The notes below the pieces were generated by a model. That model saw only the letters and a list, made by a program, of their open reading frames with translations, made no database searches and had not been told where the DNA came from. Position numbers and translations under genes: made by a program. A stretch of DNA of 64,000 nt from contig NZ_KB905694.1 of NCBI RefSeq assembly GCF_000380985.1, positions 186,001 to 250,000 on the forward strand. Direction: 5' to 3'. Of the stretch, positions 1 to 64,000 are shown one piece after another. Numbering within the stretch: the first letter of the stretch is position 1; each line of letters starts with the position of its first letter. This stretch comes from Proteiniphilum acetatigenes DSM 18083. GTDB taxonomy: Bacteria > Bacteroidota > Bacteroidia > Bacteroidales > Dysgonomonadaceae.

Positions 1-267
1 AATTTTATCCCTGATTCTCTGGCATTCGTACCTTATGGAAACGGAGCTAAATTCGAAATGGGAGTCGATTCACTGATCACCGCATCGGGTTACCCCATCC
101 AGGTATTCGAAGCAAAAACTCACTACTCAGTTTATTTAGGAGATCTCGACAAGAGATTAGTGGATCAGAAAATCCAGGAAGTACTCGATCGTCCGGGTAA
201 CAGATATCCCGGCTTGCAGGTGGGTTCGCTTGAAATGGCTAACAATAACGCCGGTAACTGGGAATAA
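1..267 (+). CDS. C-terminal end of an unrecognised protein, cut by the window edge
   Basis: The reading frame is open from base 1 and ends with TAA at 265-267, leaving 88 residues. The in-frame ATG at 58 is internal, because sequence before it (residues such as PDSLAFVPYGNGAKFEM) reads as normal coding sequence. The end of the protein is Asn-rich (EMANNNAGNWE). I do not recognise the family and no catalytic motif is visible in this fragment. It lies 20 bp upstream of a DUF3822 gene on the same strand, so it may share its transcript. Confidence 0.7.
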   Translation, partial: NFIPDSLAFVPYGNGAKFEMGVDSLITASGYPIQVFEAKTHYSVYLGDLDKRLVDQKIQEVLDRPGNRYPGLQVGSLEMANNNAGNWE

Positions 268-287
268 CAGTTTCCCTATATCACAGT

Positions 288-1103
288 ATGTTCTTACCTG
301 AAAATATTGATCTGGCATATTCGGAAAGATACAATTTATCCATTCGGCTGTCGCCGAATGGATTTTCTTTTTGTATTTATTGTCCGGGTGACCCGTCTAT
401 TTTTCATTTTCAGGAAACCGGACTAAGTGGTAAACTCTCCTATATAGACAACATCAAAAAACTGATTTTTGACCTTGGTTTTTTTAGTCAGACATTCAAT
501 CAGGTAACAGTTACTGTCGTTTCTCCTTTTTATACGCTTGTTCCCGAAGCTTATTTTGAAAAGAAGCGGATTGAAGAGTTGTTCCGGTTCAATTTTCATG
601 AAACGAACGGTGTTATTCTTACAGATAGTCCTCTGGAAAATGATCTCCGGACTCTTTTCAATGTAGATGAAGAGGTACATTCATTCCTTTCACGGAATTT
701 ATGGAATCCTACATTCCACCACCACTCTTCTATTCTTACCCGTCTGTTCATATCTCATAGAGGTGATGAAACCGGAAAGTGTTGCTTCGCCGATTTTCAC
801 GACAAATATGTCACCATAGTTTGTTTCTCAGGAAACCGGCTGCTCTCTACAAATACGTTTCTGGCAACCGATCCTCATGACACTACTTATTTTATCGCAA
901 GCGTGTGGGAAAAACTCACTTTCGACCAGTCTACAGACAGGCTTTTTCTTTCCGGCGATATCGATTCCCAAAGAGCGACGATAGACCTGCTCAAAAAACT
1001 GATCCGATGGGTGGAGCAAATGGAATTGAGTCCGAAAGTGATATTGACAGAAGAGCAAAAAAGAATGCTTCCCACTGATATATTGGCTGCCTTATGCGTA
1101 TAA
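288..1103 (+). CDS. DUF3822 family protein
   Basis: 271-residue protein of the DUF3822 family, found in Bacteroidota typically next to rsmD, as here. The fold is thought to be actin/ASKHA-like, but the function is unknown. Visible support is overall length, the opening FLPENIDLAYSERYNLSIRL and the position directly before rsmD. There is no signal peptide or membrane segment, so it should be cytoplasmic. Its stop codon overlaps the rsmD start by 10 bp, which implies translational coupling. Family assignment rests on recall and synteny. Confidence 0.8.
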   Translation: MFLPENIDLAYSERYNLSIRLSPNGFSFCIYCPGDPSIFHFQETGLSGKLSYIDNIKKLIFDLGFFSQTFNQVTVTVVSPFYTLVPEAYFEKKRIEELFRFNFHETNGVILTDSPLENDLRTLFNVDEEVHSFLSRNLWNPTFHHHSSILTRLFISHRGDETGKCCFADFHDKYVTIVCFSGNRLLSTNTFLATDPHDTTYFIASVWEKLTFDQSTDRLFLSGDIDSQRATIDLLKKLIRWVEQMELSPKVILTEEQKRMLPTDILAALCV

Positions 1104-1627
1104 TCGGAGGAAAATACAAATCCAGACGTATTCAGGTTCCACCAAATCTGAAAGCCCGTCCTACGACTGATTTTGCCAAAGAAGGGCTTTTTAATGTCCT
1201 CAATAATCTTTTGGATTGGGAAGAAATAACCGCCTTAGATCTTTTTTCCGGAACAGGAAGTATTGCTTTTGAGTTGATTTCAAGAGGATGTACCTATGTA
1301 GTGAGCGTGGAACAGAATCAAAACCATTTTAATTTTATATACCGGGCACAGGAAAAACTCGAAGCAAAGGAATTGTTTCCTGTAAAAGCGGATGTGTTTA
1401 AATATCTGCAATCTCTGAAACAACAATTCGATTTTATTTTTGCCGACCCTCCTTATGACCTTCCCGACCTGGAAAAAATCCCCGAAATCATCCTCAATAA
1501 ACAATTGGTCAAAGAGGGAGGATTCTTTGTCATGGAACACTCCAAAAACCATCACTTCTCACACCTCCCGCATTTCAAAGAAGAGCGGAAGTACGGGAAT
1601 GTGCATTTTTCCTTTTTTGAATTTTAG
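1094..1627 (+). CDS. rsmD: 16S rRNA (guanine(966)-N(2))-methyltransferase RsmD
   Basis: SAM-dependent methyltransferase that modifies G966 of 16S rRNA in the small ribosomal subunit. The 177 residues match the usual family length (about 180). The N-terminus MRIIGGKYKSRRI is diagnostic. The SAM-binding motif I is DLFSGTGS (residues 49-56), and the catalytic DPPY tetrad of N2/N6 amino-methylases is at 118-121. The gene starts 10 bp inside the DUF3822 gene, a gene order common in Bacteroidales. No anomalies are seen. Confidence 0.95.
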   Translation: MRIIGGKYKSRRIQVPPNLKARPTTDFAKEGLFNVLNNLLDWEEITALDLFSGTGSIAFELISRGCTYVVSVEQNQNHFNFIYRAQEKLEAKELFPVKADVFKYLQSLKQQFDFIFADPPYDLPDLEKIPEIILNKQLVKEGGFFVMEHSKNHHFSHLPHFKEERKYGNVHFSFFEF

Positions 1628-1695
1628 ATCCTGCTTTTTTCTATAAATCAGAGGGCATTTCCATCTCTCCGCATGGTTTCTACAAGAAAATAACG

Positions 1696-1703
1696 TATAT
1701 TTG
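1696..1703 (+). promoter_or_regulatory. Putative -7 box for mgtE
   Basis: TATATTTG matches the Bacteroidales -7 consensus TAnnTTTG and lies about 115 bp before mgtE. No clear -33 TTTG at the usual 19-21 bp spacing is seen, so this is a weaker call. Confidence 0.4.
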
Positions 1704-1817
1704 CCACAGTAAAGTAACAAATTGTCAAATGGACGAAGATTCCCGAAAATATAATAACAGTAATATCTTTGACCTGTAAGGGAATACCCTCCTTTCAGGC
1801 AAAGCAGAAAGGAGAGT

Positions 1818-3161
1818 ATGATGACAGATACCCGAATCAATTTTCAGAGACTCATAAAAGAGAGGGCATGGACTACCCTGAAAACGGAACTCACTAAACT
1901 GGATGTTCCCGATATCACTTACCTTATTGAGCATAGTAACCAGCTCCACTCTATTATCTTATTCCGGCTGCTTCCAGGAGAAGAAGCAAAAGAGGTCTTC
2001 CGTGAACTCCATCCCGACAAACAGGGCGAAATTATCAACGGCCTGGCACATCATGCATCGCGTCTCACCGATCTCATGAATGATATGGATCCGGACGACC
2101 GCACAGCCCTATTTGAAGAGTTACCCGGAAAAATAGCCCAACAACTCATGCAATTGTTGAGTACGGAGAATCTGAAGAAAACCACACAACTGCTCGGATA
2201 TCCGGAAGAAAGCATCGGGCGGTTGATGACGCCTCAGTATGTAGCGGTGAAATTACACTTCACCGTGGCAGAGACATTGCAACATATCCGCCGCTACGGG
2301 AAGGAATCTGAAACATTAGATGTAGTATATGTGGTAGATCAACACTGGAAATTGATCGACGATCTGCCTATCCGCGATATATTACTTGCAGGTCAGGATG
2401 AAAAGATAAAGGATTTGATTGACCACAAACTCGTGGTATTAAATGCCTTCGATGATCAGGAAACCGCTGTACAGATATTTAAGGATTATAATCGCGTAGC
2501 TTTACCCGTTGTGGACAGTACCAATACACTACTCGGTATCGTTACGATTGATGATATTTTCGATGTGGCAGAAGAAGAAGATACAGAAGACTTCCATAAA
2601 TTCGGTGCGATGCAGAATGCTGTCATCAATCCCGTGCTGGCTACTGTTTCATTTCTCTACAAGAAACGGGTAGGATGGCTAATGGTATTGGTGTTCATGA
2701 ATGTTTTCTCAGGATATGCCATGTCACAATTTGAAAATGTAATTGAAACGGTCGTCGCCCTGGTATTTTTTCTACCTCTACTGATAGACAGCGGAGGGAA
2801 TGCAGGATCACAATCCGCTACACTGATGATCCGTGCTCTGGCCATAGGAGATGTTCGCCGACAAGACTGGATACGGTTATTGAGTAAAGAGTTTGCAGTT
2901 TCATTACTCCTGGGTATAACTATGGCAACAGGAGTCTCACTCATCGCTATCTGGCGTGCACCAGATATCATTCCCGTGGTTGCTCTCACCATGCTTGCCA
3001 CAGTGATGGTTGGAAGTATGATAGGCATGCTGTTGCCTCTTATCTTTACCCGGATGAAGTTAGACCCTGCTACGGCCAGTGCACCCATGATCACCACTAT
3101 TTCCGATATAATGGGTGTACTCATCTATTTTTCTATGGCTAAATGGTTTTTCGGATTGTAA
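1818..3161 (+). CDS. mgtE: Magnesium transporter MgtE
   Basis: Inner-membrane Mg2+ channel. The 447 residues show the family layout: a cytosolic MgtE-N superhelical domain (about 20-130, with RLTDLMNDMDPDDRTALFEE), two CBS domains (about 135-255, with the LGIVTIDDIFDV signature), and a C-terminal membrane part of five helices starting near residue 280, with the DSGGNAGSQSATLMIRAL pore motif. Two ATG codons are adjacent (1818 and 1821). GGAG at 1811-1814 is better spaced from 1821, so the true start may be one codon later. It is monocistronic, with the TonB receptor gene 87 bp downstream having its own promoter box. No Mg2+ riboswitch is recognised in the leader. Confidence 0.95.
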   Translation: MMTDTRINFQRLIKERAWTTLKTELTKLDVPDITYLIEHSNQLHSIILFRLLPGEEAKEVFRELHPDKQGEIINGLAHHASRLTDLMNDMDPDDRTALFEELPGKIAQQLMQLLSTENLKKTTQLLGYPEESIGRLMTPQYVAVKLHFTVAETLQHIRRYGKESETLDVVYVVDQHWKLIDDLPIRDILLAGQDEKIKDLIDHKLVVLNAFDDQETAVQIFKDYNRVALPVVDSTNTLLGIVTIDDIFDVAEEEDTEDFHKFGAMQNAVINPVLATVSFLYKKRVGWLMVLVFMNVFSGYAMSQFENVIETVVALVFFLPLLIDSGGNAGSQSATLMIRALAIGDVRRQDWIRLLSKEFAVSLLLGITMATGVSLIAIWRAPDIIPVVALTMLATVMVGSMIGMLLPLIFTRMKLDPATASAPMITTISDIMGVLIYFSMAKWFFGL

Positions 3162-3212
3162 ATGCCATCCCTATTTTGATTATACAAACTTCCTACAAAC
3201 AAAAAATTGGAA

Positions 3213-3220
3213 TATCTTTG
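3213..3220 (+). promoter_or_regulatory. Putative -7 box for the TonB-dependent receptor gene
   Basis: TATCTTTG fits TAnnTTTG. It lies 28 bp before the start codon at 3249, followed by the usual AT-rich leader. No -33 element at standard spacing is visible. Confidence 0.45.
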
Positions 3221-3248
3221 CACCGCATTCTTATAAAATCAAATAAAT

Positions 3249-5291
3249 ATGCGTAAGAAACAATTGAACACGATGAAGGTATTTCGTTTCAAACGATTCA
3301 CCCGTAAGTCGTACAGCGTTTTCAACAGCCTGCACAAAGCGGTCACGATCGGCGTACTGTCCGGTTGTGCATTGATAAGCGCTCATGCGACATCGGTAGA
3401 ACCGGCGGAACGGACATATACCGAAACAACCACAGACTCCATTCCTCTGACAGAGTTGGATGAAGTGGTGGTTACCGCTTCAAAGATCGATCTGCCATTG
3501 AACCTGGCAGCCAAGCAGGTAACCGTTATTTCGAGACAGGAAATTGAGCGGGCACCCGTTCGCAGTATTGAAGACCTTTTGAATTATGTGGCTGGTGTAG
3601 ATATCCTGCAACGCGGACCGCACGGCGTACAGGCAGATATCTCCCTTCGCGGCGGGTCATTCGACCAGACAGCCATCCTGCTCAATGGTGTAAACCTCAC
3701 CAACCCCCACACAGGACATTACAGTTTTAACATTCCCATCAACCTTTCCGATATCGAACGCATCGAGATCGTACAGGGTCCCTCATCGTTGGTTTATGGA
3801 GCCAGCGCTTTTTCCGGCGGTGTAAATATCATCACCCGCAAAGACATGGAATCGAACGGTTTCGCCAAATTAGAGGGTGGTATGCACGGACTTTTCGGTG
3901 CTGAAGCAAGAGGTGCATATAAAACGGACGGTTCCCTGCATACTTTATCGGCAGGATACAAGCACTCCGACGGATATATCCGGAACAGTGACTATAATAT
4001 TGTGAATCTGCTTTGGCAAAGCCGCTTCGAGATCAACGGATCCAATCTCGATCTTCAGGCAGGATTGAATGATAAAAAACAGGGTGCCAACACGTTCTAT
4101 ACAGCCGCCTATCCCAACCAGTTCGACGATACTCGGGGCGTTTTTGCATCTATCCGCGGTGAGACCAACGGACGACTTAAATTCATCCCACATATCTACT
4201 GGAGCCGTCATTATGACGAATTCCAACTTATCCGGGAAGGCACTCCCGACGTGCCGGACTGGTACAAAGACCATAATTATCACCGGAGCGATGTTTTCGG
4301 TATGAATCTCAATATGCAATACGCCTCCCGATGGGGGATCACCGGTTTTGGAGGCGAGTTCCGCAACGAAGGTATTATGAGTAATGTGCTGGGGAAACCA
4401 ATGGAAGACACCATCGGAAAATATACCCATTCGGATAATCGCACCAATATCAGTTATTTCCTGGAGCACAACTTCATTTTCAACCAATTCACTCTCTCGG
4501 TAGGCGGTTTGCTGAACCATAATACGGCAGTAGTGAATAAATTCGACCTGTATCCTGCGCTGAATGCATCATACCGGCCTATGGAATCACTCAGGATTTA
4601 CGCTTCCTGGAACAAAGCCACCCGCATGCCCACTTTCACTGACCTCTATTATACAACCGCTACCCATATCGGTAATAGCAATCTTGAAGCCGAATTATCC
4701 GAAGCATTCGAGGCCGGCCTGAAATACAGCCGTCGTATTGTCAGAGGTAGTATTGCTGCTTTCTACATGAAAGGCAGGAATATGATCGACTGGGTAAAAC
4801 CATCTCCCGACGCACTGTGGGAGTCGAGGAACCATACAAAAATCAACACAAGAGGATTCGAAGCCACCATAGGTTTCAATTTGAAAGAGTGGTTCGGGAA
4901 TGGGCAGCCTTTCCAATCCTTCAACATGGGATATATGCATCTTCACCAGAATATGGTAGAGGACGAGTTGATATCCAATTATACTCTGAACCATCTTCGT
5001 CACAAATTCACTGCCGCTCTGCATCACGATGTGGCGAAAAACCTCACCCTGTCCTGGAATTTCCGTTGGCAGGAAAGAGCCGGTTCCTATGTACAGTATG
5101 TCGATTTGCGGCCCGGTGAACAGGTGGATTTCAAACCCTTCTCCCTACTGGATGTGAAGGCTAAATATAAGTTTCCCTGCGTAGATCTGTTTGTCAATGC
5201 AAACAATATCTTCAACACCACACATGTCGATTTCGGCAACATTCCCCAACCGGGATTCTGGTTGTCAGGCGGTGCGAGTATACAATTTTAA
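3249..5291 (+). CDS. TonB-dependent outer-membrane receptor (CirA/BtuB type)
   Basis: 680-residue TonB-dependent receptor for energised uptake across the outer membrane. The TonB box is DEVVVTAS (71-78). A plug domain follows (about 85-200, with ILLNGVNLTNPHTGHYSFNI and the VQGPSSLVYGASAFSGGVNI plug motif), then a 22-strand-type barrel ending in the aromatic-rich SIQF. It lacks the SusC-type carboxypeptidase-like N-domain, so it is a siderophore/vitamin-type receptor rather than SusC. The ligand cannot be told from sequence. The N-terminus is unusually long: a basic-aromatic stretch (FKRFTRKSYSVFNSLHK, about residues 13-30) precedes the hydrophobic core, like an extended signal peptide. A strong terminator follows at 5319. 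Confidence 0.92.
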   Translation: MRKKQLNTMKVFRFKRFTRKSYSVFNSLHKAVTIGVLSGCALISAHATSVEPAERTYTETTTDSIPLTELDEVVVTASKIDLPLNLAAKQVTVISRQEIERAPVRSIEDLLNYVAGVDILQRGPHGVQADISLRGGSFDQTAILLNGVNLTNPHTGHYSFNIPINLSDIERIEIVQGPSSLVYGASAFSGGVNIITRKDMESNGFAKLEGGMHGLFGAEARGAYKTDGSLHTLSAGYKHSDGYIRNSDYNIVNLLWQSRFEINGSNLDLQAGLNDKKQGANTFYTAAYPNQFDDTRGVFASIRGETNGRLKFIPHIYWSRHYDEFQLIREGTPDVPDWYKDHNYHRSDVFGMNLNMQYASRWGITGFGGEFRNEGIMSNVLGKPMEDTIGKYTHSDNRTNISYFLEHNFIFNQFTLSVGGLLNHNTAVVNKFDLYPALNASYRPMESLRIYASWNKATRMPTFTDLYYTTATHIGNSNLEAELSEAFEAGLKYSRRIVRGSIAAFYMKGRNMIDWVKPSPDALWESRNHTKINTRGFEATIGFNLKEWFGNGQPFQSFNMGYMHLHQNMVEDELISNYTLNHLRHKFTAALHHDVAKNLTLSWNFRWQERAGSYVQYVDLRPGEQVDFKPFSLLDVKAKYKFPCVDLFVNANNIFNTTHVDFGNIPQPGFWLSGGASIQF

Positions 5292-5318
5292 AAATTAATT
5301 CATTAACAATAAGAATGT

Positions 5319-5388
5319 AGCGTTGCTACAGGTAGATGGATAGCCTCCCTGTCATGTCAGGCTATTCAACCTGTGGCAGCGTTTTTTT
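5319..5388 (+). terminator. Rho-independent terminator after the TonB receptor gene
   Basis: Long hairpin: the left arm at about 5320-5346 (CGTTGCTACAGGT ... ATAGCCT) pairs with the right arm at 5359-5381 (AGGCTAT ... ACCTGTGGCAGCG). There are two G-U pairs and a small internal bulge, and the arm is followed directly by seven T residues. It begins about 28 bp after the receptor stop codon. Confidence 0.88.
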
Positions 5389-5423
5389 ATTTTGGCAAAG
5401 TAAGATCAAAATTGTATATTTAA

Positions 5424-5491
5424 ATAATATAAGATGTGCCTCGGAAAAACTCAAGCAAGCTTGGTTTTTCACTCGGTTTTCATTATATTTG
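5424..5491 (+). repeat. Dispersed promoter-carrying repeat, copy A
   Basis: 68-bp element closely matching the one before tpl (38531-38598): GATGYGCCTC core, then CTCAAGCAAGCTTGGTTTTTC, then CTTG-N20-TATATTTG (5460-5463 and 5484-5491), which is a full -33/-7 promoter. It sits 35 bp upstream of the gene at 5526 and almost certainly drives it. Related copies are at 35310-35474 and 42747-42820. Confidence 0.8.
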
Positions 5492-5525
5492 ACTTTTCAT
5501 CATTGTACGTTCAAACAGTATAAAT

Positions 5526-6422
5526 ATGTTCCAAAAATTAGTCGCAATTGAACCCGTCAGTTTAATTCCTTCTGCAGAGCAAGAATTGCATTCCTTTGCA
5601 AAGGAGGTGATCCTTTATCGTGACATACCTGATAATGATAACGAAATTGCGGCACGTATCGGAGACGCCGACGCAGTCTTGCTCAGTTACACTTCACACC
5701 TCGGAAAACCAGCTCTGGAACAATGCACGAATGTAAAATATATTGGCATGTGCTGTTCTCTCTATTCTCCTGAAAGCGCCAATGTAGATATCCATTACGC
5801 CAATAGCAGGGGAATCACCGTCACAGGCATTCGTGATTATGGAGATGAAGGCGTTGTAGAGTATGTGATCAGTGAGTTGGTGCGATGTCTGCACGGATTC
5901 GATCAGGAACCCTGGGACGGCATGGCACGGGAGATCACCGGACTCAAGGCAGGTATTATAGGGTTCGGCAAATCAGGAGGCATGATTGCAGATGCTCTCC
6001 GTTTCTTCGGAGCGGAGATATCCTATTTTGCCCGAGGAGAAAAAGAAAATGCCAAAACGAAAGGATACCGTTTCCTTACACTGGATGATTTACTCAACGA
6101 ATCGGAGGTGATATACTGCTGCCTCAACAGGAATACCGTATTATTACATGAGCCACAATTTGAAAAGCTGGGCAACAAAAAGATACTTTTCAATACCGGA
6201 CTCTCCCCTGCATGGGATGAAGCACCCTTCATTCAATGGCTCGAGGGAGAGAACCTTTGCTATTGCGACACGGTAGGCGCACTGGGTGGGGAACATCTTC
6301 TCAATCATCCAAAAGTACGCTGCATGAAAGTATCTTCCGGACGTACCCGACAGGCGTTCGACCGACTGAGTGAAAAGGTGCTCCTGAATCTCTCTGACTA
6401 CACAGGGATCAAAATACAATAG
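5526..6422 (+). CDS. NAD-binding 2-hydroxyacid dehydrogenase-like protein
   Basis: 298 residues with the two-domain layout of D-isomer 2-hydroxyacid dehydrogenases. The Rossmann motif is GFGKSG (146-151) after a short N-terminal catalytic half (AIEPVSLIPSAEQ, CTNVKYIGMCCSLYSP). The catalytic Arg normally found after the NxxRG-type segment and the usual C-terminal His of the family are not evident: the corresponding stretches read FNTGLSPAWDE and MKVSSGRTRQ. Substrate and even enzymatic activity are therefore uncertain. Homologues in Bacteroidales are often named dihydrofolate reductase, a label not supported by what is visible. Transcribed alone from promoter repeat copy A. Confidence 0.75.
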   Translation: MFQKLVAIEPVSLIPSAEQELHSFAKEVILYRDIPDNDNEIAARIGDADAVLLSYTSHLGKPALEQCTNVKYIGMCCSLYSPESANVDIHYANSRGITVTGIRDYGDEGVVEYVISELVRCLHGFDQEPWDGMAREITGLKAGIIGFGKSGGMIADALRFFGAEISYFARGEKENAKTKGYRFLTLDDLLNESEVIYCCLNRNTVLLHEPQFEKLGNKKILFNTGLSPAWDEAPFIQWLEGENLCYCDTVGALGGEHLLNHPKVRCMKVSSGRTRQAFDRLSEKVLLNLSDYTGIKIQ

Positions 6423-6559
6423 GAGAGTCGACTCCATTGTCACCCTCAACTCCTCAGGTCCTGCCGTCGCCAATAAAGTAGCAACAGCTATGTTAAGTCC
6501 GGTGAGAAAGATCAAAAGCAGATATCAGGTAGAGGTTATTCCGGTATTTTTTACTTATT

Positions 6560-7156
6560 TTGCATTTCTATTACTACGGGAGTTCTACCAAATTGTTGAA
6601 AAGAGAGAAAGATATTGCTTCAATTTATACCCTGTATGTGGACAATCTGTTCACGTATGGATGCTATTTAGGCTTTACAAGAGAGGTAGTAAAAGATGCC
6701 ATTCACGATATTTTTATAAAGATTACTACTGACAGTGATAAGTTGAACGACATATCCAATATCAAGTTCTACCTTTTCAGGTCACTGAAGAACAGGCTTC
6801 TGGATATCCATAAAAATCAAAGGGAGCATATTGGACTGGAAAATATAGATCTTCTGCGGGAAATACCTTTCAATATAGAAGTGAATGTGGAAGACCTGAT
6901 GATCGAAGAAGAGGAACAAATGCAGATAAAAACAGGAATTGAACAGATGCTCAATTCTCTCACCGACCGGCAACGTGAAATTATTTACCTCCGCTATGTA
7001 CAGGAATACGATTATGATCAAATTGCCGAATTACTCCACATTTCGGTACATGGATGTCGTAAATTGGTATCTAAAGCTATCCTCAGTCTCCGGGAGAAAT
7101 TCGGTATTTTTTTTCTTTTGGGTTATCAATCCTATTTTCTTCTTATCCTTAAATAA
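6560..7156 (+). CDS. ECF-type RNA polymerase sigma-70 factor
   Basis: Extracytoplasmic-function sigma factor of the Bacteroidota PUL type. Region 2 spans about residues 20-80 (YVDNLFTYGCYLGF, DAIHDIFIKI, YLFRSLKNRLLD). Region 4 spans about 130-180 (SLTDRQREIIYLRYVQEYDYDQIAELL, a helix-turn-helix). There is no ATG between the upstream in-frame stop (6530) and the conserved region, so the start must be TTG at 6560 or TTG at 6593/6596. A TTATTTTG box overlapping 6560 would favour the later start. It should pair with the FecR gene at 9132, but a convergent PNGase-like gene lies between them, its stop only 6 bp away. Confidence 0.9.
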   Translation: MHFYYYGSSTKLLKREKDIASIYTLYVDNLFTYGCYLGFTREVVKDAIHDIFIKITTDSDKLNDISNIKFYLFRSLKNRLLDIHKNQREHIGLENIDLLREIPFNIEVNVEDLMIEEEEQMQIKTGIEQMLNSLTDRQREIIYLRYVQEYDYDQIAELLHISVHGCRKLVSKAILSLREKFGIFFLLGYQSYFLLILK

Positions 7157-7162
7157 TTATAC

Positions 7163-8911
7163 CTACAATCCGTCAGCCGGATCATCGTCTGCATCCCCGA
7201 CCAACACACCGGAAATACACCAGTAGCTAAGACTGCTACCGGCAGGATCGCCCACGGGAATAGCAATTTTAAGCTGATGTTCTCCTGCTTTGAGCTCACC
7301 CACATGGATGTAAACCGGATAACTCACGGTTCCGGGACACCACCCCGATCTGCTTAAATCGGATGAAGAGAGTCCGTTCGCAAAATTGCCCGATGCCGGA
7401 TTGAGTTCACGATAGCTACCACAATCCTCTCTCCATGGAGTGTAGGCAATAATTCGTTCCCCGTTCAGAAAGATCTCGTTCAGTTTCGGATTGAATTCGT
7501 CTCCACCGCCCCAACCGCCATGTCCGGTGGATATATAGCGGATATAACCATCCTTCAGGTCCTTATCGATCTTAAAATTAACTGTAAGTGAGTCGTTCCG
7601 GAACATATTTTCGGGATACGCCTGACCGGCCATCTCCATAATATTGACCGTCGCAAAAAGCGGATAAACCTCTTTTGCCTTGTTCAACGATTGCGGGTAA
7701 TATTTGATATTGAGTGTAATACTATGCCCGTCATGTGAATAATTACCGATCCATGCTCCAATCCATACTTCACCTTTAAGAATAGAAGCATAATCGGTAA
7801 CCTCCTGCCTGAACACAACAGAATCAGGCCAATTATAATCCGCCACTTCAATATGGTTGTACCCGCGTACCCCAAACGAAGTGTAGAAGCGCATTAATTC
7901 AAGCGGAGGAAGATAATCGTCGGTCACCAGCATCCCTTCATATGGTTTACCATCTTTGTCATGATAAATGGGGAGGCTCTCCTTACCGTGAAGGAGTCCA
8001 TCGAAGAAGGATCGCTCCCTTTCCGTAGGAATGACAAAAATCGATCCTGTACGGTCATAAGCGTCTCCTTCCGAGTAGTGTGATAATTCGGTAAAGATAG
8101 AATATCCCCTATTCTCTTCCGGAAGTTTTACCTTTCTCATCAGGATCGATCCATTGGCAAACCGGAGGACTTTCTCTTCATCCAACTGTGTCACTTGAGG
8201 AATATCCCTGAAGTATATGCTTTCGTGATCAAACACATTGACCGCGATCACCCGGCTTTGCTGGATTTTGTAGTTAAAAGCCGGTGCTTTCAACTCAACT
8301 CCCCGCAGCTTAGGCTCCAACACTGTCTCTTCGTTGAGCAATTCCACCTTACTTGCCACTGCCGTAGGATTACCATTCCTTACTACTTTCAATACTATCC
8401 CTTCGGGGATTGCTACTCCCGGCTGTACGGAGCCATACATACCCAGTTCGGTAGTGTACCAGATTTCGAGAGTATTGGAATTGATGATAGTTTTTGCTTT
8501 CTTGCATTTATAACCGGCAATCACCTCCGTCTCATCTAAAAACTCAAGCCCCTCGTTGATGGTAAACGAACGGATGGTATAAATAGATTCTTCACCTTTC
8601 AGGAGCGCTGTTTTGATCTCTCTTCCTGTGTTGTAATCGAGATAGGTAGCCTGCACCGGCGCATCGGTGTCCCTTCTGTGGGAGACAGTGGTAATTTTTG
8701 CCCAGTTTCCTGATATTTCCATCACGGTTTTGGCTCCGGAAGTTCCTTGCCTTGATCCTATAGGATAAGTAACCCTAATGGTTTTATACTCTCCTGTACC
8801 ATCAAAACTATCTCTCCTATCTGTTGACAATTGCATTTTCGACGTTTCTGCGGCAAGTACCGCCACAATAGTAAGGAATCCTGTCAAAAATGTTGATATA
8901 GTTCGTTTCAT
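7163..8911 (-). CDS. GLPGLI-like domain fused to a PNGase F-type N-glycosidase
   Basis: 582-residue secreted protein (signal peptide about 1-21). Residues about 25-200 resemble the GLPGLI family (IAGYKCKKAKTI, then IWYTTELGMYG and a PEGIVLKV strand). Residues about 215-575 match peptide-N4-(N-acetyl-glucosaminyl)asparagine amidase F, which cuts N-glycans from Asn. Key positions line up with Elizabethkingia PNGase F: YDR (Asp286 for Asp60), EVW (Glu381, region of Glu118), GDEF (Glu472 for Glu206), plus DCGS and SGWCPG (522-527). The gene lies on the minus strand between the sigma and FecR genes with its own -7 box. It would supply glycan release for the neighbouring mannosidase locus. PNGase assignment is strong; the GLPGLI part is moderate. 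Confidence 0.87.
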   Translation of the reverse strand: MKRTISTFLTGFLTIVAVLAAETSKMQLSTDRRDSFDGTGEYKTIRVTYPIGSRQGTSGAKTVMEISGNWAKITTVSHRRDTDAPVQATYLDYNTGREIKTALLKGEESIYTIRSFTINEGLEFLDETEVIAGYKCKKAKTIINSNTLEIWYTTELGMYGSVQPGVAIPEGIVLKVVRNGNPTAVASKVELLNEETVLEPKLRGVELKAPAFNYKIQQSRVIAVNVFDHESIYFRDIPQVTQLDEEKVLRFANGSILMRKVKLPEENRGYSIFTELSHYSEGDAYDRTGSIFVIPTERERSFFDGLLHGKESLPIYHDKDGKPYEGMLVTDDYLPPLELMRFYTSFGVRGYNHIEVADYNWPDSVVFRQEVTDYASILKGEVWIGAWIGNYSHDGHSITLNIKYYPQSLNKAKEVYPLFATVNIMEMAGQAYPENMFRNDSLTVNFKIDKDLKDGYIRYISTGHGGWGGGDEFNPKLNEIFLNGERIIAYTPWREDCGSYRELNPASGNFANGLSSSDLSRSGWCPGTVSYPVYIHVGELKAGEHQLKIAIPVGDPAGSSLSYWCISGVLVGDADDDPADGL

Positions 8912-8952
8912 ACGATTTTATTTAGACTATCATACTCCTCTCATACGATGGG

Positions 8953-8960
8953 CAAATTTA
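8953..8960 (-). promoter_or_regulatory. Putative -7 box for the PNGase F-like gene
   Basis: Minus-strand TAAATTTG fits TAnnTTTG, about 42 bp before the start codon at 8911. Confidence 0.45.
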
Positions 8961-9131
8961 GAGAAAGTTTTGCCGTCATTCCATCCATTTCACTATTTTC
9001 CCGGCACAAAAATGTTAAAATTATAAGATTTTATCAGAAGAAGGGGATAAACAAAAATAAGAGTCGTCTTGATAATATATAACAAAGGCTTCTCTTCAAA
9101 GGTCCTTTTAGCATAAAAAATAAATACCCGA

Positions 9132-10322
9132 ATGAAGACGGATCATATTTATACCAGTTATACGCATTTTTTAAAAGATAACAAATTCATCCAATGGCAG
9201 CTAATGCCTGATGAAAAACTGAATAGTTATTGGGAAAAATTCTTTATGCAACACCCGGAATTGCAGAGGGAGTCGCAACAAGCATTCACATTCCTGAAAA
9301 AGGAGGGATTGAACAAAAGTGACTTAAATAAAAATGAGCACACTGAATTACTTGAAAGAATTCAGAGAACCATCCGGCAAAAGAAGAAGATACAACAACG
9401 CAGGATCTTTTGGTATGCATCCACCGTTGCTGCGATGGCATTGATCTCCATTGGAATCAAACTATTTTCTCCTTCGGCGGAATCCGTTACTACTATTTCA
9501 GACAAAGAACTTATTATAGGAGAACTACTGAATAACGAAGATATTCAACTCATTACAAGCGGAGAAGCCATTTTATTCCAGGATGATGTAGAGGTTACTC
9601 TTGGTGAAGAAGGTACTGCTCAAATTGTACAAGCAAATAATGAGTCCAGTAAAATCCAGATCGCCCGGGATAAATTTAATTCACTGATCGTTCCTTACGG
9701 TAAGCGCTCCATACTCACTCTTGCCGACGGAAGCAAAGTTTGGCTTAATTCGGGTTCGGCACTCGATTTTCCGGCACAATTCAATGGCAATAAGCGGGAA
9801 ATACGCCTCACCTCGGGAGAGATGTATGTTGAAGTAGCCCATGATACAGAAAAACCGTTTTACGTGCAGACTGGCAATTTCAATGTAAAGGTATATGGAA
9901 CAAAGTTCAGTATCTCAAATTATGCCGGTTCACCTCAATCGGTAGTACTGGTGGAAGGGAGTGTCAGTTTGCAATTATCCGACAAGGAAGAGTTGTTTCT
10001 AACACCGAATGAGCAAGCAGTCTATTCAGGAGGCAGCACATTCGACACACAAAAAGTCGATGTAAATCAATTTATCAGTTGGAAAGACGGTTATTTTTCC
10101 TTCGACAAGACGCCAATGACTGAAGTGTTGCAACAGATCGGAAGATATTACAATCTTTCATTCAATTTTGGCCAGAATGTGCATTTACAGAACCGTACCT
10201 GCACCGGGAAAATATATCTGTCCGAAAATATGGACAACGTGATGAGCACTATTGCACTGCTTTCATCCACCCGATATGAAAAAGAAAACAATCGTATATA
10301 TATTACCAATGAACTCGATTAA
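9132..10322 (+). CDS. FecR-family anti-sigma factor
   Basis: 396-residue inner-membrane anti-sigma factor. The cytoplasmic N-terminal part (1-90) would bind the ECF sigma factor, and a single membrane helix lies at about 92-112 (WYASTVAAMALISIGIKLF). The periplasmic FecR domain follows (about 185-290, with YGKRSILTLADGSKVWLNSGS and VEVAHDTEKPFYVQT). A C-terminal DUF4974 segment (about 320-392, FDKTPMTEVLQQIGRYYNLS) is the region that contacts the SusC STN domain in this class. It sits directly before a SusC gene with an STN domain. Its sigma partner is presumably the gene at 6560. Confidence 0.93.
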   Translation: MKTDHIYTSYTHFLKDNKFIQWQLMPDEKLNSYWEKFFMQHPELQRESQQAFTFLKKEGLNKSDLNKNEHTELLERIQRTIRQKKKIQQRRIFWYASTVAAMALISIGIKLFSPSAESVTTISDKELIIGELLNNEDIQLITSGEAILFQDDVEVTLGEEGTAQIVQANNESSKIQIARDKFNSLIVPYGKRSILTLADGSKVWLNSGSALDFPAQFNGNKREIRLTSGEMYVEVAHDTEKPFYVQTGNFNVKVYGTKFSISNYAGSPQSVVLVEGSVSLQLSDKEELFLTPNEQAVYSGGSTFDTQKVDVNQFISWKDGYFSFDKTPMTEVLQQIGRYYNLSFNFGQNVHLQNRTCTGKIYLSENMDNVMSTIALLSSTRYEKENNRIYITNELD

Positions 10323-10361
10323 ACCGAAATGCCTATGGACAGAGAAAAATAGAACCAGCAA

Positions 10362-10398
10362 TAAAAAAAGTCGAACGATACCGCAAATATCGTCCGAC
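10362..10398 (-). terminator. Minus-strand Rho-independent terminator between fecR and susC
   Basis: Arms 10370-10380 and 10388-10398 form an 11-bp stem with a 7-nt loop. Read on the minus strand the single non-Watson-Crick position is a G-U pair and the stem is followed by seven T (10363-10369). On the plus strand the same position is an A-C mismatch and there is no T-tract. The structure therefore favours minus-strand termination. Confidence 0.65.
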
Positions 10399-10436
10399 AA
10401 AATTGAATTTAATTACCCTGATTATTAATAATTAAA
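10362..10436 (-). ncRNA. Candidate antisense RNA opposite the susC leader
   Basis: A minus-strand -7 box TATTTTTG lies at 10443-10450, overlapping the A of the susC start codon. A minus-strand terminator follows 45 bp on. Together they would give an RNA of about 75 nt complementary to the susC 5' leader. Cis-encoded antisense RNAs at this spot are known for Bacteroides PULs (DonS type). The existence of this one is inferred from promoter and terminator signals only. Confidence 0.4.
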
Positions 10437-10449
10437 ATCATACAAAAAT

Positions 10450-13400
10450 ATGAATAAATACTTTATTGGAGAGAAGAAAAATCCCAATATTTTTAATTAC
10501 GTACCAAAAATCATGAGAACAACATTATTCTTACTATTTTGTAGCATCTTGTTTTCTCAAGCAGCGACAAGTTATTCACAAGTATTCACTTTTAATCTGA
10601 AATCAACATCTATAAAAGAAGCATGCAAAGAGATTGAAAGAAATAGTGATTACATCTTCGTTTTTTCAGATAATAGCGAAAAAATGATGGATAAAAGAAT
10701 AAATGTGAATGTCAACTCGAAAAATGTAGAAGAAATATTGGATACGATTTTATCCGAAACCGGACTTACGTACAGGATATTGGATAAACAAATCGTGGTA
10801 TACGAATCGAAAGAAGGAATTCCCCTGAAGAACGAGGAACGAGCCGTTTCTCATAGCTTGCAACAACAGACCGGAAAACAAATCACTGGAAAAGTAATAG
10901 ATACACAAGGTGAATCCATTATCGGTGCCAACATTGTAGAGGTGGGCACTGCCAACGGTACTGTTACCGATATCGATGGTAATTTTTCTTTAACTGTGGC
11001 GAATGATGCCTCCATTAGAATCACCTATATCGGATATCTTGAACAAACAATTCCTACCTCCGGAAGTAACCAGTTCAATATCATCTTACAGGAAGATACA
11101 AAAGCACTGGACGAAGTGATCGTCATCGGTTATGGTACCCGTCAACGCAGAAGTATTACCGGAGCAGTAGACCAGGTCAACTCCAGCATGTTTGAAGACA
11201 GGCCGGTGTCGAATGCGGTACAGGCGTTGCAAGGAGCATCAGCCAACCTGATTATTCAGCAAAGGAATATGAACCCTAATGATAACAATCTGAGTATCAA
11301 TATCAGGGGTGTAAGTACGATGGGGAATAATGATCCCCTGATCGTTATTGACGGGTTGATCTCCACGGCAAACACGCTGAACAATATAAATCAGAACGAC
11401 ATCGAAAATGTCTCGGTGTTGAAAGATGCGGGTAGTGCCGCCATCTACGGATCACGCTCCGCCAATGGAGTCATCCTGGTCACCACCAAGCAGGGATCCA
11501 AATCGCAAAAACCGACGGTACGTCTTAATGCCCTTGTCGGATACCAGGATCCTCAGATACTTTTTCAGCCGGTAGAAGGGTGGCAAAACGCCATGTACCG
11601 TAATCAAGCCAATATAAATTCAGGAAGTGCACCACTGTTCACGCCCGCACAGATACGCGACTTGTATGAACACCGGAACGAAGAGTATTGGTTTTTTAAC
11701 GAGATTATGCAGAAGGGACTTCAGCAAAATTATAACCTCAATGTATCCGGTGGAAGTGAAAACACCACTTATATGGTATCTGCAGGCTATCTGAATCAGG
11801 AAAGTAATTTTGTAGGAGGCTTCGGGTTAGAACGTTACAACTTCCGTACGAACCTGACCACCGAGTACAACCGGTTCAAGTTGACCGCCTTAACGGCATA
11901 CAACCGCCGTCAGGAACGGACTATAGCCGGAGGTACCGGTAATGTGATCATCAACTCATCACGTATCCCTCCTTACTATTACTATAAATTTCAACAAGAC
12001 GGGAAATGGTTGATTAACGATATTATCGGTGACGACAATACAATGGCTAAGTTGAAAGACGGTGGGTATGAGAACAAAGCTGAAGATAATTTTATCGGAA
12101 GCCTGAACCTCGATTACAACATTCTCGACGGGCTGACTGCCAAAGCGTTGGTGGGACTGGATCTTACCCAGCATCACCGTTTCAGGAGAGATATACAGGT
12201 ACCTCTCTATTCGGCAACAAATCTGGAAACCCCAAGCGTCAATATCAATCCGAACAGGCTTACGGAAGATTACAATAACAAACGATACACGCTGAGTACG
12301 CAGTTTTTATTGGATTACAGCCGTACCTTCAATAATGTACATCAAGTATCGGGGTTGTTAGGGACATCCAATGAGTCCTACACTTACAAGGCAAGCCGGC
12401 TCGCATTTATCAAAACCGATCCCGACCTGGGATTGCCCACCACCGATGAGTCGGAACCCGATCCGGGTAATTTCACTTCCAACGGTACTGAAGGCAGCAA
12501 TCCTGCCACGGATCAAACCAGTATCACGTCGATCTTCGGACGTGTGGGATATAGCTATATGGATAAATATTATGCAGATATCTCTTTCCGGTACGATGGT
12601 TCGTCGAAGTTTGCAAAGGCCAACAGATGGGGTTTTTTCCCTTCCTTCTCCGGTGCATGGAGAATCTCAGAAGAAGGTTTTATGGGAGATTACCGGAATA
12701 ACGTAGGTGACCTGAAATTGAGAACTTCCTACGGGGTACTGGGTAACCAAAACGTAGCCAATTATTCCTATCAGACGGTCTACCAAATGTATACCAACAG
12801 TTACGTGTTTAATAATCAAGCGGTACCGGGTACCGGATTCACCTATGGAAATCCCGATCTGACATGGGAAAAATCGGGAAACTTCAATATTGGGGTGGAT
12901 GCCGGTTTCTTCAATAACGATCTCTATGTCACTCTCGATTACTTTAACAAGAGAACATGGGATATTTTGCTGGCTCCCGAGGTTTCTTCCGTATTCGGAA
13001 CTACCGCGGCAAGTGAAAATGCCGGAGAAATGAGAAACAGGGGATGGGAGGCCACCGTGAATTACCGGTTAAGATCGGGTGATTTCAATCACAATTTCAA
13101 TCTGAATATCTCCGACTCCAGGAATAAGGTAACCGACTTTGGCGGAAAGGAACGAATTGATCAAAACGATCAGATGTACAAATTAATCCGTGAAGGAGAG
13201 GCACTGGGTTCTTACTACGGATATAGGACAGACGGCTTTTTCCAGAGCGCTGAAGAGATCGCAGACAGTGCTTTACCAATCGGTGCCACTGTACAGCCGG
13301 GAGATGTAAAATATGTGGATCAAAACAGGGATGGAGTCATCGATGAAAAAGACCGTGTTGTACTTGGTAATGCCTTCCCCCGATATACCTTCGGTTTTAC

Positions 13401-13908
13401 TTATGACCTGCAATGGAAAGATTTCGATTTCAGCATCATGCTACAGGGAGTGGGTAAAAGGGATATGTATCTCCGCGGAGAGTTGATAGAGCCATTTCAC
13501 TCCAACTATTCCTATGCCATCTATCGTCATCAGTTGGATTTCTGGACACCTACCAATCCTGATGCAAGATGGCCCCGATTGATCGCACCCAGTTCCTCTT
13601 CAAGTCAGAATAACTGGGGTAGAGCCGGTACGGATATTTATCTGTTGGACGGATCCTACATCCGTATAAAAAATATCCAGTTAGGATACACTTTACCTCA
13701 GTTATTTACCAATAAATTTGGCATTGAGAAAATGCGTATAAGTGTTAACGCACAGAATCCGCTCACTCTCACGAAAAACTCTTTTATTGATCCAGAAACA
13801 TCCGAGTTTGGCAATAACATGGGAGGTATCGCAGGTGTAGGAGCCAACAGTGGGCGCAATTATCCCACACTGGTTTATTATGGATTTGGACTGGACATTG
13901 TATTTTAA
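10450..13908 (+). CDS. SusC/RagA-type TonB-linked outer-membrane receptor with STN domain
   Basis: 1152-residue glycan importer. After the signal peptide (about 20-44) comes an STN domain (about 48-125, with KSTSIKEACKEIERNSDYIF), the signalling module that acts on FecR. Next are a carboxypeptidase-like domain (about 140-215, GESIIGANIVEVGTANGTVT), a TonB box (LDEVIVIGYG), a plug (NIRGVSTMGNNDPLIVIDG) and a barrel ending in DIVF. It is followed 11 bp later by its SusD partner. The STN domain and the sigma/FecR genes upstream indicate substrate-induced control by trans-envelope signalling. Confidence 0.96.
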   Translation: MNKYFIGEKKNPNIFNYVPKIMRTTLFLLFCSILFSQAATSYSQVFTFNLKSTSIKEACKEIERNSDYIFVFSDNSEKMMDKRINVNVNSKNVEEILDTILSETGLTYRILDKQIVVYESKEGIPLKNEERAVSHSLQQQTGKQITGKVIDTQGESIIGANIVEVGTANGTVTDIDGNFSLTVANDASIRITYIGYLEQTIPTSGSNQFNIILQEDTKALDEVIVIGYGTRQRRSITGAVDQVNSSMFEDRPVSNAVQALQGASANLIIQQRNMNPNDNNLSINIRGVSTMGNNDPLIVIDGLISTANTLNNINQNDIENVSVLKDAGSAAIYGSRSANGVILVTTKQGSKSQKPTVRLNALVGYQDPQILFQPVEGWQNAMYRNQANINSGSAPLFTPAQIRDLYEHRNEEYWFFNEIMQKGLQQNYNLNVSGGSENTTYMVSAGYLNQESNFVGGFGLERYNFRTNLTTEYNRFKLTALTAYNRRQERTIAGGTGNVIINSSRIPPYYYYKFQQDGKWLINDIIGDDNTMAKLKDGGYENKAEDNFIGSLNLDYNILDGLTAKALVGLDLTQHHRFRRDIQVPLYSATNLETPSVNINPNRLTEDYNNKRYTLSTQFLLDYSRTFNNVHQVSGLLGTSNESYTYKASRLAFIKTDPDLGLPTTDESEPDPGNFTSNGTEGSNPATDQTSITSIFGRVGYSYMDKYYADISFRYDGSSKFAKANRWGFFPSFSGAWRISEEGFMGDYRNNVGDLKLRTSYGVLGNQNVANYSYQTVYQMYTNSYVFNNQAVPGTGFTYGNPDLTWEKSGNFNIGVDAGFFNNDLYVTLDYFNKRTWDILLAPEVSSVFGTTAASENAGEMRNRGWEATVNYRLRSGDFNHNFNLNISDSRNKVTDFGGKERIDQNDQMYKLIREGEALGSYYGYRTDGFFQSAEEIADSALPIGATVQPGDVKYVDQNRDGVIDEKDRVVLGNAFPRYTFGFTYDLQWKDFDFSIMLQGVGKRDMYLRGELIEPFHSNYSYAIYRHQLDFWTPTNPDARWPRLIAPSSSSSQNNWGRAGTDIYLLDGSYIRIKNIQLGYTLPQLFTNKFGIEKMRISVNAQNPLTLTKNSFIDPETSEFGNNMGGIAGVGANSGRNYPTLVYYGFGLDIVF

Positions 13909-13919
13909 TATTTTACGCT

Positions 13920-15548
13920 ATGAATATGAAAACAAAAATCATACAATATATAACAATTATCATAGTTACAGTTGTCGCTTTCTCTTCGTGTAACGACCTC
14001 GATCTTGCGCCCACCAATAAATTCACGGATGCCAATTACTGGACCTCCGTAGAAAAGGCTGATGCGGTACTCAATATGGCCTATAGCCAGATGTTCAATG
14101 CCGGCTATTTCTTTGCCAACGAACGCCTGACGGATAATATATACGAAGGCAGGGGTAATACAGATGAAAAGATCATTACTTCGGGACAAGCCGACGCTGC
14201 CCTCGGCCGGTTTGCCAATGAGTGGAAAAACTGCTACGAAGGCATTAAAACCTGTCATATTTTTCTTGAAAATATCGATTTAGTGCCAAATATGGATGCA
14301 GCTTTAAAGGAGAGAATGATTGCTGAAACCCGTTTTATCCGGGCTTCCCTATTCTTCCGGCTCACCAACCATTACGGCGATGTACCCTTGTTCGATTACA
14401 ACATCAATCTTCAGGAAGCCAATACCATCAGCCGTTCTCCTAAAGCGGAGGTGATCACTTTCGTGAGAAATGAATTGAATGCTATCGTCAATACCTTACC
14501 AAAGAGCGGAGAATATGCCGATAAAGACAAGGGCAGGATCACTCAGGGAGCGGTAATGACCCTACTGGCACGCACCTATCTCTACGAAAATGACTGGGCA
14601 AATGTAGCCTCTATCACCGAAGATATTATCAACGGAGAGTACGGCCGGTACGAACTTTTTCCCAGCTATGAAGGACTTTTCCTGCCGGAGAACGAACTGA
14701 ACCAAGAGGTGATTCTCGACATGGGTTACACTCTTACCCTGAGGACTTGGAGTGAGATGTACGATGCCATCCCCATCAGCGTGGGCGGACGTATCAATGC
14801 TGCAGCGCCTACACAGGAATTGGTGAATGATTATATTATGACGAATGGTAAGGCAATCCATGAGGCCGGATCAGGCTATAATGAAGATAACCCTTACGTA
14901 AACAGAGATCCGCGATTCGGTTATTCTATCGTTTATCATGGTTATCAGTGGAAAAAAGGGGATGGTTCTGTATCGACTATTTATATCAGACCCGGTTCTT
15001 CCGATGGAGTTCCAGGCGCTTCCGATCTGGATGAATACGCCGGCCCGGGACAAAACTCCACCGCCACCGGATATTATATCAGAAAATACTTCGATCCTAC
15101 TGCTCCGGAAGGAATAGCTGCCGGACTGAACCTGATATTAATGCGTTATGCTGACATCCTGTTGATGTATGCAGAGGCAAAAAACGAATTGGGAGAAATG
15201 AACCAGACGGTATGGGATCAAACCATCCGTGCTCTTCGCGAACGCGCCGGCTTCACCGATGCCGGAGCATTAAACTATCCGGCCAATGGCGACCTACGGG
15301 AAATTATCCGTCGTGAACGTCGCACCGAACTCTTCCATGAAGGGCTACGTTTATTCGATATCCGTCGCTGGGGTACGATTGAAACAGTGATGAACGCCAC
15401 TCCTACCGGAGCTAAATTTGCCGGGGGCAACACGCAATACATCCGATTAGACCAGAGAAGGTTTAATAAAGACAGGGACTACCTGTTTGCTGTTCCCCAG
15501 TCACAACGTGATATCAATCCTAATCTGACGCAAAATCCCGGATATTAA
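13920..15548 (+). CDS. SusD/RagB-type glycan-binding lipoprotein
   Basis: 542-residue surface lipoprotein; the lipobox cysteine is at residue 24 (VAFSSCND). It forms the lid over the SusC barrel and binds the incoming oligosaccharide. SusD hallmarks include AETRFIRASLFFRLTNHYGDVPL (TPR-like region), LNLILMRYADILLMYAEAKNE, and the C-terminal IIRRERRTELFHEGLRLFDIRRWG. The ATG at 13920 follows the SusC stop by 11 bp; a second Met (13926) would also fit. It is cotranscribed with susC and the SusE-like genes. Confidence 0.96.
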   Translation: MNMKTKIIQYITIIIVTVVAFSSCNDLDLAPTNKFTDANYWTSVEKADAVLNMAYSQMFNAGYFFANERLTDNIYEGRGNTDEKIITSGQADAALGRFANEWKNCYEGIKTCHIFLENIDLVPNMDAALKERMIAETRFIRASLFFRLTNHYGDVPLFDYNINLQEANTISRSPKAEVITFVRNELNAIVNTLPKSGEYADKDKGRITQGAVMTLLARTYLYENDWANVASITEDIINGEYGRYELFPSYEGLFLPENELNQEVILDMGYTLTLRTWSEMYDAIPISVGGRINAAAPTQELVNDYIMTNGKAIHEAGSGYNEDNPYVNRDPRFGYSIVYHGYQWKKGDGSVSTIYIRPGSSDGVPGASDLDEYAGPGQNSTATGYYIRKYFDPTAPEGIAAGLNLILMRYADILLMYAEAKNELGEMNQTVWDQTIRALRERAGFTDAGALNYPANGDLREIIRRERRTELFHEGLRLFDIRRWGTIETVMNATPTGAKFAGGNTQYIRLDQRRFNKDRDYLFAVPQSQRDINPNLTQNPGY

Positions 15549-15574
15549 TATCATAATTTTAAACTACAGATAAA

Positions 15575-16723
15575 ATGAAAAATATATTGATAAGACTTAT
15601 AACGCTATCGTTCCTTATCCCTCTGTTCATTGCATGCGACAGCGAGGGCGTAGTAAGGGATTACGGCGTTACATCCGTACAAAAATTGTATAATCCGGAT
15701 AATGGAAAAGCAGTTGTATTGCATGCGAAAGGCTCACTCACCTTTGAGTGGGAGCCGGCGCTGGCTGAAGATGGTGGTAACCCGCTCTATGAGGTTGCGT
15801 TCGACAAAGAAGATGGAGACTTTTCAGCACCGGTAGCCATAATTACAGCCGACAATAACGGAGGTAGTACCCGGGCTACACTTACCCACAAGCAGATAAA
15901 CAAGATTGCCGCTGAGGCAGGTGTGGAATCGGCAGCGCAAGGAACACTTAAATGGACTGTCTTTTCCTCTAAAGGATACGAACCTGTGAAGGCACAGGAA
16001 GAGCGTACACTCACAGTGACCCGTCTGGCAGGTTTTGCCGATATCCCCGAACAGGTTTACATTACCGGAGAAGCCACAGAGGGCGGTGCTGATCTTTCCA
16101 ACGCACTTATCATGAGAGAAAGTGAGGAAGAAGAGGGGCTGTTTGAGATGTATACCTTCTTAAAAGCAGATACTCCTTTCCATTTCACCAATGGCACATC
16201 GGAGGAATCGGCAATCTATTCTACTGCCAATGGGATACTCGTAGAAGGTGGTACTACCAGCCTTGCCAAAGAGGGAGTCTATCGCATCATACTCGACTTC
16301 ACTACCGGTTCTGCCACTTACACCCTGATTGAAAGAATCGGCTTCTTCTTTTCACCCTCGAACGCCATGTTGTTTGAATTGCCCTACGTAGGCAACGGAG
16401 TTTTCCGGGCTGAAGCGCAAACGGTTACCTTCAAACAAGAGAGTTGGGGAAGGGATGAGCGATACAAATTCAGAATGTATGTCCGCGAGGATGCCGGTGA
16501 AGGTGAGATAGTAGAGATGGAATGGGGTACAAAGAATCCCACTGACTCCCGTCCTGAACCCAATAGCCCGGATTCTTATTACCATATTGCCCTGGTGAAT
16601 CCGTCTCAATGGGATAACAAATGGAAACTGGCGGGTGATTTTGATGGAGTACCGGCCAATTACACGATCTATTTGCAGGCCAATATCCCTTATTATACCC
16701 ATTCCATTGAACTAAGTGAATAA
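15575..16723 (+). CDS. SusE-like surface glycan-binding lipoprotein
   Basis: 382-residue lipoprotein (Cys21 in PLFIACDSEG). A SusE-type N-terminal domain (about 30-150) contains LTFEWEPAL, GNPLYEVAFDKEDGDFSAPV and TADNNGG, and is followed by a FADIPEQVYITGEAT segment and a C-terminal carbohydrate-binding-type region (about 270-382). These proteins tether substrate at the surface near SusCD. It is clearly paralogous to the next gene (shared DGDFS-P, TADNNG, K-TV-SSKG, ITRLAGF-DIP and ITGEAT positions). It lies 26 bp after susD in the same operon. Confidence 0.85.
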   Translation: MKNILIRLITLSFLIPLFIACDSEGVVRDYGVTSVQKLYNPDNGKAVVLHAKGSLTFEWEPALAEDGGNPLYEVAFDKEDGDFSAPVAIITADNNGGSTRATLTHKQINKIAAEAGVESAAQGTLKWTVFSSKGYEPVKAQEERTLTVTRLAGFADIPEQVYITGEATEGGADLSNALIMRESEEEEGLFEMYTFLKADTPFHFTNGTSEESAIYSTANGILVEGGTTSLAKEGVYRIILDFTTGSATYTLIERIGFFFSPSNAMLFELPYVGNGVFRAEAQTVTFKQESWGRDERYKFRMYVREDAGEGEIVEMEWGTKNPTDSRPEPNSPDSYYHIALVNPSQWDNKWKLAGDFDGVPANYTIYLQANIPYYTHSIELSE

Positions 16724-16749
16724 TAGTATAATACACCTTAAAATATAAA

Positions 16750-17877
16750 ATGATGTACAAATCAGATATAACGATCGCGTTGATCATCCTTTTTGCGGCT
16801 CTCTTCGCTTCTTGTAGCGACAATATGGGAACGCCCGATGATCGGCTGACAGAGGTAACCTCTCTGATTGAACCGATGAATGCCAGGGAGGTGGTTTTGG
16901 AGCCCTCTGTCTCTGCTTCACTCTATTTCGAATGGGATTATATCAACCACGCCGAGGCAGGCGTGGCGACTTACCGGATCGCTTTCGACAGTGCGGATGG
17001 CGATTTCTCCAGTCCTATTTATATCATTACGGCGGATAATAACGGTTTGTCAAACCATGTCACTGTCTCTCACAGAGATTTGAACAAGATCGCCGACAAG
17101 GCAGGCATCAACCCTTCCGCCACCGGTACGATCAAATGGACCGTACTTTCTTCGAAAGGAACCAAAACGATAAAATCGTCACAGGAGCACAGTCTTGTCA
17201 TTACCCGCTTAGCAGGTTTTGAGGATATCCCCATGGAGCTTTTTATTACCGGCGAGGCCACCGAAAGAGGTGCTGACATCGCTAATGCCATCGCGATGAA
17301 AAATCTTGCCGAGGGAGAATTTGAGATCTACACCCGGCTGACGCAAGGTCAACCATTCAAATTCGTCAGCGGCAGATCAGGCGAATACACAACATACTCC
17401 TTAACAGAGGACAACATTGTGGTAGACGGAACTTCGGAGGTACCTGTTACCGGCGTGTATAAATTCTACCTCAACTTTGAAATCGGTTCCTACTCGATGA
17501 AGCATATCACCAAAGTGAGCCTCTTCCTTAATTGGGCTCAACGATATATTGAGTTACCCTACATCGGTTCCGGCGTATGGGGTGTGACCGATTACGAGAT
17601 CAGCGGGCTCTCTGGCAACGACAATACCGACGACCGTTACAAATTCCGTATGGAGAGCAGCGAGGGAGAGACCGAGTGGAGAGCAGCCGATAATGACAGC
17701 AAACCTACCGGAGCTCCCGAATATTACTATATGGTTGAAAGGACAAATGTGACACAGTGGACAGACGGGCAGATATGGAAATCACCCGCCACCGACGGAT
17801 GGAGCGGAAAAAGATATGATGTCACCTTCTCGCTTAACCCGGATGGACCCTATACCCATAATTTAGTTATTAAATAA
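16750..17877 (+). CDS. SusE-like surface lipoprotein, paralogue of the preceding gene
   Basis: 375-residue lipoprotein (Cys22 in ALFASCSDN) with the same layout as its upstream neighbour: SusE domain (FEWDYINHAEAGVATYRIAF, SADGDFSSP, TADNNG), an AGFEDIPMELFITGEAT linker, and a C-terminal domain with YIELPYIGSGVWGV. The two genes look like a tandem duplication that has since diverged, so they may hold different parts of the glycan. Two ATG codons are adjacent at the start. A stable hairpin follows in the gap to the GH76 gene. Confidence 0.83.
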   Translation: MMYKSDITIALIILFAALFASCSDNMGTPDDRLTEVTSLIEPMNAREVVLEPSVSASLYFEWDYINHAEAGVATYRIAFDSADGDFSSPIYIITADNNGLSNHVTVSHRDLNKIADKAGINPSATGTIKWTVLSSKGTKTIKSSQEHSLVITRLAGFEDIPMELFITGEATERGADIANAIAMKNLAEGEFEIYTRLTQGQPFKFVSGRSGEYTTYSLTEDNIVVDGTSEVPVTGVYKFYLNFEIGSYSMKHITKVSLFLNWAQRYIELPYIGSGVWGVTDYEISGLSGNDNTDDRYKFRMESSEGETEWRAADNDSKPTGAPEYYYMVERTNVTQWTDGQIWKSPATDGWSGKRYDVTFSLNPDGPYTHNLVIK

Positions 17878-17900
17878 GAATCATTAAAAAAATATCCAGT

Positions 17901-17930
17901 CCAAAGGGAGTTTCTTACAACTCTCTTTGG
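17901..17930 (+). other. Intercistronic hairpin between the SusE-like and GH76 genes
   Basis: Arms 17901-17912 (CCAAAGGGAGTT) and 17919-17930 (AACTCTCTTTGG) form a 12-bp stem with one G-U pair and a 6-nt loop. No T-tract follows on the plus strand, so it is more likely an mRNA stability or partial-attenuation element that lowers expression of the downstream enzymes than a full terminator. Confidence 0.5.
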
Positions 17931-17966
17931 GCAAGGGATACAACTTTTGAATAAAAATCATCTCTT

Positions 17967-19103
17967 ATGAAGAAAAAATATCTCTTTTTAATTATGCTGA
18001 TAATCCCTCTCTGGTGGTCTTGCGGGAAAGAGGATATACCGGCTAATGGAGAGGACGAAGAGGAAGAAACAATCGATTGGAACGTTGCAGCTAATGCGAG
18101 CAGCATGGCTCTGATCAATCAATTCTGGAACAGTGGAGGAAACTATTTCAATACCGACAATAGCGGTAACACTACCTTTCAGTATTGGCCCAATGCACAT
18201 GCACTCGATGTATTGATTGATGCCTATGAACGTACCAGTAATACCGAATACAGCACTTACTTCGATCAATGGTTCCAGGGGGTGAAAGTACAGAATGGCA
18301 ATACATGGAATAACGATTTTTACGACGATATGGAATGGAACGCACTGGCCTTACTCCGGGCATATAAGGCCACCAGCGATGCCAAATACAAGGATGCGGC
18401 ACTGGAGTTATGGGGGTATATCAAAGAAGGTTGGAACGATAATGCCGGCGGCGGGATTACCTGGAAAAAGGGCATGGAATACAGTAAAAACGCCTGCTCT
18501 AATGGTCCTGCAGCTATCCTTGCTGCTCGCCTCTATCAGGAATTTGGCAATGAAGAAGATAGAGAGTGGGCCATCAGAATCTACGGCTGGCTCAAGTCGA
18601 CCTTGGTGAACACCAACACGGGCGCAGTCTGGGATAATATCAACTCCAATACCGGAGAGATTAACAAAGAGTGGGTATTCACTTACAATCAAGGCACCTA
18701 TATCGGCGCGGCAGTTGAGTTACATAAGATATTCAACGAGAAATCCTATCTCAATGATGCAGTCAAAGCGGCCGATTATACTATCGGCAGTCTGGTGGAA
18801 AACTCTGTCCTCAAAAGTGAAGGTACTGGTGACGGAGGGCTTTTCAAAGGCATCTTTATCCGCTACTTCACCGATTTGATCCAACAGGAACGACTCGACG
18901 CACCTATCCAGAGAAGGTATCTTCAGTTTATGAAGTTGAATGCCGAGACCCTATGGGAACAGGGAACCACACAACCGGCTGTATTATTCGGACCTAACTG
19001 GCGTCAGAAACCGGGAACTTCCACGGGGCTGACCGAGCAACTCAGTGGCTGCATGTTGATTGAAGCCGCCGCCCTGTTAGAGAAAGAAGAATTATTCAAT
19101 TAA
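17967..19103 (+). CDS. Glycoside hydrolase family 76 (endo-alpha-1,6-mannanase type)
   Basis: 378-residue lipoprotein (Cys19 in PLWWSCGKE, followed by an acidic GEDEEEE stretch typical of surface export). The family GH76 (alpha/alpha)6 barrel begins near residue 40. The catalytic Asp pair is D120-D121 in FYDDMEWNALALL, the GH76 signature. Other family positions include ACSNGPAAILAARLY and WVFTYNQGTYIGAAVEL. GH76 enzymes cut alpha-1,6-linked mannan backbones of fungi or related chains. It is placed in the locus after the SusE-like genes and before an esterase and a GH92. Confidence 0.92.
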   Translation: MKKKYLFLIMLIIPLWWSCGKEDIPANGEDEEEETIDWNVAANASSMALINQFWNSGGNYFNTDNSGNTTFQYWPNAHALDVLIDAYERTSNTEYSTYFDQWFQGVKVQNGNTWNNDFYDDMEWNALALLRAYKATSDAKYKDAALELWGYIKEGWNDNAGGGITWKKGMEYSKNACSNGPAAILAARLYQEFGNEEDREWAIRIYGWLKSTLVNTNTGAVWDNINSNTGEINKEWVFTYNQGTYIGAAVELHKIFNEKSYLNDAVKAADYTIGSLVENSVLKSEGTGDGGLFKGIFIRYFTDLIQQERLDAPIQRRYLQFMKLNAETLWEQGTTQPAVLFGPNWRQKPGTSTGLTEQLSGCMLIEAAALLEKEELFN

Positions 19104-19109
19104 GAATGA

Positions 19110-19268
19110 TTATCTGTAATATCTCTTGGTACAATATGGTGTACAGGAACGGAGAAACAGGAAAACTTTAAAGAGGAGCGTGGCAAAATCGGCATTACCT
19201 GTAAAATAGACAATGGCACCAATCACTATTGGCTTGAAACTCGAAGTAAGTATATCGCTACTAATTAA
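19110..19268 (+). other. Stretch with weak coding character in the gap between GH76 and the esterase; possible gene remnant
   Basis: The 240-bp gap holds an open frame without ATG. Its last part (from 19131, reading TIWCTGTEKQENFKEERGK ... HYWLETRSKY) looks more protein-like than the AT-rich gaps elsewhere and ends at TAA 19266-19268. I cannot assign it to a family. It may be the tail of a lost gene, or chance. Confidence 0.2.
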
Positions 19269-19282
19269 ATAATAAAAAACAG

Positions 19283-19290
19283 TATATTTG
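19283..19290 (+). promoter_or_regulatory. Putative -7 box for the CE15-like esterase gene
   Basis: TATATTTG fits TAnnTTTG and lies 54 bp before the ATG at 19344. It suggests the esterase and GH92 genes can be transcribed apart from the susCD operon. Confidence 0.45.
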
Positions 19291-19343
19291 TAAAATGCGA
19301 GGTAGAAAATCTATGATCGGGTTCAACCATAAAAATACAATAG

Positions 19344-20618
19344 ATGATAACAACGAAAAGAATAAAAGAATTTACAGGTTTAATTGTATGGCTTTTTACC
19401 GCTTCCCTCATGTATTCCCAGCAAAACGTGAATTACGATGAGTCGAAAATCCCTTCGTATGTGCTACCCGAGCTTTTGCAATGTGAGAACGGAAAGGTGG
19501 TCTCGACCATAGAGCAGTGGGAAACGCAGAGAAGGCCGGAACTGCTGGAGTTATTCGCTTCACAGGTGTATGGATGTAAGCCTGAGGGAAAGATCGACGT
19601 TACCTACGAAATACTGACGGGGAACCCTGGTGCGTTGGGCGGTAAAGCAACCGGCAAGCAGGTGAAATTTACTTTTTCCAATGGGAAGAAAAAAACAGAA
19701 GCTATCCTTCTGTTGTACATTCCCAATAAACCGGCAGGCAAAGTGCCTGTTTTTGTCGGCTACAATTTCAAAGGAAATCACAGTACTACTTCAGACACAA
19801 CGGTTCTTTACTCTCCCGTTTTCCATCTGGTAAAAGAACCGGATCATCCGGATTGGGAAAGAGGGAATCAAACAAGCCGATGGAGTTACGATAAAATTAT
19901 CGACCGGGGATATGCCGTGGCGACAATGTGCTATCACGATATTTATCCCGATAAACCGGAACTAAGAGATCACAGTATTGTCTCTCTTTTTCCGGAATAT
20001 GATCCTGAAAATATCGTGGCCGACGAATGGCAGGCTATCGGCGCCTGGGCCTGGGGATCGAGCCGGATCATCGATTTTCTGGAAACCCAGGAAAGGATAG
20101 ACAGTGACAAGATCGCCATCATGGGACATTCCCGGCAAGGAAAGGCTGCGCTTTGGGCCGGCGCCCAGGACAAGCGTTTTCGGATGGTGATATCCAATGA
20201 TTCGGGTTGCGGTGGCGCGGCACTCTTCCGAAGGGAATTCGGGGAAACCATCGACATTATCAATAAAAACTTCCCACACTGGTTCTGTAAGAACTTTCAT
20301 CAGTATAATAACCGGGAAGAAATATTGCCGGTAGACCAGCATCAGCTTATTGCCTTGATAGCGCCCAGAAAAGTGTATGTGGCGAGCGCCGAAGAAGATC
20401 TTTGGGCAGACCCCAAAGGTGAATTCTTATCCGCCTATCATGCAGGCCCGGTATATCTTCTCTACGGATTGACAGCCATCGATTCTGACAAGATGCCGCA
20501 ATTGCATAAACCGATCATGGGAGACATAGGTTACCATATAAGAGCAGGCAAACATGATGTGACGGAATATGATTGGGAGTGTTATCTGGATTTTGCAGAT
20601 AAGCATTTCAAGAATTAA
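19344..20618 (+). CDS. CE15-like glucuronoyl methylesterase (alpha/beta hydrolase)
   Basis: 424-residue secreted esterase (signal peptide about 1-25, MYSQQ). The family CE15 hallmarks are GHSRQGKAALWAGAQDKRF (nucleophile Ser263), NDSGCGGAALFRREFGE (286-300), FPHWFCKNFHQY (310-321), LPVDQHQLIALIAPR, and a C-terminal YHIRAGKHDVTEYDW with His404 as the likely catalytic His. The Ser-to-His spacing (141) fits the family. CE15 enzymes cleave esters of glucuronic acid, usually lignin-xylan links. Finding one beside GH76/GH92 enzymes is unusual and suggests an esterified uronic acid or another ester in the target. Confidence 0.88.
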   Translation: MITTKRIKEFTGLIVWLFTASLMYSQQNVNYDESKIPSYVLPELLQCENGKVVSTIEQWETQRRPELLELFASQVYGCKPEGKIDVTYEILTGNPGALGGKATGKQVKFTFSNGKKKTEAILLLYIPNKPAGKVPVFVGYNFKGNHSTTSDTTVLYSPVFHLVKEPDHPDWERGNQTSRWSYDKIIDRGYAVATMCYHDIYPDKPELRDHSIVSLFPEYDPENIVADEWQAIGAWAWGSSRIIDFLETQERIDSDKIAIMGHSRQGKAALWAGAQDKRFRMVISNDSGCGGAALFRREFGETIDIINKNFPHWFCKNFHQYNNREEILPVDQHQLIALIAPRKVYVASAEEDLWADPKGEFLSAYHAGPVYLLYGLTAIDSDKMPQLHKPIMGDIGYHIRAGKHDVTEYDWECYLDFADKHFKN

Positions 20619-20648
20619 TTTGTTTTTAATCAACTTCAACAACATAAG

Positions 20649-22802
20649 ATGAAACTAATTTCACCTATTATTCTCCTGTCGATCGTTTTATTCGGTTGCA
20701 CAAGTACAGCAGAGAAAAAACTCACTGACTATGTAAACCCTTTCTTAGGTACAGCCACCCTATGGGAACCTGAGGATCTGGGATATGTACGTACCTGGGA
20801 TGTACGTACCTGGGGGGCCGAAGTCTTTCCCGGAAGTTCCCTGCCCAACGCCATGGTGCAGTTGAGTCCCGTCACCCAGTTCCGGAGCGGAGCGGGATAT
20901 CAATACGAAGATACGGTGATCTACGGGTTCTCACATACAAATAAAGGGCACTGGAATCTGTTGCATATTCCCCTGTTACCTGTTACCGGAGAGATTGCTC
21001 CCGGAAATTATGCCTCCGCTTTCAGTCATGATAACGAATCGGCTCACCCGGGCTACTATCAGGTATTCCTCGAAACATATAGTATCGACGTGGAACTGAC
21101 TACTACCCTGCGTTGCGGATTTCACCGGTATACCTATCCCAAGGGGGAAGACAAAAAGCTGATTGCCGATATGACCCGTTCCAATAATCGGGTAAAGGAC
21201 TGGAGCATCCAAAAGGTAGATGAGTATACTTTTTCCGGTTTTCAGGATGCCGAAGGAAAAATGTATTTCTATGCAGTATCCAATTATCCGGTAGAGGATA
21301 TCCAACAGGTAAAAGACGATCAGCATGAAATTTCACTGGTAAATTTCGGGGAAAACCATCAGAAAGACCCGCTGGAACTCAAAATAGGATTCTCCTTTGT
21401 CAGCATCGAAAATGCAAAGATGAACTTAGAAGAGGAGATGCTGAATAAGAGTTTCGAACAGGTCCGTGAAGAGGCCGACAAAGAGTGGAACAGTTTGCTG
21501 TCGAAGATCAAAGTATCAGGTGGTAGCGAGCGTGAAAAAGGGATCTTCTACTCTACCCTCTATCGCTCATTCCTCTGGCCTGCCCTGCGCAGTGATATAA
21601 ACGGGGATTTCACGGATGAAACAGGAGAAATCGTCAATGAAGGATTCCGTTATTATACCAATCCATCGTTCTGGGACGACTATCGCAACAAGTTGGTATT
21701 ACTGGCTATGTTATCACCCGATGTGACCACTGATATCATCAAATCGATTACCGACAAAGGGGAGAAAAGAGGCGGTTATATGCCTACCTTCTTTCACGGT
21801 GACCACGCCTCGGTATTCGTGGCGGGCAGTTATCTTCGCGGCATCACCGATTTCGATCTGGAACGTGCTTACAGGCTGTTGCTGAAGAATGCTACTGTAC
21901 CCGGACGTGGTGGAAGGCCTTATCTGGACGAATACATCGAACGGGGCTGGATCGCGGAAAAAGATACCACCAACGTACCTACATGGGATGAATACAAAGC
22001 GGCTGTTACCAAAACAGTGGAGTATGCCTATGATGATTATGCAACCGCTTTAATTGCAAAAGAACTGGGTGATGAGGCGAATTATTCGTTACTGATGGAA
22101 CGTTCCAACAATTATAAGAACCTGTTCGACCCATCCACCGGGTTTTGGCGTGGAAAGATCGACAACGGAAACTGGATTGAGGACTTCGACCCCTACTATC
22201 CCTACTTCGCCTATATGTACCGGGAAGCGAATGCCTGGCAGTCACTCTTCTTCGCACCACACGATCCGGAAGGAATGATTGCATTGTACCCGTCTCATGA
22301 GGCAGTGAATCAGAAACTCGACTCTCTCTTTACCGAACCTTGGAGAGGGTATGAAGCGCATAATATGACCGGATTTATCGGTAATTACTGCCACGGTAAC
22401 CAACCCTCCCACTCGATACCCTATACCTATTATTTTATCGACAAACAGGAGAAAGCGCAATGTGTACTCGACAGTATCATGGATCGCTTTTACGATATGG
22501 GCGCCGAGAAACTGGCTTATGCGGGCATGGACGATGCGGGTGAGATGTCGGCATGGTATGTGTTCAACGCCATCGGGCTGTATACCTATTCACCGGCCGA
22601 TCCGGAATATATCATCTCTGTTCCCCTGTTCGACGAGGTAAAATTTTCTTTGGGTGAAAGCAGGGAATTTACCATCAGGAAGGAGGGCAACGGAAAGAAG
22701 ATCCGACAGATCAGATACGGTAACGAAACCATAGACGGATGGTTTATTCGACACGACCAGCTGGCACAGGGCAAAGAACTGATAATAACTACTACTGAAT
22801 AG
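20649..22802 (+). CDS. Glycoside hydrolase family 92 (exo-alpha-mannosidase)
   Basis: 717-residue lipoprotein (Cys17 in LFGCTST). Family GH92 markers: DYVNPFLGTATLW at the start, GAEVFPGSSLPNAMVQLSP (56-74), YGFSHTNKGHW, FWDDYRNK, GGYMPTFFHGDHASVF, EANAWQ (Glu526, likely general acid), and GMDDAGEMSAWYVFNAIGLY with the Ca2+/base Asp residues (628-629). Where alpha-1,2-mannosidases of the family carry GNEP, this protein has GNQP (583-586). Glu-to-Gln here is linked in the literature to mannose-1-phosphate-type activity, so the bond cut may not be a plain Man-Man link. It is 30 bp after the esterase gene. A 15-bp tandem duplication lies near the 5' end. Confidence 0.94.
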   Translation: MKLISPIILLSIVLFGCTSTAEKKLTDYVNPFLGTATLWEPEDLGYVRTWDVRTWGAEVFPGSSLPNAMVQLSPVTQFRSGAGYQYEDTVIYGFSHTNKGHWNLLHIPLLPVTGEIAPGNYASAFSHDNESAHPGYYQVFLETYSIDVELTTTLRCGFHRYTYPKGEDKKLIADMTRSNNRVKDWSIQKVDEYTFSGFQDAEGKMYFYAVSNYPVEDIQQVKDDQHEISLVNFGENHQKDPLELKIGFSFVSIENAKMNLEEEMLNKSFEQVREEADKEWNSLLSKIKVSGGSEREKGIFYSTLYRSFLWPALRSDINGDFTDETGEIVNEGFRYYTNPSFWDDYRNKLVLLAMLSPDVTTDIIKSITDKGEKRGGYMPTFFHGDHASVFVAGSYLRGITDFDLERAYRLLLKNATVPGRGGRPYLDEYIERGWIAEKDTTNVPTWDEYKAAVTKTVEYAYDDYATALIAKELGDEANYSLLMERSNNYKNLFDPSTGFWRGKIDNGNWIEDFDPYYPYFAYMYREANAWQSLFFAPHDPEGMIALYPSHEAVNQKLDSLFTEPWRGYEAHNMTGFIGNYCHGNQPSHSIPYTYYFIDKQEKAQCVLDSIMDRFYDMGAEKLAYAGMDDAGEMSAWYVFNAIGLYTYSPADPEYIISVPLFDEVKFSLGESREFTIRKEGNGKKIRQIRYGNETIDGWFIRHDQLAQGKELIITTTE
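20785..20814 (+). repeat. Perfect 15-bp tandem duplication inside the GH92 gene
   Basis: ATGTACGTACCTGGG occurs twice, head to tail. It keeps the frame and gives VRTWDVRTW in the protein at about residues 47-55, just before the conserved GAEVFPG. Confidence 0.9.
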
Positions 22803-22831
22803 TAAAATAACGGGTTGCTAATAACCTCATC

Positions 22832-23305
22832 TTATTCCAATTCTTTCCGCCAATAATGCATGGCAGGCAAGGGCTCTCCGAATCCGAGACTTTGATACAA
22901 ATGTTGGGCGGAGAGATTATCCTTGCGTACTTCCAGTGTGATGCGACTGCATCCTCTTTTCCTGCCGATCGCAATAACCGCCTCAAGTAATTGTCGCCCG
23001 ATCCCCTTGCGGCGATAACCGGGCAGAACGATCAGATCATGAATATTGATCATCGGACGGATAGTAAACGTCGAAAAATTTTCAAAAGCGACCAGCAGTC
23101 CACACACAGTCCGGTCTGCTTCAGCCAATAGGACGACAGAAGCAGGATGCCGTTTCAACCCGTTCGTTAACTCTATTTGGTCGGCTACCGATAAAAACTC
23201 TCCGCCGCCCATTTTATCTCCAATATAAGCGTTGATTAAATCGGCAAGCCCTTTTGTGTGATCTGGATTTGTATAATCGCATATTCTTATATTCACTTCA
23301 GTCAT
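22832..23305 (-). CDS. GNAT-family N-acetyltransferase
   Basis: 157-residue acetyltransferase of the GNAT fold. The acetyl-CoA-binding motif is VLPGYRRKGIGRQLLEAVI (about 101-119), preceded by a beta strand (FTIRPMINIHDLIV) and followed by RITLEVRKDNLSAQHLYQSLGF, the usual end of the family. The substrate is unknown. It is convergent with the GH92 gene (30 bp apart) and divergent from the DUF5686 gene, so it stands alone. Confidence 0.9.
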   Translation of the reverse strand: MTEVNIRICDYTNPDHTKGLADLINAYIGDKMGGGEFLSVADQIELTNGLKRHPASVVLLAEADRTVCGLLVAFENFSTFTIRPMINIHDLIVLPGYRRKGIGRQLLEAVIAIGRKRGCSRITLEVRKDNLSAQHLYQSLGFGEPLPAMHYWRKELE

Positions 23306-23370
23306 ATCGTAGTGATAAATTCAGATTTAACATACGGTGCGAAAATACGGCAAAAATCCCAAATAATCAT

Positions 23371-23378
23371 TACATTTG
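23371..23378 (+). promoter_or_regulatory. Putative -7 box for the DUF5686 gene
   Basis: TACATTTG followed by CACG fits TAnnTTTGC and lies about 30 bp before the ATG at 23409. Confidence 0.5.
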
Positions 23379-23408
23379 CACGAGTTTATTTAACAATGGA
23401 GTCAGGAT

Positions 23409-26063
23409 ATGAAACAATTTCTACTCTTCACATTGAGTTGTGTGATAGTCACTGCAGGCCTTCAGGCACAACAGCTCAAAGGTATTATTGTCAACAAAAA
23501 AGGAGAACCTGTTCCAAACTCAACCGTCTATATCTACGAAATTGCCAAAGGAATTGCTGCCGATAACCTCGGCGAATTTCAAACCACCCTTGAGCCGGGT
23601 ACCTATACATGTGAATTTCGTTCCCTCGGATACGAGATTATCAAGAAAAACATAATAATGGGAAAGGAAAACCAGACTATCCGTGTAGAACTTCAGGAAA
23701 CATCCTATATGCTGAAAGAGGTGGTGATTTATGCTACCGCCAGTAATGAAGACCCGGCCTGTCGCATCATGCGCAAAGCGATTGCCCATGCTCCTTATTA
23801 CCGTTATCAGATAAAAGAATTTACATCGGAGGCCTATATAAAAGGAAGCCTGACTATCGATAAGATCCCGGGAATCCTTAAACGCGCCATGAAGGTCAAT
23901 GACAATAACTTCGATATCAACTCCATCATAGGAAAACCGCTGGTAATGGAATCTAAGAGCAATATCCACTTTACATCACCTGAAACTTACCAACAAAATG
24001 TAATTGCACTGAAAAGTTCCATTCCCAAAGAATTCAACGTAGACAAAGGGTTGAGTATTATGACCTCAAGCATCTACAACGCTGAACTGAACGGACGAAT
24101 CTCCCCGCTCGCTCCCGGAGCATTCAGGTTTTATGCCTTTAAACTTGAAAATGTAGATTACCAACCCGAGCATGTCATCAACAAGATCAAGGTAACTCCC
24201 AGAAAGAAAAACCCCAACCTCTTCTCGGGTTATATCTACATCCTGGAAGACACATGGAACGTATATATTGCCGACCTCGTCGCAAGTGAACTGGGCACTA
24301 CCTTGCATTACCGCATCAATTACCACCAGGTGCAGCCTTCGGTCTACTTGCCCACCACCTATGATGTGAGTATGACTATGAATACGATGGGTGTAAAAGG
24401 ATCAGGGAATTATTACGCATCAATGAAATACAATTTGGTTCAGGTAGATAAAAGCCGGAATACTGCTGCCGACAATGAAACAGTAGTACCTGATGAATCT
24501 GAAGAAGAGGAAATATCTCCCAAAAAGCAAAAAATATCGGATGAATTGGAGAAGCTGGCCCAAAAGGAAGAACTTTCTACCAAGGAGGCCTATAAGATGT
24601 CGAAATTGATGAACAAAATGGTGGAACCGGAAGAGGTGAAAAATCAACGGGAGTCGCTTGAGATAAAAGATATTGAAAAGGTAAAGATGAAAGTGGACAC
24701 GCTGGCATGGAAGAGAGACTCTGCTTTCTGGACAAATATCCGTGAGCTGCCGCTTCGGGAAGATGAGTTGAGAAGTTACCAGATAAGGGATTCATTGTCG
24801 GGTGGTGACACTATTTCCGAAACATCCCTTGATAGGAATGAAGTGGTACTATCTATTGACGAAAATCCGAAAACCGTGTTCGGAAAAATTACGCAGGGAG
24901 GCGTATGGAAAATGAACCGGGATCTTTCACTCCGTTACGGCGGATTAATGGGTGGATTGAGAGAATACAATTTCACCGACGGACTTTGGCTTGGACAAAC
25001 CCTTTCCTTGAATTGGGCCATCGATAAGAACCGGAATTTCTCGGTTTCTCCGTCGCTCCACTACGCCACAGCACGAAAAGAATGGTTATGGCATGTTTCC
25101 ACCTCATTAAATTATGCACCTATGTCCCTCGGACGGTTTCATCTCTCGGCAGGACATATTTCCCGTGATGTGAATAGTGAAAACGGGGAGTCGAGACTGA
25201 TGAACACCCTTGCAGCCATCGATCTGGGACAGAATTTCATCCGCTTTTACGACAGCCGGTACGTCAAAGCCGATCATTACATCGATATTGCCAACGGATT
25301 GCATCTGTATAGCGGCGCAGAAATAGATAAACGATCGGCACTGCGTAACCGAACCTCGTTTAATTTTATCGGCAAAGATGTTCCTGAAAATGTTCCCTCC
25401 GACGCCACTTTATATCCCAATCATACAGCTACAAATATTACGGTGGAACTCTCCTATACTCCACGATACCGCTACCGCATGAGAGAAGGTCAAAAATGGT
25501 ATGTCTCCACCAAATATCCTACTTTTTCAGTTGTATACAAAAAAGGAGTCAATCTTTTTACCGACAATCCTGGACCACTTTATGACCGAATTTCCACATC
25601 GATCTCTCAAACTATTAAAGTCTCCCCTTTCGAAGAGATTGATTACCTGTTTTTGGGCGGCACGTTCTTATCGTTCGACAGGTTATACCCGAATGATCTC
25701 AAATATTTCAGGAATAACCAAATGCTGTTCACCGCGTCCGATTTTAACCGGAGTTTCAACCTGCTGGAACCTTATACCGCTTCAGGGGAATGGTGGATGG
25801 AAGGGCACCTGAATTATCAATCACAGTATCTCTTTTTGAAAAACCTGCCTTTCCTGCAACGTTTTTCCTTTGATGAAGCTGTTCATATGCACGGATTATC
25901 CACCGAAAACAGGAGATTCTACCTGGAAGGTGGCTATTCTATAGGGTTCCTCGGCTTGGGCAGAGTAGGAATTTTTACCGGTTTTACCGATAAAAAATTC
26001 GATCGTTTCGGAGTAAGGTTAAGTTATCCGCTATGGAATTTTATGGAAAAACCCCTTAAATAA
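23409..26063 (+). CDS. DUF5686 / carboxypeptidase-like regulatory domain outer-membrane protein
   Basis: 884-residue envelope protein. A signal peptide (1-20, ending LQAQQ) is followed by a carboxypeptidase regulatory-like beta-sandwich (about 22-110, LKGIIVNKKGEPVPNSTVYI). The DUF5686 region starts near 115 (ACRIMRKAIAHAPYYRYQIK, FTSEAYIKGSLTIDKIPG). A charged, Lys/Glu-rich linker (about 355-440) precedes a predicted beta-barrel ending in NFMEKPLK. The family is universal in Bacteroidota and its function is unknown; a role in outer-membrane assembly or transport is only a guess. It is transcribed alone. Confidence 0.88.
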   Translation: MKQFLLFTLSCVIVTAGLQAQQLKGIIVNKKGEPVPNSTVYIYEIAKGIAADNLGEFQTTLEPGTYTCEFRSLGYEIIKKNIIMGKENQTIRVELQETSYMLKEVVIYATASNEDPACRIMRKAIAHAPYYRYQIKEFTSEAYIKGSLTIDKIPGILKRAMKVNDNNFDINSIIGKPLVMESKSNIHFTSPETYQQNVIALKSSIPKEFNVDKGLSIMTSSIYNAELNGRISPLAPGAFRFYAFKLENVDYQPEHVINKIKVTPRKKNPNLFSGYIYILEDTWNVYIADLVASELGTTLHYRINYHQVQPSVYLPTTYDVSMTMNTMGVKGSGNYYASMKYNLVQVDKSRNTAADNETVVPDESEEEEISPKKQKISDELEKLAQKEELSTKEAYKMSKLMNKMVEPEEVKNQRESLEIKDIEKVKMKVDTLAWKRDSAFWTNIRELPLREDELRSYQIRDSLSGGDTISETSLDRNEVVLSIDENPKTVFGKITQGGVWKMNRDLSLRYGGLMGGLREYNFTDGLWLGQTLSLNWAIDKNRNFSVSPSLHYATARKEWLWHVSTSLNYAPMSLGRFHLSAGHISRDVNSENGESRLMNTLAAIDLGQNFIRFYDSRYVKADHYIDIANGLHLYSGAEIDKRSALRNRTSFNFIGKDVPENVPSDATLYPNHTATNITVELSYTPRYRYRMREGQKWYVSTKYPTFSVVYKKGVNLFTDNPGPLYDRISTSISQTIKVSPFEEIDYLFLGGTFLSFDRLYPNDLKYFRNNQMLFTASDFNRSFNLLEPYTASGEWWMEGHLNYQSQYLFLKNLPFLQRFSFDEAVHMHGLSTENRRFYLEGGYSIGFLGLGRVGIFTGFTDKKFDRFGVRLSYPLWNFMEKPLK

Positions 26064-26520
26064 TTTTCTCTATAACCATAACATCCGATTTTACCTGTTT
26101 TTTTAATCGGCAAAAAACCTGGAAAGAATTTATTACTTTAATAAAAAAATAACCCTAAAATTACATAAATCATAATATTTCATGTCATTTCCTGAGAAAA
26201 CAGAAATCAAAATAGTTTTTCTATCTTTCAAATTGATTTTTTCAACACTATTTTTTACGTATTTTCAGATTGTTAAAATATCAATTTGACAATTCGGATT
26301 AAAATATATTTTATATTTTTGTGCGAATTTTTATATTATAATTATATTAATGGGTGGAAAATTTTTGTGCCGAGGTAAGGCAGGAATAAAAATCACAACT
26401 ATCCCTTTTTTGATAATCGAAGTTTAACGAGAATGTTTTTAAAGACAAGACAGTTTTTCTGTGCTGCAGTTTATTTTTTTTATACTATAAACAATATTTA
26501 ATTATTAATTGATTAAAACA
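26064..26520 (+). other. 457-bp AT-rich leader region before the orphan susC
   Basis: No gene is seen. It holds a -7 box (26314-26321), a long run of T/A-rich sequence, and a 200-nt putative leader. A weak stem (CCGATT at about 26090 with AATCGG at about 26110) follows the DUF5686 stop. No riboswitch class was recognised. Confidence 0.6.
26314..26321 (+). promoter_or_regulatory. Putative -7 box for the orphan susC gene
   Basis: TATTTTTG followed by TGCG fits TAnnTTTG. If used, the 5' leader of the mRNA is about 190 nt, long for this genome. Confidence 0.4.
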
Positions 26521-29500
26521 ATGAGAATGAAAATGAAGAACTTTAAGAGTTTGAAAGGATTGTTCACGTTCCTTTTGTGTATGTGGGTATTTGCCGCATC
26601 AGCACAAAATCTGACAATCCATGGAGTTGTGACAGACTCGTATAATGAACCGGTTATTGGAGCAACCGTAGTAGTAGAAGGAAATACTACGCAAGGTACA
26701 GTAACCGACATCGATGGAAACTTCACATTGACGAATGTTCCTGAAAACGCCAATTTAATATTTAGCTATGTAGGATTACAATCGCAAACAGTTGCCGTGA
26801 ACGGGCGCACAACTATAAACGTTACACTCAACGAAGATTCCGAGTTGCTGGATGAAGTTGTTGTAACGGCTTTGGGAATTAGGCGCGACAAAAAAGCATT
26901 AGGATATGCTATTCAGGAGGTAAAAGGCGAAGACATTGTGGCTGCACGCGAATTAAACGTAGCCAATGCCCTCTCCGGAAAAATATCGGGATTACAAGTC
27001 ATCCGGTCCAACAATGGACCTGGAGGTTCTTCTAAAATTGTGATCCGTGGGAACAATTCGGTTACAAACCTGAACCAACCGTTGATCGTGGTAGATGGTG
27101 TACCTATGGATAACTTTACCGGGGCTAAAAATAACGACTATTGGAACCCTAGTGCCGACATGGGTAACGGTTTATCGGATATTAATCCTGAAGACATTGA
27201 GAGTATGACCGTATTGAAAGGAGGATCTGCTGCCGCACTTTATGGATCGCGTGCAGGAAATGGTGTAATCCTTATTACGACTAAAAGTGGACGCAAAACA
27301 GATGGATTAGGGATCACTGTTTCTTCTTCAATATCTGCCGAAACAATCTTCATGAATCCTGAATTGCAAAATACTTTCGGTCAGGGAAGCCAGGGAGCTT
27401 ACGACCAGTTATCTTCAAGCAGTTGGGGCCCTGAAATTACCGGTCAGGAATACACAAAATGGAACGGTGAAACAGCAAGAATGCAAGCCTACGATAATAT
27501 TAATAATTATTTTAACAAACCAGGTATTAATCTTACGGAAAACATTGCTTTCTCGCAACAATATAACAATGTATCCGTATATACCTCACTGGGACGGACC
27601 GATGACTGGAGTAAAATTCCGGGAGCAGACCTGAGTCGTACGAATCTGACAATGCGTGCAACCACTCAATTCGGACCGGATGACCGCTGGAGTACGGATG
27701 CCAAAATACAATACATTTCAACCGATGCCCGTAATCGTCCGGTCGGGGGAAGAAACGCATCAAATCCATTCTTCACGATGTATGCTTTGCCCCGTTCTCT
27801 CGATATCCGTGATTTCAGTAATCCGATAAATGAGCAGGGAAGAATGGTCTGGTATCAAGGGGGCACCACTCCTCAAATCAATCCTTACTGGTTGACTAAA
27901 TACAGATTGAGCAATGATGTTCGTGAACGTTTCTTAATGCAGGGTTCGTTGAAATATCAATTTACCGACTGGTTAAACGGGGAAATCAAAGGGGGAACTG
28001 ATATGTATTTTACTGAATATGATAACAGGACATACGGAAGAAGCCCGCTCTCTGAAACCGGACGTTATAGCTTCGGACAAGATAAATTCTTCGAAAATAA
28101 TTTTAGTGCCCTCCTTTCTGCGCAAAAAGACAATGTTTTTGGTAAATGGGGACTCGGAGGTTCATTGGGAGGTAACCTTATGCATCGGAAAAAAACCGGA
28201 ATAACCGCTGGACCGGATGAATTACTTGTTCTTAATCTTTTCACATTCGGCAATTCAAAAAACAAACTGGATGCCGAACGTGAATATAATGAAAAGAAGA
28301 TCAACTCAGTGTATGGTACAGCACAGTTGAATTACGGCGGATATTTGTTTATCGATGGGACTTTCAGAAACGACTGGTCTTCTACGCTGCATCCGGATAA
28401 CCGATCGTTTTTCTATCCCTCAATCAGCACCTCCTGGGTAATAAGCGACATGTTGAACACTGAAGGAAAGGGCATGCCGTCATGGTTTACCTATGCCAAA
28501 GTACGTGCATCTTTCGCACAGGTAGGTAACGACCTCGACCCCTATCAGCTTTACAATACTTATAGCATTGGTAAAGACCCTGAAAATAACGCGACAGCCG
28601 GAACCAATAATACATTGTATGATCCTACCGTACGCAGTGAGTTAATTTCGTCGTGGGAAGCAGGAACCGAACTCCGCTTTTTCAATAATCGCCTGGGATT
28701 TGATTTCGCCTGGTACAAGTCGAATGCACATCGTCAATTACTGAACCTGCCGATGGACCCGTTGAGTGGATACAACTTTAGAAAAATCAATGCAGGTAAC
28801 ATCCAAAACCAGGGGATTGAGTTAATGATCAATGCCCGTCCGGTGGAAACAAAAGATTTTGCATGGAACATACAGGCTAATATTTCCAAAAATAAAAATA
28901 CGATCATAGAACTGACGGACGACGTAACACTCTATGAATTGGGCGGTTATGACAACCTTAAGGTCTATGCTACGGCAGGAGGGGCTTATGGCGAAATCTA
29001 CGGGACAAAATTCAGAAGGGTTACCGACGAAAATAGCCCGCATTATGGGAAATTGATCGTGGACGGAAATGGACTTCCGCTCGGAACCACGGAAAGCGAA
29101 AAAGTCGGAGATCAGCAAGCCGATGTATTAATCGGATTAACCAACTCTTTCCAGTATAAAGGTTTTTCATTTAGCTTCCTTATTGATGCACGTATCGGAG
29201 GAGATATTTTTTCTGCTACAAACTTGTACCTGCAAAGTGCCGGAACAGCGGCTGTAACAGCACCCAATGGAAAACGTGAAGAATTTGTCGTGGAAGGAGT
29301 TTATCTTGATAACAACCAGCAATATCAGGTAAATACAACGCAGGTAACACCCCAGCAGTATTGGGAACGTGTAACTACAGCGACCGGAAATCTCGGTATT
29401 TCCGAAGCAAATATTTACGATGCAACAAATATACGCCTGCGTAACGTACAGTTAAATTACGACTTTAACCGTTCATTATTGACCAATACTCCATTTACCA

Positions 29501-29667
29501 GATTAAGAATGGGAGTTTCTGTAAACAACGCGTTAATGCTTAAGAGTCATCTCAAAGGAGTAGATCCCGAGTCGGTATTTGCCATTGGCACTAACGCCGT
29601 AGGTTTTGAAAATACGGCGCCTCCTACTTCACGGACATTCCTTTTTAACGTAACATTCGGTTTCTAA
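26521..29667 (+). CDS. SusC/RagA-type TonB-linked outer-membrane protein, no STN domain
   Basis: 1048-residue SusC homologue. The ATG at 26521 (MRMKMKNFKSLKGLF) is preferred over an in-frame TTG at 26509. After the signal peptide (ending AASAQN) come a carboxypeptidase-like domain (about 28-105, GATVVVEGNTTQGTVTDIDG), a TonB box (LDEVVVTALG), a plug (VIRGNNSVTNLNQPLIVVDG, SAAALYGSRAGNGVI) and a barrel ending FNVTFGF. It lacks the STN domain and has no sigma/FecR pair nearby, so regulation must differ from the two other Sus loci here. It is followed 9 bp later by its SusD partner. The substrate is unknown. Confidence 0.95.
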   Translation: MRMKMKNFKSLKGLFTFLLCMWVFAASAQNLTIHGVVTDSYNEPVIGATVVVEGNTTQGTVTDIDGNFTLTNVPENANLIFSYVGLQSQTVAVNGRTTINVTLNEDSELLDEVVVTALGIRRDKKALGYAIQEVKGEDIVAARELNVANALSGKISGLQVIRSNNGPGGSSKIVIRGNNSVTNLNQPLIVVDGVPMDNFTGAKNNDYWNPSADMGNGLSDINPEDIESMTVLKGGSAAALYGSRAGNGVILITTKSGRKTDGLGITVSSSISAETIFMNPELQNTFGQGSQGAYDQLSSSSWGPEITGQEYTKWNGETARMQAYDNINNYFNKPGINLTENIAFSQQYNNVSVYTSLGRTDDWSKIPGADLSRTNLTMRATTQFGPDDRWSTDAKIQYISTDARNRPVGGRNASNPFFTMYALPRSLDIRDFSNPINEQGRMVWYQGGTTPQINPYWLTKYRLSNDVRERFLMQGSLKYQFTDWLNGEIKGGTDMYFTEYDNRTYGRSPLSETGRYSFGQDKFFENNFSALLSAQKDNVFGKWGLGGSLGGNLMHRKKTGITAGPDELLVLNLFTFGNSKNKLDAEREYNEKKINSVYGTAQLNYGGYLFIDGTFRNDWSSTLHPDNRSFFYPSISTSWVISDMLNTEGKGMPSWFTYAKVRASFAQVGNDLDPYQLYNTYSIGKDPENNATAGTNNTLYDPTVRSELISSWEAGTELRFFNNRLGFDFAWYKSNAHRQLLNLPMDPLSGYNFRKINAGNIQNQGIELMINARPVETKDFAWNIQANISKNKNTIIELTDDVTLYELGGYDNLKVYATAGGAYGEIYGTKFRRVTDENSPHYGKLIVDGNGLPLGTTESEKVGDQQADVLIGLTNSFQYKGFSFSFLIDARIGGDIFSATNLYLQSAGTAAVTAPNGKREEFVVEGVYLDNNQQYQVNTTQVTPQQYWERVTTATGNLGISEANIYDATNIRLRNVQLNYDFNRSLLTNTPFTRLRMGVSVNNALMLKSHLKGVDPESVFAIGTNAVGFENTAPPTSRTFLFNVTFGF

Positions 29668-29676
29668 TAAATTAAA

Positions 29677-31605
29677 ATGACAACAACAATGAAAAAAAGG
29701 CAAATATTATATACGTTTTTAGCTGCAATCATGTTATTGGGTGCTTGTTCCGATTTTGAGGACATAAACAAAGATCCCAATGCAGCGAATGAGGATGACA
29801 TTAAGGTGCAATACATATTAAATAAAGCGATCACCGATGCCCAACAAGATCCGCACATTGCGGAACGGGCTTTCGTATTGTACTGGAGACGGGCCGGACG
29901 GCAAGATCGTTCGGGCGGCATCAACCTGGGAACATACAACAACGATTGGAGTTCCGATTACTATCGTTATGTATCCGAATGGATGAGATCGGCCACACAA
30001 GCAGTGGATTTGGCCGAAAAGCAAATTGAAAAAGATGATTTTGCGGTAGAATATGACCGTCAGATGGCTAAAAACCTCAAAGAGGTGGCTCGTATTTGGA
30101 GAGCATATCTAATGAGTGAGTTTTCCGATAACTTTGGTCCACTTCCCATTGAAGCTTTCAAAGGAACCAATCCGGAATTTTCAAGCGTTAAGGATGTGTA
30201 TTATTTCCTGCTTGACGAACTAAAAGATGCGACAGCCAATATAGATGTGAATGTAACACCCCAGGACGTGGATAAGAAGTTTGACCGTGCATATGAATTT
30301 AATTTCTCAAAATGGGTCAAATACGCCAATTCAATGCGTATGCGTCTTGCGATGCGTTTATCAGAAGTGGATGAAGCAAAGGCGAAATCAGAGTTTGAAG
30401 ATGCTGCCCTCGGCGCTCTTATTCTGGACGCTAATGATATGTTTTCCGTACAGGAGCGTGATGGATGGGATCCTCTTGCAGGAGTTATGTCCAGACCGTG
30501 GAACGCTTTATTGATGAGTAATACACTAAACAATCTTATGATTAACTTAGGCGGTATAAAATCAGCAGACCAGTTGGATGCTTCATATTCTTCTTACATT
30601 AAACCTCAGGGATATATGGGTGTTAGATATCAAAACCATTTTTCTACCTATACAAACGATCCCTCAATCGGTTTTGTTTTCGATGGACTCCATTACTCTA
30701 TCGACCCCCGGGCCTACCAACTTTACTCTATCCCGGGTGATTTCAGTAACTCTAACGCCCAATTTACATCAGAAGATGACTTAGGTCCTATTGAGAGATC
30801 TATTTTTACCGACAAAGACCAGAAAGAGGAAATAGCCAAAATAAATCTTGCGTTTACCTGGAATACGATGCCCGGGGGAAGCTGGGGTGATATGACTGCT
30901 ATGAATCAGGTAATCGGTTCCCTTTACAACCCAATCCTTGTTAAAAAGTACAGGAATCATTCACAAAGACGTGTATTCTTTGCCGCCTGGGAAACTTATT
31001 TCTTATTGGCAGAAGCTTCCGTAAGAGGATGGGCAACGCCAGTTGCCGCTAAAGAGGCCTATGAGAGGGGAATAAAAGAAAGTTTGGAATACCACGGAAT
31101 TGATAAGTTCTACGATTCGTATATTGCATCTACCGATTATAACCGCGTTGGAACCTCTGTAAAATGGGATCATACTACAGAACCACCCTCGACGGTTGAG
31201 GTGGATATTATAAACGGTTACACCAGGCAACCTGCCAAATATACTTATACATACCCGGTGGCGAGCCAAACATCTTACGGTAAAGCGCTGAACGATCAGA
31301 TGACTAAAATCATCACCCAAAAGTTCATTGCCCAGAACCCGTGGTTACCACTTGAAACATGGAACGATTATCGTCGTTTGGGTCTTCCATTCTTTGAAAA
31401 CATGGTAGTTGAAAATCCGTTGACCGACTTACCCGCATTAACTAAGGACAATGTGAAGACGACACAACAACGTGCATTTTTCCCGCAGCGTCTTAAATAT
31501 CCGGCTTCACTTGAAAACAGTAATCCTGAAGGATATAAAAAAGCCGTGGAATTGCTGGGTGGTCCCGATGCTGTGTTAACACCGCTTTGGTGGGCTACAC
31601 ACTAA
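29677..31605 (+). CDS. SusD/RagB-like nutrient-binding lipoprotein (SusD-like 2 type)
   Basis: 642-residue surface lipoprotein with a lipobox Cys24 (MLLGACSDF). A second ATG at 29689 gives a more canonical signal peptide (MKKRQILYTFLAAIMLLGAC) and may be the true start. It belongs to the divergent SusD-like group whose members begin DFEDINKDPNAA and contain WRAYLMSEFSDNFGPLP, MRMRLAMRLS and NPWLPLETWNDYRRLGLP. This group often accompanies SusC pairs without glycosidases, so peptide or other non-glycan substrates are possible. A strong terminator follows. Confidence 0.9.
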   Translation: MTTTMKKRQILYTFLAAIMLLGACSDFEDINKDPNAANEDDIKVQYILNKAITDAQQDPHIAERAFVLYWRRAGRQDRSGGINLGTYNNDWSSDYYRYVSEWMRSATQAVDLAEKQIEKDDFAVEYDRQMAKNLKEVARIWRAYLMSEFSDNFGPLPIEAFKGTNPEFSSVKDVYYFLLDELKDATANIDVNVTPQDVDKKFDRAYEFNFSKWVKYANSMRMRLAMRLSEVDEAKAKSEFEDAALGALILDANDMFSVQERDGWDPLAGVMSRPWNALLMSNTLNNLMINLGGIKSADQLDASYSSYIKPQGYMGVRYQNHFSTYTNDPSIGFVFDGLHYSIDPRAYQLYSIPGDFSNSNAQFTSEDDLGPIERSIFTDKDQKEEIAKINLAFTWNTMPGGSWGDMTAMNQVIGSLYNPILVKKYRNHSQRRVFFAAWETYFLLAEASVRGWATPVAAKEAYERGIKESLEYHGIDKFYDSYIASTDYNRVGTSVKWDHTTEPPSTVEVDIINGYTRQPAKYTYTYPVASQTSYGKALNDQMTKIITQKFIAQNPWLPLETWNDYRRLGLPFFENMVVENPLTDLPALTKDNVKTTQQRAFFPQRLKYPASLENSNPEGYKKAVELLGGPDAVLTPLWWATH

Positions 31606-31624
31606 CTGGTAGTTTAATTGATTG

Positions 31625-31658
31625 AAAATAGGAGGAATTTTTTAATTCTTCCTATTTT
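31625..31658 (+). terminator. Rho-independent terminator of the orphan susCD pair
   Basis: The 15-bp stem 31625-31639 / 31644-31658 (AAAATAGGAGGAATT with AATTCTTCCTATTTT) has one G-U pair and a TTTT loop. It is followed by T-rich sequence and lies between convergent susD and recG, so it could act in both directions. Confidence 0.8.
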
Positions 31659-31735
31659 ATTTTCTGACCTCTCGTATCAATTACATAGCGGTCGGCATCA
31701 TAATACTTTAGATCCGATTATTATCATCAAATATT

Positions 31736-33829
31736 TCAACTGATCCTGCCCCATTCATAGCGGTTTCCGCCCAAACGGTCCAATTGCTGCTTTAGTACCA
31801 GATGCTCCGGCTGTTCCAGTTGAGGGTCTTTTTCAATCAACTCTTCAGCAATCTCACGGGCACGATATAGAATATTATTATCTTTTACCAGATCGGCAAT
31901 CCTGAGATCGAAAGGGATACCGCTCTGTTGGGTTCCTTCCAGATCACCCGGACCACGCAGCTTCAGGTCGGCTTCGGCAATAACAAATCCATCATTGCTT
32001 TCGGTCATGATTTCCATCCGCTTGCGGGTATCGGATGAGATCTCATAGGGTGTAATAAGTACGCAATAGGATTGGTCTGCTCCACGCCCTACCCGGCCCC
32101 GCAACTGATGCAACTGGGAAAGACCGAACCGCTGCGCACTTTCGATTACCATCACACTCGCATTAGGGACATTTACTCCCACCTCGATCACTGTAGTGGA
32201 TACCATGATCTGCGCCTCATTGGACACAAACCGACGCATCACCTCATCCTTCTCGGCCGGCTTCATCCGTCCATGCATCTTGCAAACGCCAAATTCGGGA
32301 AAAGCCTCTTTGATATGCTGATATCCTTCTTCGAGATTCTTCAGGTCGAGTTTTTCGCTCTCCTCGATCAATGGATAGACAATATAGGCTTGTCGCCCTG
32401 CCCGTATCTGTTCCCGGATAAATTCATAAAGTGCTCCACGTTTTTTATCATATCGATGAAGTGTCTGTACCGGTTTTCTACCCGGCGGAAGTTCGTCAAT
32501 CACCGACACATCCAGGTCACCGTAAACCGTCATGGCCAGCGTACGGGGAATGGGCGTGGCAGTCATCACCAATACATGTGGGGGTTGGTTGTTTTTGGTC
32601 CATAATTTGGCTCGTTGCGCCACGCCGAAACGATGTTGCTCATCGATCACCACAAATCCGAGGTTACGGAACTGCACCGTATCTTCAATCAGGGCATGGG
32701 TACCAATCAGGATATTGATCTCTCCCGACTGCAGACCGGCATGGATCCTCTCCCGCTCCTTTTTTTTCGTGGAACCGGTCAGTAATTCTACCCTCAGATC
32801 CATCCCCGATAGCATTTCAGCGAATGTCTCAAGATGCTGCGACGCCAGGATCTCAGTCGGCGCCATCAGGCAGGACTGGAAGCCGTTATCGAGCGCAATC
32901 AGCATACACATGATCGCCACCAGTGTCTTGCCGCTACCTACATCTCCCTGTAACAGGCGGTTCATCTGCCTTCCTGAGGCGGTATCTTTCCTGATCTCTT
33001 TGATTACCCGTTTCTGTGCATTGGTAAGGGGAAACGGAAGTTTTTGCTTATAAAACGAATTGAGATGATCCCCCACTTTTTTGAAGATAAATCCATTCAG
33101 TTTTCCTTTCCTTTCCGAGGCATAACGGACAATATTGAGTTGGATATAGAAGAGTTCTTCAAACTTCAGGCGAAATTCCGCATCACGTAGCTGAGGCGCT
33201 GATTTAGGGAAATGGATATTCTCCACCGCGTCATGGAACGGCGTCACCTTCGCCTGTTTCACCACATCGGGAGAAAGTGTTTCAGGAAGCCGCTCTTTGA
33301 TCATTCCGAAAGCATTTCCGATAATATTCTGCATCGCCCTGGAGTTGAGATAATGGTTCTTCATCTTCTCCGTAGTGTTGTACATTGCCATCAGTCCTTC
33401 AGGTCGATCCGACTCGTTCATAAAGGGATCAAGTTCGGGATGGGCGATATTCCACTTGTCGTTGAACAAGGCAGGCTTACCGAACACTACATATTCCTGG
33501 TTGAGTTTGTATTTTCCTTCAATAAACCGTATTCCCTGGAACCAGACCAGATCTACAAAACCAGTCCCGTCGGTAAAGTGCGCTACCAACCGTCTGCGGC
33601 GTCCCTCCCCAAAGGATTCGAAAGCAGTGATCTTACCCTTCAACTGGATATAAGCCATCGAATTATCGATCTCGTGGATATAATAAATCCTGCTCCTGTC
33701 GATATAGCGGTAGGGATACCACCTCAACAGGTCGCCAACCGTAAAGAGATTGATCTCCTTATTGAGGATTTCCGCTCTTTTGGGTCCAACGCCGGGAACG
33801 AATTTTATATCAGTCTGAAGGATGTTCAT
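31736..33829 (-). CDS. recG: ATP-dependent DNA helicase RecG
   Basis: 697-residue superfamily 2 helicase that reverses stalled forks and unwinds branched DNA. The N-terminal wedge/OB region (to about 190, with VPGVGPKRAEIL) is followed by helicase motifs: Walker A GDVGSGKT (295-302), motif II DEQH (396-399), VMTATPIPRTL, and motif VI with QLRGRVGRGADQSYC. The ATG at 33829 is chosen. An in-frame TTG at 33844 overlaps the -7 box and would lie upstream of the transcription start. It is a single-gene unit between the glyA and susCD terminators. Confidence 0.97.
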   Translation of the reverse strand: MNILQTDIKFVPGVGPKRAEILNKEINLFTVGDLLRWYPYRYIDRSRIYYIHEIDNSMAYIQLKGKITAFESFGEGRRRRLVAHFTDGTGFVDLVWFQGIRFIEGKYKLNQEYVVFGKPALFNDKWNIAHPELDPFMNESDRPEGLMAMYNTTEKMKNHYLNSRAMQNIIGNAFGMIKERLPETLSPDVVKQAKVTPFHDAVENIHFPKSAPQLRDAEFRLKFEELFYIQLNIVRYASERKGKLNGFIFKKVGDHLNSFYKQKLPFPLTNAQKRVIKEIRKDTASGRQMNRLLQGDVGSGKTLVAIMCMLIALDNGFQSCLMAPTEILASQHLETFAEMLSGMDLRVELLTGSTKKKERERIHAGLQSGEINILIGTHALIEDTVQFRNLGFVVIDEQHRFGVAQRAKLWTKNNQPPHVLVMTATPIPRTLAMTVYGDLDVSVIDELPPGRKPVQTLHRYDKKRGALYEFIREQIRAGRQAYIVYPLIEESEKLDLKNLEEGYQHIKEAFPEFGVCKMHGRMKPAEKDEVMRRFVSNEAQIMVSTTVIEVGVNVPNASVMVIESAQRFGLSQLHQLRGRVGRGADQSYCVLITPYEISSDTRKRMEIMTESNDGFVIAEADLKLRGPGDLEGTQQSGIPFDLRIADLVKDNNILYRAREIAEELIEKDPQLEQPEHLVLKQQLDRLGGNRYEWGRIS

Positions 33830-33841
33830 TCGAGTTTTGCG

Positions 33842-33873
33842 CAAATATAAACAAAAATGAGGAACAGCTCAAA
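33842..33873 (-). promoter_or_regulatory. recG promoter (-33 TTTG, 20-bp spacer, -7 TATATTTG)
   Basis: On the minus strand TTTG (33870-33873) and TATATTTG (33842-33849) are exactly 20 bp apart, the Bacteroidales consensus spacing. The promoter overlaps the hairpin that ends glyA. The transcript start would be near 33835, only a few bases before the ATG. Confidence 0.65.
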
Positions 33874-33885
33874 CCATTCCTCATT
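33851..33885 (-). terminator. Terminator of glyA (minus strand)
   Basis: The 9-bp perfect stem AATGAGGAA / TTCCTCATT (33877-33885 with 33856-33864) is followed on the minus strand by a T-rich run (TTTTTGTTT). It overlaps the recG promoter. Confidence 0.6.
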
Positions 33886-33950
33886 ACTTATTTCTCAATC
33901 AGCCAAATTCCAGTTACAATCAATCATCAAATAGTTAAATCAACAAATCA

Positions 33951-33989
33951 GCACATTGGCACATCAACCTCCTTGGCACATTGGCATAT
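33951..33989. repeat. Short direct repeat downstream of glyA
   Basis: GCACATTGGCACAT (33951-33964) recurs as GCACATTGGCATAT (33976-33989), 13 of 14 bases identical. No function is evident. Confidence 0.6.
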
Positions 33990-33994
33990 TGATA

Positions 33995-35275
33995 TTACCA
34001 ACCAAACAACGGATATTCCCGCATGGTAGCGTTCACCTTTTCACGAACCGCAGCAATTGTAGTGCGATCTTCCGGATTCGAAAGCACGGTATCAATCATC
34101 TCCACGATCTCTCCCATCAATTCTTCTTTTGCACCACGGGTGGTGATGGCCGGTGTACCGAAGCGCAATCCCGAAGTCTGGAAAGGGGAACGGCTGTCGA
34201 AGGGCACCATATTTTTGTTGACTGTAATATCGGCTTCCACCAATACTCTCTCTCCCACTTTACCGGTAAGATCAGGGAATTTGGTACGCAGATCCACCAG
34301 AATGATATGGTTATCTGTTCCTCCGGAAACTACCTTATATCCCTTGTCGATGAACGCCTGCGCCATCCGGGCGGCATTCTTTTTCACCTGCACCTGATAA
34401 GTTTTATATTCGGGCTGTAGCGCTTCATAAAACGAAACAGCTTTAGCAGCGATCACATGCTCCAACGGCCCCCCCTGCATGCCGGGGAATACAGCTGAAT
34501 CCAAAAGTGCTGACATCATCTTCACCTCTCCTTTTGGTGTAGTGATACCCCACGGGTTTTCAAAATCTTTCCCTATCAGGATCACCCCCCCACGCGGTCC
34601 CCGTAGGGTTTTATGTGTTGTAGAGGTAACAATATGAGCATATTTCACCGGATTCTCAAGTAATCCGGCAGCAATCAATCCGGCAGGATGCGCCATATCG
34701 ACCATAAAGACGGCACCGATTTCGTCGGCCACCTTGCGGATACGGGCATAATCCCACTCACGGGAATAGGCAGATGCACCGGCAATGATCAGTTTAGGCC
34801 TTTCCCTACGTGCCGCCTCTTCGAGTTGATCATAATCGATCTGTTGATTGTCTTCACGTACATTATACTCCACCGGTTGGAACATCAGTCCTGAAAAATT
34901 GACAGGGGATCCATGTGTCAGGTGACCGCCATGCGACAGGTTCAGCCCGAGGAATTTATCACCAGCCTTCAGACAGGCCAGAAATACAGCGGCATTTGCC
35001 TGTGCACCGGAATGAGGTTGCACATTTGCCCATTCGGCACCGAACAATTCCTTCAGCCGGTCAATGGCCAGTTGTTCGCTCATATCCACCACTTCGCACC
35101 CGCCATAATAACGTTTTCCGGGGTAGCCCTCAGCATATTTATTGGTCAATACCGACCCCATGGCCTGCATCACCTGGTCGCTCACAAAATTTTCGGAGGC
35201 AATCAGTTCAATACCTTTCAACTGCCGCTCACGCTCTTTCCCTATGATCTCTGCGATCTGCCTGTCTTGCTTCAT
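33995..35275 (-). CDS. glyA: Serine hydroxymethyltransferase
   Basis: 426-residue PLP enzyme that interconverts serine and glycine, charging tetrahydrofolate with a one-carbon unit in the cytoplasm. The PLP lysine is K222 in [15 protein letters not shown], with HGGHLTHG (115-122) and the N-terminal [11 protein letters not shown] folate/PLP region. Length matches the family (415-430). It is transcribed from a promoter in dispersed repeat copy C, about 35 bp upstream of the ATG, and ends at the hairpin at 33851. Confidence 0.97.
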
Positions 35276-35309
35276 TCGAATAATTTTAAAAAAAGAAAAG
35301 AATTGAGTG

Positions 35310-35474
35310 CAAATATAGTGAAAGCCGAGAGAAAAGCCAAACTTGTTTGAACTATTCCGTTAAGAGAGAGCAGAACGAGTAAACTCGTTTTGCCGAACGC
35401 AGAATTGAAAATCGAGGAGCTTGCGACTCAAATAGTCTAACTCGTTGAACTTATCCGAGGCGCATCCTATATTC
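35310..35474 (-). repeat. Dispersed promoter-carrying repeat, copy C (glyA promoter)
   Basis: Read on the minus strand the element opens with GAATATAGGATGCGCCTCGG (35474-35455). A variable middle of about 110 bp follows, holding a short palindrome (ACGAGTAAACTCGT). It closes with TTTG-N20-TATATTTG, with CTCTCGGCTTTCAC in the spacer (-7 at 35310-35317). The rest of the 404-bp gap between glyA and the next gene is AT-rich and shows no gene. Confidence 0.75.
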
Positions 35475-35617
35475 TAATAACCTTAGACAAAAAAGTCGAG
35501 ATTTTTTATCCACAGGGTTAAAAATCGGAAGAGAATTGAGGGAAAAAGGGCGGCGATATACGCCAATTAAAAAAGTAAAATAATCGGATGAAACGAAGCA
35601 AAATAGAATTAACTCGC

Positions 35618-35625
35618 TATATTTG
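35618..35625 (+). promoter_or_regulatory. Putative -7 box for the small outer-membrane protein / gmd / fcl unit
   Basis: TATATTTG followed by C lies 55 bp before the ATG at 35680. No -33 element at standard spacing is seen. Confidence 0.5.
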
Positions 35626-35679
35626 CAGAATATAAATGCAATCAAGCTTCTATTAGTCACCTTTAAATTATCAAAAAAA

Positions 35680-36228
35680 ATGAAACGAACAATTTTTATC
35701 ATCATCTTACTTGCCGCACTAACTATTCAGTCGGCAGAAGCACAGGAAACCAATTATATTAATATTTCGGCTGATGCCGGTTTAGTGGCCAACACAGGCC
35801 GTGACAAGAAATTCGGTATGGGCGGCACTATTGGCTGGCTCACCCAGGACAATCTGCTCTCGTCCAATCCTAACAACTATATCTCTTTAAGTCTGAAAGC
35901 TTTCAACAATCCTTATGGGGAAGGTAAACTTCTCTCCAGCATTAAGAATGATGCCGACGATGGCTTCAACTACATCATGCCGTTAGCCGGTTATCGTTTT
36001 ACCCAGGAAGGCATTGCCGACGGCTTTTTTGTAGAACCGCGTATCGGAGCAGTATTCGGTGCCAGTTATGCAGGATTTGCTTTCTCACCCTTAGCCGGCT
36101 ATGCCGTGCAGCAATTCAATTTCTCCCTATACTGTGATATGGGTTTTGGCAGTAAAGAGAGCGCTATCCTCAAAAAAAGTTTCTTTACACCGGGTATCAG
36201 TGTGGCGTATAATATCAATTTAAATTAG
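35680..36228 (+). CDS. Small predicted outer-membrane beta-barrel protein, function unknown
   Basis: 182 residues. The ATG at 35680 gives a clean signal peptide (MKRTIFIIILLAALTIQSAEA) and follows the promoter box. The longer in-frame start at 35623 would lie inside the -7 box and is rejected. The mature part alternates hydrophobic and polar residues (YINISADAGLVANTG, FSPLAGYAVQQFNFSLY) and ends in AYNINLN, as expected of a small 8-strand barrel. No enzyme motif is present. It is 9 bp upstream of gmd and so is probably cotranscribed with the GDP-fucose genes. Confidence 0.75.
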   Translation: MKRTIFIIILLAALTIQSAEAQETNYINISADAGLVANTGRDKKFGMGGTIGWLTQDNLLSSNPNNYISLSLKAFNNPYGEGKLLSSIKNDADDGFNYIMPLAGYRFTQEGIADGFFVEPRIGAVFGASYAGFAFSPLAGYAVQQFNFSLYCDMGFGSKESAILKKSFFTPGISVAYNINLN

Positions 36229-36237
36229 GTCTTATAT

Positions 36238-37299
36238 ATGAAGAAAGCGCTGGTCACCGGCATTACCGGCCAGGACGGGTCTTACCTTGCCGAACTGCTT
36301 CTGAAGAAAGGATACGAGGTACATGGCACCCTGAGGCGTTCATCTTCTTTCAATACCGCCAGGATAGAGCATCTTTACCTTGATGAGTGGATCCGTGATA
36401 TGAAACAGAAGCGACTCATCAACCTGCACTATGCCGATATGACCGACTCCAGTTCGCTTATCCGTATCATCCAGCACATCCAACCCGACGAGATTTACAA
36501 CCTGGCCGCACAAAGCCATGTAAAAGTGAGTTTCGACGTACCCGAATACACTGCGGAAACCGATGCTGTTGGCACCCTCCGTCTTTTGGAAGCAGTGAGG
36601 ATACTGGGATTGGAAAACAGGACGCGGATCTACCAGGCATCTACTTCAGAATTATTCGGGCTGGTACAGGAAGTCCCTCAGAAAGAGACTACACCGTTCT
36701 ATCCCCGTAGCCCTTACGGGGTAGCGAAACTATATGGGTTCTGGATCACAAAAAATTACCGGGAGTCGTACGGAATGTTCGCGGTGAATGGCATTTTGTT
36801 CAATCACGAGAGTGAACGAAGAGGTGAAACATTTGTCAGCCGGAAAATTTCGCTGGCGGCCGCCCGTATCGCACAGGGCCTTCAGGATAAGTTGTATATC
36901 GGAAACCTGGATGCGAAACGCGACTGGGGTTATGCGCCCGATTATGTGGAGTGTATGTGGCTGATGCTGCAGCATGAAGTGCCGGAGGACTTCGTGATCG
37001 CCACGGGAGAGATGCACAGCGTACGGGAATTCTGCATGCTCGCATTTGACGAAGCAGGAATAAAGTTGCGATGGGAAGGGAAAGGTATTGCCGAAAAAGG
37101 GATCGACAGTGCCACAGGGCGTGTGTTGGTAGAAGTAGACCCTAAATATTTCCGGCCTGCAGAGGTTGAGTTGTTGTTGGGAGATCCCACCAAAGCCAAA
37201 ACCCTATTGGGATGGAATCCTCACAAGACATCATTCGAAGAACTGGTCAGACGGATGGTGAAAAACGATATGGAAGTTGCAAGAAAATACTCCCGGTAG
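36238..37299 (+). CDS. gmd: GDP-mannose 4,6-dehydratase
   Basis: 353-residue short-chain dehydrogenase that turns GDP-mannose into GDP-4-keto-6-deoxymannose, the first step to GDP-L-fucose. The NADP motif is [14 protein letters not shown] (8-21) and the catalytic YxxxK is in [24 protein letters not shown] and [16 protein letters not shown] are also typical. It is followed 45 bp later by fcl, completing the pathway. Confidence 0.97.
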
Positions 37300-37344
37300 G
37301 TTTTCAGTCCGATTTCAGGAATAAATAATTAACAGGAATTGATT

Positions 37345-38415
37345 ATGGATAAACAGAGTAAGATATATGTCGCCGGCCATCGCGGATTGGTGGGATCAGC
37401 CATTTGGCAAAATCTGCAATCAAAAGGATATACCAATCTGATCGGTCAATCGCATCAGGAATTAGATTTGCTGGATGCCGTAGCTGTGAAATCTTTTTTT
37501 GACAGGGAAAAGCCCGAGTTTGTAATTCTTGCTGCGGCCTACGTGGGTGGTATTGTCGCCAACAACACTTACCGGGCCGATTTTATATATCGCAATCTGC
37601 AAATCCAGAATAATGTCATAGAAGAGAGTTTCCGGCATAATGTCAGGAAACTCCTTTTCCTTGGCAGCACCTGCATTTATCCCCGGGAAGCACCACAACC
37701 TATGTCTGAGGAGGCGTTGCTTACCGGGCCGCTGGAATATACTAATGAACCTTACGCCATCGCCAAAATCGCAGGATTAAAAATGTGCGAGAGCTTTAAT
37801 ATCCAATATGGCACCAACTATATCGCGGTGATGCCTACAAACCTCTACGGGCCGAACGATAACTTCGACCTTGAAAAGAGCCATGTATTGCCTGCAATGA
37901 TCCGCAAGATCCATCTGGCAAAAGCGTTGATGAACGATGACTGGAACACTGTCAGGCAGGATCTTACCCGGCGTCCGGTGGAGGGAATTTCGGGTAACAG
38001 CACGCAGCAGGATATGGAAAGTAAACTCCGGAAATACGGCATCAGTAAGGAACGGGTCGAATTATGGGGAAGTGGAAAACCATTGCGGGAATTCCTCTGG
38101 AGTGAAGATATGGCCGACGCCTCTGTCTATATTATGGAGAATGTGGATTTTCCGGATCTGGCGAAAGGGAAAACCGAGATACGGAATTGTCATATCAATA
38201 TCGGCACCGGAAAAGAAATCAGCATCCACGATCTGGCCGCATTGATCAGAAAAACCATCGGTTATACGGGAGAGATAACTTTCGATACTTCAAAACCCGA
38301 CGGCACCATGAGAAAGTTGACTGATGTTTCCAGATTAAACGCATTAGGATGGAAACATACTATCGATGTTGATGAAGGTGTGAAGAGGATGTATGAATGG
38401 TACATTCAGGGTTAA
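37345..38415 (+). CDS. fcl: GDP-L-fucose synthase
   Basis: 356-residue epimerase/reductase that converts GDP-4-keto-6-deoxymannose to GDP-L-fucose. The N-terminal NADP motif is GHRGLVGSAI, and the catalytic YxxxK is in EPYAIAKIAGLKMCE. LLFLGSTCIYPREAPQP and MPTNLYGPNDNFD are family signatures. The ATG at 37345 (MDKQSKIYVAGH) is preferred to the TTG at 37339. It works with gmd just upstream; the product would feed surface glycan or glycoprotein fucosylation. Confidence 0.96.
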   Translation: MDKQSKIYVAGHRGLVGSAIWQNLQSKGYTNLIGQSHQELDLLDAVAVKSFFDREKPEFVILAAAYVGGIVANNTYRADFIYRNLQIQNNVIEESFRHNVRKLLFLGSTCIYPREAPQPMSEEALLTGPLEYTNEPYAIAKIAGLKMCESFNIQYGTNYIAVMPTNLYGPNDNFDLEKSHVLPAMIRKIHLAKALMNDDWNTVRQDLTRRPVEGISGNSTQQDMESKLRKYGISKERVELWGSGKPLREFLWSEDMADASVYIMENVDFPDLAKGKTEIRNCHINIGTGKEISIHDLAALIRKTIGYTGEITFDTSKPDGTMRKLTDVSRLNALGWKHTIDVDEGVKRMYEWYIQG

Positions 38416-38497
38416 AATATTTTCGTGCCAGGTAGCGCCGGGCAGTAGTTTTTTCACCTTAAATTTATTTTTACAAATGAATTTTTACTAAAATAGA

Positions 38498-38598
38498 TTT
38501 GGCATTCCTCTCGGCTTTCACTACATTTAAAGAATATAAGATGCGCCTCAAAAAAACTCAAGCAAGCTTGGTTTTTCTTTAGGCTTTCATTATATTTG
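38498..38598 (+). repeat. Dispersed promoter-carrying repeat, two tandem copies (B' and B) before tpl
   Basis: B' has TTTG (38498-38501), a 20-bp spacer with CTCTCGGCTTTCAC, and TACATTTA (38522-38529). B (38531-38598) has GATGCGCCTC, CTCAAGCAAGCTTGG, then CTTG-N20-TATATTTG (-7 at 38591-38598), and matches copy A at 5424-5491 over its full length. B is the likely tpl promoter; B' is a degenerate second one. The rest of the gap after fcl holds only a weak GC-rich stem. Confidence 0.78.
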
Positions 38599-38601
38599 TA
38601 A

Positions 38602-41054
<2,453 letters not shown>

Positions 41055-41120
41055 GATTGAATTACTCTTCCCCCATCCGGGGTATTTACATATTAAATTG
41101 AAAGTTGAATTTTCTTAGGA

Positions 41121-41180
41121 ATGAGGGCAGAAACAAGCTTGCTTGTACTCTGCCGAGTGACGACAGAAAATCAGTGGAGT
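41121..41180 (-). repeat. Partial copy E of the dispersed repeat (middle section)
   Basis: GAATGAGGGCAGAAACAAGC, TTGCTTGT, CTGCCGAG and CAGAAAATCAGTGGAG parallel the middle section of copy C (35366-35420, GAGAGCAGAACGAG ... TTGCCGAACGCAGAATTGAAAATCGAGGAG) in the same orientation. It lies between rfbC and rfbB and lacks the promoter end. Confidence 0.5.
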
Positions 41181-41216
41181 TAAAATTAAAAATTGGAGAT
41201 CGACCATAAGCAACCG

Positions 41217-41243
41217 GTAATTAGTAATTAGTAATTAGTAATT
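41217..41243. repeat. Heptanucleotide tandem repeat (GTAATTA) at the 3' end of rfbC
   Basis: Three full GTAATTA units and a partial fourth span the rfbC stop codon (TAA, minus strand, 41221-41223) and encode its last residues (LLITNY). Confidence 0.85.
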
Positions 41244-41769
41244 GAAATGGTGGGTTTTGCCGGTCTTTTTCTGAAAGGATAATATCTTCGGGAGGTAAAT
41301 GCCAGTCGATACCGAGTTGCGGATCGTTCCAAAGGATTGCCCCTTCATAGTCCGGTGCATAATAATTATCACACTTATACTGGAAGATTGTCTCATTATC
41401 CAGCACAGCATAACCATGGGCAAAACCGCAGGGAATAAAGACCTGGCGTTTGTTCTCTTCAGAGAGTTCTATCGATAGATGTTGCCCGTAGGTAGGAGAG
41501 TCCTTGCGGATATCCACTACTACATCCAGTACTTTGCCTTTCACCACACGTACCAGTTTCGCCTGTTCATAAGGAGGTTTTTGAAAATGCAGCCCTCTCA
41601 CTACCCCGTACCCCGACAGGCTCTCGTTGTCCTGTACAAAAACGGTTTTACATACTTTCTCTTCAAACTCTTTCTGTGAAAACGATTCAAAAAAATAGCC
41701 ACGTTCATCGCCAAACACTTTCGGCTCAACGATCACAACTCCCTCTATTTCAGTCTGTATAATATGCAT
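41221..41769 (-). CDS. rfbC: dTDP-4-dehydrorhamnose 3,5-epimerase
   Basis: 182-residue cupin-fold epimerase acting after RfbB. Family signatures: EPKVFGDERGYFFESFSQKEF, DNESLSGYGVVRGLHFQKPPYEQAKLV with the catalytic His, and GFAHGYAVLDNETIFQYKC. The ATG at 41769 (MHIIQTEIEG) is chosen over an in-frame TTG at 41793. The C-terminal codons fall in a GTAATTA tandem repeat. It lies 87 bp after rfbA. The reductase gene rfbD is not in this window. Confidence 0.95.
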   Translation of the reverse strand: MHIIQTEIEGVVIVEPKVFGDERGYFFESFSQKEFEEKVCKTVFVQDNESLSGYGVVRGLHFQKPPYEQAKLVRVVKGKVLDVVVDIRKDSPTYGQHLSIELSEENKRQVFIPCGFAHGYAVLDNETIFQYKCDNYYAPDYEGAILWNDPQLGIDWHLPPEDIILSEKDRQNPPFQLLITNY

Positions 41770-41856
41770 ACGAACATTTAAGTGAATCAGCAATTATAAT
41801 TACCAATTACTAATTCTTTATCTCTTACAACCTTTCCACTTTACAACCTTTCCCAC

Positions 41857-42726
41857 CTAGACCAATCTAAGCAAATACTGTCCGTATGGGTTATTTTTCA
41901 TCGACATCCCGATTTCCTTTAATTGCTCGTCGGTAATCCAGCCGTTTCTCCAGGAGATCTCTTCGAGACAAGATATCTTCAACCCCTGTCGTTTCTCCAA
42001 TACCTCGATAAAAGTAGACGCTTCCGAGAGAGAATCGTGGGTCCCGGTATCGAGCCAGGCAAATCCCCGGCCGAAGAGCAGCATCTGCAACTGTTGTTCG
42101 TTCAGGAAAGCCTGATTGACAGAGGTAATCTCCAACTCTCCACGTGCCGACGGTTTGACTTGCTTCGCGATATCCACCACCCGGTTAGGATAAAAATAAA
42201 GTCCTGTAACAGCCCAGTTCGACTTAGGTTCAGACGGTTTCTCTTCGATGCTCAACACCTTACCATCCTCATCTAATTCCGCCACTCCATAACGTTGCGG
42301 ATTAGTCACATTATAACCGAATATGGTAGCTACCCCCTCTTTTTCAGCATCTTCCACTGCTTTACGCAACATGGAGGGAAATCCCTGCCCGTAGAAAATA
42401 TTATCGCCCAGCACCAAACATACGGCATCATCCCCGATAAACTCCTCACCGATAATAAATGCCTGCGCCAGTCCGTCCGGAGAAGGCTGCTCGGCATAAC
42501 TGAAATGAACACCATAGTCGGATCCGTCACCGAGCAACCGTTGAAATCCGGGCAGATCAAGCGGAGTGGAGATGATGAGAATATCCCTGATACCGGCTAA
42601 CATCAGCGCAGAAATAGGATAATAGACCATTGGTTTATCGAAAATGGGAAGTAATTGCTTCGATATTCCTTTCGTAATAGGGTATAACCTTGTACCGGAT
42701 CCTCCGGCTAAAACGATTCCCTTCAT
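41857..42726 (-). CDS. rfbA: Glucose-1-phosphate thymidylyltransferase
   Basis: 289-residue nucleotidyltransferase that makes dTDP-glucose from glucose-1-phosphate and dTTP. The N-terminal signature is [20 protein letters not shown] (6-25), with [27 protein letters not shown] and [12 protein letters not shown]. Length is typical of the short RmlA form. It is transcribed from a promoter in dispersed repeat copy D and heads the rfbA-rfbC-rfbB run. Confidence 0.97.
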
Positions 42727-42746
42727 AAATCAATCCAGTTTTTCTA

Positions 42747-42820
42747 CAAAGATAGTGAAAGCTGAGAGAAATCGTGAGAGTTTACTATCAAAAGATTTCC
42801 GAAGCGCATCCTATCTTATC
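42747..42820 (-). repeat. Dispersed promoter-carrying repeat, copy D (rfbA promoter)
   Basis: On the minus strand: GATAAGATAGGATGCGCTTCGG, then CTCTCAGCTTTCAC and the -7 box TATCTTTG (42747-42754), 21 bp before the rfbA ATG. The -33 position reads CTCA instead of TTTG, so this copy is weaker. The remaining gap up to trmD (42821-42949) shows no gene. Confidence 0.68.
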
Positions 42821-42949
42821 GAAAGGTAAAAAAATATTTGGCTTACACAGAATAACTACCGAATGTTTTGGGAATTGGGATTTGGGAATTATTTACGTCC
42901 TAAATCCGATATCCGGCATCCTAAATTTTCACGAATATCAACTGAACAA

Positions 42950-43624
42950 CTATCGAAGTAAATCCGGCCTCAATCTCCGGGTGCGTTCCAGTGCCTGTTC
43001 ATGACGCCATTCCTCTATTTTCCGCTCATGTCCCGACAGCAACACATCAGGCACTTTCCAGCCTTTGTATTCAGCAGGACGGGTATACACCGGCGGCGCC
43101 AGAAGTCCATCCTGGAATGAGTCGGATAAAGCAGACTGTTCATCACCGATAGCTCCGGGAATAACACGGACTACAGCATCTGCAATCATGGCGGCAACCA
43201 GTTCGCCACCCGTCAACACAAAATCGCCGATGGATATCTCCTTCGTGATAAGGTGTTCCCTTACCCGGTAATCAACTCCCTTATAATGTCCGCAAAGAAT
43301 AATAATATTTTCTTTCAGAGAAAACTCATTGGCGGTGGACTGGGTAAATTGCTCCCCATCGGGGGTAGTGAAGATCACTTCATCATAGTCCCGTTGCGAC
43401 TTCAGATAACTGATAGCCCTGTCGATAGGCTCTATCTGCATAACCATGCCGGCCTCACCGCCAAACGGATAATCATCTACCCGCTTATGCTTATCAAGCG
43501 TATAATCACGCAGGTTATGCAGTCCGAATTCAACCAGTCCTTTCTCCTGAGCCCGTTTCAGGATACTGGTATGAAGCGCCCCTTCTATTATTCCCGGAAG
43601 TACGGTAATGATATCAATTCTCAT
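42950..43624 (-). CDS. trmD: tRNA (guanine-N(1)-)-methyltransferase TrmD
   Basis: 224-residue SPOUT-class enzyme that methylates G37 of tRNA using SAM and prevents frameshifting. Signatures: [17 protein letters not shown] start, [55 protein letters not shown] (knot) and the C-terminal [22 protein letters not shown]. It is 73 bp downstream of the beta-barrel receptor gene on the same strand but has its own possible -7 box. It is not grouped with rpsP/rimM/rplS here. Confidence 0.97.
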
Positions 43625-43646
43625 ACACCATTGATATTATGTGGTG

Positions 43647-43654
43647 TAAAGATA
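43647..43654 (-). promoter_or_regulatory. Possible -7 box for trmD
   Basis: Minus-strand TATCTTTA is one base off TAnnTTTG, about 23 bp before the trmD ATG. Confidence 0.3.
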
Positions 43655-43697
43655 ATCAATCTTAATGGGAAAAAGAAATGACATGGCTCAAGGCTCA

Positions 43698-46166
43698 TTA
43701 ATTTCCTCCTTGTGTCGGAGTACTGCCTCCCTGAGAACCTCCATCCTGGTTCTGCATGACATCATCATTACTGATCGTCCGCTGTACTCTTTTCATCGAA
43801 GATTTTAAATCACCAAACCGGTAAGTAACACTCAGGTTAATGCTACGCATAGGATTCAGGAATTTGTTCTTTTGAGTGAATCCGTCCCCGGTAGTTGTGG
43901 AAGAAAATTCCCTGTATTTGGAAAAAAGACTCTGTGCATAAAGAGAGACATCCAGTTTTTTATTAAAAAGACTTTTCATCACATTAAAATTGTAATGATA
44001 GAAGGGCGATTGTTTGGTCTGCAACTGCACGCGGCTCGAAAATAGTCCTCCGTTAACACCTACCCTCAGATCTTTGGGAAAGGTGAATGTGAGCCCCCCG
44101 AAAGCACGTCCTGAAAAGCCGCTATTCCTTAATTCACTGTTTTCAGTACTCTGGATATCGGTGTAATTTATTCCCCCGTTGAGATAGGTACGGATCATCT
44201 GAGTGGGAGTCCAACTCAGATACACATTGGTCCCCACCGTATGGTTCCGGCCGATATTGTCGTAAGTATTATGGGTCACTCCATTCTCGATAAAACTGTA
44301 ACTCGTTACCGCATTCTGTGCAAATGAATAGCTGACTGTGGCATTGAAGTTGAGCTTCTGGGAGAAAGAGCCGTAGTTGATATTGAAGTTATGTTGCTGT
44401 TCCGCATCGAGGCGTGGATTACCATAACTGATATTGTTGGGATCGACATCATTCACGTAAGGATTCAACACCCATATCCCCGGGCGGGAAATACGCATAT
44501 TGTATCCACCCCGCAGTGTACGGGTCATTCCCAACTGCCAGGAGATGGTAGCCGAGGGAACGAGATCGAAGAAATTGGTCTTGATAATCGTATCCTGAGC
44601 AGTGCTCATAAAATGGATATCCTGCTGGGTATGTTCAGCCCGTAATCCGACCTTCATTCCCACCTTACCTGTTTTATAGCCATAACCGGCATATCCTGAA
44701 GTGATATTCTGCTGATGTTCGAGGTCATTTTTCCGGCTCAGATCGGGCTTCCATATACCTTCTTCCACATCAAAGAAAGTATGATCACCCTCACTGGAAT
44801 TATCCCTGAAAATATATTTCAATCCGGTCTCAATACTATGTTTCCCGTTGAGTGGATTCACATAGTCGACCTGTCCAGTATGTTCACTCCCACCGGCATT
44901 GTTTACACTTTTCATTCGGTATCCGTCGGGATAATAGAACGTCTCTTGCTCATCTGTCACATTATCATATTCACTCTCATATTCACTGTCGTTGGGATTA
45001 CGTTCGAAACGATAAGAAACCGTTAACATCTCCCCTTTTCTTTTGAAGTTTCTCTGATAATCGGCAGACAAATTCATTCCTCCATATTGTGAGGTACTAT
45101 TCGTCCGGGTATCATAGGAGTGCAGACGTGCGCCTTCCGAAATTGCATTCTGGACACCAATAGAATTGTATTCTCCCCCAAACCGGGACACCGACAGATT
45201 GAACAGGTTCAACGTATCGGGTTCATAACTGAGCGCACCGCTCAGATACAATCCACCGCCCTTACCTTTATTGGTTCCGTTGAGCGACAAAATATTTGCC
45301 GGATCGGTCTCTTCACGATAGAAAGAAGATTCGGATGCCGGACGTCTGAAATTGTAATATCCGGCATTTCCTGTAAACCCGAATTTGTTGTACTTGGTAG
45401 CCAGATATGCATTTCCGCCATAACCGCCAAAAGTATCGCCATTGACGCCCACAGAACCGGAATAGCCGTCATCTGCACGTTTGTCGGTAACAATATTGAT
45501 AATCCCTCCTATCCCTTCTGCATCATACTTGGCACCGGGATCAGTGATAACCTCCACATCTTTCACACTGTTGGCAGGCATACTTTTCAACACCTGTGAC
45601 GGGTTCGAGGTAATCATATTCGAGGGTTTTCCATTCAGATATATCTTAAAATTAGTGGAGCCTTTCAGTTGAATTTCATCCTCTCCGTCCACCGTAACAA
45701 GCGGCACTTTACGCAGCAAGTCGAGCACACTGGAAGTAGATGATTCCGGATCGTCCTTGGCGTTATAGGTCAATTTGTCGATCTCCACCTTCACCAAAGG
45801 CGCCTGGGCAGTTACACTGATCTCATCGAGTTCGGTAGAACTCTCTGTCATCTCAATTTCACCCATATCAACCGATTTTTGTGATGAGCCGATCTCTACC
45901 GGTTTTTCCACCTGATCCATTCCCACAAAATAGAAAGTAAAGATATATTTTCCGGGATCGAGTGTGGTAGAGAACGTACCGTTCTCCTGTGTTGCCAGTT
46001 TTTTTACCGCAGTGACGGGAGCCGCTTCACGGGCTACCGAAATGGTAGCGTAAGGTAGTCCGTTCTGATCGGATGCCGATATCAATTTTCCTCTCACTGT
46101 AACGGACTCAGCCCATAATGTTGTTGAGAACAGGATACTCAACAGTAAAACAAATGTTTGTCTCAT
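43698..46166 (-). CDS. Outer-membrane beta-barrel receptor (OMP_b-brl_3 type, TonB-receptor-like)
   Basis: 822-residue outer-membrane protein. A signal peptide (1-19, ending LWAES) is followed by a carboxypeptidase-like domain (about 22-110, VRGKLISASDQNGLPYATISV). The plug has the typical LVKVEIDKLTYNAKDDPESSTSSVLDLLRKVPLVTVDGEDEIQLKG and a DPGAKYDAEGIGGIINIV-type motif (split here over about 125-230). The barrel matches the family often found in Bacteroidota with unknown ligand. A Ser/Gln/Gly-rich tail (about 805-822) follows. No regulator or partner gene is adjacent. Confidence 0.88.
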   Translation of the reverse strand: MRQTFVLLLSILFSTTLWAESVTVRGKLISASDQNGLPYATISVAREAAPVTAVKKLATQENGTFSTTLDPGKYIFTFYFVGMDQVEKPVEIGSSQKSVDMGEIEMTESSTELDEISVTAQAPLVKVEIDKLTYNAKDDPESSTSSVLDLLRKVPLVTVDGEDEIQLKGSTNFKIYLNGKPSNMITSNPSQVLKSMPANSVKDVEVITDPGAKYDAEGIGGIINIVTDKRADDGYSGSVGVNGDTFGGYGGNAYLATKYNKFGFTGNAGYYNFRRPASESSFYREETDPANILSLNGTNKGKGGGLYLSGALSYEPDTLNLFNLSVSRFGGEYNSIGVQNAISEGARLHSYDTRTNSTSQYGGMNLSADYQRNFKRKGEMLTVSYRFERNPNDSEYESEYDNVTDEQETFYYPDGYRMKSVNNAGGSEHTGQVDYVNPLNGKHSIETGLKYIFRDNSSEGDHTFFDVEEGIWKPDLSRKNDLEHQQNITSGYAGYGYKTGKVGMKVGLRAEHTQQDIHFMSTAQDTIIKTNFFDLVPSATISWQLGMTRTLRGGYNMRISRPGIWVLNPYVNDVDPNNISYGNPRLDAEQQHNFNINYGSFSQKLNFNATVSYSFAQNAVTSYSFIENGVTHNTYDNIGRNHTVGTNVYLSWTPTQMIRTYLNGGINYTDIQSTENSELRNSGFSGRAFGGLTFTFPKDLRVGVNGGLFSSRVQLQTKQSPFYHYNFNVMKSLFNKKLDVSLYAQSLFSKYREFSSTTTGDGFTQKNKFLNPMRSINLSVTYRFGDLKSSMKRVQRTISNDDVMQNQDGGSQGGSTPTQGGN

Positions 46167-46485
46167 ACGATTACTTTATTTTTTCATTTCGGCATTTGGA
46201 ACGTTTACTACGCACGTCTCATCGATGTTCCAAGTGGTTTTATTTATAAGCCGCTAAAGTACGCATTTAATTGAAGGGTACCGAATAAAACAGCGATTGT
46301 TACGAAAATTTAGTAATCCGCTTTTTGTTTAGATTTGATTTTTGCATATTTAAACATCAGAGTGTAAAATTATTCCTGAAAAGCATTTCACTATTTCAAC
46401 TTTTGTTGTACTATTGCAAGTCCTTTGTGACTATCGATTCATTAAAAATAGTCGTTCAAAAAATCGTCTTCAAAATTCTCCGGAC
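46167..46485. other. 319-bp divergent intergenic region
   Basis: It lies between the minus-strand receptor and the plus-strand metallophosphoesterase. AT-rich, with no gene or structured RNA seen. A minus-strand TACTTTAG at about 46254-46261 resembles a -7 box for the receptor, and TACTATTG at 46409-46416 is a poor match for the plus-strand gene. Confidence 0.5.
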
Positions 46486-47619
46486 ATGCGCGCGCTGATC
46501 AATGCTTTTATCATACATCTTACACTCAATATTTTGGTTTTTCTGAAAGGGTGGAATGCCTTTGAAGGAAAAAAAGCGGCACGCATCATAATGATTGTCG
46601 TTTTCGGAACGGAACTGCTGGTCTATTCCATTGGTTTTATTTTTTACCGCCATCTGCCGGAAGCCGTTACCCAGTTTATCCGGGTAATGGGTACCAGTTG
46701 GATGTTGTTCCTTTTATACAGTGGCGGCATATGGCTGATAATCGACCTGGTTAATGCTATACGCCAAAGAATATCACACAAGCCATGGCGTATAAGGGAA
46801 CAATCACAGCGTTTCAAAATAACGACCTATCTCGTTACAATACTGATTGTTGCAGGCATTATGACCCATGGTCGATACCAATTTATGCATCCGGTAGTAC
46901 AACAGGTGCCCGTAACTATCCATAAACCGGCAGGACAAACGGATTCCCTAAGGATTGCGGTAATCGGTGACCTGCATTTGGGATACATGATCAACAGGCA
47001 GCACACAAAACGGTTTGTAGACCTGATCATGGCACAGCAGCCCGATTTGATCCTGTTCGTAGGAGATATTATCGATGCCCATATCGAACCGATACTGCAA
47101 CAACGGATGGGTGATGAACTGCTGCGTTTGCACGCTCCTTTAGGGGTATTCTCCTGTACGGGCAATCACGAATACCGCTACGATTCGGAAGAGAAAATCG
47201 CATTATTGAATAACCTGGGGATCACTATATTGCGCGATTCGGCCGTACTGATAGATAGCAATCTTTACGTGGTAGGACGTGAAGACAAGGTTGTCCCCAC
47301 GAGGAAACCCCTGAAGAAAATACTTGCCGACCAGTCAGTAGAGATGTCGAAACCGGTGATCGTACTGAATCATACGCCGGACGATCTCGCTGAGGAAGCG
47401 GATGCGGGAGCAGATATCGCACTTTACGGACATACACACCACGGGCAGGTCTTTCCAGGAAACATAGCAACGGAGTTTGTTTTTGAGGTTGCTCATGGTT
47501 ACAAGAAAAAAGGTAACACACATATCTATGTGACTTCCGGTATCGGGCTCGTCGGCCCGCAATACCGCATCGGTACGGTCTCGGAAATGGTGATGCTGAC
47601 TGTAAAATTCCGGCAATAA
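46486..47619 (+). CDS. Membrane-anchored metallophosphoesterase
   Basis: 377-residue protein. The ATG at 46486 (MRALINAFIIHLTLNIL) is preferred to an in-frame TTG at 46414. Three to four hydrophobic segments in the first 135 residues anchor it in the inner membrane. The calcineurin-like domain follows with the metal-binding motifs GDLHLG, GDIID, GNHEYR and YGHTHHGQVFP. This is the YkuE/YaeI-like group; proposed substrates include lipid-linked pyrophosphates, but none is shown by the sequence. It is convergent with murF (3 bp apart). Confidence 0.9.
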   Translation: MRALINAFIIHLTLNILVFLKGWNAFEGKKAARIIMIVVFGTELLVYSIGFIFYRHLPEAVTQFIRVMGTSWMLFLLYSGGIWLIIDLVNAIRQRISHKPWRIREQSQRFKITTYLVTILIVAGIMTHGRYQFMHPVVQQVPVTIHKPAGQTDSLRIAVIGDLHLGYMINRQHTKRFVDLIMAQQPDLILFVGDIIDAHIEPILQQRMGDELLRLHAPLGVFSCTGNHEYRYDSEEKIALLNNLGITILRDSAVLIDSNLYVVGREDKVVPTRKPLKKILADQSVEMSKPVIVLNHTPDDLAEEADAGADIALYGHTHHGQVFPGNIATEFVFEVAHGYKKKGNTHIYVTSGIGLVGPQYRIGTVSEMVMLTVKFRQ

Positions 47620-47622
47620 TCT

Positions 47623-48921
47623 TTACAGGCATTCGACCGCTTTTTCCAAATGGACGGAGTGGGAACCTTTCAACAGAATATAGCGATTGGAGACAGGCTC
47701 CTTTTTCAGCGTCTCTGTTAATTCCTCCACATCGTCAAACAACCGGAAAGTATCATTCACCGCGATCCACTTGCTGAAAATTGAACCCACCAGATAAACC
47801 TTCTCATAGGGCTGTTCCCGCAAAAACCGTACTATCTTCTCGTGCTCTTCATCACTACTCTCTCCCAACTCTTTCATCTCTCCCAGTATCACCATTTTAG
47901 ATAACGATGAAGGGATGGAAGAGAAGAATTCCAATGCAGCCCTCATACTGGTGGGGTTTGCATTATAGGCGTCGATGATGAGGTCATTTTTTTCAGTACG
48001 CTTGAACTGGGAACGATGGTTTGTAGGCTCATATTCTTCCAGCGCAGCACTGATGCGCTCGGCATTGATTCCGAAGAATTTGCAGACTGCAACCGCCGCA
48101 ATGGCATTATCGAAGTTGAATTCACCTACCAGTCGGGTCTTGACACGGTAAGGGCTATCGAAAAAGCTCCAGTCGAATTCGAGGAATGGAGTGGCATTGG
48201 CAATCGTACCCGAAGCAAAGAGCGACGGATCATTCTTGCCGTAAAGTATCCTGTTCATACCTTCTGACCGCTCGTACAGGATCTGGTTATCTTTATTCAC
48301 AAACACTTTTCCGCCTCGCTCGCGGATAAAATCATATAATTCGCATTTGGTACCGACCAGATTCTCGAAGCTTCCAAATCCCTCCATATGCGCCTTTCCT
48401 ACATTGGTGATAATTCCATAGTTGGGTTCGGCAATTTCACAGAGCTCCCTGATATCTCCCGGGTGACTGGCTCCCATTTCCACTACGCCTATCTCATGCG
48501 ATTTATTCATGGATAATAATGTAAGGGGAACACCAATATGATTATTCAGGTTTCCCTGGGTATAAGCTATTTTAAATTCTTTCGACAGGGCTACGGCGAT
48601 CAGTTCTTTGGTAGTTGTTTTTCCATTTGTCCCCGTAATGCCGACAATAGGAATTTTCAACTTCTTCCGGTGCCAATTGGCCAGCTTCTGAAGAGAAAGC
48701 AATACATCCTTTACCAGAATGATCCTGTCGTTTTCTCTCTCCGGTTCCTCATCTACAACGGCATAAGCGCATCCTGCTTCGATCGCTTTTTCGGCGAACA
48801 GGTTTCCATTAAATCTTTCTCCTTTCAAGGCAAAAAAGATAGAATCCTTGGGACATATCCGCGAATCGGTAGTGACGGAAGGATATTGAAGGAACAGATT
48901 GTATAGTGCTGCGGTTTCCAT
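47623..48921 (-). CDS. murF: UDP-N-acetylmuramoyl-tripeptide--D-alanyl-D-alanine ligase
   Basis: 432-residue Mur ligase that adds D-Ala-D-Ala to the peptidoglycan precursor in the cytoplasm. The ATP motif is GITGTNGKTTTKEL (95-108), with SIFFALKGERFNGNLF at the N-terminus, VVEMGASHPGDI, ITNVGKAHMEGFGSFE and DAYNANPTSMRAAL. Length is slightly under the E. coli enzyme, as usual in this phylum. It lies 18 bp after the C1 peptidase gene and is probably cotranscribed with it, away from the main mur cluster. Confidence 0.96.
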   Translation of the reverse strand: METAALYNLFLQYPSVTTDSRICPKDSIFFALKGERFNGNLFAEKAIEAGCAYAVVDEEPERENDRIILVKDVLLSLQKLANWHRKKLKIPIVGITGTNGKTTTKELIAVALSKEFKIAYTQGNLNNHIGVPLTLLSMNKSHEIGVVEMGASHPGDIRELCEIAEPNYGIITNVGKAHMEGFGSFENLVGTKCELYDFIRERGGKVFVNKDNQILYERSEGMNRILYGKNDPSLFASGTIANATPFLEFDWSFFDSPYRVKTRLVGEFNFDNAIAAVAVCKFFGINAERISAALEEYEPTNHRSQFKRTEKNDLIIDAYNANPTSMRAALEFFSSIPSSLSKMVILGEMKELGESSDEEHEKIVRFLREQPYEKVYLVGSIFSKWIAVNDTFRLFDDVEELTETLKKEPVSNRYILLKGSHSVHLEKAVECL

Positions 48922-48939
48922 ATAGCTTAAGCTAATGAT

Positions 48940-50109
48940 CTATAAACCCAATTTTGCTGCAATCGGTGCAGGGATGGCATCCCGATGCAAGACAATACTC
49001 AAAGTCTTGTAGCGCACGAACGGATCTGAGGCATACCAAAGACCTTTGTAAGGACCGGTTTCACCCCATGAATTTTTCACCATATAGAACTTGTTTCCAT
49101 TCTGATCTTTAGCAATACCGTAGATTTGCATACCATGATCATCGGTAGTCTGATAGTTATCGAAAGACTCCTGCCTCATCTCCTGGGTGATCTTTTTTTC
49201 CGCAAGCACTTCCGTTCCGACGCGGGCTCTCAGATTGGCATCCCGTTCGCGGATAGAGAGACCGAGCCACTTGGCCTGATCAGTGCCTGCATTCTCAGTA
49301 GCATTTTCGTCGGGTATAATAGCAATCCCTTCACGTGAAAAACCAGCTTCACTCACATCGGAGGCCCACGCAATGGTGTATCCCTTCATAATCGCGTTCT
49401 CCATCACTTCCATCAATTCATCAATAGGAAGATTATAAGAATTAGCCCAGCGCCAGTTATCGGGCACCTCAATTGCAAAAGGCTTGTAGAAAGGGTGGTG
49501 CGTAAAGGAAGTCAACGAAATATAATCCTCTTGCCTGAGGCCAAGAAACTCCTTAAAGGTATGCGGAGTATATTGTTTACCCTGATAGGTAAATGTTTCG
49601 GGTAAAGGGCCGAGATAAGTATCCAGTATTCCCGAAAATGCGTCGGACCAGACAGGAGAGAGGCTCCGTGCACCTATAATTCCATCCATATATCCTTTCA
49701 GTACTTTATCAAGCTCACCGTGATTATGTGTTTCAGAACCGTAATTGAGTCCCTGGTATGCATCCTCCGGCATTATTCCATATTCATTGATGGTCTCCAC
49801 CACATCAGCAAAAGATCCCCCCGCTGCAAAATTGAGATTGCCATGCAGACGTGCATATTTTTGCGCCTTGTCTTCATAATTTCTACGTACGATATACATT
49901 TCAGAGAGATCAAATTCCCCCTTCCCCATACGGATCAGTTCCGACTCTAACATTCCTATACCCGAAAAACTCCAGCAAGTTCCTGAACTGGCCTGATTCT
50001 TTACCGGTGTAATAGGATTTTCTTTTATCACTGAAAAGTTATATGCACTCTGTGCCGAAATGGCTAATGTTGCCAAAAGAAGAATAAAGACCGCAATCAA
50101 TCTGCTCAT
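48940..50109 (-). CDS. C1-family cysteine peptidase (bleomycin-hydrolase-like aminopeptidase)
   Basis: 389-residue exported papain-fold peptidase (signal peptide 1-20, ending AISAQS). Catalytic residues: Cys45 in NQASSGTCWSFSG with the preceding Gln39, His325 in DDHGMQIYG, and Asn346 in VKNSWGE. This is the C1B/bleomycin hydrolase layout, which usually trims peptides from the N-terminus. It lacks a propeptide of papain type. It has its own -7 box and is followed closely by murF. Confidence 0.92.
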   Translation of the reverse strand: MSRLIAVFILLLATLAISAQSAYNFSVIKENPITPVKNQASSGTCWSFSGIGMLESELIRMGKGEFDLSEMYIVRRNYEDKAQKYARLHGNLNFAAGGSFADVVETINEYGIMPEDAYQGLNYGSETHNHGELDKVLKGYMDGIIGARSLSPVWSDAFSGILDTYLGPLPETFTYQGKQYTPHTFKEFLGLRQEDYISLTSFTHHPFYKPFAIEVPDNWRWANSYNLPIDELMEVMENAIMKGYTIAWASDVSEAGFSREGIAIIPDENATENAGTDQAKWLGLSIRERDANLRARVGTEVLAEKKITQEMRQESFDNYQTTDDHGMQIYGIAKDQNGNKFYMVKNSWGETGPYKGLWYASDPFVRYKTLSIVLHRDAIPAPIAAKLGL

Positions 50110-50182
50110 AATAATAGTTCTATTTTTTATCAGTTGTTACATGAAATAAATAACGTATGAAGTGCTAATAACGTGCGAAGCA

Positions 50183-50190
50183 CAAATATA
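50183..50190 (-). promoter_or_regulatory. Putative -7 box for the C1 peptidase / murF unit
   Basis: Minus-strand TATATTTG followed by TGC, about 74 bp before the ATG at 50109. Confidence 0.5.
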
Positions 50191-50286
50191 CCATAAATCG
50201 GAGAATTACTGCTGTTTTTTGTACAACGATTTCCATAAAAAGTCAAAAAAGAGGTATCTTTACGGACTCAAATAAATTGTTTTGAT

Positions 50287-50742
50287 ATGGATGATTTAAA
50301 GCCTACAAAAAAAAGAATGCGTAAGGGACTATTGTGGTTCCTCGGAATATTGATAGTTGCTCTCGGAATTTTCATTTATGTACGTTTCTATTATGTATTT
50401 GGAACGGGGGTAAAATCGGGGGAGTTGAACTATCTTGTTTACAAGGGAGTTATCTTTAAAACCTACGAGGGTAAACTGATCCAGTCGGGATTCCGGGCCG
50501 ACAAACCGGGTGGTTTACAGTCGAATCAGTTTGAATTCTCGGTAGAAGACAAAAAAATTGCAGAACAACTGATGATATCCAGCGGCAAGAATGTTCAGTT
50601 GCATTACAAAGAGTATTTCGGCACCTTACCCTGGCGGGGTTACACCAAATTTATCGTGGACAGCATCATTATGATAGAGGAGAAGCCCAACAGTACGGAT
50701 CTGGAAGAGGAGTTAACTCCCTATATCCTTGAATCTATGTAA
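50287..50742 (+). CDS. Conserved small membrane-anchored protein, function unknown
   Basis: 151 residues: a basic N-terminus (KKRMRKG), one membrane helix (about 14-34, LLWFLGILIVALGIFIYVRF), then a soluble domain with SGELNYLVYKGVIFKTYEGKLIQ and LHYKEYFGTLPWRGYTKF. Similar Bacteroidales proteins exist and are sometimes misnamed 6-phosphogluconate dehydrogenase; no such motif is present. It lies 10 bp upstream of the RNase H gene. A TATCTTTA box at 50255-50262 may be its promoter. Confidence 0.75.
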   Translation: MDDLKPTKKRMRKGLLWFLGILIVALGIFIYVRFYYVFGTGVKSGELNYLVYKGVIFKTYEGKLIQSGFRADKPGGLQSNQFEFSVEDKKIAEQLMISSGKNVQLHYKEYFGTLPWRGYTKFIVDSIIMIEEKPNSTDLEEELTPYILESM

Positions 50743-50752
50743 GGCGGGGTTG

Positions 50753-51385
50753 ATGGCGAAAAAGAAGTTCTATGTCGTTTGGAAAGGCGTAAAACCAGGG
50801 ATTTATAACTCCTGGGATGATTGCAAAGCACAGGTTTCCGGTTTCGAGAACGCCCTCTACAAATCGTTTTCTACTCTTGAAGAAGCAGAAAAGGCTTTCT
50901 CGGGAAACCCATGGAAGTCTCTGCAGCCCCAACAGCGAAAAAAGCCGGCTTCAGGTACAGCATCCAAGCCTGTAGAAAAATTCTTTCCGGAAAGTATTGC
51001 AGTCGATGCTGCCTGCAGCGGAAACCCGGGTTTAATGGAATATCGCGGAGTATTTGTGGCGGATAGGACAGAGATCTTTCACATGGGTCCAATGGCAGAG
51101 GGAACAAACAATATCGGTGAATTCCTCGCCATTGTACATGCACTGGCACTGCTCAAACAGAAAGGAAGTACTATCCCCATTTATTCCGATAGTGTAAATG
51201 CCATCAAATGGGTGAAAAACAAAAAATGCAACACCAAATTAGAGCAAACTACCGCAAACAGACCGATCTTTGACCTGATCGAGCGTGCGGAGGCCTGGCT
51301 TCGATCCAATAGCTATCCCAACCCGATCCTTAAATGGGAAACAAAATTATGGGGTGAGATTCCTGCTGATTTCGGAAGAAAATAA
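50753..51385 (+). CDS. Ribonuclease H (viroplasmin-domain type I RNase H)
   Basis: 210-residue enzyme that removes RNA from RNA-DNA hybrids. The ATG at 50753 (MAKKKFYVVW) is preferred to an in-frame TTG at 50729. The N-terminal caulimovirus viroplasmin/HBD domain (about 4-50, KFYVVWKGVKPGIYNSWDDC) binds hybrids. The RNase H domain follows with the D-E-D-D set in VDAACSGNPG, NNIGEFLAIVHAL, IYSDSVNAIKWV and the final EIPADFGRK. It overlaps nothing and is convergent with tatD (4 bp). Confidence 0.93.
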   Translation: MAKKKFYVVWKGVKPGIYNSWDDCKAQVSGFENALYKSFSTLEEAEKAFSGNPWKSLQPQQRKKPASGTASKPVEKFFPESIAVDAACSGNPGLMEYRGVFVADRTEIFHMGPMAEGTNNIGEFLAIVHALALLKQKGSTIPIYSDSVNAIKWVKNKKCNTKLEQTTANRPIFDLIERAEAWLRSNSYPNPILKWETKLWGEIPADFGRK

Positions 51386-51389
51386 TATT

Positions 51390-52091
51390 TCAGTCCTCGG
51401 CTTCTTCTTCGTCGGGATAATAAGGTTTAGGGGGTTGAAGTGTGGGAAATATCCGGCGCACATTCCCGGCGACCCTTTCGGCAAATTCCTCTATATTCAT
51501 ATTCAACGCACGGGAAGTTTGCAGATAGACCTGACGAATAGGCATCTCACCTTCATCAGTCTCACAGAATAGGGAATCGAGGGGAATCATCTGCATGGAA
51601 TCCACATTGATATTGTCTCCTATGGAAAAAAGAAATCCTTCTTTTACAAGCTGTTCGGTAAGTTCCGGTTTACTCCGGTAACCATGAATAATCCATGGCT
51701 GGGTAGGCTTCACCTCTCTTCTGACCCGTATCAACTCTTCCCACGCCTTTACGCAGTGAATAATTACCGGCTTCGACAATTTTTCGGAGAGTTCGATATG
51801 TTTTTTAAAAACAGGTATCTGCAGGTCGAATGAAGGCCCTTTTAATCTATCCAGGCCGGTTTCCCCTATAGCAATGATACGAGGATTAGATGCAATTTCG
51901 GACAGATAGGCCATCTGGTTATCGCTCTCTTCCGAGTACCAGGGATGGATGCCGCACGAAAAAGCGTGACGTGAATAGGATTCTTTGGCTACTTCAAATT
52001 CAAGGGGATAGACATCGAAGATACACGAGTGATAAGGATCATCGCTATCCTCAATAAAGATTTGATGGGTATGTACGTCGTAAAATTCCAT
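51390..52091 (-). CDS. TatD-family metal-dependent hydrolase
   Basis: 233-residue TIM-barrel hydrolase of the TatD DNase family, somewhat shorter than the usual 255-265. Metal ligands: YDVHTHQ (His pair), IAIGETGLD (Glu), KPVIIHCVKAW (His), WIIHGYRSK (His) and FCETDEGEMP (Asp). Members act as 3'-5' exonucleases or D-aminoacyl-tRNA deacylases; which applies here is open. It starts 3 bp after yidD and ends the minus-strand series that begins at metK. Confidence 0.88.
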   Translation of the reverse strand: MEFYDVHTHQIFIEDSDDPYHSCIFDVYPLEFEVAKESYSRHAFSCGIHPWYSEESDNQMAYLSEIASNPRIIAIGETGLDRLKGPSFDLQIPVFKKHIELSEKLSKPVIIHCVKAWEELIRVRREVKPTQPWIIHGYRSKPELTEQLVKEGFLFSIGDNINVDSMQMIPLDSLFCETDEGEMPIRQVYLQTSRALNMNIEEFAERVAGNVRRIFPTLQPPKPYYPDEEEAED

Positions 52092-52094
52092 ATT

Positions 52095-52370
52095 TTAATT
52101 GACCTCTGCTTTCGGCTTTCGCTTTTTCGGCTTAGGATCAGGCACGGGATCATATCCGGATCCTCCCCAGGGGTTACAACTGATAATACGCTTGACAGAC
52201 AAATAGAAACCTCTAAAAGGTCCATGTTTTTTAAGCGCCTCTATTGTATATTGAGAACAGGTAGGCGTATAACGGCAACTCGGCGGTGTAAGCGGAGAAA
52301 TAACAGCCCGGTAGAAATAGACCGGCAGAAGTAAAATCCACGTCAGCACGTTCTTGATTATTTTCAGCAC
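52095..52370 (-). CDS. yidD: Membrane protein insertion efficiency factor YidD
   Basis: 91-residue membrane-associated protein that assists YidC-dependent insertion. Family signature: [20 protein letters not shown] followed by [11 protein letters not shown] and [14 protein letters not shown], with three conserved Cys. It overlaps the rnpA stop by 7 bp, the common rnpA-yidD pairing, and ends in a Lys/Arg-rich tail. Confidence 0.95.
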
Positions 52371-52774
52371 TGTTTACTTTCCTCAATCCGGTAATTCAAT
52401 TCTTTTATGGCTTTCAGCATCCCCTTCTCAACAGTAGCATAATCACAGGGCTTATCTGCCACACAAATAAATGCCACATCCAAATGTTTGTTTTCTTCCG
52501 CTTTCCGGGAGAGAAACAGATGCTTATTGAGCCGATAGGCTTCTCTCGTAAGCCGCTTCATCCGATTACGGTCAACTGCTGACTTAATCCTCTTCTTAGG
52601 AATGGAAATAAGTATCGACAGCGGTATCGTCCTGTTTTGCATCGTCTCCAGATATACTACCCGAAAGGGGTACGACATAAAAGATCGCCCCTGTGCAAAG
52701 AGGGCTTCAATTCTTTTTTCGCCTGTTACCCGCTCTTTCTTTGTAAACCTGAAGCGTTGTTCCATATAATACAT
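52364..52774 (-). CDS. rnpA: Ribonuclease P protein component
   Basis: About 136 residues. It is the protein subunit of RNase P, which matures the 5' ends of tRNAs. The RNR motif is [17 protein letters not shown]. The start is uncertain: ATG at 52774 has GGAGG 5 bases upstream, ATG at 52765 (MEQRFRF) also fits the family, and a TTG at 52792 sits almost on the transcription start predicted from the -7 box at 52802 and is rejected. yidD follows with overlap. No rpmH is adjacent. Confidence 0.92.
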
Positions 52775-52801
52775 GCAATCCTCCGAAAGCAATTACATCG
52801 A

Positions 52802-52809
52802 CAAAGATA
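52802..52809 (-). promoter_or_regulatory. Putative -7 box for rnpA
   Basis: Minus-strand TATCTTTG fits TAnnTTTG, with the expected transcript start near 52795, about 20 bp before the ATG at 52774. Confidence 0.5.
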
Positions 52810-52848
52810 ATTGTTTTTGGAATCAATCGTTACAGATTCGAAAAAAAA

Positions 52849-53613
52849 TCAAGCGTAATGTTTGTGGTTTTCTTTCAGAAAAGCTTCCAATGCGGCAGTC
52901 ATGGAAGGATAATCGGGTTGCGGAGCTTCACAATCGAGTCTCAGACCTGCATCTATCACCGCTCTCGCCGTAGCATTACCAAAGCATCCTATGGCTATGT
53001 CTCCCTGTTTAAAGTCGGGGAAATTCTTCAATAAGGATTGTATTCCTAACGGACTGAAGAAGATAACCATATCGTAATCGAACTTCTCATCTTTATCGAA
53101 TTCATTACTTACCGTCCTATACATCACACTCTTGGTATAGTTTATCTTCTTCTGATCAAGGAAATTAGTCACTTCATCATTATGTTCTTCCGGAACAGGA
53201 AAAAGAAATTTTTCTTTCCCATGTTTGGTAAAAGCATTATTTAATCCGTCGATCTTACCGGTCTGACTAAAAAATATCTTCCGTTTCCTGTAGACAATAT
53301 ACTTCTGCAGATAGAGTGCAACAGTCTCCGAAATACAAAAATATTTCATCGTTTCAGGAATTACAATCTTCATCTCTTCACAAATCGAGAAAAACTTATC
53401 GACCGCTGTTCTTGCTGTGAAAATGACCGCCGTAAAATCCAATATATTGATGCGTTGCTGACGGAATTCTTTCAACGAGACCCTCTCCACTTTAATCAAA
53501 GGGTAGAAGTGCATATCTACATGAAACTTTTCCGCTATTTCGTAATAGGGCGATTTCTCGCTACTCGGTTTAGGTTGTGATATGAGAATTTTCTTTACTT
53601 TCCGCGCGTTCAT
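52849..53613 (-). CDS. hemD: Uroporphyrinogen-III synthase family protein
   Basis: 254-residue protein of the HemD fold (two alpha/beta domains), which closes hydroxymethylbilane to uroporphyrinogen III. The family has few fixed residues. Supporting segments are KILISQPKPSSEKSPYYEIA at the start, ILDFTAVIFTARTAVDKFF, MVIFFSPLGIQSLL and IAIGCFGNATARAVIDAGL at the end. It overlaps the DUF4271 gene by 4 bp (ATGA). The hemD-rnpA-yidD order is common in Bacteroidales. Confidence 0.88.
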   Translation of the reverse strand: MNARKVKKILISQPKPSSEKSPYYEIAEKFHVDMHFYPLIKVERVSLKEFRQQRINILDFTAVIFTARTAVDKFFSICEEMKIVIPETMKYFCISETVALYLQKYIVYRKRKIFFSQTGKIDGLNNAFTKHGKEKFLFPVPEEHNDEVTNFLDQKKINYTKSVMYRTVSNEFDKDEKFDYDMVIFFSPLGIQSLLKNFPDFKQGDIAIGCFGNATARAVIDAGLRLDCEAPQPDYPSMTAALEAFLKENHKHYA

Positions 53614-54500
53614 ATAATGTTATCTCCTGCAATAGTTATAGCAAAAAGCACCCCTTTATACAATAGTAAATAAGGTGCAATTTCAATCCCGCAAAGATAG
53701 ACAAAAAAATAGAAAGGGCTGATCTTATTTTTAACAAAAATATTTAATAACTCAATGTAAATGACCAGGCGACTGATAAAAAAAAGTACAATAAGGCCTA
53801 TCAGTATAATATTTCTAACTTCGTGTAAATAAACATAAAAAACGACAGGGAGAAAGAAAACAATTCCGAGTATCTCCATCATCCGGGAATAGAAAGTAGA
53901 CCAACCCTTCATCTCGTTCTGTAAAAAGAAAGTGCCGATCAATCGGTAACCCGTAATTTTCAGATAAACTAACAGAGCAAGGCTCACAAAAATTCCAATA
54001 AAACCAAGCACCTGCGTTTTGGTGGAAAACAGAGAAAATCCCTGGCTCCACAGCCATGAAAAAATCAGAATAGAGAAAATCAGGATAGTCTGAAGGAGCA
54101 GATAGAATTCCCCCCATGCCTCTGTTTTGGTTACCTGGCTTTTATGTACGGATGAAACAGGCTTTCCGGGAGAAAATACACTCTTAAAATTACTTTTCAG
54201 TGCTGTTCCTTCCCATCGAAAAATGAAAGCGAATAACATAAAGCTAAAAAGAAAGAGAAGAAAGAAAACAGAGTGTATCCAGGGAGAAAAAGGCAGTGGC
54301 ACACCCATGGTTCCACCCGGTAATAACTGCATGGAGAGGGTTGTCCCCTCTTCAAAATTGAAGAAAAGCCGGGTACTGTCAGTGGGAAAAAGATCATACT
54401 GTCCGAAAGTCATCGGCCATGACTCCGGGACAACCTGCTCTACTTCAGCCTTCAAATAATAAGGAAGAGTGTCGCGAATAGTATCTGAAACCAGTATCAT
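53610..54500 (-). CDS. DUF4271 domain-containing membrane protein
   Basis: 296-residue multi-pass membrane protein with about seven hydrophobic segments (for example WIHSVFFLLFLFSFMLFAF, VLGFIGIFVSLALLVYL and IILIGLIVLFFISRLVIY). The DUF4271 family occurs in Bacteroidota directly before hemD, as here, so a link to tetrapyrrole supply or the membrane is possible but unproven. It is coupled to hemD by a 4-bp overlap. Confidence 0.85.
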   Translation of the reverse strand: MILVSDTIRDTLPYYLKAEVEQVVPESWPMTFGQYDLFPTDSTRLFFNFEEGTTLSMQLLPGGTMGVPLPFSPWIHSVFFLLFLFSFMLFAFIFRWEGTALKSNFKSVFSPGKPVSSVHKSQVTKTEAWGEFYLLLQTILIFSILIFSWLWSQGFSLFSTKTQVLGFIGIFVSLALLVYLKITGYRLIGTFFLQNEMKGWSTFYSRMMEILGIVFFLPVVFYVYLHEVRNIILIGLIVLFFISRLVIYIELLNIFVKNKISPFYFFVYLCGIEIAPYLLLYKGVLFAITIAGDNII

Positions 54501-54526
54501 CCCTTTCAGTGCAATGCGGTCATTGG

Positions 54527-55111
54527 TTAGTCGTACTTAGTGTAATCATAACTCCAGTCGGGAATAGCCCCGATAAGAGCAACAGCCTCTTGGGGAGTGC
54601 TCGCCACCTGCCACAACTCCCGATAAACCTCCTTCATGAACTTTTCACTGATCATCTTCTCCAAAAACGAGAGCAACGGCTGGTAGTAGTTGTTGATATT
54701 TAAAACAATAACCGGTTTTTGGTATAAACCCAACTGTCTCCAGGTGATGATCTCTGCCAACTCTTCCAACGTCCCTACTCCACCAGGGAGAGCGATTACC
54801 GCATCGGCCGATTTCACCATGGCAGCCTTTCGCTCGTGGATGGTTTCGGTGATAATTGTTTCGGTAAGGTGGGCGTGTCCCCAACCGGCATCGACCATGA
54901 ATTGCGGGATAATACCTTTCACCCTGCCCCCGTTTTTCAGCACGGCATCATTCAAAGCCCCCATCAGCCCTTGTTTTCCGGCCCCATTGATACAGGTGAT
55001 GCCATTCTCCGCAAATAACGCCCCCAATTTCGAAGCAGCATCAAAATAGAGCGGGTCGATTTCCGCACTGGAGGCACAATAAACCACTACTTCCCTGTTT
55101 CTGTTTTCCAT
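54527..55111 (-). CDS. LOG-family protein (cytokinin riboside 5'-monophosphate phosphoribohydrolase type)
   Basis: 194-residue Rossmann-like protein of the TIGR00730/LOG family. The PGGxGT-E motif is PGGVGTLEELAEI with the preceding catalytic Arg-containing ERKAAMVKSADAVIAL. The start VVVYCASSAEIDPLYFDAA also fits. Enzymes of this family release the base from nucleoside 5'-monophosphates. The ATG at 55111 (MENRNREVVVYCASS) is chosen; the in-frame extension to 55198 reads as unrelated low-complexity sequence. It lies 26 bp before DUF4271. Confidence 0.9.
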   Translation of the reverse strand: MENRNREVVVYCASSAEIDPLYFDAASKLGALFAENGITCINGAGKQGLMGALNDAVLKNGGRVKGIIPQFMVDAGWGHAHLTETIITETIHERKAAMVKSADAVIALPGGVGTLEELAEIITWRQLGLYQKPVIVLNINNYYQPLLSFLEKMISEKFMKEVYRELWQVASTPQEAVALIGAIPDWSYDYTKYD

Positions 55112-55215
55112 CTTTTCAAATTCAAAATTCAAAATTTCAGGTTCAAAATCAAACATCCCAAATCCTACAACCTCTCGTCTCCCCAGTCTCCCAGCCACCT
55201 TGTCACCCAGTCCTT

Positions 55216-56520
55216 CTACAGACCAAACTCCTTTTTAATCTTGTCTACATAATCCAACTTCTCCCAAGTAAACAGTTCTACTTCCACCCGTACCGGTTTC
55301 GGCATATAACGTGAATTGAACACCTTTTTCACTACTTTTGGCTCGCGCCCCATATGTCCATACGACGCTGTTTCCCGGTAAATCGGGTTGCGCAGTTTCA
55401 ATCGCTGTTCAATGGCTTTCGGACGCAAATCGAACAACATTCCAATCTTTTTTGCGATCTCTGCATCTGAAAGACTTACATTGCTTTTTCCAAAGGTATT
55501 GACGTAGATATTCATCGGTTCAGCCACGCCGATGGCATAAGATACCTGAATCAGCATCTCCTGGGCAACACCCGCCGCCACCATATTCTTGGCGATATGC
55601 CGCACTGCATAGGCTGCCGAACGGTCCACTTTTGAAGGATCCTTTCCCGAGAAAGCGCCACCTCCATGTGGAGCTTTTCCACCGTATGTATCTACAATAA
55701 TTTTCCGGCCTGTTAATCCGGTATCCCCATGCGGACCGCCAATCACAAATTTCCCCGTCGGATTCACATGATAGGTGATATCACCGTCAAATAGTTTGTG
55801 CACATCTTTTCTCTTCCTGTACTGAGCCTGTACCCGCGGTATAAGGATTGATTTGATATCTGACCTGATACGCGATTGCATCCTTCTGTCGGCTTCAAGC
55901 GCCGCTTCTTTGGTATTATTTTTCGGCTTTTCAAACTCATCGTGCTGTGTCGAGATCACAATAGTATCGATACGCTGGGGAACCCCCTCTTCATTGTACT
56001 CAATCGTCACCTGCGATTTGGCATCAGGACGCAAGTAAGGCATCAGCTCAGGTTCATTTTTCCTGATATTGGCCAGTTCCTGCAACAAAGCATGGCTCAG
56101 ATCGATAGGCAGGGGCATATAATTTTCAGTCTCGTCGGTAGCATAACCGAACATCATTCCCTGGTCGCCGGCTCCCTGATCCATAGGATCGGCCTTCTGA
56201 TCCACCCCCCGGTTGATGTCGTCCGACTGTTCATGTATACTGGAAAAAACGCCACATGAGAGCGCTTCGAAACGATATTCGCTTTTGGTATAACCGATCC
56301 CGGCGATCACTTCACGTGCTACTTCGGCCACATCGACATATGTATTTGATTTTACTTCGCCGGCCAATACAACCTGTCCGGTTGTCACCAGGGTTTCGCA
56401 CGCTACTTTAGAATCACGGTCGTATGCTAAAAACTCATCAAGCAAAGCATCCGATATCTGATCGGCTACTTTATCGGGGTGCCCTTCCGACACCGACTCG
56501 GAGGTAAAAAAATAATTCAT
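55216..56520 (-). CDS. metK: S-adenosylmethionine synthase
   Basis: 434-residue enzyme that makes SAM from methionine and ATP. Markers: [21 protein letters not shown] start, [37 protein letters not shown] and [19 protein letters not shown]. The ATG at 56520 is the family start. The frame stays open upstream to an ATG at 56631 (37 extra residues, with a hydrophobic stretch), but this extension covers a SAM-II-like riboswitch and is unlikely to be translated. The riboswitch indicates feedback control by SAM. Confidence 0.97.
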
Positions 56521-56580
56521 TCTTAAACTGATAAAAATTAGAAGAACTGAAGCAATGAAGAGAAAGGAAAATGCAGTAAA

Positions 56581-56630
56581 GCGTTTTAGCATTTTTTTCT
56601 GTGGTTGCAAGCAGTTCAAATCTGTCCACA
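56581..56630 (-). promoter_or_regulatory. SAM-II-like riboswitch in the metK leader
   Basis: On the minus strand: P1 arm TGTGG (56630-56626), a loop with GATTTG and CTTGCAA, P1' arm CCACA (56604-56600), then GAAAAAAATGCTAAAACGC (56599-56581). The features GAUUU, UUGCA before P1', and AAAUGCUAAAA after it are those of the SAM-II pseudoknot aptamer, and the gene it precedes makes SAM. The SAM-V class shares the same core, so it is an alternative. The aptamer ends 60 bp before the ATG. Confidence 0.75.
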
Positions 56631-56646
56631 TTCATTCTGTCGCCCG

Positions 56647-56654
56647 CAAAGGTA
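56647..56654 (-). promoter_or_regulatory. Putative -7 box for metK
   Basis: Minus-strand TACCTTTG followed by CGGG. The transcript would start near 56641, about 10 bases before the riboswitch P1 stem. Confidence 0.55.
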
Positions 56655-56739
56655 ATAATAAAATAGGCTGATGGTTTCGAATAAAGGTTAAAATGTATTA
56701 TCGGTTCTTTCTATAAGAGAGAAAGAGAAATAAATTAGC

Positions 56740-56747
56740 TATTTTTG
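56740..56747 (+). promoter_or_regulatory. Putative -7 box for the amidase gene
   Basis: TATTTTTG fits TAnnTTTG, 77 bp before the ATG at 56825. Confidence 0.4.
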
Positions 56748-56824
56748 GTGACAATCCGAACAGGTTAATTTCACGCCTCCCGTTGCTATTTTTCTGTTAC
56801 GGGATGAAATGACGTTTTTTACGT

Positions 56825-57841
56825 ATGAAGATTTATTTTTTTCGCACCGTTATTATATGGGTATTATTTTCAGGAGTTCTACCATTAACGGCACAAGATA
56901 TGGCCTACCCCGTAGAAGGTGACGGAGTGCTTTCTTTCCTGCGACGATGGAACAGGATCGGCGATGCCTATGTGCGGGAATTTATGGAACTGAATGCCGA
57001 TAGGTTCAATGCTCAGGGTGGACTGGAATTGGGTACGGTATACCTGATCCCACCCCTCCATCCGGGCGATGAGTACCCGCCTTCCGAAGAAACAGCAAGC
57101 GGTGGAACCGATCCTGCCATTTTTGGAGAAAAACTAAGCGAGATCACACTGCAGTCCGATCGATTGAAAGATGCTTGTTTTTATATCATCAGCGGGCACG
57201 GAGGGCCCGACCCGGGGGCTATTGCCCGGGTAGGCAATAGGGTGTTGCATGAAGATGAATATGCATACGATATGGCTTTACGACTTGCCCGCAACCTGAT
57301 GATGGACGGTGCCACGGTATATGTGATCATCCAGGATCCGAACGATGGCATTCGCGATGAAATGTACCTGAACAACAGTTCCAACGAAACATGTATGGGC
57401 GAACCAATTCCCAGAAACCAACTCGATCGGCTAAAACAACGAGTAGACAAAGTAAACGAGTTGTACGAGAGGGATAAAGGGAAATTCAAATACATTCGGG
57501 CTATTGATATCCATGTGGACAGCCGCAACAAGGGAAAACGTATTGATGTGTTTTTCTATCATTCCAGTGACAAACATTCCAAATTACTGGCGACGACAAT
57601 GCGGGACCTGTTCCGTGTAAAATATGACACACACCAGCCAGGCCGGGGGTTCGGGGGATTTGTAGAACAACGCAACCTCTATATGTTGCGTCATCTGAAA
57701 CCACCCTCCATTTTGGTGGAAACAGGAAATATCCAAAACGAATTTGACCGCCGGCGTATCCTTTCAAGCAATAACCGCCAGGCATTGGCCAATTGGATGG
57801 CACAAGCGTTTATTGAAGATTACAAGAAATCGGTCCGGTGA
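56825..57841 (+). CDS. N-acetylmuramoyl-L-alanine amidase
   Basis: 338-residue exported cell-wall hydrolase (signal peptide about 1-23, ending LTAQD) of the Amidase_3 family. Zinc ligands and catalytic positions: SGHGGPDPGAIA (His), HEDEYAYDMALRLARNL (Glu), IRAIDIHVDSRN (His) and SILVETGNIQNEFDRRRI (catalytic Glu). An N-terminal region (about 25-110) contains GDGVLSFLRRWNRIGDAYVR and ELGTVYLIPPL, resembling a LysM-like or peptidoglycan-binding module. It is transcribed alone. Confidence 0.92.
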   Translation: MKIYFFRTVIIWVLFSGVLPLTAQDMAYPVEGDGVLSFLRRWNRIGDAYVREFMELNADRFNAQGGLELGTVYLIPPLHPGDEYPPSEETASGGTDPAIFGEKLSEITLQSDRLKDACFYIISGHGGPDPGAIARVGNRVLHEDEYAYDMALRLARNLMMDGATVYVIIQDPNDGIRDEMYLNNSSNETCMGEPIPRNQLDRLKQRVDKVNELYERDKGKFKYIRAIDIHVDSRNKGKRIDVFFYHSSDKHSKLLATTMRDLFRVKYDTHQPGRGFGGFVEQRNLYMLRHLKPPSILVETGNIQNEFDRRRILSSNNRQALANWMAQAFIEDYKKSVR

Positions 57842-57853
57842 AATCCCGGATTC

Positions 57854-57885
57854 TTTGTTATCTCCAGACTAAACTGATATCTTTG
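57854..57885 (+). promoter_or_regulatory. Promoter of the second ECF sigma gene (TTTG-N20-TATCTTTG)
   Basis: TTTG (57854-57857) and TATCTTTG (57878-57885) are separated by exactly 20 bp, a full match to the Bacteroidales housekeeping consensus. The start point would be near 57892, 22 bp before the TTG start codon. Confidence 0.75.
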
Positions 57886-57913
57886 TTTACGATAAATCAA
57901 CCTATAAAGAGTT

Positions 57914-58447
57914 TTGAACGAGAATAAGCTAATACAATACAAACATATATTCATGAAATATTTTCCGAAAGTAAAATGTTTCATAACCCGCTTTATCAAA
58001 TCCTCTGCAATAGCTGAGGAATTAACTCAAGATGTATTTGTGAAAATATGGGAAAACTTCGATAAGATCATGTATATCGAATACAGGGATGCATATATTT
58101 ATAGGATTGCCCGTAATGCCGCTTTAGATTATATCACCCAAAAATATAAAGAAGAAAGCCTTATTGATAACGTTAAACTAAGGGAAGGTTATTCAATTGA
58201 AGAAGAGATGGATGCCAAAGAACTGGAATTACTTATCGAATTAACCGTTAACGGAATGCCTCCACAAAGGAAGAAAGTGTATGAAATGAGTCGAATAGAT
58301 GGTCTTACTAACGATGAAATCGCAAAGAACCTGAATATTTCAAAAAAAACCGTAGAGAATCATTTAAACTTGGCTTTAAAAAGAATAAAAAAGATAATTA
58401 CAGCTTTCCCGTTTTTATTTGTCATCATAGCCTCTCATCTACAATAA
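57914..58447 (+). CDS. ECF-type RNA polymerase sigma-70 factor
   Basis: 177-residue ECF sigma factor. Region 2 covers about 8-75 (HIFMKYFPKVKCFITRFIK, AEELTQDVFVKIWENF, YIYRIARNAALDYI) and region 4 about 120-165 (MPPQRKKVYEMSRIDGLTNDEIAKNL, KKTVENHLNLALKRIKK). An in-frame stop at 57905 leaves TTG at 57914 as the only start that keeps region 2 whole; ATG at 57953 would remove its first helix. The hydrophobic C-terminus (FPFLFVIIASHLQ) is unusual but seen in PUL sigma factors. It is followed by FecR, SusC and SusD. Confidence 0.92.
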   Translation: MNENKLIQYKHIFMKYFPKVKCFITRFIKSSAIAEELTQDVFVKIWENFDKIMYIEYRDAYIYRIARNAALDYITQKYKEESLIDNVKLREGYSIEEEMDAKELELLIELTVNGMPPQRKKVYEMSRIDGLTNDEIAKNLNISKKTVENHLNLALKRIKKIITAFPFLFVIIASHLQ

Positions 58448-58547
58448 TATTATCCCCCAGTCCTTAGTTAAAAAAAACAAAAAAATCTTATTTCATTAGG
58501 TGTGAATCAAATTTTTCAAGTTATCATTTATAAAGAAGGGAGAATCC

Positions 58548-59525
58548 ATGTCAAAAATCAGGCAAATAGTACAATTATTTTTTGAAGGTGATCATCCGGC
58601 AGAAACAAAAAAGAAATTCTATCGATGGTTATTATCACCGTCATCCGAGTCAGAGAAAGAGAAAGCCTTGGTTGAACAGTGGAACGGTATTGAGTCGATA
58701 GCCGATTCATCAACAAAGAACTCATTCAATAAAGTGATTGCCCGTTTTGGTGTTGACAAAAGAAAACAGAGGTTGAGAGCAACTCCTAAATTAATACGCA
58801 TTGCCGCAGTTCTCTTAATTCCTATCATAACGGGGCTGGCAGCTTATTTGTACGTGAAAAACTCGGAAAACCAATCCGTGGAATTTGTCGAATATTTTAC
58901 CCCCAATGCCAATCTCCGGACAATAGATCTACCTGACGGTTCGTCAGTAACAATGAATTACGGTTCGATTATTGTGTATCCACGCAATTTTACGGCGAAA
59001 AGAAGAGAGGTTTTTTTAAGCGGAGAAGCTAAATTTACAGTCAGCCATGACAAAAAAAGACCCTTTATCGTAAAAACCAACGATATGAATATAGAAGCTT
59101 TGGGAACTATATTCAATGTCTCTTCTTACGTCGAGAACAGCGAGACCATAACGACTTTAGTGGACGGAAAGGTAAGAATAGACATGAAAAACTCCGAAGA
59201 AAACTTTATCCTTGAACCCTTGCAGCAGATTGTACTTGACAGGGAAACCGGAAAGACATTCATACGGCAGGCTAAGCTGGAACTTGAATTGGCCTGGGAA
59301 AAGGGATATTTATCTTTTCAGAATGCAGATATAGAGGACATCATGCAGGAAATTCAACGCAAATATGATGTCAGGATATATGCTAATTATAAAGAAATCA
59401 AAGGTGAAAAACTTACTGTAAAATTCGCCCCTGACGAATCTCTTTATGAGATATTCAAAACAATACAATTATTGATTAACAAATTCAACTACAGGATAGA
59501 AGGAGATAATATATATATCTATTAA
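58548..59525 (+). CDS. FecR-family anti-sigma factor
   Basis: 325 residues: a cytoplasmic sigma-binding part (1-82), one membrane helix (about 83-103, IRIAAVLLIPIITGLAAYLYV), a FecR domain (about 120-215, LPDGSSVTMNYGSIIVYP and LSGEAKFTVSHDKKRPFIVKT), and a DUF4974 tail (about 255-325, LSFQNADIEDIMQEIQRKYD). It lies 100 bp after the sigma gene and 157 bp before a SusC gene with an STN domain, so the three form a signalling chain. Confidence 0.93.
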   Translation: MSKIRQIVQLFFEGDHPAETKKKFYRWLLSPSSESEKEKALVEQWNGIESIADSSTKNSFNKVIARFGVDKRKQRLRATPKLIRIAAVLLIPIITGLAAYLYVKNSENQSVEFVEYFTPNANLRTIDLPDGSSVTMNYGSIIVYPRNFTAKRREVFLSGEAKFTVSHDKKRPFIVKTNDMNIEALGTIFNVSSYVENSETITTLVDGKVRIDMKNSEENFILEPLQQIVLDRETGKTFIRQAKLELELAWEKGYLSFQNADIEDIMQEIQRKYDVRIYANYKEIKGEKLTVKFAPDESLYEIFKTIQLLINKFNYRIEGDNIYIY

Positions 59526-59555
59526 TAAAAAACAGGCAAAAAACAAAAGCCCATG

Positions 59556-59600
59556 AAAAAAAAGAACCGGAAAGTTGTACTTGCAGGTCACTTTCCGGTT
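59556..59600 (-). terminator. Minus-strand terminator between fecR and susC of the second locus
   Basis: Perfect 11-bp stem AACCGGAAAGT (59565-59575) / ACTTTCCGGTT (59590-59600). Read on the minus strand it is followed by C and eight T (59563-59556); on the plus strand no T-tract follows. It may end an antisense RNA opposite the susC leader. A matching minus-strand promoter is less clear here (AAAATTTG at about 59660-59667). Confidence 0.55.
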
Positions 59601-59682
59601 TGAAATCGCAAATACATCCAATATACGTCAAAGCAATTGTAAAAAATGTATTTAACGACAAATTTTAAAAATAAATCTCATA

Positions 59683-62600
59683 ATGAAAAAAATAATATCA
59701 AAACGGAAAACTTTTTCCATTTATCATCTTGTCTTGTTATTATGCTTATCCATACCCCTGAATATTTCGGCACAGACACAGTCTGTAAGCATTCAAAAGA
59801 CCAATGCAACAATAGCCGACATTTTTGAAGAAATTGAAAAACAAACAGGGCTTACTATCGCATTCAATGCTTCTACTATCGATGTAACACAAAAGATATC
59901 CATTCAAGTAAAGGATCAATCTCTCGATAAAGTGCTCTCCGAAGTGCTCAAAGATACAAAAACCACATTTAGGATACAAGACAAACGAATAATAATTTTG
60001 TCAGTCTCCCAAACGGATAGAGCATCACATTCTATGCAGCAGGATGTTGAAGAAAAAGAAATCAATGGAAAAATAACCGACAATGCAGGCGAACCACTCA
60101 TTGGCGTTTCCGTCATGGAAGTAAACTCTTCCAGAGGAACTGTTACCGATATAGACGGGAAATTTACGATTAAAGTACCTGAAAAAACCACTCTTATTGT
60201 TTCTTATGTAGGCTATAAGACCAAGCGTGTGAATACCGGTAACATGAACACAATAAATATAGTCCTGGAAGAGGATGAAAGGCTTCTGGATGAAATTGTT
60301 GTCATTGGATACGGAACCATGAGACGAAGTGATATAAATGCCTCCATCGTATCCGTCAAACCTGATGATCTGGTAAAATCCTCTTCTCCTGATTTCTCCG
60401 AAATGCTGATGGGACGCGCAGCCGGGCTTACCGTTTCACAAACAAGCGCCCAACCCGGAGGTGGAATAGAAGTACTTATCCGTGGGGCAGCATCGACAGG
60501 AGCAGGAAATCAACCGCTCTATGTAATTGACGGCTTTCCTATCGTGAACGATGGCATTTCTCCCGGTAGTGGAACACAATGGAGTGCGGGAAACCGCAGC
60601 CCTCTTAGCGATATCAATCCGAACGACATTGCCTCCATAGAAATACTGAAAGATGCCTCAGCTACCGCTATCTATGGTGCAAGAGGTGCCAATGGGGTTG
60701 TCCTTATTACAACTAAACGCGGAACGAAACAAACACAGGTTGAGTATAATATGAGTACTTCCATACAGCAGATCATCAAAAGACCCGAATTGCTGAACGG
60801 AAGTGAATTCATGAGAGAGCAGGAACGCTATAATAAAGAACTGTATCTGATGGCCAATACAATATTTCCTTATGGCAACACCGATCCTTCCAACGTAAGC
60901 CCTTATTATCCTAAATATACGGAAGAAGAGATCCGCGCTGCCGGAGTAGGCACCAACTGGTATGACCTGATTACCCGTACAGGGAAAGTCAATCAGCACA
61001 ACCTTACAATTACCTACGGAAATGATGACATTAAATCGCTTGTATCGTTCAACGTTTTCGATCAGGAAGGGGTTATAAAGACATCAGGTTACAGCAGGTA
61101 CAGCCTTCGTTATAATCTCGACCATAAGATAGTCAAATGGTGGGATTATGGGATATCGGCCCTTGGCTCATATGCTACGGAAAATAATGCAGCATTGGGT
61201 GGTGGACGCGATGCTGCCGCCGGAATAATCGAATCGGCTTTAAACTACAGTCCTCTTGTCAAAGCCGAAAGGAATCCCTCTACCGGAGCATGGATAGAAG
61301 ATCCCAATCAGGCATTGTTGAATCATCCGCTTTCTTATCTCGACATGCAGGATAAGACAAAGACAAAACGTTTTTTAGCAACAGCTTACACTAATTTTCA
61401 TATCATACAAGATATACTTTGGATAAAATTATCAGGCGGCACCGATATCCGAGACGGACTCCGGCAAGCCTATTACCCAATGACAACGCGTTATGGCAGT
61501 CAGATCGGAGGTGATGCCAACATCAACTCGGCATATAGGGAAGATTACTCAGCCGATGCTGTTGTCAACTTCCAACAAACACTAAACGACAAACATAAAT
61601 TCATCGCGATGGGAGGTTACTCCTATCAGGTAATGAATTATGAAGACGCGTACGCACGGGCTATGGGATTTACCTCCGATGCCATTTCATGGTATAGATT
61701 ACAGGCAGGGGAAAGAAGGCCGGTGGTGAGTTCATCCAAATCAAAACACGTACTGGCATCTTACTTCGGGCGTGTTCAATACTCCCTTTCCGATAAATAT
61801 TTATTTACATTTACGGGACGTATCGACGGCAGCGACCGTTTCGGGGAAAACAACCGTTATGCTTTTTTCCCGTCAGGGGCTTTTGCCTGGCGTGCTATCA
61901 ATGAAGACTTTCTCCACAATATTGATTGGTTGTCCGATGCTAAACTGAGAGTCAGTGTGGGACAAGTAGGTAATGAGAATATAGGCAATGGTGCGGCATC
62001 CGAATATTACCAATTTGAGGGTAGGAATTATTACTTTGGCGACAGTGAAAAGCGCGGAGTAAATTTAGGTAAATTCGGGAATCCCAACCTGAAGTGGGAA
62101 ACGACAACAGAAGCCAATTTCGGAGTAGATTACGGATTTTTCCGCAACAGAATAAACGGAAGCATAGACATATTTTACAAAGAAATAAAAGACTTGCTCA
62201 GTTACCGGGCATTACCTCATACATCCATTATAGGCAATATCCCCTGGAATATAGGGAAAACGCGCAGTTCCGGTGTTGAAGTAACGTTGAATACGATCAA
62301 TCTGGAAGGGCCTCTTTACTGGGAATCAACCCTTACCTATACCTCTTACCGGGATAGGTGGAAAGAAAGAGACCCGAAAGTAATACTAAGGCCTTATGAG
62401 AAAGAGGACGCACCTCTCACGGCCTTGTATGCACTTATCCCCGACGGAATAAAGCAACCGGGTGAAGAAACACCTCATATGCCCGGCCTGTTACCCGGAC
62501 AACAAAAGTACAAAGATGTAAACGGTTTGGACGAAGAGGGCAATCTTACGGGAAAACCCGATGGCAAAATTGACCAGGCTGACGTAGTGTATATCGGTAC

Positions 62601-63087
62601 CCATGCTCCCAAGTTCACGATGGGATTTAACAATGAATTCAAATACAAGGGATTTGATCTGAATCTTTTCCTTTATGCGTCGGTCGGAGCATACAGGTGG
62701 CCTTCCACTCATGTGGAACATGGCGTCTATGGCAGTTATGGGACACAGATGCTAAGGGATAATTATAATTATCTGCGGGAGATCCAAAATCGCTGGGGTT
62801 CGGACAATCTGGATGCGACTATGCCGAGCGGCGAAGTCAATAGTTACGATGCATTCGGAGCGCCTCATTTCGAAAAAGCGTCGTACTTGCGTCTTAAAAA
62901 CCTGACACTAGGCTATGACATTACGAGACTTTTTAATACAAATAGACTGAATGCGCGAGTTTTCTTCACAGGACAGAATTTGCTCACAATAACAGGTTAT
63001 AATGGTTTTGATCCTGAAGTAGAACGCGACAGAGCCTCTTACCCGCAACAAAAAACATTCTCTTTTGGTCTGGATATCAAATTTTAA
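59683..63087 (+). CDS. SusC/RagA-type TonB-linked outer-membrane receptor with STN domain
   Basis: 1134 residues. After the signal peptide (ending NISAQT) come an STN domain (about 32-105, TNATIADIFEEIEKQTGL), a carboxypeptidase-like domain (about 125-200, GEPLIGVSVMEVNSSRGTVT), a TonB box (LLDEIVVIGYG), a plug (LIRGAASTGAGNQPLYVIDG, ATAIYGARGANGVVLI) and a barrel ending GLDIKF. With sigma and FecR upstream it is the receptor and signal sensor of the second regulated locus. The substrate is unknown because the rest of the locus lies outside the window. Confidence 0.96.
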   Translation: MKKIISKRKTFSIYHLVLLLCLSIPLNISAQTQSVSIQKTNATIADIFEEIEKQTGLTIAFNASTIDVTQKISIQVKDQSLDKVLSEVLKDTKTTFRIQDKRIIILSVSQTDRASHSMQQDVEEKEINGKITDNAGEPLIGVSVMEVNSSRGTVTDIDGKFTIKVPEKTTLIVSYVGYKTKRVNTGNMNTINIVLEEDERLLDEIVVIGYGTMRRSDINASIVSVKPDDLVKSSSPDFSEMLMGRAAGLTVSQTSAQPGGGIEVLIRGAASTGAGNQPLYVIDGFPIVNDGISPGSGTQWSAGNRSPLSDINPNDIASIEILKDASATAIYGARGANGVVLITTKRGTKQTQVEYNMSTSIQQIIKRPELLNGSEFMREQERYNKELYLMANTIFPYGNTDPSNVSPYYPKYTEEEIRAAGVGTNWYDLITRTGKVNQHNLTITYGNDDIKSLVSFNVFDQEGVIKTSGYSRYSLRYNLDHKIVKWWDYGISALGSYATENNAALGGGRDAAAGIIESALNYSPLVKAERNPSTGAWIEDPNQALLNHPLSYLDMQDKTKTKRFLATAYTNFHIIQDILWIKLSGGTDIRDGLRQAYYPMTTRYGSQIGGDANINSAYREDYSADAVVNFQQTLNDKHKFIAMGGYSYQVMNYEDAYARAMGFTSDAISWYRLQAGERRPVVSSSKSKHVLASYFGRVQYSLSDKYLFTFTGRIDGSDRFGENNRYAFFPSGAFAWRAINEDFLHNIDWLSDAKLRVSVGQVGNENIGNGAASEYYQFEGRNYYFGDSEKRGVNLGKFGNPNLKWETTTEANFGVDYGFFRNRINGSIDIFYKEIKDLLSYRALPHTSIIGNIPWNIGKTRSSGVEVTLNTINLEGPLYWESTLTYTSYRDRWKERDPKVILRPYEKEDAPLTALYALIPDGIKQPGEETPHMPGLLPGQQKYKDVNGLDEEGNLTGKPDGKIDQADVVYIGTHAPKFTMGFNNEFKYKGFDLNLFLYASVGAYRWPSTHVEHGVYGSYGTQMLRDNYNYLREIQNRWGSDNLDATMPSGEVNSYDAFGAPHFEKASYLRLKNLTLGYDITRLFNTNRLNARVFFTGQNLLTITGYNGFDPEVERDRASYPQQKTFSFGLDIKF

Positions 63088-63098
63088 AACCAAGAATC

Positions 63099-64000
63099 AT
63101 GAAAGGTAAAATTAAATATATATTTATCTTATTATTAGGGTTTCACTTCTTATCATGTGAAGGAGACTTAAACCCTCAACTGTATGGGACCATCACCAAC
63201 GAAGATGCATTCAAAACTCCCCAGGATCTGGAAGCCGCCACTACAGCGTTGTACTACGAACTCAGGCAAAAAGGATGGGGACCTTATCTGTTCACCGACG
63301 GAAGTTCTTTTGTTATGGATGTAGCCGTAACAGACGAATGGACTACAAAATGGGCCTGGACTAATTTTCTTAACGGAACATGGACAACCCAGGAAGCAAT
63401 GGCCATAAGATTTTACGATTGGACTGCACCCAATATCACACGCTGTACATATACCATTGCACGAATAGAAGAATGTGCGTTAAGTGATGAGGTGAAAAAC
63501 GAATATATCTCTCAAATCAAAGCGTTACGCGCCTTTTTCATGTTCGACCTTTACCGGTTCTACGGGCCCATGCCGATGATCATCGAAGCGGAACGCGCCA
63601 TCAATCCAGATCCTGATTATAGGCCTGAAAGACCCTCGGCAGAATCGGTGGAAGAATTCATCAGGACAGAATTAAGAACCGCTGCCGATATGCTGCCCGT
63701 CGAATGGAGTCAATACGGCAGAATAACCAAAGGGGCTGCTCTACACTATTTGCTAAAATACCACATGTTTAAGAAAGAATGGCAGGAGGCATTGAATATA
63801 GCAAATGAGATAATCGGCTTGAATTATTACAGACTTGAAGAAAATTACGCGGATATATTCTCAGCGCAGAATGAAGGTAACCGGGAGTTGATATTTGTCA
63901 TACGTGCCGAGGCATTGGCCGATTACGGCAATCATACTTATGCCAATATTCTGCCCGGGGATTTTGCATCGCCTCACGGCAATGTGGTCGACGGATGGAA
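63099..64000 (+). CDS. SusD/RagB-type lipoprotein, truncated by the window end
   Basis: The frame opens at ATG 63099 and stays open to the last base (300 codons and two bases). Signal peptide with lipobox Cys20 (FHFLSCEGD). SusD features are the start DLNPQLYGTITNEDAFKTPQ and QIKALRAFFMFDLYRFYGPMPM in the TPR-like region. It lies 11 bp after susC, as SusD genes do. The C-terminal half, and any enzymes after it, are not in the window. Confidence 0.93.
   Translation, partial: MKGKIKYIFILLLGFHFLSCEGDLNPQLYGTITNEDAFKTPQDLEAATTALYYELRQKGWGPYLFTDGSSFVMDVAVTDEWTTKWAWTNFLNGTWTTQEAMAIRFYDWTAPNITRCTYTIARIEECALSDEVKNEYISQIKALRAFFMFDLYRFYGPMPMIIEAERAINPDPDYRPERPSAESVEEFIRTELRTAADMLPVEWSQYGRITKGAALHYLLKYHMFKKEWQEALNIANEIIGLNYYRLEENYADIFSAQNEGNRELIFVIRAEALADYGNHTYANILPGDFASPHGNVVDGW

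Follow-up and report, generated by a model that had tools for sequence, protein, structure and literature searches.

A candidate alpha-1,6-mannan utilisation locus of Proteiniphilum acetatigenes with a group 2 peptide:N-glycosidase as a facultative neighbour

The window analysed here is a stretch of 64,000 nucleotides from Proteiniphilum acetatigenes DSM 18083. Between its positions 6560 and 22802 lie the ten genes of Table 1, all open and in the places given by the initial annotation. Each of the ten proteins scored above the curated Pfam cut-off for its own family: Sigma70_r4_2 and FecR for the regulators, a SusC-type receptor with STN domain, SusD and two SusE for uptake, and N-glycanase_N/C with PNGase_F-II_N, GH76, GCE_fung (CE15) and GH92 for the enzymes. 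With SusC and SusD adjacent, further surface lipoproteins, CAZymes and a linked regulator, the cluster has the make-up of a SusCD-type PUL. By simple inspection of the signals, GH76, GH92, SusD and both SusE-like proteins were assigned as lipoproteins, and the PNGase and CE15 as having type I-like signals.

Table 1. Genes and promoter-like features of the cluster, in positions of the window.
Feature	Positions	Strand	Basis and remarks
ECF sigma factor	6596..7156	+	Sigma70_r4_2, ECF superfamily model; ORF openable at 6560, 6593 or 6596
Group 2 (PNGase F-II-type) peptide:N-glycosidase	7163..8911	-	N-terminal bowl-like domain; type I-like signal, no lipobox
TAnnTTTG promoter-like element	8953..8960	-	49 nt before PNGase start; recurs in group 2 PNGase genes
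GGGGATA-N15-CGTCTT, candidate ECF promoter of FecR and SusC operon	9043..9070	+	Pattern in FecR upstream regions
FecR-type anti-sigma	9132..10322	+	Pfam
Hairpin in SusC leader	10370..10398	+	Listed by the terminator scan on the minus strand, terminator-like; similar hairpin in 10/14 aligned leaders
SusC with STN domain	10450..13908	+	Pfam and further models
SusD lipoprotein	13920..15548	+	Pfam, signal by inspection
SusE-like lipoprotein 1	15575..16723	+	Pfam, signal by inspection
SusE-like lipoprotein 2	16750..17877	+	Pfam, signal by inspection
GH76 endo-alpha-1,6-mannanase candidate, lipoprotein, D120-D121	17967..19103	+	Pfam, solved relatives
TAnnTTTG element before CE15	19283..19290	+	61 nt before CE15; weak; in 7/12 CE15 relatives at scattered distances, 25-168 nt
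CE15-like esterase, type I-like signal peptide, S263/H404	19344..20618	+	Pfam, solved relatives
GH92 exo-alpha-mannosidase candidate, 'GMDDAGEM' type, lipoprotein, E526/D629	20649..22802	+	Pfam, solved relatives

The sigma factor opens at the codon aligned with 6596 in 7 of 14 relatives and at a TTG aligned with 6560 in two (G053 and G088), all of these starts being mechanical calls; translation may begin elsewhere than at the window's TTG at 6560. From SusC through GH76 the genes are separated by 11-89 nt. Between GH76 and CE15 the gap is 240 nt, and 6560-22802 does not look like a single transcription unit; we rejected one operon for the whole span on this gap together with the strand of the PNGase gene, which is convergent with sigma (gap 6 nt) and divergent from FecR (gap 220 nt). 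Repeats between 6000 and 9400 were limited to short imperfect pairs, with nothing resembling the edge of a duplication or a mobile element, and an Rfam scan of the window gave a single match, outside the cluster.

Upstream regions separate the PNGase from the FecR operon. The candidate ECF promoter, in the form GGGKATA-N13..19-CGTYTT, was found once in the window and in 12 of 15 FecR upstream regions (window counted), a count that is partly by construction, since the pattern was derived from those regions themselves. Two of the three misses (G051 and G081) deviate at the final base. With a fixed gap the pattern has a single exact match in the 4.78 Mb genome, as does a reversed-pattern control. 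It was found upstream of none of 17 group 2 PNGase genes, and by this candidate element the PNGase does not belong to the sigma/FecR regulon. Thirteen of these 17 genes carry TAnnTTTG, presumably the Bacteroidetes housekeeping promoter consensus, somewhere upstream, 11 of them at a distance of 43-51 nt; its frequency in the window leads to an expectation of 0.09 per 200 nt and strand. A second copy precedes the window's PNGase at 9052-9059. The same element was found upstream of FecR in 0/14, SusC in 3/22, GH76 in 2/18, sigma in 4/14, GH92 in 9/34 and CE15 in 7/12 controls. By its upstream region, the PNGase looks independently transcribed. Generic scans, on which we do not rely, returned 48 sigma-70-like sites, against 35.2 (sd 6.3) in shuffles, and 26 terminator-like sites, against 16.3 (sd 4.4).

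Orthologous SusC/SusD pairs, tallied by hand, occur at 14 loci in 13 genomes, window included. They are accompanied by GH76 at 13 loci, sigma at 12, FecR at 12, GH92 at 10, a TonB receptor at 7, CE15 at 5, a dehydrogenase at 4 and the PNGase at 4. Some of the absences are contig ends (G076, G040, G060b), and at the sole locus lacking GH76 the contig stops before its position. Judged by gene content, the conserved unit is ECF sigma, FecR, SusC, SusD, two SusE and GH76. The ten genes had been annotated as one locus; they do lie together here, but relatives split them into this sigma-FecR-SusC-SusD-two SusE-GH76 block, a CE15-GH92 pair, and the PNGase.

The GH76 stands beside SusCD, as in a fungal alpha-mannan PUL, with its catalytic Asp pair D120/D121 in place. 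Its best-matching solved relative is 6shd, named 'alpha-1,6-mannanase', which we take to be a Salegentibacter enzyme. GH92 enzymes of the GMDDAGEM type were found, at that match strength, in 11 of 395 genomes of the phylum, the window's included, and the motif is present in all 10 other matches. Within about 10 kb of them (a 19 kb stretch), a GH76-family gene was seen in 6 of the 10 other genomes, one of the six (L225) being only distantly similar, and SusC/SusD of the window kind in 5 of 10. All three of these loci that were put through Pfam (L224, L227 and L232) contain a GH125; none of the cluster's ten proteins is one, the only GH125 of the genome being encoded on contig C1. Because GH76 beside SusCD is kept in nearly all orthologues and this GH92 type recurs beside GH76 in distant genomes, alpha-1,6-mannan would be the best target of the SusCD-GH76 unit, a proposal of the initial annotation that is thereby well supported.

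The gene described as a PNGase F-like amidase does appear to encode a peptide:N-glycosidase, with catalytic residues D286/E472 in place by alignment to solved relatives, although of group 2 (F-II) and not PNGase F proper. Its nearest structures are 7zgn and 4r4x, the former a group 2 PNGase of Bacteroides massiliensis (515 query residues aligned, E 3.7e-154). The protein has the N-terminal bowl-like domain PF22252 and the group 2 pair, G389 and a compensating E426, assigned to G380/E419 of EMTypeII by a residue count in the alignment; Gly replacing E118 with a compensating Glu is the hallmark of the group, according to the available text of PMC9522356. No lipobox was found in 16 other group 2 PNGases of more than 500 residues. 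The window's enzyme is probably periplasmic, and its type I-like signal peptide makes release before uptake unlikely. Crouch and colleagues also predicted a periplasmic location for Bacteroides PNGases, a prediction that they say may be wrong (PMC9522356, in part). The group 2 enzyme assayed in that source preferred core alpha-1,3-fucosylated or plant-type glycans and hardly acted on high-mannose RNase B, yet the glycans that it freed from soya and papaya protein included high-mannose ones. PNGaseL of Flavobacterium has a broad range that extends to high-mannose glycans (PMC12381499, in the text available). By analogy, the specificity of the window PNGase could follow either enzyme.

How closely is the PNGase tied to the PUL? 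In the family, 47 of 101 genomes gave a PNGase match, of which 18 were assigned to group 2, G094 at 38% identity and the other 17 (window counted) at roughly 65% or higher, leaving out a split match (G096) and three weak ones of 44-49 bits (G001, G002, G092). Within the genus (39 genomes), a group 2 PNGase is present in 8 and the SusD orthologue (70% or more) in 10; four genomes hold both (Fisher p = 0.097), and in all four the two are found together. In four genomes (window, G053, G061 and G088) sigma and FecR directly flank the PNGase. This proximity and exact placement could mean integration. After the conserved sigma-PNGase-FecR order, G053 continues with a short SusC-like ORF (48% over 354 residues) and other SusC genes, and G088 with SusC/SusD of other types; in both, GH92/CE15 lie about 20 kb off or on another contig.

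The PNGase keeps to one chromosomal site, at most about 3 kb from the same TonB-receptor gene in 7 of 8 genus genomes, the eighth (G061) being at a contig end. In G073 and G065 it occupies this site with no SusD orthologue anywhere in the genome, and G022, a member of a different genus, has it close to the 2-hydroxyacid dehydrogenase gene with no PUL alongside. Conversely, in G051, G083, G070 and G076 the same site holds the PUL without the PNGase. PNGase and PUL are thus separable in both directions. Among the nine PUL genomes that lack a group 2 enzyme, four (G051, G070, G083 and G100) encode a group 1 PNGase distant from the PUL or on a different contig, through which an N-glycanase may still be available in trans; G001 has a weak PNGase match. 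The PNGase had been described as built in. That description is not borne out: the gene is at 4 of 14 loci only, has its own promoter element and occurs at its site without mannan genes. By these comparisons it is a loosely attached, facultative neighbour of the putative alpha-mannan PUL.

Group 2 PNGases occur widely in Bacteroidota, with at least 518 confirmed among at least 594 matched stretches. Flanks of up to 10 kb around the best 80 of the at least 518 contained SusC in 30 cases, SusD in 18, GH92 in 4, GH76 in 2 and CE15 in none. Four of these 80 are Proteiniphilum-type loci (L135, L136, L138 and a partial L145), whose GH76, where present, is near or beyond the flank limit. Two GH76 within 10 kb compare with 0.65 expected if a 4.5 Mb genome carries two GH76 (P of 2 or more = 0.14, again for the best 80 of at least 518). 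In Phocaeicola paurosaccharolyticus (L147, also among these 80) a Pfam-confirmed GH76 is 6 kb from the PNGase. In Hymenobacter crusticola (L177, the other such case among the 80) a GH76, likewise confirmed by Pfam, is directly upstream of a group 2 PNGase, on the same strand and at about 120 nt, and in L232 a GH92, a GH125, a GMDDAGEM-type GH92, a GH3 and a group 2 PNGase lie within 14 kb. A loose link between candidate mannan enzymes and the PNGase survives in the four sigma/FecR placements, L177 and L232, and N-glycan release and mannan breakdown could cooperate here.

We consider it likely that the cluster is a Proteiniphilum-type PUL for alpha-1,6-mannan of fungal type, next to which a group 2 PNGase is independently transcribed outside the mannan regulon. 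The activities, localisation, induction and order of steps that follow are our reading of gene content, catalytic residues, orthologous loci, promoter-like elements and signal-peptide type. The surface lipoprotein GH76 would cut accessible alpha-1,6-mannan backbone, SusD and the SusE-like proteins would hold the fragments, and SusC would import them. Signalling from the STN domain of SusC to FecR would free sigma, which would transcribe FecR-SusC-SusD-SusE-SusE-GH76. From a second unit, the CE15-like esterase would remove an ester and the membrane-anchored GH92 terminal alpha-mannose. By Pfam, the genome encodes one PNGase, one full and one weak GH76, one GH125, ten GH92 and one GH18; the GH125 and the nine other GH92 would complete the breakdown. 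The PNGase, probably in the periplasm, would strip N-glycans from imported glycopeptides in general.

Alternatively, all the genes could form one integrated system for N-linked fungal mannan, with the PNGase freeing mannan from mannoprotein and GH76/GH92 digesting it. The position inside the sigma/FecR pair in four genomes, the arrangements in L177 and L232 and the cleavage of high-mannose glycans by some enzymes of the wider PNGase family (PMC12381499, in part) speak for this. We nevertheless hold it to be unlikely, given the PNGase's presence at few orthologous loci, a promoter element of its own in place of the FecR-type one, two neighbouring GH76 in the best 80 of at least 518 PNGase stretches where 0.65 would be expected (P = 0.14), a signal peptide that argues against release before uptake, and the negligible activity of the assayed group 2 enzyme on high-mannose RNase B (available text of PMC9522356). 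A related and similarly improbable scenario is restricted to one Proteiniphilum lineage, in which the PNGase would have moved between sigma and anti-sigma and been recruited to the mannan system; mannosylated glycopeptides would then first be imported through the SusCD of the cluster, de-N-glycosylated in the periplasm and passed to GH92/GH125. If true, this uptake-first order would be opposite to the GH18 route, and Hymenobacter (L177) and the L232 genome may have acquired such a pairing independently.

Much of the preferred reading, a mannan PUL with a PNGase neighbour, has known counterparts. The fungal alpha-mannan PULs of Bacteroides thetaiotaomicron and Salegentibacter sp. Hel_I_6 share GH76 and GH92 with the window. 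Import in those loci is of the SusC/SusD type. The Hel_I_6 locus has six GH92 and a GH125 (PMC9213526, PMC10154615, each in part), whereas the window cluster has one GH92 and no GH125; relative to what those sources give for both PULs, the window adds ECF sigma/FecR, a CE15-like esterase and the PNGase neighbour. Group 2 PNGases next to SusC/D, GH92, GH29, GH3 and GH130 have been described in Bacteroides, and in B. massiliensis, B. vulgatus, B. helcogenes and B. sartorii the PNGase lies by GH92 and/or SusC/D and has a type I signal, as in the window; GH76 and CE15, present in the window cluster, are not mentioned for those loci in the available portion of PMC9522356. The statement that known loci release glycans with GH18 enzymes fits the high-mannose N-glycan PUL of B. 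thetaiotaomicron but overlooks these PNGase loci; that PUL combines an uptake system and GH92 enzymes, as here, with the GH18 endoglycosidase BT3987, by which, and not by a PNGase, glycans are released before import, as far as the text available of PMC10154615 goes. Alpha-mannan loci with GH76/GH92 are already known, as are group 2 PNGases with SusC/D and GH92 as neighbours. No locus with PNGase, GH76, CE15 and GH92 was found in the open-licence PMC literature searched, within its available text, and by our comparisons this exact set is not conserved even within its own genus. The case advises caution in inferring a glycan pathway from adjacency, the PNGase being, with CE15, the least attached member on comparison. 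It yields a small conserved SusCD-GH76 unit and a GH92 type, marked by an unusual MDD motif and found again beside GH76 in other Bacteroidota, and it lets one test clearly whether mannan PULs are served by periplasmic PNGases.

The CE15-like esterase leaves room for another target. CE15 enzymes have the serine motif GxSRxGK. In the window protein this serine motif (S263) and the catalytic His, H404, are present, and the best-matching structure is 8q6s. Several structures of the family are named glucuronoyl esterases, and a CE15 accompanies the GMDDAGEM-type GH92 or the PUL in several genomes. A non-fungal alpha-1,6-mannan with an esterified acidic sugar as target would explain the esterase. 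With CE15 at only 5 of 14 PUL loci, and its substrate not readable from sequence here, we regard this as doubtful, more so than an integrated N-glycan system.

The target had also been annotated as possibly phosphorylated. CcMan5, from work by Tiels in 2012, is reportedly a Man-P-Man mannosidase that lacks a general acid. The window GH92 has Q in HGNQPSH, where many GH92 show E (HGNEPSHH), and this Q was considered as a lost general acid and ruled out, because mapping to BT3130 places the acid at E526, in YREANAWQ. The acid and base of BT3130, Glu535/Asp637 (PMC5930347, in part), map to E526/D629, kept in 33 of 33 covering members, window counted. A CcMan5-like loss of the acid was thus not found among these 33, and a mannosyl-phosphate capped yeast mannan is a very unlikely target, the more so as 2wvy (BT2199), called alpha-1,2-specific in the available text of PMC5930347, likewise has Q at that position, and as BT3130 (6f8z) is the best-matching structure (383 bits) and CcMan5 the weakest (125 bits). 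The His-Glu pair of the +1 subsite of GH92 alpha-1,2-mannosidases is absent; His-Asn, from position 571, stands there in 32 of 33 covering members, and is shared with BT3130. Two other GH92 of the same genome (L002 and L004) do carry His-Glu.

In two pairs of comparison loci from other genomes (L045/L046 and L050/L051), the sigma-PNGase-FecR arrangement is retained, and other SusC genes lie downstream; in L050 the SusD gene 3' of this arrangement is another one as well. The cargo has apparently been exchanged behind a conserved sigma/FecR regulator pair.

In Hymenobacter crusticola (L177, 8458-11581 of that locus), a GH76 gene is found immediately 5' of a group 2 (PNGase F-II-type) PNGase gene, on the same strand. 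In another genome (L232, 2293-16126) a group 2 PNGase is accompanied by GH92, GH125, a GH92 of the GMDDAGEM type and GH3. The GH92 of the window (20649-22802) and its relatives form a clade marked by MDD instead of NDD/DED; the stretch containing the general acid reads YREAN rather than TEGN.

The SusC leader contains a hairpin, a similar one being present in 10 of 14 relatives when leaders are aligned. With nine of these ten leaders set in register, 11 of the stem positions were paired in 5 to 9 of the nine. Two-sided changes were few, and covariation support is therefore modest. The hairpin is a possible attenuator.

Two more SusC-type systems are present in the window (see table).

Leader hairpin and other features of the window
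Feature	Position	Strand	Context
Hairpin	10370-10398		SusC leader
DUF5686 gene	23409-26063		precedes receptor/SusD pair
Receptor/SusD pair	26509-31605		SusC-type system, 3' of DUF5686 gene
Methionine adenosyltransferase ORF	55216-56631		SAM-II riboswitch at its start
SAM-II riboswitch	56576-56635	minus	start of methionine adenosyltransferase ORF
FecR/SusC pair	58548-63087		SusC-type system
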